In this document: one piece after another, positions 1 to 28,734 of the stretch
Layout: each line of letters begins with the position of its first letter
How positions within the stretch are numbered: position 1 is the stretch's first letter
Virus record (IMG/VR): IMGVR_UViG_3300021364_000750
Location: 1 to 28,734 of that record
Length of the DNA stretch: 28,734 nucleotides
DNA from: a virus
Direction: 5' to 3' (one strand)
Notes under the pieces: generated by a model
Told to the model about the DNA's origin: nothing
The model's database searches: none
What the model saw: the letters and a program-made list of their open reading frames with translations, nothing else
Made by a program: the position numbers and the translations under genes

Positions 1-2
1 AT

Positions 3-227
3 ATAAAGTATGTCAATAATAAAGGTCAAACTGTTCGTGAAATCATAGAAGTGAAACCAAAGAAACAGTTATCCCCACCTAAAGAACCTCAAAGAAGAAC
101 TAAAAGATATCTAAATGAAGTTGCAACATATCTAGTTAATCAAGCAAAATTCAAAGCTGCAGATAATTATTGTAAAGATAGGAGATACGGATTCAGAATA
201 CTTACTGAAGACCACCTCGTTAAATGA
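3..227 (+). CDS. 4: gp4-like head completion protein (TnsA-like nuclease fold), C-terminal part
   Basis: The reading frame is open from the left edge and ends with TGA at 225-227, leaving 74 residues of a C-terminus. The visible part has EVKPKKQLSPPKEPQRRTKR, then a segment around RYLNEVATYLVNQAKF, and ends ILTEDHLVK. The E-x-K core followed by a proline/basic stretch and an NQAKF helix is what I know from T4 gp4/gp50-type head-completion proteins with a TnsA-like endonuclease fold. In T4 this protein acts on filled heads before tail joining. The stop overlaps the next start codon (ATGA at 224-227). The N-terminal half lies outside the window, so the assignment rests on the C-terminal motif only. 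Confidence 0.6.
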   Translation: MKYVNNKGQTVREIIEVKPKKQLSPPKEPQRRTKRYLNEVATYLVNQAKFKAADNYCKDRRYGFRILTEDHLVK

Positions 228-847
228 AGAAACTCATTGCATTTGATTTAGACGGAGTCCTTATTGATTCATTGAAGAATATGGAAATGTCTTGGGATAT
301 TGTTAGACTTCACCACAAGATAGAAGTCCCCTTTGACGAATATAGAAAACATATCGGTAAACCATTCTTTGATATACTGGACGAGTTAGGACTCACTGAG
401 TCACAACAACGAATCAAAGACACCTATGACGAGGCATCAAATATGGTTATTGACGAAGTTGAGATATACGAAGGTGCAATCGAAACACTAGAACACATAA
501 AAGAAAAAGGATATAAGATTGCAATTTGCACTTCTAAAGATATCGTAAGAGTAAAAAAAGTTATTGCAAGTCTTATACTGGACGGAAAGAAGTTTCCAAA
601 GTTTGATTATATCTGTTCACCTAAACAAGGTCTGAGAGGTAAACCAGCTCCTGACCAATTACTAAATACTATGGCATTCTGTAATGTTGACCCACACGAA
701 ACATACTACGTTGGAGATATGCAATCAGATATGTTTTGTGCAAACAGAGCAGGTGTAGATTTTATACATGCAAAATATGGTTATGGAGAAGTTGAATGCG
801 AAGTATCGCTAGAGTCGATAAAGAATCTAATCTCGTTGTTGGATTAA
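224..847 (+). CDS. HAD-superfamily phosphatase (phosphoglycolate phosphatase-like)
   Basis: This 207-residue protein has the full HAD motif set: DLDGVLIDS at residues 8-16 (nucleophile D8, acid/base D10), a motif II threonine in CTSKD near 103, the motif III lysine K140 in GKPAPD, and GDMQSD at 164-169 for Mg2+ binding. A helical cap between residues 17 and 85 places it with phosphoglycolate phosphatase/beta-phosphoglucomutase-type enzymes rather than with capless KdsC. It starts in an ATGA overlap with the gp4-like stop, and its 3' end overlaps the CMP-KDO synthetase gene by 52 bases. That pairing suggests it dephosphorylates a sugar phosphate for the same pathway. The substrate cannot be read from sequence. 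Confidence 0.85.
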   Translation: MKKLIAFDLDGVLIDSLKNMEMSWDIVRLHHKIEVPFDEYRKHIGKPFFDILDELGLTESQQRIKDTYDEASNMVIDEVEIYEGAIETLEHIKEKGYKIAICTSKDIVRVKKVIASLILDGKKFPKFDYICSPKQGLRGKPAPDQLLNTMAFCNVDPHETYYVGDMQSDMFCANRAGVDFIHAKYGYGEVECEVSLESIKNLISLLD

Positions 848-1551
848 TTCCAGCACGATATCATTCTACAAGATTCGAAGGTAAACCCCTAAAAGAAATA
901 CTCGGACTCCCAATGATTCACCGAGTATACAATCAGGCAACTCAATCAAAACTACTCGATAGTGTTATAGTGTTAACAGACGACACTAGAATTTCACAAT
1001 ACTGTTCGGTCAATGATATGAGATGTATTGTGATTGACGAAGAATGTAGAACTGGAACAGATAGGTGTGCAAAGGCTTTGGATTTAATTGACGGAGATAT
1101 CTTTGTGAATATACAAGGTGACGAACCCCTGATTGACCCTGAAGCAATCGATACACTTATACACTCTCATGCAAATAGTGGGATAACTAATGCATACGTT
1201 GAATTAGATTTTTATTCGAACAAAAGACATGATAACAATGTAGTAAAAGTTGTGACTGATTCATACAATAATGCAATCTATTACTCACGTCTTAGTATAC
1301 CATATTACCAAAAAGAGGAAACCATTGTCAAACAACAATTAGGTTTGTATTGTTTTCATAGAGAGTTCTTAGATATGTTTCCTAAACTCCCAGTCCGTGA
1401 TTTAGAGAAAAGTGAATCCGTTGAAATGTTAAGATTTATAGAGAATGGTTATAAAGTTAAAATGGTTAAAGTTGAAGACGAAGGTTATTCGGTAGACACA
1501 CCTGACGATTTGGTGATAGTAGAAGAAATTTTAAGGAAAAGATTATGTTAA
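796..1551 (+). CDS. kdsB: 3-deoxy-manno-octulosonate cytidylyltransferase (CMP-KDO synthetase)
   Basis: This 251-residue enzyme should activate KDO with CTP to give CMP-KDO, the donor for the inner core of lipopolysaccharide. The nucleotide-binding signature PARYHSTRFEGKPL lies at residues 19-32, TGTDR at 87-91 and QGDEP at 107-111, followed by RLSIPYY and QLGLYCF in the expected places. Length matches the family (about 245-255). The only in-frame ATG gives a 14-residue leader before the fold and a 52-base overlap with the HAD gene, so the two are probably translationally coupled. The next gene begins 7 bases before this stop. A viral copy suggests altered host surface sugar or a glycan on the virion. 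Confidence 0.93.
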   Translation: MRSIARVDKESNLVVGLIPARYHSTRFEGKPLKEILGLPMIHRVYNQATQSKLLDSVIVLTDDTRISQYCSVNDMRCIVIDEECRTGTDRCAKALDLIDGDIFVNIQGDEPLIDPEAIDTLIHSHANSGITNAYVELDFYSNKRHDNNVVKVVTDSYNNAIYYSRLSIPYYQKEETIVKQQLGLYCFHREFLDMFPKLPVRDLEKSESVEMLRFIENGYKVKMVKVEDEGYSVDTPDDLVIVEEILRKRLC

Positions 1552-2459
1552 TTCATTTGAAAACAGAAGAGAATTATTCAAAAGTTGAAAAACTTTTTAA
1601 TCAAATAAGAAAAACTAGTAAACCAAAGATTGTCACTTGGAAAGATATAAGATTTGATATTCCAAACGTTTATGAAGATATGAGAGCAAGTGGTAATGGA
1701 TATGCAGAAGGACTCATGCAGTTTTCAAACAGTAAACCATGGTATCCTATGGGACAAGAGGCTTTTATGAAATCCATAGAAGACGGAATACAACCCCTTG
1801 CATTAACTCATGACGATAGAATACGATTAGGAGATTCAGGTGATAATAGATTTTTTCATGCAAGTAAATTGAGGTGGTTAATAGACGAGTGGAAAGAGAA
1901 TGGTTGGTATTCATATCCACAAGCATGTGTTCAACCTAATGGAAAATTATGGTTTCACCCAGGCATGATAAGACAATTTGCAATGTTATATGGTGAAATG
2001 TATAAACAAAAAATAGTCTTGTGGGATTGTTGGGACAATAAAGAGTTCTTTCCAAACATACCTATTTTAGAATTTGAGGAATACAGAAATATTTTTAGTG
2101 TCAAGAGAAGTCAATGGATAGATACCAAAGGTATGGACGGAACCAGTATGCAACATTTTGGTGCAAAACCTATATTAGAATGGCACGTAGACGAAGATAG
2201 ACCAAACTTTTATTTAACTGCAAGACGTTATCAAGAAGAGATATTTAATTATAAGAAACCTAAAATCTATGGTAAAATTGGAGACGGAAAGTATGCTCCA
2301 TGTTTTGAATGGGAAGATGATAATCATAATCAATGTTTAGAAATACACATGAAGGAAGGAATAACGTTTGATAAATCTTCACTTAAATACATATTTCAAA
2401 TTCCGTTTGAAGATAAAGAATGGGAATGTGAAGAATTCTTTATCAGAAAAACCTTTTAA
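1545..2459 (+). CDS. conserved protein of unknown function, 304 aa
   Basis: I do not recognise this protein. The start is supported by AAGGA about eight bases upstream, inside the end of kdsB. It is rich in Trp and aromatic residues (for example WYSYPQACVQPNGKLWFHPG around 122-141), has no signal peptide or membrane segment, and contains a region GKLWFHPGMIRQFAMLYGE that loosely recalls ParB/sulfiredoxin-type folds. The C-terminal part (LEWHVDEDRPNFYLTARRYQ) is acidic/aromatic. It sits between the KDO activation genes and the tail genes, overlapping kdsB by 7 bases, so it could be a third member of the sugar module. No catalytic motif is clear enough to name a function. Confidence 0.8.
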   Translation: MLIHLKTEENYSKVEKLFNQIRKTSKPKIVTWKDIRFDIPNVYEDMRASGNGYAEGLMQFSNSKPWYPMGQEAFMKSIEDGIQPLALTHDDRIRLGDSGDNRFFHASKLRWLIDEWKENGWYSYPQACVQPNGKLWFHPGMIRQFAMLYGEMYKQKIVLWDCWDNKEFFPNIPILEFEEYRNIFSVKRSQWIDTKGMDGTSMQHFGAKPILEWHVDEDRPNFYLTARRYQEEIFNYKKPKIYGKIGDGKYAPCFEWEDDNHNQCLEIHMKEGITFDKSSLKYIFQIPFEDKEWECEEFFIRKTF

Positions 2460-2462
2460 AAG

Positions 2463-2470
2463 CATAAATA
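2463..2470 (+). promoter_or_regulatory. possible late promoter (CATAAATA)
   Basis: CATAAATA differs by one base from the T4-type late promoter TATAAATA and lies seven bases before the ATG of the first tail-block gene. That gene has no Shine-Dalgarno sequence. If this is a real late promoter, the transcript would start one or two bases before the start codon. A single-base mismatch in an AT-rich genome makes this tentative. Confidence 0.3.
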
Positions 2471-2477
2471 ATAGACA

Positions 2478-3050
2478 ATGGCAGGTCTATTTGAAAAATT
2501 ACAGAACGAATCTCCTAAGGAATTACAACAAAGGAGTTTTGATTCATTGGAATGGTTCAAAGACAACCTAAGATATGTAAAGTTAAGAGCTGACCAAACA
2601 CTAAGAGAAGGTGAAATAGTCACTCAATTAGAGTTAGGTAAAATGTATATGTATTTTTATGATGCAAAGAACAAAGATACATTACCTTACTGGGATAGAT
2701 TTCCTTTAGTCATACCAATTAGAAAGTATGCAACTGGATTTCTCGGTATTAACTTTCATTACATTGCACCTCGTTATAGAGTTTTATTCTTAGAAGCATT
2801 ATTTGAATACACAAACAATAAAGACTATGACGATACAACTAGACTTAGATTAACATATGAATTACTAAAGGGTGTATCAAGATTAAAGTATTATAAACCA
2901 TGTTTAAAAGAATATCTCTATGGTCATATCCGAAGTCAATTCAGTCTAGTCCCTCCACAATATTGGGAGATAGTTGCAATGTTGCCAACACAACAGTTTA
3001 ACGTAAATGCAAACAAAGTTTATGCAGATAGTAGAAGGAAAGTAATATGA
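2478..3050 (+). CDS. virion structural protein, marine T4-like family, 190 aa
   Basis: The protein has the pattern MYFYDAKNKDTLPYWDRFPL (residues 57-76), followed by GFLGINFHYI and a C-terminal DSRRKV, which I recall from conserved proteins in the tail gene blocks of marine T4-like phages. It has no membrane segment or enzyme motif. It overlaps the next gene by four bases (ATGA) and heads a collinear set leading to gp26 and the tape measure, so a role in baseplate or tail assembly is the best inference. There is no ribosome binding site before its ATG; a late-promoter-like CATAAATA sits seven bases upstream instead. Confidence 0.7.
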   Translation: MAGLFEKLQNESPKELQQRSFDSLEWFKDNLRYVKLRADQTLREGEIVTQLELGKMYMYFYDAKNKDTLPYWDRFPLVIPIRKYATGFLGINFHYIAPRYRVLFLEALFEYTNNKDYDDTTRLRLTYELLKGVSRLKYYKPCLKEYLYGHIRSQFSLVPPQYWEIVAMLPTQQFNVNANKVYADSRRKVI

Positions 3051-3859
3051 GTTTTAAAGGTGTCAACGATTTTATATCCTATTTCGATACGGGTGCAAGA
3101 CCCAATTACTACAATATTGAAATAAATTCTAATCCTAATTTAGGTGATTTTACATTTGGGAATGACGGACACAACCTTCGTTGTATAAGTGCTGCCTTCC
3201 CAGGCGTTGAAATAGGTGTCAACGAAGAAACAACTTTTGGAGCTCCACGTCAAGTCCCTGATGGAACAGTGAGTTATGATGGTGGACTTGCATTAACATT
3301 CCTATGTGATACAACTTTTTACGATAGAATTCTTATAGATGCATGGCAAAGATATATCTTTGAAGGAAATCCAACACTAAGTGCATACAATAGAGGTAAA
3401 GGAACAAAATTCCAACCCGTCATGAGATACATGGACGATTATTGTGGGACAATAACACTACAACAATTGAGTCAAGGTGGTAAACCAAGAATGCAATACG
3501 AGTTCAAAGACGTGTGGCCGATATCATATTCAGAACAAGCAGTTGCAAGTTCAAACGAAGCAGGTGGTATTATGGAGTTTGAGGTCACATTTGAATATAA
3601 AGATTTTAAAGTTTCTTATCCTAATGAAGCAGACGAACCAAGAGTCATTGAACCAAAAGACAATGGTGCAAAACAAGACCCATTAGGAAAAGGAAGTATT
3701 TTAGATGCAACACTTGATACACTCAATGTGTTGTCTAGGTTTAATCCAAAGGCTGGAGAATACCTAAATAAACTAAGTGGTCTTGAAGGCCAACTTACCC
3801 GTGGTAAGAACATCAGCAGAAAAATTGGTGGTCTTAACATCGGTGGTGGTGGTGATTAA
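3047..3859 (+). CDS. baseplate/tail tube-fold protein (gp48/gp54/gp19-like)
   Basis: The 270-residue protein begins MSFKGVNDFISYFDTGARPN, a phrase typical of tube-like proteins of marine T4-like phages, and has the tube-fold ending WPISYSEQAVASSNEAGGIM followed by EFEVTFEYKDF near residue 180. T4 gp48, gp54 and gp19 share this beta-barrel ancestry; they form the tube initiator complex and the tube. Its place in the hub/tape-measure block and its extra C-terminal Gly-rich tail (GGLNIGGGGD) favour a gp54- or gp48-type initiator over the bulk tube protein. AAGGAAAG is a good ribosome binding site before the ATG. Which of the three paralogues it represents is not settled here. Confidence 0.6.
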   Translation: MSFKGVNDFISYFDTGARPNYYNIEINSNPNLGDFTFGNDGHNLRCISAAFPGVEIGVNEETTFGAPRQVPDGTVSYDGGLALTFLCDTTFYDRILIDAWQRYIFEGNPTLSAYNRGKGTKFQPVMRYMDDYCGTITLQQLSQGGKPRMQYEFKDVWPISYSEQAVASSNEAGGIMEFEVTFEYKDFKVSYPNEADEPRVIEPKDNGAKQDPLGKGSILDATLDTLNVLSRFNPKAGEYLNKLSGLEGQLTRGKNISRKIGGLNIGGGGD

Positions 3860-3888
3860 GAATAAATTAATTAAGTGAGGATAATATA

Positions 3889-4596
3889 ATGGCATTACCA
3901 ATACAGTCGACACCGACTTATAGAACAGTTTTACCAGTTAGTGGTCAAGATGTAGAATATCGACCATTTCTAGTAAAAGAACAGAACATATTAGTTCAAG
4001 CTAAAGAAGGTGCTGACGCAAAACAGACTATGCAATCTGTTAAAAAATTGCTACAAGCAGTGACTAATGATAAAGTAGTTATTGAGGATTTACCTACTAC
4101 AGACTTAGAATGGTTATTCATTCAAGTAAGAAAAGTATCTGTAGGAGATACGTCTAAATTAATGTTCCCATGCGTGAACAATCAGTGTCCCCATACTAAA
4201 GATGTGACACTTAATTTAGACGATATTGAACCTGTAGGAAATCTTCCTGAAGACTATACAGTCATGATTACTGACAAAGTAGGTTTGACACTAAGTGTTC
4301 CTACTGTTGAAGGAGTTGAGAAAGTTAGTGGACTAACTGAAGAATCAGCACAAACAGTAGAACTTATTAAAGAATCTATAGTAAACATTTTTGACGAAGA
4401 GAATGTTTATGAAGGTTCAGATTTGTCGAAAACAGAAAGGGACGAATTTGTGGACTCATTAACTTTCCCTCAGTTGGAACTTTTAGGAAACTGGTTTGAC
4501 CAACTTCCAAAATTATCAACTAGTTTAGAGTGGGATTGTGAAGAGTGTGGAACAAAGAATGAGCAGAAGTTAGAAGGAATTCAAAATTTTTTTTAA
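3889..4596 (+). CDS. 26: gp26-like baseplate hub assembly protein / tape-measure chaperone
   Basis: This 235-residue protein matches the T4-like gp26 family of marine phages: an N-terminal PFLVKEQNILVQAKEG at residues 26-41 and a split zinc ribbon, C95-x4-C100 and C217-x2-C220. In T4, gp26 and gp51 act in hub assembly around the gp29 tape measure, comparable to lambda gpG/gpGT. The start has GAGGAT upstream. The last codons are AAT TTT TTT TAA, inside a run of eight T. A -1 slip there bypasses the stop and adds 66 residues in a frame with gp51-like sequence (see the next two entries). Product identity is fairly secure, its exact biochemical role less so. Confidence 0.75.
   Translation: MALPIQSTPTYRTVLPVSGQDVEYRPFLVKEQNILVQAKEGADAKQTMQSVKKLLQAVTNDKVVIEDLPTTDLEWLFIQVRKVSVGDTSKLMFPCVNNQCPHTKDVTLNLDDIEPVGNLPEDYTVMITDKVGLTLSVPTVEGVEKVSGLTEESAQTVELIKESIVNIFDEENVYEGSDLSKTERDEFVDSLTFPQLELLGNWFDQLPKLSTSLEWDCEECGTKNEQKLEGIQNFF
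4587..4594 (+). promoter_or_regulatory. candidate -1 ribosomal frameshift site (T run before the gp26 stop)
   Basis: Eight consecutive T span the last two Phe codons and the first base of the TAA stop of gp26. In the gp26 frame this reads T TTT TTT followed by TAA, a perfect X XXY YYZ slippery heptamer with the stop codon next to it. After a -1 shift translation continues TTA ATA GCT and stays open for 66 codons. No strong downstream stem was obvious to me. Confidence 0.6.
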
Positions 4597-4793
4597 TAGC
4601 TCTTTCTCATGAAAGTGTGTTTAATCATTATAACACTAACTTTCAATTAATGCAACACCACAAGTATTCATTAACTGAATTAGACAATATGATACCTTGG
4701 GAAAGAGAGATTTACATTAAATTGTTAATGCAACATCTCAAAGAAGAGAAGTCTAGACAAGAGGCAGAAAATGCTAAATTGAAAAGACGATAA
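4593..4793 (+). CDS. 51: gp51-like extension, probably made as a gp26-51 fusion by -1 frameshift
   Basis: The -1 frame after the T run reads LIALSHESVFNHYNT, then NFQLMQHHKYSLTELDNMIP, then WEREIYIKLLMQHLKEEKSR and a charged tail. The YSLTELDNMIPWEREIY segment is characteristic of gp51-like hub assembly proteins next to gp26 in marine T4-like phages. The earliest ATG in this frame is at 4650 (47 residues) and has no Shine-Dalgarno sequence, and the sequence before it (ALSHESVFNHYNTNF) looks protein-like rather than untranslated. A 301-residue fusion made by slipping is therefore the simplest reading. The alternative is an independent protein from 4650. It lies 27 bases before the next gene, in the usual place of tail-chaperone extensions just ahead of the tape measure. 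Confidence 0.65.
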   Translation, partial: LIALSHESVFNHYNTNFQLMQHHKYSLTELDNMIPWEREIYIKLLMQHLKEEKSRQEAENAKLKRR

Positions 4794-4820
4794 TTTAACA
4801 ACATAATAAGGACACAAATT

Positions 4821-5207
4821 ATGGCGGACACAATCATAAAGGAAAACAATACGACTAACGAAGTCGAAATTTCCTTAGACAAATATATGAAACTTATCGA
4901 CCAGTTAGATGAACAGGAAGATAAGATTAAGGAAATGCAAGAAGAGGCTAAGAAAGCTAGGTCACAACTTGCACCACCTAAAAGAAAATTCATGGATTTG
5001 TTTTTAGACGACAATGATATAAATGAGAAATCAATTATTGGTTTTATCTCATTTGCATTAATGACTGTATTTGGTATTTGTGATTTGGTCACTGCATTCG
5101 CAGGTCAAGACCTTGTAATCTCAGATACTATTTACACTTCATTTGTCGTTGTGACACTAGGTGCATTTGGTATTAGTGAAGCAGGAAAAGCCTTCGGCGG
5201 AAAATAG
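4821..5207 (+). CDS. small membrane protein with N-terminal coiled coil, 128 aa
   Basis: AAGGA precedes the ATG. Residues about 15-55 are highly charged and helical (SLDKYMKLIDQLDEQEDKIK), likely a coiled coil. Two hydrophobic segments follow: SIIGFISFALMTVFGICDLV near 72-91 and TIYTSFVVVTLGAFGI near 101-116. The gene sits between the gp26/51 pair and the tape measure, ten bases before the latter. A membrane-active protein packed with the tape measure, or one helping DNA entry across the host membrane, is possible, but this is only inferred from position. I do not know a named T4 counterpart. Confidence 0.75.
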   Translation: MADTIIKENNTTNEVEISLDKYMKLIDQLDEQEDKIKEMQEEAKKARSQLAPPKRKFMDLFLDDNDINEKSIIGFISFALMTVFGICDLVTAFAGQDLVISDTIYTSFVVVTLGAFGISEAGKAFGGK

Positions 5208-5217
5208 GAACGTATAA

Positions 5218-7665
5218 ATGGCTGACGAATTTAATAAGTCAATCGAACAACAAAAGAAAGAGTTCTCTAATGAACTTCAGGACGTTAATGCAAAGTTAAA
5301 GCCTGGATTTCAAAAGTTAATCAATTCTCTTGAAGAGGCTTCACCTCAGATTGCTAAGATTACTGCAGACTTTAGGGAATCCAGTAAGGATACCTTTAAG
5401 GGTGCATTGGCAACTAGTAAGTTAAAGAACCTCTCAGGAATCGTTGACAAATATATGTCGGGTGCTGAAGTTTCTGCAGAAGAAATGTCAAAACTTCAAA
5501 AAGAATTTACAGTAGAAGTTGACGGAGTTCAAAAAGGATTCAACTTCACTGGAATGAGAATCGCACAACAGTCATTTAATAAAACACAAGAAACTGTAAA
5601 CAAAATCGAAAAGGCAAAACAAGCTGCCTATCTAAAACAAACTCAAGATATAAGAGAAGAATTTAGGAAACAAGAAAAGGCATATGAAGCTGGAACGATT
5701 AATGCAGTCCAATTCGCAGAAGCACGTGCAACGTTTGAAGAAAAAAACAACGAAGCACAAAACAAAGTCAACGATAAGTATGACGCAGGTTTAGACTTTG
5801 AGAGAAAGAAACTTGAAGAACGTCAAACTAAACTACAATCATTTACAGACGACTACAAAGAAGGACTAGAAAGAGCAACCGATAATGCTGGATTACAAAA
5901 ATTCAGTGACGGAATAGACGAACTATTCGGTATTGATATACTTGGTTTTGCAGATAGTATGACCAAGAAGGTTAATGCAATCGGTGACGTTATGGGTTCT
6001 ATTGGTGGTGCATTAGGTGAAGCAGGTCAAGGACTCAAAGATAAAGTCGGTGGGTTCATGGGTGGAGTCAAAGACTTTTTCACACCCAAAGCAAAAGAAG
6101 GTGGTAAAGACGAAGGTGTCATTGGTGGTGCAATCAAAGGTAAAGCTGCTGGAATGGCAAAAGGAATGTCTGACAAAGCTGCAGACAAAGGTGTCGGATT
6201 ACCTAAAGGTTCAGGTAAGAGTGGTGGTTTCTTAGGTTCAATTGCAAACGGAGTCAAAAAATTTGGTGACTCTAAAGCATTAAAAGGTGCATTGACACTT
6301 GGTATACTTGGTGGAACAGTAGGATTACTTGCAATCGGACTACAACAATTTACTGGATTAGACTTCAAAACCATGTTAAAAGGTTTTGTTGCACTTGGTG
6401 CTTTAATATTATTTGCAAGACTTATCGGTAAAGCAACATTCGGAATTCTTAGAGGTGCCCTTGCAATCGGTGTATTGGGTGCAGCCTTAATCCCATTTGC
6501 ATTTGCACTTAACTTAATGAAAGACGCAGGTTTAGGAACTATACTAACCATTGCAGCTGGACTTACTGTTCTAGGTGTTGCAGCTGCAATACTAGGTGGT
6601 ATGCTACCATTAATGATAATGGGTTCCATTGCAATCGGGGCCTTAGGTGCAGCTCTAATTCCATTTGCATATGCAGCTGAAATGGCAGCTGGTGCATTCG
6701 GTATGTTTATTAATGACATTGTTAAGATTAGTTTGGTCGATGGTGCAAACTTAATTCTAGTTGGTCTTGGATTAGCAGCTATTGGTGCTGGTCTAGTTGC
6801 AATGACTGGTGGTAATCTAATAGGAAGTTTATTAGAAGGAATCGGAAGTCTATTCGGTGCAAAATCTCCTATGGAGAAAGTCACTGACTTTGCAAAAGGT
6901 TTACAAGACGTAGACATGACTAAGATTACTCAACTAGGAAATGCATTCGAAAAACTACAAAGTGCTGAAGGTGCAATTAAGTTGTTTAGTGATGTTGATG
7001 CAAAGGCAAGAGGTCTAAAAAGGTTTGCAGAATCCATAGACGAACTAACAGAAGCACTGGTGAGATTAGAATCAGGTGTTCCTAAAGAAGATAGTTGGTG
7101 GGATAAAATGACTTCTTTTGCTGGTAAACTTATGGGAACCACTGAAGAAGAAAGACTTGCTGAACAAGCACAAAAATCACAACAAAGACTTAACAATGGT
7201 GTGTCAATGGGTGGTGCATATTACTCAGACGAAGAATTAGACGAAATGACTTCGGGTGGAACTGTTCCAATGAGACAACCTAGTGGAATGTCATTGGAAA
7301 TGGCAGAAGTCAAAGCAGAACTTCAAGGTCAAAGACAGGCAGAAGAAATTAGATTATCTAGATTGCAAGAAATGATGTTAGAACATAACATTGTTGCAAG
7401 ACAAAAATTCGGAATACCACACTTATATTCACCTGAAGAAATTGCAGCTGCTGGAGTTCAAGACCAAGGTGGTCAAATTGCTAATGCAAGACAAGAAGTG
7501 TCTGCAACTGCAACTGCTGGAAATCAAATTGCAATGGCAAGTAATCAAAACATTGTAAACAACGGAAGAACTTACAATAATCTAAACAAACCTCAAACCA
7601 ATAATGACGACTATGCAGTCTATAAGTATGGTGGTGGTATGGGGTATGGAGAAGAAGACTTCTAG
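5218..7665 (+). CDS. 29: tape measure protein (gp29-like baseplate hub subunit)
   Basis: At 815 residues this is the longest protein here. The N-terminal third (1-230) is charged and helical, with likely coiled coils. Residues about 255-345 are Gly/Lys-rich. Residues about 355-555 are a long series of hydrophobic Gly/Ala-rich segments (LGILGGTVGLLAIGL, GALAIGVLGAALIPFAFAL and near copies), as in membrane-inserting tape measures. The C-terminus is polar and Asn/Gly-rich. Context is decisive: it follows gp26/51 directly. T4 gp29 is about 590 residues, so this tail may be longer if the length rule holds. The internal hydrophobic repeats at about 412-429 and 468-484 look like duplicated hairpins. 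The ribosome binding site is AGGAACG. Confidence 0.85.
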   Translation: MADEFNKSIEQQKKEFSNELQDVNAKLKPGFQKLINSLEEASPQIAKITADFRESSKDTFKGALATSKLKNLSGIVDKYMSGAEVSAEEMSKLQKEFTVEVDGVQKGFNFTGMRIAQQSFNKTQETVNKIEKAKQAAYLKQTQDIREEFRKQEKAYEAGTINAVQFAEARATFEEKNNEAQNKVNDKYDAGLDFERKKLEERQTKLQSFTDDYKEGLERATDNAGLQKFSDGIDELFGIDILGFADSMTKKVNAIGDVMGSIGGALGEAGQGLKDKVGGFMGGVKDFFTPKAKEGGKDEGVIGGAIKGKAAGMAKGMSDKAADKGVGLPKGSGKSGGFLGSIANGVKKFGDSKALKGALTLGILGGTVGLLAIGLQQFTGLDFKTMLKGFVALGALILFARLIGKATFGILRGALAIGVLGAALIPFAFALNLMKDAGLGTILTIAAGLTVLGVAAAILGGMLPLMIMGSIAIGALGAALIPFAYAAEMAAGAFGMFINDIVKISLVDGANLILVGLGLAAIGAGLVAMTGGNLIGSLLEGIGSLFGAKSPMEKVTDFAKGLQDVDMTKITQLGNAFEKLQSAEGAIKLFSDVDAKARGLKRFAESIDELTEALVRLESGVPKEDSWWDKMTSFAGKLMGTTEEERLAEQAQKSQQRLNNGVSMGGAYYSDEELDEMTSGGTVPMRQPSGMSLEMAEVKAELQGQRQAEEIRLSRLQEMMLEHNIVARQKFGIPHLYSPEEIAAAGVQDQGGQIANARQEVSATATAGNQIAMASNQNIVNNGRTYNNLNKPQTNNDDYAVYKYGGGMGYGEEDF

Positions 7666-7666
7666 T

Positions 7667-7876
7667 CTATTCCTTCCATTCAAGTTTATGTTTTAAATGT
7701 CTAGGGATAACCTTAGTCTTATCTTTATGAACTTGAGTATGTCCATGTGAAGGTGTTTCTTTACGAACACTGACATTAGGTTTTGGTTTGCCAAAGATTT
7801 TCTCCCAGTTATCTGAGTAGAGTTCTTCGTTTGAGTTCCGTCTTTTGGAACCCTTTCCTCCATGCCATTGTGTCAT
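7667..7876 (-). CDS. conserved small basic phage protein, 69 aa
   Basis: It begins MTQWHGGKGSKRRNSNEELY, a start I recall from many small proteins of marine T4-like phages, and continues NWEKIFGKPKP and a His/Lys-rich tail. It carries many Lys, Arg and His and has no membrane segment, so nucleic acid binding is possible but unproven. Its stop codon is one base from the stop of the tape measure gene on the other strand, and six bases separate its start from the upstream small ORF. No function is assigned in the family as I know it. Confidence 0.7.
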   Translation of the reverse strand: MTQWHGGKGSKRRNSNEELYSDNWEKIFGKPKPNVSVRKETPSHGHTQVHKDKTKVIPRHLKHKLEWKE

Positions 7877-7882
7877 AATTCA

Positions 7883-8002
7883 TTATAGTAGTGGTGGTTG
7901 ATAATTCCAGTAAATGTATACTGCAGCTATTACACCTAGTATCCCTATCAATGCAGAGATAATAAACTGTCTAATAATTCTTTTTTCTCTTTTACTTCTC
8001 AT
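7883..8002 (-). CDS. very small membrane protein, 39 aa
   Basis: The ORF encodes a basic head ([12 protein letters not shown]) and one hydrophobic helix ([20 protein letters not shown]), then a short tail NYQPPLL. Its ATG overlaps the stop of the bS21 gene (ATGA), which supports translational coupling. Positive-inside topology would put the N-terminus in the cytoplasm. Function unknown; single-helix phage proteins of this size include lysis regulators and host-interaction peptides, but nothing specific is visible. Confidence 0.6.
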
Positions 8003-8235
8003 CGAATATGTCTATAACCTTTCATAGCAGCACGTTTAGCTTCTATTTTCTTTCTACGTTTAATCTCTTGATTCTTTTGATTCCTTTTAGTGTTAGGTTT
8101 CTCATAATATTTTCTATCACGGCATTCTTGAACGATACCTTTACGTTCACATGCTTTTTTGAATCTACGTAGCATTCTATCGAAAGGTTCGACAGTTTTA
8201 TTCTTTGGATTTATTCTTGGTTTTACACTCGTCAT
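7999..8235 (-). CDS. rpsU: ribosomal protein bS21 (phage-encoded)
   Basis: The 78-residue protein shows the bS21 signature: [20 protein letters not shown] at residues 16-35, then [20 protein letters not shown] and a basic [11 protein letters not shown] tail. bS21 sits on the 30S platform near the 3' end of 16S rRNA and affects initiation; phages are known to carry it. Length is slightly above the bacterial 65-71 residues because of an N-terminal extension ([15 protein letters not shown]). It overlaps the small membrane ORF downstream by four bases and lies one base from the methyltransferase stop. No Shine-Dalgarno sequence precedes it; AT-rich bases (TTTTTTAATTAAT) lie before the ATG. Confidence 0.93.
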
Positions 8236-8236
8236 A

Positions 8237-9124
8237 TTAATTAAAAAATTGTTCTAAAGATTCTACTTTATTCTTGATTTTATCTGAACTATATTCTAGT
8301 TCCCCTTCTTTCCTAAACACTAAGATGAATTCATGCACCTTTGCAGTGTATCGTTTACTTGCACACTTACCTGCTTGTAAGGCTGCAAATATAGTGTCGT
8401 TCTTCATTACAATTATATCATGCAATTTGAGACCCGACTTAATGAACATATTTATGGTATCGGAATGAAATGGAATATACTTTCCGTCTTTTCTCCAATC
8501 ACCACATACCCAAACACAAAATCCGCCTGGCTTTAAAACTCTCTCTATGTTGTTTCCACAAACTTGTATCCTTTCACAAAAGTCTTCATACTTTCGTAGG
8601 TCGGATAGTTGACCTTCTGCACTTTCGTATCTTTCGATATCACCATAAGGTGGACAAGTCATTACTAGGTTTGCACTCTCATCATCTGTATGAGACATTT
8701 CACACCCGTCACTCTCTATGATATCGTAGTATCCGTCAAAGGAATGTCTTTCCATTTCTTCTCTGACTTTTATTACTGTTTCAGAAGATACGTCATAACC
8801 AAAATAATCTCTTCCTAATGAAGCAGACACAAATGCACGTGTCATTCTTCCAGCAAAAGGGTCAACGATTGTATCACCAACCATAGACCAGTATTGAACA
8901 ATGTTCTCACATAATCCAGCATGAAACTCTGACATCATTAAACCATTAGGAAGACGAGGACAAACACCTCTCTTTTCTTCATACGCAGTTAAGTATGCAT
9001 CGTCCCAATTGTTCTTAGATGATTTAGTAGGTGTTATAACCGACTGAGGATTCCAACCAAACTGGTCGATAACCCTTTCGTTTTCATTCCATGGTAGAAT
9101 GTTTTTGTAATATTCACTTTTCAT
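8237..9124 (-). CDS. DNA methyltransferase (amino-methylating, TCPPY motif)
   Basis: The 295-residue protein has DPFAG at 88-92 (motif I, AdoMet binding) with a motif X-like segment before it ([15 protein letters not shown]), and TCPPYGD at 156-162 (motif IV, catalytic). The order X-I-IV differs from the beta class (IV then I). The SPPY/TPPY-like motif is seen in N4-cytosine and some N6-adenine enzymes, so the modified base is uncertain. No cognate restriction gene is in the window. The likely purpose is self-protection or gene regulation. A 187-base non-coding block separates it from gp32 upstream. The apparent lack of GATC and GTAC in this genome may be relevant to its target, but no link is shown. 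Confidence 0.85.
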
Positions 9125-9137
9125 AATCTATTAAAGT

Positions 9138-9298
9138 GTGAAGTCACCCCACGCCTTACAGCAACCCGTTCTTCACCAATCAACTCCGCACCTGTAATGA
9201 TGTTGTTGATTTTTCCCTTACTAAGCACCCCCTATTTTCCACGGCCTTAGTGTTGTAGTCGTCTTTATTCACGGACACATATTGAAACAAACGACTAC
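9138..9298 (-). ncRNA. candidate structured RNA between gp32 and the methyltransferase
   Basis: The 187 bases between the two genes are richer in G+C than the surroundings and have no convincing ORF. Four non-overlapping stems follow one another: GTAGTCGT 9255-9262 with ACGACTAC 9291-9298 (8 bp), ACTAAG 9220-9225 with CTTAGT 9246-9251, AATCAAC 9178-9184 with GTTGATT 9205-9211, and GTGAAG 9138-9143 with CTTCAC 9171-9176. The loops of the last two are themselves complementary (9156-9161 TTACAG, 9192-9197 CTGTAA), as in a kissing pair. Strand is assumed from the flanking genes. It is not a tRNA. It could be the leader of the methyltransferase mRNA or a free RNA. Confidence 0.4.
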
Positions 9299-9311
9299 CC
9301 CAATTCAGAAA

Positions 9312-10211
9312 TTAACTATCAGAAGCTAATTTCTTAAAGTAATCCATCGCGTCGTCTTCTTCTACTTGTGGAGAAGATTCTGCTGATGCGATTACAGGTT
9401 CTTCTGCAACACTTTCAGTGTTCACGTTAGACCAAGGCACTTCGTCTAAGTCTTCGGCAACACTTTCTGCAGTTGCATTAGATACAGTCCCAGTTAAACC
9501 CAACACTCTATCGAGTTTCTCTTTGAGTTCCTCGTAGGTTTTGAATTCACTTGGTGCAATCACTTCACTCAATGAATGAGTTTGATTATTTATATCATTC
9601 AGTTGATTTTCATCATCAAAAAGTGGAGCAGGTTTATCGAACTCTGATTTATCATAGTTCCAATATCCGTCTACTTTTCTGATTTTGATTTTGAAGTTTG
9701 CACCTTCACCTCTTAAATCAAAAGGATTGATTGCTTGTTCATCGTCAAACGCTGGTGATATTGCTTCTTTGAGTTGTTCAAAGATTTTTTTACCATATCT
9801 GTATTTGAATACTTTACCTTCGTTATCGGGATTTTTTGGGTCTGAGATAACATAGACATTGGACACATAGTGTAAACGTCTTTTTTGTTTACGTGCAATC
9901 TCTTTGTTTGCTTCAATCCCAGTATTCCATAACTGAGTATTGTATTCGGACACTGGGTCGTTTTTACCAAGAGTCGTTAAAGACTTCTCGATATACCAAC
10001 CGCCTGGCCCTTGGAACCCGTGGTCAAAGTAAGATACCCAAGGCATTTCTTCGTTTTCGGGAGTAGGTAAGAAACGAACTACTGCATAACCATTACCTGT
10101 TTTATCAAGTTCGGGTTTCCAGTAAGTATCGTCTGAATAGGACTTTTTTGCACCTTCAGTAGGTGAAGCAGATTCCATAGCTGCTCTTAGTTTATCTAAT
10201 GATGTCGACAT
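9312..10211 (-). CDS. 32: gp32 single-stranded DNA binding protein
   Basis: The 299-residue protein follows the gp32 plan: a basic N-terminus for cooperative binding, an OB-fold core containing [20 protein letters not shown] and [13 protein letters not shown] (T4 has [23 protein letters not shown] at the same place), [13 protein letters not shown], and an acidic tail ([20 protein letters not shown]) for partner binding. The T4 core zinc site is missing: there is no Cys in the protein, as I recall for cyanophage gp32 too. The start has AGGAGAATACA before ATG. A sigma70-like and a late promoter lie upstream. gp59, the helicase loader that binds gp32, is the next gene upstream in the same direction. 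Confidence 0.95.
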   Translation of the reverse strand: [299 protein letters not shown]

Positions 10212-10281
10212 TGTATTCTCCTATTGTATCGCATTGTATTAGCATTTTATTATGCATAGAAACCTTAGTTCCTATACTCCT

Positions 10282-10310
10282 ATTATAGTGTATCAATGAT
10301 AATCCTACAA
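10282..10310 (-). promoter_or_regulatory. sigma70-type promoter for gp32
   Basis: On the - strand TTGTAG (10310-10305) and TATAAT (10287-10282) are separated by 17 bases. The -10 box is perfect. Transcription would start near 10275, leaving about 64 bases of leader before the gp32 ATG at 10211. Confidence 0.65.
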
Positions 10311-10333
10311 GAGGGTTTTTCAAAGATACCTTA

Positions 10334-10341
10334 TATTTATA
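10334..10341 (-). promoter_or_regulatory. T4-type late promoter TATAAATA upstream of gp32
   Basis: An exact TATAAATA on the - strand lies in the 190-base gap between gp59 and gp32, pointing at gp32. Together with the sigma70-like promoter 24 bases further on, it would give gp32 both early and late transcription. It is the only such octamer in this gap. Confidence 0.55.
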
Positions 10342-10401
10342 TAATTTATTTTCTTAGGATTTGTTTTTTTATACATAATAATGTTATGTCTATAACCCGC
10401 T

Positions 10402-10992
10402 CTATATACACAACTCTTTAAGTAGTTCTGTATACTTCTTATAATCAACACTTATAAAACTTTTATACTTGTTAATCCTATTCTGTATATCGGGGTAGAC
10501 GAGGGTTTCGGAAATTAGTCGTTCCCAATCCTTCGTGAATCCTATGATTTCGTCCATTATACAAATCGTTTCGAGGGATATCTTCTTACCCATAAACTGT
10601 TTAAGTAATATGGGGTGTTGTCCGTTCTTCACTTCTAACACTTGATTGATATTCTTCTTACGTAGTAAATCAGACACTTCCGTTTCAAAAAGATACGATA
10701 GTTTCTGATTCCTGTTCTTCCAATCTTTATAGACTTTGACACACTCATTATCAAGTAAGTCTCCAGCCCATAAATCTTTTAAAGACAAGTTTGCAATATA
10801 AAAATCTTGCAATTCTTGTTTGTGGGTTTTGAACAATTTACCAAAGTGGTATTTGTCCTTACGTTTTAGAAAAGAATTGATATCACTTTTCACTTTACCA
10901 TTGTATTTTATAAAGTCATAATCCTTAGAATGGAAATGCAACTTTATTCCAAGGTAAAGTGTATATGCATCATATCCTTCTCTACTTGTCAT
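10402..10992 (-). CDS. 59: gp59 loader of DNA helicase
   Basis: The 196-residue protein aligns by eye with T4 gp59: YDAYTLYLGIKLHFHSKDYD at 7-26 against T4 KSVYKLYLMIKQHMNGKYD, then FIKYNGKVKS, RKDKYHFGKL and the LWAGDL motif (T4 AWIGDI). gp59 recruits the gp41 replicative helicase onto gp32-coated DNA and binds fork structures. It is directly upstream of gp32 in the same direction, as in T4, with the gap holding gp32's own promoters. It is slightly shorter than T4 gp59 (217). The ATG is adjacent to the stop of the upstream gene (TAA then ATG with no gap). Confidence 0.88.
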   Translation of the reverse strand: MTSREGYDAYTLYLGIKLHFHSKDYDFIKYNGKVKSDINSFLKRKDKYHFGKLFKTHKQELQDFYIANLSLKDLWAGDLLDNECVKVYKDWKNRNQKLSYLFETEVSDLLRKKNINQVLEVKNGQHPILLKQFMGKKISLETICIMDEIIGFTKDWERLISETLVYPDIQNRINKYKSFISVDYKKYTELLKELCI

Positions 10993-11280
10993 TTAAGTGA
11001 CAATCTTTTTTTCGGGTGGAACTGCAATACCACTCACTGCAGTTCTATGTGCTTCTGCAACTTCTTTATTACACTTCGAAATAAAAACATATGAACCAAA
11101 TATCATTTCTGTTGGGTTCACTTCACCTGTCACTGCAACACCTTTAGAGAAACCCATTCCTCCTTCGGGTGTGTTGACAATCATTTTGGGATTTGCAAGT
11201 GTCACTGGTTTACTAGAAACCAACTCACCAACATACTCACCACTTGTAGCAACAACTGCTACTATATCACCTTTCTTCAT
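10993..11280 (-). CDS. small beta-rich protein, possibly Sm/LSm-like fold
   Basis: This 95-residue protein (MKKGDIVAVVATSGEYVGEL, then VTLANPKMIVNTPEGGMGFS) has the alternating pattern of a small beta barrel: GDIVAVV...GEYVGELV...VTLANPKMI resembles the Sm1 segment of Hfq/LSm proteins. It lies between gp59 and gp33. AGGAG is well placed before the start. An RNA-binding role is a guess from fold resemblance; no function is known to me for the marine phage family. Two Cys/His residues near C69 and H78 do not make a metal site. Confidence 0.65.
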   Translation of the reverse strand: MKKGDIVAVVATSGEYVGELVSSKPVTLANPKMIVNTPEGGMGFSKGVAVTGEVNPTEMIFGSYVFISKCNKEVAEAHRTAVSGIAVPPEKKIVT

Positions 11281-11288
11281 AATAACTC

Positions 11289-11528
11289 CTAATCTGAAAA
11301 GAATGAGGTTATACTTCCTTTGGAATTATTACCTCGGTTAATTAAATTTAAACCAGCAGCTTCTGCTTCCAGTTTATCTTTGAGAGGTTGTGTTAATAAC
11401 CTCTTTGCACTTTCGGGTTCGATATTGTTTAACTCACAAACCTTAACGATTGCAGACATAACATCTGCACCTCGTCCTTTGACTAATAGTTTTTCAACTT
11501 GTTCTGAAAATTCTTTACGTGTAATCAT
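11289..11528 (-). CDS. 33: gp33 late transcription co-activator
   Basis: The 79-residue protein has EFSEQVEKLLVKGRGADVMS, then CELNNIEPESAKRLLTQPLK and KLEAEAAGLNLINRG. The pattern of a short helical protein with NIEPES...L...PLKDKLEAEA...LNL matches the reduced gp33 of cyanophages and other marine T4-like phages. gp33 bridges RNA polymerase, the gp55 sigma factor and the gp45 clamp at TATAAATA promoters. It sits two genes upstream of gp32 beside gp59, as in T4-like genomes. The weak point is that gp33 is short and poorly conserved. Confidence 0.75.
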   Translation of the reverse strand: MITRKEFSEQVEKLLVKGRGADVMSAIVKVCELNNIEPESAKRLLTQPLKDKLEAEAAGLNLINRGNNSKGSITSFFSD

Positions 11529-11878
11529 ATCAAATTTGAAAGGTCAGTTTCTTGAACTTCCTCACCATAATCAAAGTTCTCTATCCAATCTTGCATGACT
11601 CTATAATATGCATAGTATGTTGGACTATGTCCGTTCATATCCATACCTTCACCACCTTCAGCGTAAGGGGTCTCTAAGTAGTCAATCAGTGATTGACATT
11701 CGTCTAAGTGGACTTCAGTAAGTTCGTCTTCACTTCCTATTTCAAGATATTCTAACATATTATTATATGCATTATCGTATGCTTCTTGATGAATCCAATC
11801 ATCTGCTTTATGAAATATCTTACTCCAATTCCAATCTTGTTTTAGAGTAAACTTTTCTTCATCGTAAAAATCTGCCAT
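11525..11878 (-). CDS. acidic hypothetical protein, 117 aa
   Basis: I do not recognise this protein. It is strongly acidic with many aromatic residues (DWNWSKIFHKADDWIHQEAY at 15-34, then YYAYYRVMQDWIENFDYGEE near the end), no Cys and no membrane segment, and looks all-helical. The stop overlaps the gp33 start by four bases (ATGA) and the upstream gene ends one base away. Together with the next acidic protein it forms a pair inserted between gp33 and the exonuclease. Acidic small phage proteins often mimic DNA to block host nucleases, but no homologue is known to me and the idea is weak. Confidence 0.7.
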   Translation of the reverse strand: MADFYDEEKFTLKQDWNWSKIFHKADDWIHQEAYDNAYNNMLEYLEIGSEDELTEVHLDECQSLIDYLETPYAEGGEGMDMNGHSPTYYAYYRVMQDWIENFDYGEEVQETDLSNLI

Positions 11879-11879
11879 A

Positions 11880-12335
11880 TTAAAACCTCAAGTTATATCT
11901 GTTATCGGGGTCGACTGGGTCTACTTGTAAAGGTAAACCAAAGAAGTGTTCTGCGTCCCATGAGTCATAGTTGTTATCCCAAAACCAGTCGTGTCCTTCT
12001 TCACTGACACCTTCTAGAATTGCATCTTCATCTGCTTCACTTCCTTCTGCAAGGTGAACATAAACATCACGTCCACACTCATCAAATGATTCTACGAATT
12101 CGTTTTCAGAAAACTCATCAGGTTCCATATCACCTTCTGCATCATCTGACATATATCCTTCTAACAGTTCTTTATCATCTTCGTCTAATACCTTAATGAT
12201 ATAAGCACCACTTCTCCAAAGACATTCAATGACAACTCTATCTTCACTATCGTTATCTTTGAACACTTCACGTTCTACATACGACTTTTTAAATTTCGGA
12301 TAAATCGTATATTCTTTTCCGACTTCAATTTCCAT
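11880..12335 (-). CDS. very acidic hypothetical protein, 151 aa
   Basis: About a third of the residues are Asp or Glu (for example DDAEGDMEPDEFSENEFVES around 64-83). The N-terminus (MEIEVGKEYTIYPKFKKSYV) and VVIECLWRSGAYIIKVLDED suggest a small beta fold before the acidic part; the C-terminus is Trp/Asp-rich (HDWFWDNNYDSWDAEHFFGL). No known domain is recognised. It is one base away from its neighbours on each side, so it is part of a single operon with gp33 and the exonuclease. Confidence 0.7.
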   Translation of the reverse strand: MEIEVGKEYTIYPKFKKSYVEREVFKDNDSEDRVVIECLWRSGAYIIKVLDEDDKELLEGYMSDDAEGDMEPDEFSENEFVESFDECGRDVYVHLAEGSEADEDAILEGVSEEGHDWFWDNNYDSWDAEHFFGLPLQVDPVDPDNRYNLRF

Positions 12336-12336
12336 A

Positions 12337-13017
12337 CTATACTCCGTATAAATTATTATATCTTTTTCTTAAATCTACTAACTCGTCAATGTAGTCCAGT
12401 GGATTCCCGTAAAAAATCTGAAAGGCATTGTGTCCTTCCACACCTACTAGTGCAACAATCTCTTCGATTGCTTGACCAGTTAATTCTTCAACCATTAATG
12501 CATATGCAGTCATTTGTATCATCCATGGTTTAGTCATATATTCTTCTTTGTATTTTCCACTAGACTTGAAATCTATTACAGATAACACTCCGTCTAACAT
12601 ACCAATACAATCTACACGACCAGCCATTTTTAGATTAGGACTCCACAATGGTGCTTCTAAAGCAAGTGGGACGATTTCGTCTAACACTGGTTGAACTGCT
12701 TTGAACATTCCTTCTTGAAGGACATTATCAAACTCTATAAACTCTTTATCTTTTCTGAGATAGTCTTCTATGTTTTGGTGGAAACTGGTTCCTCGTTTTG
12801 CAGCTTGTGAAGATATCTTATTTGCAGTTTCTTCACCTACACGTTTTCTCCACAACTTGATATGGTCACGTGATAGTAGAGAGGTGACAGTTGTGACACT
12901 TGGATATTTTGCACCAGTGTCGTCAACGTAAAATCTTTTTCCGTCTTCTTGTATTGTGTTAAGTTTGATATTTTCTAAATCAGTGATATCCATAGTTTGT
13001 AATTTTAATTGTGTCAT
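12337..13017 (-). CDS. PD-(D/E)XK (RecB/Cas4-like) exonuclease
   Basis: The 226-residue protein carries the RecB-like nuclease signatures: KRGTSFHQNIEDYL at 75-88, GRVDCIG at 133-139 (motif with D136) and VIDFKSSGKYKEE at 147-159 (D149-x-K151), followed by a helix with Q168 in WMIQMTAYALMVEE, as in Cas4/AddB-type YxxQ signatures. N-terminal YPSVTTVTSLL is common in phage members. It probably degrades or trims DNA in recombination-dependent replication, together with gp32 and RNase H elsewhere in this segment. No Cys cluster is visible, so no Fe-S cluster of the Cas4 type is expected. Confidence 0.85.
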   Translation of the reverse strand: MTQLKLQTMDITDLENIKLNTIQEDGKRFYVDDTGAKYPSVTTVTSLLSRDHIKLWRKRVGEETANKISSQAAKRGTSFHQNIEDYLRKDKEFIEFDNVLQEGMFKAVQPVLDEIVPLALEAPLWSPNLKMAGRVDCIGMLDGVLSVIDFKSSGKYKEEYMTKPWMIQMTAYALMVEELTGQAIEEIVALVGVEGHNAFQIFYGNPLDYIDELVDLRKRYNNLYGV

Positions 13018-13023
13018 TCTATT

Positions 13024-13335
13024 TTACTTCTTTCTTGACTGTATGTCAATGTGTTTTTGTATAGTATCTCTAGTCTTAACTTCTTTTGTAGACTTTCGGT
13101 GATACCTTTCACCTAATGGTGTGTCGATATTGTTAGAAGCAATCTTGGACATTACTTCTTGGAATCCACTATCGGGTTTAACTCTATCTCCATGACCACC
13201 AACTGTATCGGGTGCATGAAGGATAACTTGTTTGAGGTGTGGGTTGTCTTCTTTGAATTGGTCTAACTTTGTATAGGACATGATACGTTCTTCTATACAA
13301 CCAGTTTCTTCATTCTTAAATGTGTAAGTCGGCAT
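13024..13335 (-). CDS. FmdB-like small phage protein lacking zinc cysteines
   Basis: The start MPTYTFKNEETGCIEERIMS follows FmdB-type zinc ribbon proteins (MPTYEY.C..CG), but only one Cys remains, so the metal site is lost. The middle is GFQEVMSKIASNN and the end RYHRKSTKEVKTRD plus a charged tail, a pattern I associate with conserved proteins of marine T4-like phages. Function unknown; interaction with nucleic acid is possible from the basic C-terminus. Its ATG overlaps the stop of the 59-residue ORF upstream (TAATG). Confidence 0.7.
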   Translation of the reverse strand: MPTYTFKNEETGCIEERIMSYTKLDQFKEDNPHLKQVILHAPDTVGGHGDRVKPDSGFQEVMSKIASNNIDTPLGERYHRKSTKEVKTRDTIQKHIDIQSRKK

Positions 13336-13514
13336 TATATATCTCTGTCTTGAATTACTTTCTCGACCATGTCCTTCACTTGTTGTTCTTTATACCATAG
13401 ACCACTGAGAAATGAAGTTGTTTCATTGTCCCATTCGATAACATATCTTCTATAACCAAAAGGTCTCTCGTAAAAGATTCTGATATCACCATAATTTTCA
13501 ACTAATACTCTCAT
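13335..13514 (-). CDS. small hypothetical protein, 59 aa
   Basis: Translation gives MRVLVENYGDIRIFYERPFG then YRRYVIEWDNETTSFLSGLW and a helical charged end. The ORF fills the gap between its neighbours exactly: ATGA overlap with the upstream gene stop at 13511-13514 and TAATG overlap with the next start. That fit is good evidence it is real. The alternating aromatic/charged N-terminus suggests a small beta sheet. No function recognised. Confidence 0.65.
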   Translation of the reverse strand: MRVLVENYGDIRIFYERPFGYRRYVIEWDNETTSFLSGLWYKEQQVKDMVEKVIQDRDI

Positions 13515-14047
13515 GACATAAAACTCGGAATGGGTCTACCAGTCCATTTTGCAAATTCTTTTTTGTAGACTGCATAGTATTTATGGTATGCATCTATAAC
13601 ACTTTCAGACTTCACGTCTTCAGGCATACACTGAGGTGGTTCGGTGAACTTAGTCTTAGGTATGTTCTTTGGAACTTCTGATAACACTACACATAGTTTT
13701 CTGTATGTCTCATGAACTTTACCATAACGGAAAGTGTATTCAAAACATAACTGTCTCCATAGTGCAAGTAAGTGTTGATAATTTTCTACACTCTCTCTAG
13801 CCCATACTGCAGTTGGGTGATTGATATGAGAAGCTTTGTAAAGTGTTTCTTCCATTAATTGTTCGGGGTGTCTCCACCTACGAATTCTACGATTGAGTTT
13901 TGTTCTCCCTTCGTATTCTTCTCCGTCCAACATTCTATGTGCAGTAGACATAAGTTGTGCATACTCAATAATCATTTTAACAACATGTTTGTCACAATGA
14001 AGTGTTGCACACTCTGTCGGGTCTTTACTCAAATAGAATAAGTTCAT
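13511..14047 (-). CDS. conserved phage protein (CDKHVVKM family), 178 aa
   Basis: The sequence LHCDKHVVKMIIEYAQLMST (17-36) and the ending KKEFAKWTGRPIPSFMS are hallmarks of a protein found in very many tailed phages, often in the nucleotide-metabolism region. Some annotations call it a pyrimidine-dimer glycosylase-like protein, but I see no residue set that proves this. Conserved residues include C18, D19, K20, H21 and a SHINHPTAVWARESVENYQ segment. It overlaps genes on both sides by four bases. Confidence 0.75.
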   Translation of the reverse strand: MNLFYLSKDPTECATLHCDKHVVKMIIEYAQLMSTAHRMLDGEEYEGRTKLNRRIRRWRHPEQLMEETLYKASHINHPTAVWARESVENYQHLLALWRQLCFEYTFRYGKVHETYRKLCVVLSEVPKNIPKTKFTEPPQCMPEDVKSESVIDAYHKYYAVYKKEFAKWTGRPIPSFMS

Positions 14048-14313
14048 AATGATTTAATCTCTCCCAAGATTTTTTCTACGTTTACCCATGAAAGATGTCC
14101 AATGACATCATCAGTTATACCACTAGTATAACACAACTCTTCTCCTTCGAGAACCGCTAATTCCCATAAACCTTGTTTACCACCATATGAGAAATCGTGT
14201 TTCACTACACTTGCACCATAACCATTTGGAAATGAATACTTGTGTTGCACTCCACCATTTACATAATCAGTATCCTTGAGATACTCTCTAAAGTTTTCTA
14301 CAGTATCATACAC
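14044..14313 (-). CDS. hypothetical protein, 89 aa
   Basis: Not recognised. The protein reads MYDTVENFREYLKDTDYVNG, then a beta-rich middle (YGASVVKHDFSYGGKQGLWE) and GITDDVIGHLSWVNVEKILG, which resembles small conserved proteins of coliphages and marine phages with the pattern G-x-G-A-S-V...LWE-x-A. It overlaps its downstream neighbour by four bases and the upstream zinc-ribbon gene by 16 bases. No catalytic residues are evident. Confidence 0.65.
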   Translation of the reverse strand: MYDTVENFREYLKDTDYVNGGVQHKYSFPNGYGASVVKHDFSYGGKQGLWELAVLEGEELCYTSGITDDVIGHLSWVNVEKILGEIKSL

Positions 14314-14477
14314 TCTTCTTTCTCCTCAATATAATATAATTTATTATAACATATAGAACATGCTTGTCCTACCCCATAAACGTAATTGTTTCTTTTTTCA
14401 ACATGAGTGTCAACTGGGACTTTAGTGTCACACTTGCACACTACACATGATTCGGTTTTACCATTTTTCTGTGACAT
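14298..14477 (-). CDS. small zinc-ribbon protein, 59 aa
   Basis: The start at 14477 is chosen because AAGGAG sits six bases upstream; a longer frame from 14528 has no ribosome binding site and would overlap the previous gene more. The protein has CVVCKC at 11-16 and CSIC at 40-43, together a likely four-Cys zinc ribbon, with a short acidic tail ending EECMIL. It overlaps the upstream gene by 20 bases. Such tiny ribbons bind nucleic acid or RNA polymerase in other phages, but no target can be assigned here. Confidence 0.65.
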   Translation of the reverse strand: MSQKNGKTESCVVCKCDTKVPVDTHVEKRNNYVYGVGQACSICYNKLYYIEEKEECMIL

Positions 14478-14691
14478 CTGCAACTCCTTTTTCATAATTC
14501 CATGGGACTGATACTGAGTATGGGTCACTCATAGAACTACCAACATATTTAAAATTCTTTTGAACAACGAAAGGTGCAACATGGTCAAAGTAATGTTCAA
14601 CACAAGTGTCTTCCTTATCTGCATATTTCTCAATCTCTTCATAAAGACCATATACTAATTGTCCGTCTTGTAATTGTGCAATTTCTATCAT
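14458..14691 (-). CDS. hypothetical protein, 77 aa
   Basis: Reads MIEIAQLQDGQLVYGLYEEI with VEHYFDHVAPFVVQKNFKYV in the middle and ends VADVTEKW. The ATG overlaps the stop of the small membrane protein upstream (ATGA). It is mildly acidic, with no membrane segment or Cys pattern. Not recognised; retained because the overlaps on both ends fit the operon. Confidence 0.6.
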   Translation of the reverse strand: MIEIAQLQDGQLVYGLYEEIEKYADKEDTCVEHYFDHVAPFVVQKNFKYVGSSMSDPYSVSVPWNYEKGVADVTEKW

Positions 14692-14855
14692 GCAATTAAA
14701 ATTTGTATAATTGGTGGAAAGAAATATGTGTATACCATAATTGCAAATATGATTAACAATATTGCAACTGCAAGTTTGACTCCAAACTTTATAACAGCTG
14801 GAAACACTCTAAATGCAAGATAGATACACGTGAATAAACCTATAATCTCTAACAT
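14688..14855 (-). CDS. small membrane protein (holin-like size), 55 aa
   Basis: MLEIIGLFTCIYLAFRVFPA and VIKFGVKLAVAILLIIFAIM followed by VYTYFFPPII make two hydrophobic helices separated by a short basic turn. It begins two bases after the stop of the wall hydrolase gene and ends in an ATGA overlap with the next gene. A two-helix protein next to a muralytic enzyme is the usual arrangement of holin and endolysin, so a lysis role is plausible. No charged C-terminal tail typical of many holins is present, so this stays a hypothesis. Confidence 0.6.
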   Translation of the reverse strand: MLEIIGLFTCIYLAFRVFPAVIKFGVKLAVAILLIIFAIMVYTYFFPPIIQILIA

Positions 14856-14857
14856 AA

Positions 14858-15421
14858 TTACCTATAAAAAATGTGGTCTGTTATTTGAACTGTTTCATTC
14901 AGTGAATCATTCCAATATGGGTCAACCATAATTGAATGATAATGTGTTGCACCTTCTGTAATGTCGGGATACTTACCCATGATTACGTCTTGTGCAATTT
15001 GATATGATTCAAAGAACGTATCAGTGTCTAGAGGTTCGTCTGACTTTCCGTCACAAAACCAACTAAACTGACACTGGTGTCTGATAGGAACTAAATTACC
15101 TTTCCAGTTCTCTCTTAATTTTGCCTGATACACTACACCACAAATATCTTTAGGGTATGAGGCATGTTCCATACGATTGATTACAACTTGTGCAACTGCA
15201 ACCTTTCCAGCAAGTGGTTGATTACCTGCTTCGAAATAAATGTTTTTTGCTAAACAAACTGCATCACCATTCTCGTCAAATGCCTGAACCTTTTGTGGTA
15301 TTAACAGAATGAACATAAGTAAGGCACCAAAACCCATTCCTGCGAGGAATGATTTAAATACTAGTGAACCTTTATACTTGACTTCCTCGTCAATTGCTTT
15401 TCCCCATTTACTAGGCTGCAT
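14858..15421 (-). CDS. SleB-type cell wall hydrolase with N-terminal membrane anchor
   Basis: The C-terminal domain (from CLAKNIYFEAGNQPLAGKVA) is the Hydrolase_2/SleB fold: the Glu in IYFEA is the conserved catalytic one, followed by VVINR and CQFSWFCDG. The family cleaves peptidoglycan, often as a lytic transglycosylase. The start at 15421 (187 residues) has GGAG six bases upstream; a longer frame from 15466 overlaps the previous gene more and lacks a site. Residues about 20-47 (LVFKSFLAGMGFGALLMFIL) form a signal anchor ending QKVQAF, so export through the host Sec path is likely. This is probably the endolysin; lying outside the tail block, it is unlikely to be a tail lysozyme. Confidence 0.85.
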   Translation of the reverse strand: MQPSKWGKAIDEEVKYKGSLVFKSFLAGMGFGALLMFILLIPQKVQAFDENGDAVCLAKNIYFEAGNQPLAGKVAVAQVVINRMEHASYPKDICGVVYQAKLRENWKGNLVPIRHQCQFSWFCDGKSDEPLDTDTFFESYQIAQDVIMGKYPDITEGATHYHSIMVDPYWNDSLNETVQITDHIFYR

Positions 15422-15800
15422 ATCTATCTCCGTTGTGATTAATTCCGTTCTGATTGTAGTTGTCAAGAATCATGTCAACTACATCAGTTGCCCATATTGA
15501 TTTACCACCAACATGCCAATCATACTCTTCTAAAGGAACACTTCCAGTCTTCCAGTTGTAGATTGTGACTGTTTCATATTCCCAGTCGTCATAATCAATT
15601 TCGTCTACGTTATTTGCATCGTAATACTTTGCATCAATAACCCATTCCATATTGACTTTGTCATATGGGTCTGCAGAAGTAAATGTTGGTTTACCCAACA
15701 CTTGAACCAACCTATCGTAGGTTGTTCGTTTGTATCCCTGTAGGGACGTTCCACCCGAACACATGTCGGGGGAACAAACTTCGTAGTCTTTAATTATCAT
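15411..15800 (-). CDS. conserved phage protein, 129 aa
   Basis: The pattern SLQGYKRTTYDRLVQVLGKP (19-38), then EWVIDAKYYD, TVTIYNWKTG and EYDWHVGGKS is one I know from small conserved proteins of many T4-like and other phages, where no role is established. It looks like an alpha/beta single domain with a DW-rich core. It overlaps the wall hydrolase by 11 bases and the upstream gene by four bases. Confidence 0.7.
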   Translation of the reverse strand: MIIKDYEVCSPDMCSGGTSLQGYKRTTYDRLVQVLGKPTFTSADPYDKVNMEWVIDAKYYDANNVDEIDYDDWEYETVTIYNWKTGSVPLEEYDWHVGGKSIWATDVVDMILDNYNQNGINHNGDRYAA

Positions 15801-16009
15801 ATCGTTCTCCTGTTTACTTTGTTGGGATATATGGTTGCAAACTCACCAGTAAGATAGGCCTTTAACATAAGGTATTTCTTCTTGTGAAAGTTAGGTCTTC
15901 GCACTATATCTATATAAACCTTATGAGAATTTATATTTCTACAGTTTAATTTATATCCAATGTCCTCTTCTATCAAAGGGATTTGTCTTTGTAGTGCATA
16001 TAATTTCAT
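15797..16009 (-). CDS. small basic hypothetical protein, 70 aa
   Basis: MKLYALQRQIPLIEEDIGYK is followed by a basic stretch (IVRRPNFHKKKYLMLKAYLT) and ends KVNRRTI. AGGAG precedes the start closely (GGAGAACGATATG). It overlaps the next gene by four bases. No known domain; the net positive charge hints at nucleic acid or membrane contact. Confidence 0.6.
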   Translation of the reverse strand: MKLYALQRQIPLIEEDIGYKLNCRNINSHKVYIDIVRRPNFHKKKYLMLKAYLTGEFATIYPNKVNRRTI

Positions 16010-16018
16010 ATCGTTCTC

Positions 16019-16393
16019 CTATTTTAAATAATCGGGGCCGTATTTTCTCATTCCGAAGATTTCATAACCATCGAAGAGATTACCTCTTGGTGCATTCAAC
16101 GCAGGTGTTCCCCACCCAGCAGCTTTTAACACGTCACCACTTCTAAAGGTAATTCCAGTCAACCCTTTTTTGAATTCTTTTTTATTAATGAAACCCCAAA
16201 CAGAACGTTGGTTTCCACTGTTTTGTATAACTTTGATATACTTACGTCCACGAGTTTCATATTCATATGAATACTCAGTAAGTGTTGGATATTGTTTTAA
16301 GTGTTCCTTTAACAAGTCTTCACAAAGTTTATCACATAGTTGTAATAACTCTTGTTCGTTGTTAACTTCGTTTACTAATTCAGACAATTTCAT
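16019..16393 (-). CDS. conserved phage protein, 124 aa
   Basis: The start at 16393 is preferred because AAGGAGAAATT precedes it; the ORF extends to 16423 but that start lies only four bases after a promoter -10 box. The N-terminal half is acidic-helical (LSELVNEVNNEQELLQLCDK). The C-terminal half (NQRSVWGFINKKEFKKGLTG, then GDVLKAAGWGTPALNAPRGN and LFDGY) is a pattern seen in other marine phages, with no known activity. A strong sigma70-type promoter drives it. Confidence 0.7.
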   Translation of the reverse strand: MKLSELVNEVNNEQELLQLCDKLCEDLLKEHLKQYPTLTEYSYEYETRGRKYIKVIQNSGNQRSVWGFINKKEFKKGLTGITFRSGDVLKAAGWGTPALNAPRGNLFDGYEIFGMRKYGPDYLK

Positions 16394-16427
16394 AATTTCT
16401 CCTTTTGTTTTATTTCTCATCATGTAT

Positions 16428-16457
16428 ATAATAACAAAAAGTGAGGGTCATTGTCAA
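16428..16457 (-). promoter_or_regulatory. sigma70-type promoter, phage early family (copy 2)
   Basis: TTGACA (16457-16452) and TATTAT (16433-16428) on the - strand are 18 bases apart. The spacer begins ATGAC and contains CACTTTTTG. The same spacer layout recurs at 17382-17411 and 24510-24539. Transcription would start near 16421, giving a 28-base leader with a good ribosome binding site before the ATG at 16393. Confidence 0.75.
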
Positions 16458-16460
16458 GTC

Positions 16461-16595
16461 TTACAGACCTAATTTTTCCCTTAATTTATCTATAAAACCT
16501 CCGTCTTCCCAAAACATTGGTTTGTTCATATGTGTTCCTACGTATAACATAGACACCATCATGAATCCTAAGAATATAAAAAATATTGTTTCCAT
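16461..16595 (-). CDS. very small membrane protein, 44 aa
   Basis: METIFFIFLGFMMVSMLYVG is a single hydrophobic N-terminal helix, followed by THMNKPMFWEDGGFIDKLRE and a short end. TAGGAGATAGT gives a well spaced ribosome binding site. It begins 17 bases after the 3' end of tRNA-Asp and ends just before the promoter at 16457. Function unknown. Confidence 0.6.
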   Translation of the reverse strand: METIFFIFLGFMMVSMLYVGTHMNKPMFWEDGGFIDKLREKLGL

Positions 16596-16611
16596 ACTAT
16601 CTCCTAAAAAG

Positions 16612-16686
16612 TGGCGGTCTGTAGGGGAATCGAACCCCTCTCTTCGCCGTGACAGGGCGACATACTCACCGATATACTAACAGACC
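16612..16686 (-). tRNA. tRNA-Asp (anticodon GTC)
   Basis: The - strand folds as GGTCTGT (acceptor) ... anticodon arm with loop CTGTCAC (anticodon GTC) ... T arm AGGGG-TTCGATT-CCCCT ... ACAGACC, discriminator G and an encoded CCA. The seven acceptor pairs are all Watson-Crick. The D arm (GTATATCGGTGAGTAT) is short but keeps the GG of the loop. Encoded CCA and discriminator G fit bacterial-type tRNA-Asp. It would serve the many Asp codons of these acidic phage proteins. Confidence 0.93.
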
Positions 16687-16690
16687 GAAT

Positions 16691-16773
16691 AAAAAGGGAG
16701 GGGTGGTTCGCACACATCAAATCTAATATTAATGCTTGTGGATTTTGTGATACTTGAACCATTATCCCTTCCC
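16691..16773 (-). terminator. long rod-like hairpin plus T run, terminator or processing signal
   Basis: On the - strand three stem blocks nest: 16766-16773 with 16696-16703 (8 positions, one mismatch), 16756-16761 with 16704-16709 (GAACCA/TGGTTC, 6 bp), and 16741-16749 with 16713-16723 (9 bp with a two-base bulge), closing a 17-base loop. Five T follow (16695-16691). It lies 14 bases after the stop of the 90-residue gene and 4 bases before tRNA-Asp. Confidence 0.6.
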
Positions 16774-16787
16774 CGAGTCTTACGACC

Positions 16788-17060
16788 CTAAAACAAATCC
16801 TCAATTGGTATTGGAGGGTGTTCTAATCCATACTTGTCTAAGTAATTGTAAACAACCTTCGTTTCATTGTCATTGAGGTCTTCAAAACTTTTAAAATTTG
16901 ACCATGTCGTTCCTAGTGTCACCAACTTATTACCAGCAGTGACAGCTGCATTCCAAAGTAAATCGTCCTTTGGATATATCTCATTCTTCTCTGCAAGTGT
17001 AATTAGGTTCCGACCCATTCTCACGATTTTCTCTTCGTGCTTCTCATATATACTTTGCAT
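16788..17060 (-). CDS. hypothetical protein, 90 aa
   Basis: MQSIYEKHEEKIVRMGRNLI, a helical N-terminus, then ITLAEKNEIYPKDDLLWNAA and a middle TWSNFKSFEDLNDNETKVVY, ending HPPIPIEDLF. It reads as a small all-helical domain; no family recognised. It lies two bases after the stop of the small Cys-containing ORF. A strong hairpin with a T run follows its stop. Confidence 0.65.
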   Translation of the reverse strand: MQSIYEKHEEKIVRMGRNLITLAEKNEIYPKDDLLWNAAVTAGNKLVTLGTTWSNFKSFEDLNDNETKVVYNYLDKYGLEHPPIPIEDLF

Positions 17061-17062
17061 GA

Positions 17063-17218
17063 TTAGAATCCACTAGTATGACATGCATATTCAGTAGAAC
17101 AATTTACTGTTCCACATACACATTCGTTTTTCTCTGCTCTCTCCTCTGCTTTTGCAAGTTCGATAGCATTGTCTTCTGCATAAGACTCTAAGTCTTCTTT
17201 TGTTATTTCATAGTTCAT
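17063..17218 (-). CDS. small Cys-containing protein, 51 aa
   Basis: The N-terminal two thirds is an acidic helix (MNYEITKEDLESYAEDNAIE and LAKAEERAEKN); the C-terminal part has ECVCGTVNCSTEYACHTSGF with four Cys and one His, a possible small metal site. AAGGAG is well placed before the ATG. It sits between tRNA-Glu (17 bases upstream) and the 90-residue gene. Function unknown. Confidence 0.65.
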   Translation of the reverse strand: MNYEITKEDLESYAEDNAIELAKAEERAEKNECVCGTVNCSTEYACHTSGF

Positions 17219-17234
17219 AATTTACTCCTTAAAT

Positions 17235-17309
17235 TGGCAGGGTGTAGGAGAATCGAACTCCTGTTGCATGGATGAAAACCATGTGTCCTAACCACTAGAC
17301 GAACACCCC
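17235..17309 (-). tRNA. tRNA-Glu (anticodon TTC)
   Basis: The - strand gives GGGGTGT (acceptor), D arm with TAGTGGTTAGGA, anticodon arm CATGG-TTTTCAT-CCATG (anticodon TTC), T arm CAGGAG-TTCGATT-CTCCTA, acceptor ACACCCT with one G-T end pair, discriminator G and encoded CCA. All parts are in normal positions and length is 75 with CCA. It reads GAA/GAG, abundant in this genome. Confidence 0.94.
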
Positions 17310-17320
17310 GTGTTGAATGG

Positions 17321-17362
17321 ACAACAACAACCCTTTGGAATCTCCGCTGGGTATGTTGTTGT
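17321..17362 (-). other. hairpin just upstream of tRNA-Glu
   Basis: ACAACAACA (9 bases) pairs with TGTTGTTGT (17321-17329 with 17354-17362), continued by CCC with GGG (17331-17333 with 17349-17351) after a small internal loop, around a 15-base loop. It ends 11 bases before the mature tRNA 5' end. No T run follows on the - strand, so it is more likely a processing or stabilising hairpin than a terminator. Confidence 0.55.
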
Positions 17363-17381
17363 TTATTCTCATTACTATATT

Positions 17382-17411
17382 AGTATACGAAAAAGTGTTA
17401 GTCATTGTCAA
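17382..17411 (-). promoter_or_regulatory. sigma70-type promoter, phage early family (copy 1)
   Basis: TTGACA (17411-17406) and TATACT (17387-17382) on the - strand with an 18-base spacer that begins ATGAC and contains CACTTTTTC. Start of transcription near 17375, just before the hairpin and tRNA-Glu, so it drives the tRNA-Glu segment. It begins seven bases past the stop of the 395-residue gene. Confidence 0.8.
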
Positions 17412-17417
17412 CTACTT

Positions 17418-18605
17418 TTATGGATTATTTTTAAAAAACTCTTCCCAAACTTGTCTTGGATAAACTCCGTCAAGTTCCATTTTTCCACCACTTAATTCTT
17501 CTACTAATTTAGAAGGATTGTGAAAACCAAAGATATTACACCTGTTAGTTTTTACTGGGTTATGGTAATAGACTTCATTAAGAAGTGTCATAGTGTTATC
17601 TTCGTCTGAGATAAAAGTCTGAAACTTATCTCTTAGAAATTTTAACTCACTGGTTGGGTCGGGTGTTCCAAAGTGAATAATCATATTCCAACTAATTAGA
17701 CTAGGGTCAATTGCACCCTCTAATTTACTATCCCAATCTCTTACGGCTTGTCCGTATTGAACACCAAAACCATATAGAACTTTATCAAAGTTTACACCAT
17801 ATGCAATCCATCTACTAACTGCATTGTCCTCATACATATTTGATTTATCTCTCAATACGTCTAAGAGGTGAATACCTTTCTTAACAGTTGAGAGTGTTTT
17901 CTGACCAGTTATTGATTCTGTAAGTTCAATAATCAATGAAGAAATTTCTCCTTTTTTAGAAGAGTTGTATCTTTTATTTGCAATGAAACTGATTCTATCT
18001 CCAATTTCTTTTCCAAACTTTTCTTTATCTTTTTGAGTTGGATTTCTTGGTAATGCAATTTCTCTTTCTTCAACTAACTGTCTGATAATCTCAACCACGT
18101 CTTCCCATGATATAGGGTCTACAGTTAAATCAAGTGAATTAAGTCTTCCACCGATTTGAATTAACTTAGCCATAGAGAAGTTCTTAGTTGCACGGAACTT
18201 ATGAACGATTCTATTTTCTACGTTAGTTTCATTTAATAAAATAGTATTGTTAGTGTTTCCACCAAAGACACATACTGGAATATCATTTTCGTCATAGACT
18301 ACGTGTAGACATTTTCCTCTCAAATCAAAACCACTATTTTTCATGTCTTGTTTAATAGTGTTGTATTTTGAGTTGGAAGATTTCCTAAACTTCTGTTTCA
18401 TTAACTTAGTTTGTTTATTGTTAATGACAACAGATTCCTCAAGGATTGTATCCTCGTATTCTATACCCATGTCGGGGAAAACGAAAAACTCGGGGTGAGT
18501 TGTTTTATTGAAAACGGACTTATGTAAGTCCAAGTGTGATTCCGTAAATTCGACTAGATTACTCAAGTCTACTTTATACGGATTTGTTATATTATGTATA
18601 ACCAT
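17418..18605 (-). CDS. large conserved protein of unknown function, 395 aa
   Basis: CGGAGATAATT precedes the ATG. Residues about 90-140 (FDLRGKCLHVVYDENDIPVC, then VFGGNTNNTILLNETNVENR) resemble the core of ParB-type or DndB-like folds, where a GxNT motif follows a beta strand. The rest is helical, with RFISFIAN-type segments and a polar C-terminus; no membrane segment. It has its own sigma70-like promoter about 100 bases upstream. The ParB-like resemblance is weak, so function remains unassigned. No partner gene next to it gives a hint: tRNA genes follow and a small protein precedes. Confidence 0.75.
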   Translation of the reverse strand: MVIHNITNPYKVDLSNLVEFTESHLDLHKSVFNKTTHPEFFVFPDMGIEYEDTILEESVVINNKQTKLMKQKFRKSSNSKYNTIKQDMKNSGFDLRGKCLHVVYDENDIPVCVFGGNTNNTILLNETNVENRIVHKFRATKNFSMAKLIQIGGRLNSLDLTVDPISWEDVVEIIRQLVEEREIALPRNPTQKDKEKFGKEIGDRISFIANKRYNSSKKGEISSLIIELTESITGQKTLSTVKKGIHLLDVLRDKSNMYEDNAVSRWIAYGVNFDKVLYGFGVQYGQAVRDWDSKLEGAIDPSLISWNMIIHFGTPDPTSELKFLRDKFQTFISDEDNTMTLLNEVYYHNPVKTNRCNIFGFHNPSKLVEELSGGKMELDGVYPRQVWEEFFKNNP

Positions 18606-18701
18606 AATTATCTCCGTTATGTATTCGACTACAATGTCTCATACGTTTGTTATGTCTCAATCAATAAGAACTACAATGTTTTTATTGACGACATAGTATA
18701 T

Positions 18702-18730
18702 ATTATACACTAACCTCTAAGATATGTCTA
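18702..18730 (-). promoter_or_regulatory. sigma70-type promoter for the 395-residue gene
   Basis: TAGACA (18730-18725) and TATAAT (18707-18702) on the - strand with a 17-base spacer. The start would be near 18695, giving about 90 bases of leader before the ATG at 18605. The -35 box overlaps the stop codon of the gene upstream and a hairpin that looks like a + strand terminator. Confidence 0.6.
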
Positions 18731-18741
18731 GAGGGTTTTTT
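18714..18741 (+). terminator. intrinsic terminator-like hairpin pointing rightward (antisense)
   Basis: CCTCTA (18714-18719) pairs with TAGAGG (18729-18734) around a 9-base loop, followed by G and six T (18736-18741), the form of an intrinsic terminator on the + strand. All nearby genes are on the - strand, so it would stop antisense transcription. Read on the - strand, the hairpin is followed by TTAG and no T run. Confidence 0.4.
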
Positions 18742-18976
18742 GAATTTCATCTAACTCTTGGATTTTCTTATTGATAATGTCAACTCGATTAGGCCAGTAG
18801 ATGTAATCTTTGTCTGAGTCTTTTGCAAGGTTCTCTAACAAAGGTCTAATAAAGTTATCTAAGTTATTGATAACTTCAGTAGCAGTTGTGGTCTTCTCTA
18901 CAATCTTTGTATCGACAGAGGCAAGTTCCTCTGCGTCCATTGCAGTAAAACCGAAATCGTTGTATTCTATACTCAT
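18728..18976 (-). CDS. small acidic protein, 82 aa, directly behind a late promoter
   Basis: Reads MSIEYNDFGFTAMDAEELAS, then a helical stretch KTTTATEVINNLDNFIRPLL, and ends IIKKIQELDEIQKTL-like (N-I-N-K-K-I-Q-E-L). No domain recognised, no Cys. The ATG is five bases after an exact TATAAATA and has no ribosome binding site, so the mRNA may start at the ATG itself. A late virion or assembly protein is a fair guess from the promoter. Confidence 0.65.
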   Translation of the reverse strand: MSIEYNDFGFTAMDAEELASVDTKIVEKTTTATEVINNLDNFIRPLLENLAKDSDKDYIYWPNRVDIINKKIQELDEIQKTL

Positions 18977-18981
18977 AGTAT

Positions 18982-18989
18982 TATTTATA
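18982..18989 (-). promoter_or_regulatory. T4-type late promoter TATAAATA, five bases before an ATG
   Basis: Exact TATAAATA on the - strand followed by ATACT and then ATG at 18976. In T4 late promoters the octamer spans about -13 to -6, so the first transcribed base would be the A of the ATG. It overlaps the last codons of the SDR gene. Confidence 0.65.
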
Positions 18990-19584
18990 CTTCTTGATTA
19001 GGATACCTTATGTATCTTTCTAATTCTTTTAAATCTTGTTTATCACTTTGAACTTCACTATAGTTTGCTCTATGTTGCATTGTTATTTCGGGAAACTCTA
19101 CAGAAGGATATGCAGTGATTAACTTGAACACTAAGTGTGCAATATCATTCTTTGCAAGACTAGGAAGTTCGTCATGGTCAATCAATCCTAAGTTCAGTGT
19201 AGTCATTTTATATTTCTTTTTAGAGTTGTAAGTTAGATTATTTGCAAGGTGATTGAGTTGTGCTTTCTCACTTGCATAGACATAACCTTTAGATATGTTT
19301 GGTTGACTTGCACGACTAGAGAAGTTGATAATCATTTTACTTCCTTCGTCTTTCCAAGCTTCATGTGCAATTGATAGAATCTTTGTTTGGTCTTGGTGTG
19401 CAAAATTTATCAATACGTCACAAGGACTATGTCCATTGAATATCCAACAGTTCTTTCCGTTTGCAGTTATGTCCTCACAACGAATTGACGTGACTGTATG
19501 GGTTTGACCAGCAGTTGGAGTTGCTTCTATAACGTCTTTGATTGTTTTTGCAAGACCACTACTTCCTGTTATTGCTATTCTCAT
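18985..19584 (-). CDS. short-chain dehydrogenase/reductase (SDR), 199 aa
   Basis: A Rossmann start MRIAITGSSGLAKTI (nucleotide loop residues 7-13), an NFSS strand end at 87-90 (active-site Ser region) and Y103-ASE-K107 (YxxxK) give the SDR catalytic set. It is shorter than typical SDRs (about 250), lacking much of the C-terminal substrate part. It overlaps the radical SAM gene by 26 bases. The two may act in sequence on one small molecule, for example a sugar or a modified base, but the substrate is not visible. Confidence 0.8.
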   Translation of the reverse strand: MRIAITGSSGLAKTIKDVIEATPTAGQTHTVTSIRCEDITANGKNCWIFNGHSPCDVLINFAHQDQTKILSIAHEAWKDEGSKMIINFSSRASQPNISKGYVYASEKAQLNHLANNLTYNSKKKYKMTTLNLGLIDHDELPSLAKNDIAHLVFKLITAYPSVEFPEITMQHRANYSEVQSDKQDLKELERYIRYPNQEV

Positions 19585-20488
19585 AATATTTTCTCACTAT
19601 ATCGAAAGAGGGTTTCCCAAAGAGTGACCCGTCTACACTACACTTATTACAAGGAGATTGACTTCTATCTCCCTTCATTAATTTCTTTCTAATCTTTGTC
19701 ATAGGTTTAGAGAACCATACGTCATGTAAAGACATAGTCAATAGATTACCTACAACGTGTTCTCTTCCCCAATCATTACTACAGAAGAGAACGTCACCAT
19801 TCCAATCAACAAACATTTTATAGAATGGATAGTGACATGGTTTACCTTTTAGATTTTCTATAGTATCGTCTTCAACACCAATCCAATCAATAACACCACT
19901 TCTATTATTTAGTATCAATCCATGTTTTTCAAAATCACCCCAATGCATTCTGAATTTATATTGGTCTTCTCTTATACGTGCTTCTGACAACATAGTGTCG
20001 AAGTGTTCCATTTGTTCGGGGCCGTCATACAGATTGATATACAACTGGTCGAGTCCACTACGAAAAAGTTTCTTGAGATATTCTACGTCTAACTTATCAC
20101 CATTCGTATTACACTCTAGTGTTGCTTGTGGTAATTCTACGTGGAATGCTTTTACAATTTCTGCAAAGTTTGGATTCAATAAGTTCTCACCGAATCCACT
20201 AAAAGATATTTTACCTTGGTATCCATTGTCTGCTAATTCTTCTGCAATGGTTTCAGCACCCTTAATTGTAAGGTGGAGATTCCTGTTGGGAAATACTGCT
20301 GGGTCATGTCTTGGACAAAAGACACATGTCCGATTGCACAACTCAGTAGTATTAATTTCAATTGTAAGAATTGAGTCAAGGGGTTTATCACCTCTTACTT
20401 CGTTGAAGTGTTTCTGTTCCTGTTCTCTCCTATGTTCAAGAAAATCGAACTGGTCAACTGCTGTAATTGGGATATTTCTTTGTTCCAT
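19559..20488 (-). CDS. radical SAM enzyme with SPASM-type C-terminal cysteines
   Basis: The 4Fe-4S/AdoMet motif is C51-NRT-C55-VF-C58. SGFGENLLNP (97-106) is the expected GGEP-like strand. Near the C-terminus C218, C236, C280 and C283 (KPCHYPFYKMFVDWNGDVLF, then CSNDW and PCNKCSVDG) form a SPASM/twitch-type auxiliary cluster. Enzymes of this kind modify peptides, sugars or small molecules through a 5'-deoxyadenosyl radical. The partner SDR overlaps downstream and an unknown beta protein lies three bases upstream. Phage examples are uncommon outside marine T4-like genomes as far as I know. Target unknown. Confidence 0.85.
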   Translation of the reverse strand: MEQRNIPITAVDQFDFLEHRREQEQKHFNEVRGDKPLDSILTIEINTTELCNRTCVFCPRHDPAVFPNRNLHLTIKGAETIAEELADNGYQGKISFSGFGENLLNPNFAEIVKAFHVELPQATLECNTNGDKLDVEYLKKLFRSGLDQLYINLYDGPEQMEHFDTMLSEARIREDQYKFRMHWGDFEKHGLILNNRSGVIDWIGVEDDTIENLKGKPCHYPFYKMFVDWNGDVLFCSNDWGREHVVGNLLTMSLHDVWFSKPMTKIRKKLMKGDRSQSPCNKCSVDGSLFGKPSFDIVRKYYENSNNRK

Positions 20489-20491
20489 GGT

Positions 20492-20902
20492 TTAACAGAT
20501 TGAAACCTTGAGGTGTCTCTCTGTTCCTGTAGCTTTTTCACTTTGGTATTCATAACGAATTTTATCTCCTATTTTAAAATTGCAATAATCGTTGGGAAGT
20601 CTTATAAACTTTGAACAAGTTAAATCGTCAAGTTCTACACTCTTTGGATTTCCGTCAACTTTATAATAATATGTAGGGGTTTTAAGAAGGTTGGGTTTGT
20701 CTAGTGTAAGACATGATATGAAAAGATTATCGTCTTCCCAATAAACATTGATTTCGTCTTCGTATAAAAATCCAATCTTCATGCAATAGACATAAGGGAT
20801 ATCTAAACGTATCCCTTCTTCTATATTGTAAATTGGACTATAAGGGGTTAATGAAAAGACTTCTGAGTCTTTAGAAATAACCTCCGTCTCTCCTATCATC
20901 AT
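20492..20902 (-). CDS. hypothetical beta-rich protein, about 136 aa
   Basis: The frame is open from 20935, but the ATGs at 20902 and 20899 shorten the overlap with the acidic gene and are my choice; no clear ribosome binding site decides it. The protein has IYNIEEGIRLDIPYVYCMKI, YWEDDNLFISCLTLDKPNLL, and ends with FKIGDKIRYEYQSEK, a pattern of short strands that suggests a small all-beta domain. Not recognised. It lies between the acidic protein and the radical SAM gene, with a three-base gap to the latter. Confidence 0.6.
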   Translation of the reverse strand: MMIGETEVISKDSEVFSLTPYSPIYNIEEGIRLDIPYVYCMKIGFLYEDEINVYWEDDNLFISCLTLDKPNLLKTPTYYYKVDGNPKSVELDDLTCSKFIRLPNDYCNFKIGDKIRYEYQSEKATGTERHLKVSIC

Positions 20903-22340
20903 CGTCTTCTTCACCTTTAGTGGTTTCAGTTGCACTTATAAATTCATCTGATTCTTGAAGAGATTCGATAAGTGATTCAGTTTGCACTGCAATCGATTCA
21001 ATCATTTCTTCTTTAGTGTCATTGGTTGACACTTCAAAGTTTAGACCTTCTGCAGTTTCTTTGATTTTCTTTTTAGTCATTCCCCTTAGTTCGTCTGCAC
21101 TTGGGATAACTAATTCGTCAAACTCTTCTTCCTCTTCAACCTTTGCATCGTCAATCTTCTTCTGAACAGCTTCTATCATTTCTTCTTCTGAAGCATAAGT
21201 GTTAATCTTCTGTTCTTCTTTGATTGGTGCTTCGATTGTATCACCACTTGTTAGAGGTCTAACATTTGTTTTAGTAATTGGAATACTTGCTGGTTTAGCA
21301 TATGTTGGTTCAGTCTTTACGTCTTCTTCTGCAACCTTTAATTCTGCACCACCATCTTCAGTTGGTGTTTCTACTAGTTCTTCTTCGACTCTATCAACTT
21401 CTGCATAGAAGTCTTCAATACCTTTTGCATCTTCGGGAACTGGTAATTCGATAGTAATAGTTTCGTCTTCTATTGGTAAATCAAATCCGTCTTCTTCTGT
21501 AGACTCATTACCGAATACCATTTCTTCGTCTGCAACTTCTGTTTCAGATTGTTCTTCCCACTCTGAGAATGCTTCTTTTGTTTCTTCAACTTTAGATTGC
21601 AACTCTTCGTCTGCAGTAAATGGAACTGTAGTTTCTGATTGAGGAACGTATCCGTCTGAAATTGATTGAACTTCTGCAACACTTGGTTCAGATTGTTCTA
21701 CTGGTTCTTCGGGATTAAGGAGTCTAGCCATTTGAAATGCTTTAGACGTTTGTTTTGGTTCTCCTTGTTTACCCTTTTGGACTTTAGTTTCGGGTATGGA
21801 CACTCCATGTTCTTGTGCAAGTCGAGCAGCTTCTTCTGCAGACAATTCTACAAATCCGTCTTGATTAAGTTGTCCTTCTTTGACACCAATCACTCCGTCA
21901 TTATTTAAGTCAACATTGATACCATGTGAAGCAAGGATTGCTTCTAGTTGTGCAACTTTAAGTTCTGCATCTTTTCTTTGTTTACGTTGGTCACGAATCT
22001 TATCAGTCAATACAGCTTTGTCTGCTTCAATCTGAGCTTCTTTTGCAAGTCTGTCTGCTTCTTGAAGTTCAACTAATTGTTGTTGTGCAACTTGAACTGC
22101 TTGATTGTAATCTGTTAATCCTTTATCGATTTCATCTCTTACTGCAATCACAGCGTCGAGTTCTTCAATCTTAATAAGACCACTCTTTAAATGTAATTGT
22201 AATAACGTAGAAACAGCACTTGCAGATTGAGGATTAATTCCTATCTGATAGTTTGCGATACGTTGTTGAACTTTTTGTAGTTCTGTTAATTCGGGAACAA
22301 CTTGTTCACTTGCGAATTCTGATTTCACTTCATTTACCAT
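20871..22340 (-). CDS. long acidic protein with EF-hand-like loop and HeH/SAP-like end
   Basis: The 489-residue protein has a long N-terminal coiled coil (about 60-150), then DLNNDGVIGVKEGQ at about 165-178, close to a Ca2+-binding EF-hand or dockerin loop, then some 200 residues of low-complexity Glu/Thr/Ser sequence, and near 415-445 ELRGMTKKKIKETAEGLNFE, resembling an HeH or SAP-type helix-extended-loop-helix DNA-binding motif. The very end is EEDDDDRRDGGYF. It looks like a scaffold or DNA-associated virion protein, not an enzyme. Its Shine-Dalgarno GGAG lies inside a perfect 12-base palindrome. Function unknown. Confidence 0.75.
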   Translation of the reverse strand: MVNEVKSEFASEQVVPELTELQKVQQRIANYQIGINPQSASAVSTLLQLHLKSGLIKIEELDAVIAVRDEIDKGLTDYNQAVQVAQQQLVELQEADRLAKEAQIEADKAVLTDKIRDQRKQRKDAELKVAQLEAILASHGINVDLNNDGVIGVKEGQLNQDGFVELSAEEAARLAQEHGVSIPETKVQKGKQGEPKQTSKAFQMARLLNPEEPVEQSEPSVAEVQSISDGYVPQSETTVPFTADEELQSKVEETKEAFSEWEEQSETEVADEEMVFGNESTEEDGFDLPIEDETITIELPVPEDAKGIEDFYAEVDRVEEELVETPTEDGGAELKVAEEDVKTEPTYAKPASIPITKTNVRPLTSGDTIEAPIKEEQKINTYASEEEMIEAVQKKIDDAKVEEEEEFDELVIPSADELRGMTKKKIKETAEGLNFEVSTNDTKEEMIESIAVQTESLIESLQESDEFISATETTKGEEDDDDRRDGGYF

Positions 22341-22349
22341 ATTTAAAAT

Positions 22350-22410
22350 ACTCCATGGAGTCCTACTCGACTAGAAAGTTTTACACATTGGAAAGAATTA
22401 AAAACTTTCC
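22350..22410 (-). promoter_or_regulatory. palindrome over a ribosome binding site, and two alternative stems
   Basis: ACTCCATGGAGT at 22350-22361 is a perfect palindrome containing the GGAG (22351-22354 on the - strand) that lies ten bases before the ATG at 22340. Further upstream two stems compete for the same bases: GAAAGTTTT 22374-22382 with AAAACTTTC 22401-22409, or GGAAAG 22390-22395 with CTTTCC 22405-22410. This could set translation of the acidic protein. The rest of the 109-base gap shows nothing more definite. Confidence 0.4.
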
Positions 22411-22449
22411 TAATTAATATGTATAGTCTCTGAGGACATTAATATTTAT

Positions 22450-22968
22450 TTATTTTATGTGTTCGGGAAAGGCCTTTTGTGCAATATCTTTAGTGATATT
22501 TTTAAAGGGCCAAACCTTATCTTTTATTAAATCCATTAACTCTGCTTCTTTAGCAGGTATCCCTTCTAACAGTTGAATCCACATTGTCTCTCTACGAGTT
22601 GGTGCAACTTCTTCTGTCACAAAGTATTTGAATAACCTTACTTCAAATCTAAGACTTGTTTGTGCAAGGTCTGACGCAGGTGCATCGTCTTGATTGTAAG
22701 GTGTCTTACCTTCGGGTAGTGTAGACTTAATATTGTCGTCAAATACCCATTGCAATAAAAATCTTACTGCACCATTTCTGTCATTAAACACTCTAAGACC
22801 ATTGACTGCATTGTCTTCGTTTTCTTGTGCAACTATATTAGCTTGACAAAAAATCTCATACACGTCTGCATCTTTGGTTAACTCTTTTCTTTCAGTAATG
22901 AGTTCTATCTTAGGTTTATTGGGAGCACCCTTAGGTCTACCCCTTCCTCTTTTTTTTGTTTCCGTCAT
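22450..22968 (-). CDS. conserved protein with AT-hook-like N-terminus, 172 aa
   Basis: The N-terminus KKRGRGRPKGAPNKPK contains RGRPKG, the core of an AT-hook that binds the minor groove of AT-rich DNA; the rest is an unrecognised alpha/beta or helical domain (VNGLRVFNDRNGAVRFLLQW, then RRETMWIQLLEGIPAKEAEL). It overlaps RNase H by four bases. In T4 a double-stranded DNA-binding protein (DsbA) neighbours RNase H, but no sequence resemblance is claimed. A DNA-binding role in replication or late transcription is a reasonable inference. Confidence 0.7.
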   Translation of the reverse strand: MTETKKRGRGRPKGAPNKPKIELITERKELTKDADVYEIFCQANIVAQENEDNAVNGLRVFNDRNGAVRFLLQWVFDDNIKSTLPEGKTPYNQDDAPASDLAQTSLRFEVRLFKYFVTEEVAPTRRETMWIQLLEGIPAKEAELMDLIKDKVWPFKNITKDIAQKAFPEHIK

Positions 22969-23801
22969 AACGAAAAATCTCCTACATTGTCTAACAACTC
23001 ATTTAATCTATGAGTCCTTAGGTAATCAAACACTTTACCTCTTACTGGTTCGGTGTTTTCAAATTCACTTAAAATTCTATCTTCAATATCCTTAGGGATA
23101 AAATCGAAATCAATTAATGTTTGATTTCTTAGATAGTTCCGATAGTATTTATCGTCATTTTCAATCGATATTCTGAGATACTTATCTTTGATTGGTTTAC
23201 GTAATGGTGTCTGTCTAATACCTTCGACCATACAATCGTCACTGGATAAGATATTAGGAATCCCGTCTGACTTATCCCCAGTGAGGATATGTTCCTTTAG
23301 GAATAAGGACGGGTCTTGACATACGACTTGTTTGTTTAGGTTTGGTGACCATTGTATTACATTTTCTAATGATTGTAATTGTTGGAAGTCTTTATCACCA
23401 CTGATTATAAGTATGTCTTCCTTTATATGTTTTGATAATACTGCAATGATATCGTCTGCTTCACACCTCTCAACATACATGTATCTATATGGGAAGTTAT
23501 CTCTGAGTTCGTCTTTAATAACTTGAAGTGTATTAAAGATTACACCCCAGTCTTTATCGTCTTCGTCTCTGAGTTTCTTTCTGTTTGCTTTGTAGTTAGG
23601 AAAGAACTCTCTTCTCCATGGGTTAGCAGCGTCCGTGCAAAGAACTATTTCTCCATAGTCACCAGCATATTTCTTTTGATAATTCCGAATGGAATTAATA
23701 ATCATTGGTCTAAGTTTGTCTTCACTTAGTTGTCCGTCATTCAACTTGAGTTGAACCATCAGACCAGCAATTATGGTCTGAGTAAAATCTATAAGTATCA
23801 T
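22965..23801 (-). CDS. rnh: RNase H / 5'-3' flap exonuclease (T4 rnh, FEN family)
   Basis: The 278-residue protein has the FEN/RNase H acidic residues: D5 in MILIDFTQ, D57 in CTDAANPWRREFFPNYKANR (57-74), E114-A-D-D in CEADDII, SGDKDFQQL at 134-142 and TGDKSDGIPN at 174-183. T4 RNase H removes RNA primers and adjacent DNA of lagging-strand fragments with gp32. Only the N-terminal part (about 1-180) is strongly conserved. Overlaps of four bases on both sides place it in one operon with the AT-hook-like and 234-residue proteins. Confidence 0.92.
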   Translation of the reverse strand: MILIDFTQTIIAGLMVQLKLNDGQLSEDKLRPMIINSIRNYQKKYAGDYGEIVLCTDAANPWRREFFPNYKANRKKLRDEDDKDWGVIFNTLQVIKDELRDNFPYRYMYVERCEADDIIAVLSKHIKEDILIISGDKDFQQLQSLENVIQWSPNLNKQVVCQDPSLFLKEHILTGDKSDGIPNILSSDDCMVEGIRQTPLRKPIKDKYLRISIENDDKYYRNYLRNQTLIDFDFIPKDIEDRILSEFENTEPVRGKVFDYLRTHRLNELLDNVGDFSL

Positions 23802-24502
23802 TTAATCACTTTTATTAATAATGTATTTTTGGTCAACAAATCGTTTCCGTCTTTTAGTTTAGAACGAGGTATCTCGTCTATAAAGTTTTTTGCAATTATA
23901 TTACCACCTCTATACAGTCTATCAAGAAGTTTCTCATCTGTCAAGGTCTTTTCTTGACATGAATCATAATCAATGATTCGAGAACCTTTTACGGATAGAC
24001 CACCAAAGGTATCGAACTTAGTTAACTTCTTAGACGAAGTGTTATAAGTGAACAAGGTTCTTGCACGTATGATTTCTTCGGGGTCAACAGATTGGAATGA
24101 CTTATACTTTGGTAAGTATGGAAGTTTCCTTACTAACTGTTTAGGTGTTTTGATTCTTGGTTTTCTAATAGGTTTATATTCGTCTACATATTTTTCAATA
24201 TCAGATTCAAAACCTTTAAGTGTCTTAACAACTTTTTTCTTTTGTGGTGCAGTTAGAAAGTTATAAGCTTCGTCTAACTGTTCACAACCTTCTTTGTTTT
24301 CTAACTCATAAACTATTTCTTCAGTAAATCCTTTCATATAATTTACTACACGTCCACTGAAGTCTAATTGTTTGAGATACTTATACATAGAAAAGTTTGT
24401 TGACTTCTTTTCCATTAAGTAATCTATCTGAGCCTCAACTTCTACCAAGGCAAGTTCTGCCTTGTTTTGCATACGTTCTTGAATTGTTGGTTTTGTATTC
24501 AT
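23798..24502 (-). CDS. conserved phage protein, 234 aa, start directly after a promoter
   Basis: Basic and helical N-terminal half, with a PIRKPRIKTPKQLVRKLPYL stretch (113-132), then a beta-rich YNTSSKKLTKFDTFGGLSVK segment (about 155-174) and RGSRIIDYDSCQEKTL-like residues. It resembles conserved proteins next to rnh in other marine T4-like phages, but I know no function. The ATG follows the -10 box of a strong promoter by seven bases and has no ribosome binding site, so the mRNA would be leaderless or nearly so. Confidence 0.7.
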   Translation of the reverse strand: MNTKPTIQERMQNKAELALVEVEAQIDYLMEKKSTNFSMYKYLKQLDFSGRVVNYMKGFTEEIVYELENKEGCEQLDEAYNFLTAPQKKKVVKTLKGFESDIEKYVDEYKPIRKPRIKTPKQLVRKLPYLPKYKSFQSVDPEEIIRARTLFTYNTSSKKLTKFDTFGGLSVKGSRIIDYDSCQEKTLTDEKLLDRLYRGGNIIAKNFIDEIPRSKLKDGNDLLTKNTLLIKVIK

Positions 24503-24509
24503 AAAACAA

Positions 24510-24539
24510 AGTATAACAAAAAGTTTAAGTCACTGTCAA
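24510..24539 (-). promoter_or_regulatory. sigma70-type promoter, phage early family (copy 3)
   Basis: TTGACA (24539-24534) and TATACT (24515-24510) on the - strand with an 18-base spacer beginning GTGAC and containing AACTTTTTG. The ATG at 24502 is seven bases after the -10 box, so transcription probably begins at that ATG. The promoter begins one base past the stop of the RimK-like gene. Confidence 0.8.
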
Positions 24540-24540
24540 G

Positions 24541-25953
24541 CTAGTCCTCTTCAGAAGTATCGTGTTTGTTTGTCAATAGGAATTTCCTAGACGGGTTAAT
24601 CATTAAGTTTGCACGATTCATAAAATCTCTATTTGCAAGAAAAGGGATTTTACCTCTTTGGTCTAAACTGACTTCCTGTTCATATATAGTATTTAAGAAG
24701 TTTAACTCACACATTACAACTGGTCTTGTCTCAGCTGGTTTGATTAATGTAAGTTCTCTGACCAAAGGTTTCTTATACTTTTTACCATTCCTTTCAAAGT
24801 GAACAACCTTTCCTTTAACCTCATAAGAGTCTGCGTGAAGGGCACAAGCGTTTGCACTGTTCCCAGTGTCTAGCTTAACAGTCATCGTCTCACCATCGAC
24901 CTCTATGGTCTCGAGAACACCACATTCAGTTGCACTCTTCTTCCAAATATTTCTATCGAAGTAATCGTCTATGATTGTCTCACAAACTTCTTCACCAAGT
25001 GCTTCTGAGATTCCTTGTGACCCAGGCGACTGGTTGACCTCTAAAATAAAAGGTGCATCTTTGTCTCTGTTATCAGCAGGAATAAAGTCAACACCAACCC
25101 ATTGACCATTTACTGATTTTGCAGCGATAAGACATGTTTCTTTTTCTAAATCTGTTAGTTCTATTTCTTCTGCTTCTGCACCTTGTGAAATATTAGAACG
25201 GAAGTCGTCAATGATTTTCTTACGTTTCATTGCACCGATAATTCTTTTATTGTTTATCATAACACGGACATCATATTCCATGTCGATATATTCCTGTAAA
25301 AGGATATCACAATTAGGGTCAATCTTATACACTAGACTCACTGTAGACTGCAGAGAACGTTCCGTTTCAACAAGCAATACACCAACCCCTTTTGCACCTT
25401 GAAGTGTCTTTAGAACCATTGGGAATTCGTTGTCGAGTCTTTCAGCAGCTAAGTCTACAGTCTCGGGGTCTTCGTTTGGAACCAAAACTGTTCGAGGTTG
25501 GTTCATTCCGATTTCCTGTAATCTCAAATACGTTCTAAACTTATCTGCACATACTTCGATACACTCCCTTGAATTGACTACAGGGAATCCGTATCTTTCT
25601 ATTTGTGAAATTAAATCTAAGTATGAATCTTTAGTTGTGACTGCACCACGAACCATAACAAGTGTATCTGCATCTAATTCAAAACCTTTCTTATCGTCTT
25701 GGTTATGAATTGTGATAACACCATTGTCGTCACGTTCAATATATGCACCATTCACTTTAACACTATACACTTCACAACCACGTTCTTTTGCAATGTTATA
25801 AAGTTTACTTGAAGTTGAACTGGGTTTCTTTACTACGGGTTTATCGGCATTCTTCTTTGTCCTTTTCACCATGCGACGTTCTGCAATGACAACCAAACGA
25901 TATGGTTTATCATTAGTCTTCTCTTCCGAGATTAACTCATTGAACGATAACAT
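24541..25953 (-). CDS. RimK-type ATP-grasp ligase fused to RimB/retropepsin-like domain
   Basis: The start at 25953 has GAGGA eight bases upstream; an ATG at 25968 also exists. Residues about 15-130 are the pre-ATP-grasp domain; 175-345 is the ATP-grasp fold, with FPMVLKTLQGAKGVGVLLVE, LLQEYIDMEYDVRVMINNKR and FILEVNQSPGSQG (metal-binding E and N). These match RimK, which adds Glu to ribosomal protein S6. From about 350 a second domain, VKLDTGNSANACALHA (a DTG catalytic motif), RPVVMCELNFL and SLDQRGKIPFLANRDFM, matches the ATP-dependent zinc protease/RimB family of retropepsin-like proteins found with rimK in bacteria. A single chain joins ligase and protease-like parts. The target could be S6 or another protein tail. 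Confidence 0.85.
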   Translation of the reverse strand: MLSFNELISEEKTNDKPYRLVVIAERRMVKRTKKNADKPVVKKPSSTSSKLYNIAKERGCEVYSVKVNGAYIERDDNGVITIHNQDDKKGFELDADTLVMVRGAVTTKDSYLDLISQIERYGFPVVNSRECIEVCADKFRTYLRLQEIGMNQPRTVLVPNEDPETVDLAAERLDNEFPMVLKTLQGAKGVGVLLVETERSLQSTVSLVYKIDPNCDILLQEYIDMEYDVRVMINNKRIIGAMKRKKIIDDFRSNISQGAEAEEIELTDLEKETCLIAAKSVNGQWVGVDFIPADNRDKDAPFILEVNQSPGSQGISEALGEEVCETIIDDYFDRNIWKKSATECGVLETIEVDGETMTVKLDTGNSANACALHADSYEVKGKVVHFERNGKKYKKPLVRELTLIKPAETRPVVMCELNFLNTIYEQEVSLDQRGKIPFLANRDFMNRANLMINPSRKFLLTNKHDTSEED

Positions 25954-25957
25954 TCTT

Positions 25958-26296
25958 TTATTCCTCATGTTTAATTAACTGAACAAATTTTTCTGCGTCC
26001 ATAACCACTAAAGGTTTATGACGATTCCTTTTTATTACTACAAGGGGTTCATACCCTTTGCAATTTTCAGAAGCTTGTTCGTATGCTTTCCATACATTTA
26101 CTGCTTCTTGATTCTTACATTCTACACTAAAAGGAAATAACTGTCTAGATTGTTTTCCAAGAATAATGTCCTCACCTTGAGAACCCATAGGTCTTGATTC
26201 TATATCTTCAGAATCTAATCCTAGTGTTTCGACTAGAACGTTTGCAAACCACTGTTGTAGTTTACGACCTTTAGCTTTTGCTGATGATGTTTTCAT
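25958..26296 (-). CDS. small PD-(D/E)XK nuclease-like protein (Holliday-resolvase type)
   Basis: The ATG at 26296 (112 residues) is chosen; a GTG at 26308 in frame is also possible. GSQGEDIILG and FPFSVECKNQEAVNVWKAY hold the G-x-D and E-x-K spacing of the VRR-NUC/HJC-type nuclease fold, with a Q in the following helix (YEQASENCKGY). C-terminal PLVVIKRNRHKPLVVMD supports the fold. It could resolve branched DNA or repair ends. It overlaps the Fe-S carrier gene by 26 bases and contains the ribosome binding site of the RimK-like gene at its 3' end. Confidence 0.75.
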   Translation of the reverse strand: MKTSSAKAKGRKLQQWFANVLVETLGLDSEDIESRPMGSQGEDIILGKQSRQLFPFSVECKNQEAVNVWKAYEQASENCKGYEPLVVIKRNRHKPLVVMDAEKFVQLIKHEE

Positions 26297-26597
26297 TAAA
26301 TTGCACACTCACTCCACAACCACAACTGGATTGTTCATTTGGATTTATAAATTTAAAAAATTCATTTAATCCTTCTTTAATATAATCTAGTGTCATACCT
26401 TCTAAAAAAGGTTGACTGTTCTTATCTATAAGAAAAGAAAACTTACCATAGTCTATGACTTCGTCTCCGTCTTTTATAGTATCTTCTGCAAAAACATACT
26501 CAAATCCAGCACAACCACCACCAGTCACACCAAGTCTTACTGACTTAACATTTCTTTCTAATAGTTTTTGTATTGCAATGTCCGAAACTTCTATCAT
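26271..26597 (-). CDS. A-type iron-sulfur cluster carrier (HesB/IscA/ErpA family)
   Basis: The 108-residue protein has the three family cysteines: C29 in VTGGGCAGFEY and C92/C94 in SSCGCG, 63 residues apart as expected. It also keeps the KFSFLIDKNS strand region. A-type carriers pass Fe-S clusters to apo-enzymes. Here a client could be the radical SAM enzyme of this phage (one Fe-S cluster in the core and one in the C-terminus), or a host enzyme. The ATG follows TATAAATA by five bases and has no ribosome binding site. It overlaps the nuclease-like gene downstream by 26 bases. Confidence 0.92.
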   Translation of the reverse strand: MIEVSDIAIQKLLERNVKSVRLGVTGGGCAGFEYVFAEDTIKDGDEVIDYGKFSFLIDKNSQPFLEGMTLDYIKEGLNEFFKFINPNEQSSCGCGVSVQFNENIISKS

Positions 26598-26602
26598 AGA
26601 AG

Positions 26603-26610
26603 TATTTATA
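26603..26610 (-). promoter_or_regulatory. T4-type late promoter TATAAATA, five bases before the Fe-S carrier ATG
   Basis: Exact TATAAATA on the - strand, then CTTCT, then ATG at 26597. Same geometry as at 18982-18989. It lies three bases after the stop of the carbamoyltransferase C-terminal gene and would start the transcript at the A of the start codon. Confidence 0.65.
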
Positions 26611-26613
26611 CAA

Positions 26614-27228
26614 TTAGCTTAAGTCTTGAGGTGGGTAATTTGTTCTCTTGTCTTTACACAACTCGTAAGGAATTGCAATCTCTTGGTCTTCGGGGATATA
26701 TAAATGATTTATCTCAGAACGATTACATGTATCGATTGCATCAAAGATATTCTCTACCAGTGCTTCACCACCTAGATTAAATGAAGTGTTAAAGATAATT
26801 GGTGTCCCAGTGATTTCACCAAACTTTTTAATTAAATCGTAATAGTTTTTATTCTGTTCACGATTGACTGTTTGAATTCTACAGGTTCCGTCTGCATGAA
26901 CCAAACTAGGAATCTCGTCATATGCTTTTTGTTTCGCTTGAATTGCAAAAGACATATTCGGTGAAGACTTGAGTTGCAACATTTCAAAATATTCATGTGC
27001 ATGTTCTTCTAAGATACTTCCTGCGAATGGACGATAGTCTTCTCTACGTTTGACTGAGTTAACAATTTGTTTTGCATGAGAATTACGTGGGTCAAATAAT
27101 ATACTACGATTACCTAATGCACGAGGCCCCCACTCTGACTGACCTTGAAAGATTGCAACAATTTGTCTGTTGTCAATCAGTTCATGCAAAACGTCATCTA
27201 AATTTCTATGTATTCTCGTTATTATCAT
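26614..27228 (-). CDS. carbamoyltransferase C-terminal (YrdC-like) subunit
   Basis: The 204-residue protein is the C-terminal domain of NodU/TobZ-type carbamoyltransferases: QSEWGPRALGNRSILFDPRN (residues 30-49), VKRREDYRPFAGSILEEHA (58-76) and TGTPIIFNTSFNLGGEALV (139-157) are its core. That domain makes the carbamoyl-adenylate transferred to a hydroxyl by the N-terminal Kae1-like half. Normally both are one chain of about 570 residues. Here it is a separate ORF overlapping its partner by 23 bases in a different frame. A weak GTGAG about ten bases before the ATG could serve as ribosome binding site. Confidence 0.85.
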   Translation of the reverse strand: MIITRIHRNLDDVLHELIDNRQIVAIFQGQSEWGPRALGNRSILFDPRNSHAKQIVNSVKRREDYRPFAGSILEEHAHEYFEMLQLKSSPNMSFAIQAKQKAYDEIPSLVHADGTCRIQTVNREQNKNYYDLIKKFGEITGTPIIFNTSFNLGGEALVENIFDAIDTCNRSEINHLYIPEDQEIAIPYELCKDKRTNYPPQDLS

Positions 27229-28429
27229 TATTTTTACTCACTATATCTTTATTCTTAAATAACAGGTCAAGGTGAACACACGCACCAAACGCAGTTCCCC
27301 CGTCATGTGGAATTGGGTCAACAAAAAATTGGTGGTCGGGGAAGACACTTAAATATTTGTAATTGTTTGTGCAATTCAACGCATACCCACCACTTAATAC
27401 TATGTTCTTACAGTCGGGATTTAAATCGATTGCTTTTTGTATGGTCTTACAAGTGTTATCGAATGCATGAAGTTCTAACTCTTGTGCATACGCAAAATTA
27501 TTAAAGTTTCGTTTCGGTGCTGGTTGCACAACACCATAACTTGCCATACCCATTACTTTACCTGCGGCACGTCCTAGGTGGTCACACCCAAGTGCATGGG
27601 ATAGGTTAGAGAAGTCCATACCATTACTTGGTCTAGAAGTGTATTCGTATTCTATTCCGTTCTTGACTTCGATTACATTCTCACCTTCATAATCCAATGA
27701 CCCGTGTTGTTGATTCGGGAAACCATTGTTATGGTGATTACCTAACGCTCGGTGATTAGAACTTAATACCCATTGACGTTCTGCAAACTCACCTTTACGC
27801 ATTCTATAAATGGATTCAATCTCTTGATAAGACCGCCAGTTCTCCCAGTCTAACCTTGCACCACCTCCGTCCATGGTGATTGCAATACAGTCTTCATTGT
27901 CTTGGTAATAAGGACTGAGGTGATAACCACAATAGGCGTGAAACAGGTGGTGTTCATACCAAAAATAATATGAGTGGATTGGTTCTCCGTTAACTTCGAA
28001 CTGACTTGCAAACCCGTCATGAATTCCTTTCTCTTCGATAATACCACCGACACCACTGTCTGCAATATAATCACTGTATTTTTTTACGAGTTCTTGTTCA
28101 CGTGCATTGTTAAGTGGTTCTGCACGTATCCAGTCTGCAATTTCGATTGAGACCATACGATTCTCTAAGAGTTTATCTACCTTCCAATCTATGTTGAAAC
28201 TACGTCTATCAAAACTTGCAAAGACTAATTCATCAGGTCGTTGCACACCACCTTTATAGATTGCAGACAACACGTCATGGTGTTGGTCGTCATTTTGTTT
28301 GTAATGGGGTGACCAATATTTGTGTCTTCTGAAGCGGTCTTCTTCATACATGAAATCGAGTGTTTGGGTTTCGGTATCATACTGACACACGGAAGTGTCA
28401 TGACTGGAATTTATTCCCACAATTTTCAT
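27206..28429 (-). CDS. carbamoyltransferase N-terminal (Kae1-like) subunit
   Basis: This 407-residue protein has the ASKHA-type start MKIVGINSSHDTSVCQ, EHHLFHAYCGYHLSPYY (metal-binding His pair near 158), AITMDGGGA, a LGRAAGKVMGMASYG segment and NIVLSGGYALNCTNNYKY near 345, all typical of the NodU/CmcH/TobZ carbamoyltransferase N-terminal domain. It ends with a charged tail (KNKDIVSKNNDNNENT) and stops inside the start of the C-terminal ORF. Possible substrates are sugars, nucleosides or a DNA base; which is not visible. AGGAT precedes the start. Marine T4-like phages are known to carry carbamoyltransferases. Confidence 0.88.
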   Translation of the reverse strand: MKIVGINSSHDTSVCQYDTETQTLDFMYEEDRFRRHKYWSPHYKQNDDQHHDVLSAIYKGGVQRPDELVFASFDRRSFNIDWKVDKLLENRMVSIEIADWIRAEPLNNAREQELVKKYSDYIADSGVGGIIEEKGIHDGFASQFEVNGEPIHSYYFWYEHHLFHAYCGYHLSPYYQDNEDCIAITMDGGGARLDWENWRSYQEIESIYRMRKGEFAERQWVLSSNHRALGNHHNNGFPNQQHGSLDYEGENVIEVKNGIEYEYTSRPSNGMDFSNLSHALGCDHLGRAAGKVMGMASYGVVQPAPKRNFNNFAYAQELELHAFDNTCKTIQKAIDLNPDCKNIVLSGGYALNCTNNYKYLSVFPDHQFFVDPIPHDGGTAFGACVHLDLLFKNKDIVSKNNDNNENT

Positions 28430-28444
28430 ATTAAATCCTGTTCT

Positions 28445-28642
28445 TTATTTTAATTTTTTCTTTATCTGTTCTGCTTCTGCAATTTTACCGACAAAGTCTT
28501 TCGTTTTATTTAGGTCAACCAAATCTTGGTCTAACATGTCCTCAAACATTTGACCACGACCATACTTGACACCACTGGCCCATGAGAAATAAACACAACT
28601 GGCAATAAACACCACGTGCAATAAAATTAATTCAGTTGACAT
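28445..28642 (-). CDS. small membrane-anchored protein, 65 aa
   Basis: MSTELILLHVVFIASCVYFS is a single N-terminal hydrophobic helix, followed by a mixed charged helical tail (MFEDMLDQDLVDLNKTKDFV and KIAEAEQIKKKLK). It begins in a TAATG overlap with the upstream ORF. Function unknown. Confidence 0.65.
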   Translation of the reverse strand: MSTELILLHVVFIASCVYFSWASGVKYGRGQMFEDMLDQDLVDLNKTKDFVGKIAEAEQIKKKLK

Positions 28643-28734
28643 TATATTATATAGTCCTCGGGTTCTTCTATTTTTTCTTTTCTTCTATTTGTTTGCCATT
28701 CTTCATAATAACGAAGCACACCTTCTTTGAATAT
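28642..28734 (-). CDS. unknown protein, C-terminal 30 residues only
   Basis: The frame is open from the right edge to TAA at 28644-28642: IFKEGVLRYYEEWQTNRRKE then KIEEPEDYII. It is charged and helical. Its stop overlaps the start of the next gene (TAATG), which supports the frame. The rest lies outside the window. Confidence 0.55.
   Translation of the reverse strand: MFKEGVLRYYEEWQTNRRKEKIEEPEDYII

Follow-up and report, generated by a model that had tools for sequence, protein, structure and literature searches.

The locus analyzed here raises the question of how a gp51-like reading frame, which overlaps the 3' end of the gp26 gene in the -1 frame, is expressed, i.e., as a separate protein, as an extension of gp26 or not at all. 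The locus lies in a window of 28,734 nucleotides (the whole stretch of DNA that was analyzed, positions 1 to 28,734 of IMG/VR virus record IMGVR_UViG_3300021364_000750), in which the original prediction, made from the sequence alone, had proposed that gp26 is linked to the gp51-like frame by a programmed -1 frameshift. This is the best-supported reading, and both conservation checks came out in its favor; we consider it very likely that two forms of a tail assembly chaperone are produced from the locus through -1 ribosomal frameshifting between gp26 and gp51. The features on which the analysis centers are given in Table 1.

Table 1. Positions of the features at and around the gp26/gp51 locus in the window
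Feature	Position	Strand	Evidence or remark
Tail tube protein (gp19-like), upstream neighbor	3047..3859	+	phrog_45 tail tube, 1e-31
gp26, putative TAC-N, short product, 235 aa	3889..4596	+	Pfam, phrog, AlphaFold2 model
-1 open frame	4563..4793	+	post-slip part 4593-4790 is a 66-codon gp51-like C-terminal domain, putative TAC-C
Shine-Dalgarno-like AGAAGGAA, possible stimulator, 7 nt upstream of heptamer	4572..4579	+	family-wide anti-SD peak
Slippery heptamer T_TTT_TTT in gp26 register	4587..4593	+	T_TTT_TTN in 205/205 relatives
Predicted stem-loop, possible stimulator, 16 nt downstream of heptamer	4610..4645	+	4610-4621 pairs with 4632-4645
128-aa ORF, coiled-coil-like N-terminus, hydrophobic C-terminus	4821..5207	+	sequence; between chaperone frames and tape measure candidate
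815-aa ORF, tape measure candidate	5218..7665	+	position, length, Ala/Gly-rich hydrophobic stretch

In its own frame, gp26 ends with CAA AAT TTT TTT TAA. The run of T comprises 8 nt (4587-4594) and the TAA stop (4594-4596) is placed 0 nt after the heptamer, in agreement with the original prediction, which had gp26 ending T TTT TTT TAA inside eight T. The -1 frame is likewise open for the predicted 66 codons past the slip, over the whole supposedly intergenic part; translated from the slip it reads FFLIALSHESVFNHYNTNFQLMQHHKYSLTELDNMIPWEREIY..., and the peptide that would span the slip in the predicted fusion is EGIQNFFLIALSHESVF. The earliest ATG of the -1 frame is found at 4650, and the only start before it is a GTG at 4617. 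No Shine-Dalgarno match was detected at either of these starts (duplex energies +2.1 and +1.3 kcal/mol, respectively), which for the ATG had been noted before, and initiation at ATG 4650 would remove 19 conserved residues of the gp51-like domain. Both the heptamer and long runs are rare in the window; the main ORFs, which amount to 8,294 codon steps, contain in-frame T_TTT_TTN only twice, and the whole window contains two A or T runs of at least 8 nt. The second in-frame heptamer (T_TTT_TTA) is located in an ORF on the minus strand (26271-26597) and is a chance occurrence, as the -1 frame there extends for only approx. 10 codons; this ORF resembles, from a CGCG motif read off the sequence, an IscA/ErpA-like A-type iron-sulphur carrier.

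Profile comparisons identify both reading frames. gp26 matches Pfam PF12322 (T4_baseplate) over residues 9-235 of 235 (E 6.5e-51) and phrog_150 (baseplate hub; E 1.2e-53), while for the -1 frame a match to phrog_634 (baseplate hub assembly catalyst, i.e., gp51) was obtained with an E value of 1.1e-27, so that the gp51-like segment proposed for this frame is indeed present. The -1 frame also matches the final 57 positions of phrog_150, which indicates that some members of phrog_150 hold both parts in one protein. T4_baseplate is matched only once in the 28.7 kb of this fragmentary record, and instead of a separate gene 51 of the T4 type with N and C domains, the window carries the C domain by itself in the -1 frame. 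Two pairs of Cys in gp26 (CVNNQC and CEEC) suggest a zinc-ribbon-like element.

The conservation of this arrangement was assessed in related loci gathered from 34 viral contigs found with gp26, 80 more found with a gp26 profile, 80 found with a gp51 profile and 11 named isolates. gp51 was found with gp26 in 205 of 206 loci, the remaining locus being on a truncated contig, and in all 205 the gp51 domain was in the -1 frame and T_TTT_TTN stood in the gp26 register ahead of the gp26 stop; alignment of the T run across relatives, which had been put forward as a check, thus favors frameshifting. In a non-redundant set of 140 loci (clustered below 80% gp26 identity) the heptamer was again present in every locus, with C (66 loci), T (60), A (13) or G (1) as its last letter. 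The gap between the heptamer and the gp26 stop never exceeded 27 nt; it was 3 nt in 84 of these loci and 0 nt in 47, the window being of the latter type. Cultured relatives that share the arrangement include P-SSM2, Syn33, S-CAM1 and pelagiphage Mosig. Ten of twelve further named isolates (23 isolates in all) also carried the heptamer, the exceptions being Aeromonas phage AS-gz, in which the genes are arranged as in T4, and Vibrio phage K469. The opposite pattern, in which gp51 has a start and ribosome binding site of its own and the T run is not conserved, was rare and appeared only in part, in K469 alone among the 23 isolates.

Both the heptamer and the -1 frame show the marks of selection. 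All 140 loci share both the T that precedes TTT and the first TTT codon, as compared to approx. 58 loci expected by codon usage; the residue ahead of the slip codons varies (Ser, Asn, Asp, Ala, Gly), whereas its codon always ends in T. Given codon usage, this pattern has a joint probability of 1e-54 with clustering at 80% identity and of 1e-8 for 23 loci below 40% identity, although these values treat loci as independent and therefore overstate the strength of the signal. The 60 nt past the slip, which precede the ATG that usually comes first, show protein-like evolution in the -1 frame. In this stretch pN/pS was 0.15 in the -1 frame as compared to 1.6 and 2.9 in the other frames, a large contrast between values that were obtained from non-independent sequence pairs, and no stop was found in the -1 frame among 154 unique sequences, while frame 0 contained a stop in all 154. 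The codon-level check thus bears out the claim that protein-like sequence precedes ATG 4650.

Four other readings were weighed against a programmed frameshift. As homopolymers are prone to error, the T run could conceal a sequencing or assembly mistake, with the two frames truly forming one ORF; however, the same -1 relation is found at 205 loci from many separate assemblies, isolates with TTTTTTC included, and these independent assemblies contradict an error, which we regard as extremely improbable. The -1 frame could also be a decayed remnant next to a T run that arose by chance and, in fact, it is short and startless. Conservation at 205 loci, the low pN/pS and the lack of stops in 154 unique sequences nevertheless contradict chance and decay, which makes this the least credible explanation of all. 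Expression of gp51 as a separate gene, through initiation or termination-reinitiation near the gp26 stop, has more to recommend it, as gp51 is entered in databases as a gene of its own for most isolates examined, as 17 of 140 loci contain a stop-start overlap through which initiation could be coupled, and as K469 seems to depend on such an overlap. On the other hand, the first ATG in the window lacks a Shine-Dalgarno sequence and would drop conserved residues, and a gp51-frame start with a Shine-Dalgarno energy of -4.5 or better was found in just 2 of 140 loci (as compared to 96 of 135 for the ATG of gp26 itself), leaving 138 loci without one. Moreover, independent starts would need no in-register T_TTT_TTN in every genome, and in T4 gp51 the C domain is fused to an N domain. 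We therefore judge a separate gp51 to be improbable.

Transcriptional slippage, in which RNA polymerase would stutter on the eight T so that mRNAs gain or lose bases and gp26 is read into gp51, appears improbable to the same degree. The window does contain eight T, and bacterial polymerases slip on runs of approx. 9 A or T (PMC5009743). In 80 of 140 relatives, however, the site is T_TTT_TTC, TTA or TTG, mostly with six T, and the register of the heptamer is exact; a homopolymer alone would also leave the codon register, the upstream Shine-Dalgarno-like peak and the downstream folding unexplained. That the last T may be replaced by C, A or G while the codon register is kept favors tandem tRNA slippage by the ribosome over stuttering by the polymerase.

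Under programmed ribosomal frameshifting, we infer that the majority of ribosomes translating gp26 would terminate at the TAA at 4594 and release the 235-aa short form. In a minority, with both the P and the A site occupied by tRNA-Phe at T_TTT_TTT (4587-4593), the tRNAs would slip back by one base and re-pair on TTT TTT, and reading would continue with TTA ATA GCT ... to 4793, giving a predicted long form of 301 aa to which the gp51-like domain is added. If the two forms act like those of lambda gpG/gpGT, the tape measure protein may be coated by the short one, while the long one may recruit tail tube subunits. One published observation argues against efficient slippage, i.e., U_UUU_UUU was much less shifty than A_AAA_AAG in tests in E. 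coli (Atkins et al. 2016, PMC5009743).

The sequences flanking the heptamer include two possible stimulators of slippage. Across the family, a peak of anti-SD pairing is located 6-8 nt before the heptamer, where energies of -4 kcal/mol or lower are reached in 84-85% of 140 loci, and this Shine-Dalgarno-like element is stronger than in synonymous shuffles (mean z -0.91, p ~1e-14 without tree correction). In the window itself, AGAAGGAA is no stronger than its synonymous shuffles (-5.7 vs -5.9). The Glu codon at the Shine-Dalgarno-like GAGG is GAG in 53 of 89 cases, as compared to 26% elsewhere (p = 2e-11), and the (E)GL protein motif accounts for part of the peak. Downstream of the heptamer, the hairpin predicted in the window has an MFE of -9.4 (z -2.0); its 12 bp show two-sided change in 3 pairs and thus weak covariation. 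RNAalifold on 18 near relatives recovered only a 4-bp helix and, given this result and the weak covariation, we rejected one common conserved hairpin. An excess of RNA folding is seen in the family only just after the heptamer (z ~-1.0, as compared to ~-0.1 elsewhere), and it holds against synonymous shuffles (-1.12 +/- 0.15). The Shine-Dalgarno-like element and the hairpin probably raise the rate of slippage. This putative layout is similar to that of E. coli dnaX, which combines an upstream Shine-Dalgarno-like element, a slippery heptamer and a downstream stem-loop, but differs from it in that the heptamer is A_AAA_AAG there and U_UUU_UUN here, and in that the frameshift here would yield the longer product.

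Synteny, domain architecture and published identification together point to a chaperone role for gp26 and gp26-gp51. Databases name gp26 a baseplate hub subunit or an assembly chaperone, and most of the named proteins that it matches strongly in BFVD belong to the baseplate hub or baseplate of other T4-like phages. The AlphaFold2 model of gp26 is confident (pLDDT 90). A Foldseek comparison of this model to 350,542 chains of solved structures gave nothing significant; two chains of the HK97 chaperone (2ob9_A and 2ob9_B) ranked 10 and 14, with non-significant E values of 2.4-2.8 and a TM of approx. 0.4 by target. A search of solved structures with the gp26 sequence gave chance-level matches only. 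The original prediction had placed the two frames before the tape measure gene. The frames are present, and two genes further along lies the 815-aa ORF, a candidate tape measure by position, with no homologue found in PHROGs or in 50,697 phage records; the intervening ORF (4821-5207) has no confident family in Pfam or phrogs. Elsewhere in the window, many possible sugar or surface-modification genes were observed (224-1551 on the plus strand and 17418-28429 on the minus strand), including a HAD hydrolase, a cytidylyltransferase, a radical SAM protein, an S6-glutaminyl-transferase-like ATP-grasp protein and a Nol-like carbamoyltransferase.

The abstract of the 2022 study by Vladimirov, Gautam and Davidson is said to describe frameshifting as conserved in several T4-like groups and T4 as using genes 26 and 51. 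As relayed by two later papers (PMC10885494 and PMC12846349), that study (Virology 566:9-15) identified gp26 as TAC-N, the short chaperone, and gp26-gp51 as TAC-NC, its long form; the PRFect paper (PMC10885494) attributes to it the observation that some T4-like phages have a short gene and a fused long gene and no frameshifting, and in the paper on phage Adele (PMC12846349) it is the reference given for TAC-N genes of T4-like phages having poly-T frameshift signals. As represented in these papers, the published conclusion is the same as the one reached here and concerns the same gene family, the T4 group having a separate fused gene. The lineage differs, as gp26 of the window, which comes from a marine T4-like virus, shares at most 36% identity with any isolate in the collection, and the window is thus a well-supported new example, from a lineage distant from its nearest cultured relative, of a device that has already been described. 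The earlier suggestion that T4-like marine phages kept or re-evolved this device is supported as far as its presence is concerned, but has to be amended in that it had been published in 2022 and that T4 itself lacks it.

Atkins et al. (2016, PMC5009743) described the tail chaperone frameshift as a widely conserved feature of phages with long tails, "except T4". The likeness to lambda gpG/gpGT is one of analogy; the slippery sequence of lambda differs from the T_TTT_TTN found here. In Vandenendeviridae and Andersonviridae, as described for phage Adele (PMC12846349), the -1 frame is conserved through the "intergenic" stretch before the tape measure gene, as it is here before the tape measure candidate, and the slip motif is likewise poly-T (GTTTTT); the phage families are different. 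In T4, gp26 (208 aa) consists of just the N domain and is encoded on the strand opposite gene 51, while in gp51 (249 aa) residues 1-201 match T4_baseplate and residues 200-244 align to the family of the -1 frame in the window (E 2e-5). T4 thus holds both domains of gp51 in one ORF and uses two genes on opposite strands and no frameshift, unlike the window.

A different departure is seen in Vibrio phage K469, where gp26 and gp51 (locus positions 1660-1905) lack the heptamer and the junction reads ACG CTT TTT GCG TAATG; judged from this sequence, K469 has apparently switched from frameshifting to a TAATG stop-start overlap. Phages phiM12, XZ1, AF3 and RHph_I34 have the heptamer as well as an ATG that overlaps the gp26 stop, and might produce free gp51 besides the fusion. 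We lean towards the broader view that T4-like tail chaperone genes share a dnaX-style cassette, made up of a Shine-Dalgarno-like element 6-8 nt upstream, U_UUU_UUN and a lineage-specific downstream hairpin, in which codon choice would be selected on both sides of the heptamer and would tune the ratio of short to long product; T4 would have swapped this cassette for two genes, and K469 may have swapped it for a stop-start overlap.

These findings also bear on annotation. A joined gp26-gp51 gene was annotated in none of the 22 isolate records with a -1 gp51, where gp51 was either given as a separate ORF, often cut at a downstream ATG, or absent; it is unannotated in S-CAM1, LPCS28, Aeromonas G2 and ACP17, while several other records give it in a shortened version. 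This amounts to a systematic annotation fault for gp51 in records of T4-like isolates. Overall, the conservation of the slip site and of the -1 frame suggests that putative recoding underlies production of the tail chaperone in a large set of T4-like phages, both marine and other, and that T4 would be the exception.

What the first reader, a model, noticed from the sequence alone, without database searches (positions are those of the whole stretch)
24541..25953. RimK-like ligase and RimB-like retropepsin in one phage protein
The ATP-grasp half matches RimK (S6 glutamate ligase). The C-terminal part has DTG and the other motifs of the ATP-dependent zinc protease/RimB family, which sits next to rimK in bacteria but as a separate gene. 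A fused phage version suggests a self-contained editor of a ribosomal protein tail: one half adds residues, the other trims or controls. With bS21 in the same window it points to ribosome reprogramming during infection.
Basis: partly seen in the sequence, partly recalled or inferred. Interest (0 to 1): 0.8.

Follow-up and report, generated by a model that had tools for sequence, protein, structure and literature searches.

The report
Capsid-tagged RimK-RimB ligase-protease of marine phages
A marine T4-like phage encodes one protein that joins a glutamate-adding enzyme to an HIV-protease-like domain; the pairing was already reported, but its start looks like the signal that T4 uses to load proteins into the virus head, so it may be injected with the DNA.

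Summary
The minus-strand ORF (24541-25953 or 25968) is a RimK-family ATP-grasp ligase followed by a RimB/RloA-type retropepsin with an invariant D-T-G-N. Profiles, two AlphaFold models and PDB searches agree. It is a large marine family: at least 508 IMG/VR relatives, plus Pelagibacter phage Mosig and Yersinia phage YerA41.

The pairing is not new. Phage RimK with C-terminal DUF785 was reported in 2008, and bacterial RimB-RimK hybrids, in the reverse order, were studied in 2025. So 'separate genes in bacteria' is wrong. bS21 is real, but nothing ties it to this enzyme, and S6 specificity is unproven.

What I did not find in print is the N-terminus. MLSFNELISE|E matches, residue for residue in spacing, the T4 capsid-targeting sequence MKTYQEFIAE|A. 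The motif is kept across RimK-RimB phages and in a RimK-only phage clade that apparently lost the protease. In the window's clade the gene run begins at a T4-type late promoter, and relatives encode the prohead protease. The YerA41 homologue is annotated as a structural protein.

Best reading: a virion-packaged, injected ligase-protease acting on a host protein tail (S6 the leading but unproven target). Packaging and target need experiments.

The parts
24541..25953 (-). RimK-RimB fusion gene from its most likely start codon (ATG at 25953; 470 aa). The longest frame starts at 25968 (475 aa).
25924..25953 (-). N-terminal capsid-targeting-like tag MLSFNELISE, with a presumed prohead-protease cut after the tenth residue
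   Evidence: same register as T4 IPII/IPIII MKTYQEFIAE|A; F9 (475-aa numbering) in 30 of 30 rows; only exact-register match among 48 ORFs of the window
24964..25821 (-). RimK-family ATP-grasp domain (residues about 50-335 in 475-aa numbering)
24559..24936 (-). RimB/RloA-type retropepsin domain (residues about 345-470)
24862..24870 (-). D-T-G, the presumed catalytic aspartate motif (residues 367-369)
   Evidence: invariant in 30 of 30
25958..26308 (-). RusA-like Holliday junction resolvase / PDDEXK gene, directly upstream and overlapping the fusion gene by 11 bases (if the first ATG is used)
26271..26597 (-). IscA/HesB-like iron-sulphur gene, first of the run
   Evidence: PF01521 E 8.4e-14
26603..26610 (-). 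TATAAATA, T4-type late promoter element whose first base lies 13 bases before the IscA start, heading the IscA-RusA-RimK/RimB run
   Evidence: exact in 13 of 23 loci; same element before portal and tail genes in relatives

Best explanation
The gene encodes a virion-borne bifunctional enzyme. It is made late, drawn into the prohead by an N-terminal T4-type capsid-targeting sequence, trimmed after MLSFNELISE by the phage prohead protease, and injected with the DNA, as T4 Alt is. In the new host its RimK domain uses ATP to add amino acids, most likely glutamate, to the C-terminus of a host protein, with ribosomal protein S6 the leading candidate. Its dimerising retropepsin domain trims or stimulates that tail, as RimB does for RimK. 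Shown here: both domains, conserved catalytic residues, the tag, the late promoter of the window's clade, and prohead proteases in relatives. Inferred: packaging, cleavage, injection, activity and target.
For: Domains and folds. Ligase residues shared with Pseudomonas RimK, including FRSN, the QEYI glutamate, D-R, MKR and the E-V-N loop, are invariant or nearly so in 30 relatives. Tag: T4 IPII and IPIII start MKTYQEFIAE|A and the 10-residue CTS is cut off by gp21 (PMC10229621, passages); the window protein reads MLSFNELISE|E in the same register. Phe is 30 of 30 and the +2 acidic position 29 of 30, followed by a variable linker; residues 1-20 are pLDDT under 50. Over nine phage records an exact-register tag begins 12 of 1872 ORFs, among them both T4 internal proteins, against 8 internal matches in 412,493 aa. 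In G002 and G004 the prohead-core gene next to gp21 starts MKSFRTVQSELNEAK and MKSFQQMTEELNEAK. Late promoter: TATAAATA 13-22 bases before IscA in 13 of 23 loci. Prohead protease PF03420 in G002, G003, G004, Mosig, Melnitz and YerA41. YerA41 homologue annotated 'structural protein'.
Against: Only 12 of 30 family rows have the exact 10-residue register; the others carry 1-2 residue shifts and a few lack the terminal Glu, such as L071. The regex class is only modestly enriched overall: 29 matches against 11.7 expected, with some ORFs counted twice. YerA41's protein lacks the tag. In Mosig-type phages the gene lies between regA and the DNA polymerase with no TATAAATA close by; the nearest conserved one is about 590-610 bases upstream in 3 of 9 loci and Mosig. 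No particle proteomics was found for the window's clade. Bacterial RimBK was proteolytic but did not glutamylate RpsF in the one test (PMC11957791). S6-specific models are not met.
Confidence: 0.5

Rival explanations
1. One reading: an enzyme acting only inside the producing cell, editing the S6 tail (with bS21 as partner) to favour phage mRNAs. The N-terminal motif is then just a lineage-specific helix.
For: RimK fold and motifs; bS21 in the window and in Mosig; in Mosig the gene sits among replication genes; a translation role was also proposed in 2008.
Against: Late promoter in the window's clade. S6-ligase equivalog not met. Disordered N-terminal tag in the T4 register. bS21 has a basic C-terminus and lies 16 kb away.
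Confidence: 0.2
2. A head-assembly factor: targeted to the prohead, it adds or trims acidic tails on scaffold or head proteins during maturation and does not act on the host.
For: The tag resembles the prohead core protein start; late promoter; RimB cuts runs of glutamate (PMC11957791) and the 489-aa window protein at 20871..22340 holds a run of five Glu.
Against: A T4-type gp21 already does head proteolysis; a ligase needs ATP, which a closed head would lack (inference); many T4-like phages do without it (HTVC008M is not among the 27 records hit).
Confidence: 0.15
3. A ligase for a small molecule or free poly-alpha-glutamate (MptN-, CofF- or LysX-like), draining or reshaping host glutamate, with the retropepsin only as activator.
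For: MptN model scores above the S6-ligase model; RimB stimulates free poly-Glu synthesis by RimK (PMC11957791, abstract and discussion).
Against: Closest solved folds are RimK proteins, first the RimK-RpsF complex; no pathway genes for such a cofactor among the window genes scanned (20 proteins against PHROGs; 11 against Pfam).
Confidence: 0.12

Closest known systems
Phage RimK with C-terminal DUF785/PF05618 in Global Ocean Sampling contigs (2008, PMC2530865)
   Same: Same domain order, same phage neighbourhood (regA, T4-like genes); the same family as far as the passages show
   Different: That paper did not know DUF785 was a retropepsin, and the passages read do not mention an N-terminal capsid tag, late promoter or packaging
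Bacterial RimBK hybrid (Desulfotalea psychrophila DP2392; PMC11957791)
   Same: RimB-type retropepsin and RimK ligase in one chain
   Different: RimB is N-terminal there and in all 17 long hybrids seen here; the phage order is reversed and tagged
Pseudomonas RimK and RimB
   Same: Fold, ligase motifs, DTG site
   Different: Separate proteins; S6 specificity of the phage enzyme untested
T4 internal head proteins IPII/IPIII and Alt
   Same: N-terminal 10-residue tag with Glu at position 10; Alt is carried in the particle and modifies host RNA polymerase (T4 record annotation)
   Different: Different enzyme chemistry; packaging not shown

Membership tests
RimK family (TIGR00768, PF08443) | Score above curated cut-off | tested here: met
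   158.1 against 143.4 bits; 106.3 against 21
RimK family (TIGR00768, PF08443) | RimK ATP-grasp fold | tested here: met
   Top Foldseek hits 5zk6, 7qyr, 7qys; with 4iwx, TM by target 0.80-0.86, E 6e-21 to 2.5e-18
S6--L-glutamate ligase (PRK10446) | Equivalog score | tested here: not met
   89.7 against 331 bits, so not filed as an S6 ligase
S6--L-glutamate ligase (PRK10446) | Adds Glu to the S6 C-terminus | not testable with these tools
   needs an assay
PF05618 retropepsins (RimB, RloA) | Pfam gathering score of the single sequence | tested here: not met
   17.9 against 27 bits; therefore called a diverged relative, not a plain member
PF05618 retropepsins (RimB, RloA) | Homology at profile level | tested here: met
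   98.6%, E 1.2e-15, controls 0.1% and 0.3%; 2pma E 1.4e-6, 9g58, 9g59
PF05618 retropepsins (RimB, RloA) | D-[TS]-G catalytic motif and retropepsin fold | tested here: met
   30 of 30; Z 13.6 to 2pma, 13.3 to RloA
PF05618 retropepsins (RimB, RloA) | Cleavage of poly-Glu tails as a dimer | not testable with these tools
   needs an assay
RimBK hybrid | RimB domain N-terminal to RimK | tested here: not met
   order reversed; 17 of 17 long hybrids among 30 Bacteroidota loci have RimB first
T4-type internal (capsid-targeted) protein | N-terminal 10-residue CTS ending in Glu | tested here: met
   MLSFNELISE|E against MKTYQEFIAE|A; exact register in 12 of 30 relatives, shifted in most of the rest
T4-type internal (capsid-targeted) protein | Phage encodes the prohead protease | tested here: inconclusive
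   Absent from the 28.7 kb window, a fragment; present in relatives G002-G004 and six named phages
T4-type internal (capsid-targeted) protein | Late expression | tested here: met
   TATAAATA heads the run in 13 of 23 loci; sequence evidence only; not seen next to the gene in Mosig-type phages
T4-type internal (capsid-targeted) protein | Found cleaved inside virions | not testable with these tools
   only hint: YerA41 homologue annotated 'structural protein'; its LC-MS table was not readable here

The most novel reading that the evidence does not exclude
A whole branch of abundant marine T4-like phages packs a protein-tail ligase, usually with its own antagonistic retropepsin, inside the head and injects it with the DNA, so that a host protein tail is rewritten before any phage gene is expressed: an Alt-like virion effector with glutamylation chemistry.
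Probability: 0.45. Interest if true: 0.82.

Novelty: new variant of a known kind. Interest (0 to 1): 0.6.

Why it matters
If the tag works, the open question of what phage RimK does changes from 'late translation helper' to 'virion-borne effector'. It also gives a direct test in two cultured phages: look for the protein, cut after the Glu of the tag, in Mosig and Melnitz particles. Phage polyglutamylation of a host protein at injection would be a new chemistry for injected phage effectors, in phages of SAR11 and OM43, among the commonest marine bacteria.

Tried and rejected
bS21 as partner or substrate: present but distant and basic-tailed. S6 as proven target: equivalog not met; no SAR11 genome could be reached for its S6 tail, because the one genome-contig scan found only a phage contig binned in a Sphingobacteriales MAG (L015). 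A YerA41-seeded scan of viral contigs found no relative. A sigma-70 scan gave no more promoters than shuffles (19 against 21.9). Megablast of most of the window against phages: no match. Foldseek with the full-length model listed only ATP-grasp folds among the rows shown, so the C-terminal domain was modelled alone.

Tag statistics: the loose regex gave 29 matches against 11.7 expected. G004's own fusion protein (MIRTFNEIVLQEAK) fails the regex, and HTVC008M has no tagged ORF at all. Rows left out before counts: of 80 loci, four were cut off at a contig end (L072, L075, L079, L080) and not extracted; L077 was dropped; of the 35 non-redundant rows, L023, L054, L064, L065, L068 and L073 were left out of alignment A2, and all six keep the Phe but L073 has an insertion and no ATG. 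35 of 68 Melnitz-type loci were read for tags. L009 was left out of the promoter count because its IscA gene is cut off.

The tree has flagged long branches (cyanophage S-RIM32, YerA41, L214); the place of YerA41 is unsure.

Papers: PMC11957791 outline, sections 5, 13 and 14 and passages; PMC2530865, PMC7354516, PMC3012670, PMC9391042, PMC10229621 and PMC9004378 passages only; PMC9023294 was searched for six terms with no hit. 'Not found in print' for the tag rests (listings; of their papers passages were read in PMC3012670, PMC9391042, PMC10229621 and PMC2530865 only; PMC7412058 was not opened). A fused phage RimK-retropepsin IS in print. Recalled, from no call: that TATAAATA is the T4 late promoter and that gp21 cuts after [LI]xE.

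Full report
WHAT IS THERE. The minus-strand frame 24541..25968 encodes 475 aa. Residues about 50-335 are a RimK-family ATP-grasp domain, with RimK structures as the closest folds and the ligase motifs shared with Pseudomonas RimK. Residues about 345-470 are a retropepsin domain of the RimB/RloA kind. The evidence is the profile-profile match to 30 bacterial RimB domains (98.6%, E 1.2e-15; cross controls 0.1% and 0.3%), the PDB profile hits and the separate model. The aspartate motif D-T-G-N is invariant in 30 of 30 aligned relatives and in Mosig and YerA41.

HOW COMMON. Cultured relatives are Pelagibacter phage Mosig (42%) and Yersinia phages YerA41 and GN1 (32%), while Methylophilales phages Melnitz and several cyanophages match over the RimK part only. 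The window phage is T4-like: its ssDNA-binding protein is nearest to Melnitz, Mosig and cyanophages, and long relatives have gp23 and gp21. Its host is unknown.

WHAT IS ALREADY KNOWN. In 2008 RimK homologues were reported in marine phage contigs, several with DUF785/PF05618 on the C-terminal side, next to regA and other T4-like genes; that paper also notes DUF785 at the N-terminal side in some bacteria and at the C-terminal side in Halobacteria (PMC2530865, passages). In 2025 RimB was shown to be a retropepsin that trims polyglutamylated S6 and stimulates RimK, and a natural RimB-RimK hybrid was shown to be a protease, without seen ligation of RpsF (PMC11957791). In 296 Bacteroidota genomes 82 have PF05618; of the 30 loci fetched, 17 are long hybrids and all have RimB first. 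So the fusion itself, and the ribosome idea, are not new.

WHAT IS NEW HERE: THE N-TERMINUS. From the ATG at 25953 the protein starts MLSFNELISE|E. T4's internal head proteins II and III start MKTYQEFIAE|A (read from the T4 record), and that 10-residue capsid-targeting sequence is removed by the prohead protease gp21 (PMC10229621, passages; PMC3012670, passages). The two align position by position. In 30 relatives the Phe is invariant, the residue two further on is Glu or Asp in 29, and the following linker varies. The model leaves residues 1-20 below pLDDT 50. An exact-register match begins 12 of 1872 ORFs in nine phage records, among them both T4 internal proteins, and occurs 8 times inside proteins over 412,493 aa. 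In the window it marks this one ORF of 48. In G002 it also marks three other ORFs (51417-51815, 59867-60067, 63475-64263), and a nucleotidyltransferase/AAA protein carries a one-residue-shifted version. In G002 and G004 the small gene next to gp21, in the place of T4's prohead core genes, starts MKSFRTVQSELNEAK or MKSFQQMTEELNEAK, much like the fusion's own start. Gp23 cleavage-like sites read AFLSE|AAP in Mosig and Melnitz. Caveats: only 12 of the 30 relatives keep the exact register, and the looser pattern is only 2- to 3-fold enriched (29 against 11.7).

THE TAG OUTLIVES THE PROTEASE. In a tree of 31 RimK domains the RimK-only clade of Melnitz is one group (97/95) inside the RimK-RimB rows when bacterial and cyanophage RimK lie outside, so the protease was probably lost there. 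29 of 35 of those RimK-only proteins still match the tag pattern. The tag therefore seems to serve the ligase.

LATE EXPRESSION. TATAAATA stands upstream of IscA, the first gene of the IscA-RusA-fusion run (first base 13-22 bases before the aligned start), in 13 of 23 loci; six of the other ten are one base off. The same element is concentrated within 35 bases of ORF starts: 6, 6, 12 and 2 ORFs in G002, G004, Mosig and the window against 0.35, 0.37, 0.55 and 0.08 expected, including portal and tail genes. In Mosig-type phages the gene lies between regA and the DNA polymerase and has no such element close by, so late expression is shown by sequence only for the window's clade.

VIRION EVIDENCE. 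The YerA41 homologue is annotated 'structural protein' in the record, near a ribonucleotide reductase subunit noted as present in the particle; the paper reports 63 particle proteins by LC-MS, but its table could not be read. YerA41's protein lacks the T4-type tag, although that phage has a gp21-like protease (E 1.5e-8).

MECHANISM, STEP BY STEP. Shown: two domains, conserved active sites, tag, late promoter in this clade, prohead protease in relatives. Inferred: core packaging, cleavage, injection, glutamylation of a host tail, trimming by a retropepsin dimer. The S6 target is a guess from family: the S6-ligase equivalog is not met and MptN scores higher. bS21 (7999..8235) is real but has a basic C-terminus.

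VERDICT. The capsid-delivery reading was not found in three library searches, is directly testable in cultured phages, and is what makes the finding interesting.

Noticed in passing
26614..27228 and 27206..28429 (-): Carbamoyltransferase (NodU-like) split into N- and C-terminal parts in overlapping frames. Both parts recur as separate matches in 22 relatives' loci, in different frames in 21 of them, so it looks like a stable split rather than a sequencing error.
   Followed up: partly
18982..18989 and 26603..26610 (-): TATAAATA whose first base lies exactly 13 bases before start codons, as before portal and tail genes of relatives: likely T4-type late promoters of marine T4-like phages.
   Followed up: yes
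L111 (G002 58584-59870, 59867-60067, 51417-51815): A cytidylyltransferase-like/AAA_33 protein and two small proteins carry the same capsid-tag-like N-terminus: candidate further packaged proteins.
   Followed up: partly
L237 (Melnitz 12203-13288, 13281-14528, 14525-14917): Three consecutive hypothetical proteins with tag-like N-termini, shortly downstream of a TATAAATA at 12156: possible internal head proteins.
   Followed up: partly
20871..22340 (-): 489-aa acidic protein without a PHROG match, with a run of five Glu, a possible RimB-type cleavage site.
   Followed up: no
L015: A contig in a Sphingobacteriales MAG (GTDB) carries a 97% identical fusion gene with the same phage neighbours: phage contig binned with a bacterium.
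   Followed up: no
19559..20488 (-): Radical SAM/SPASM protein next to phage genes; role unknown.
   Followed up: no
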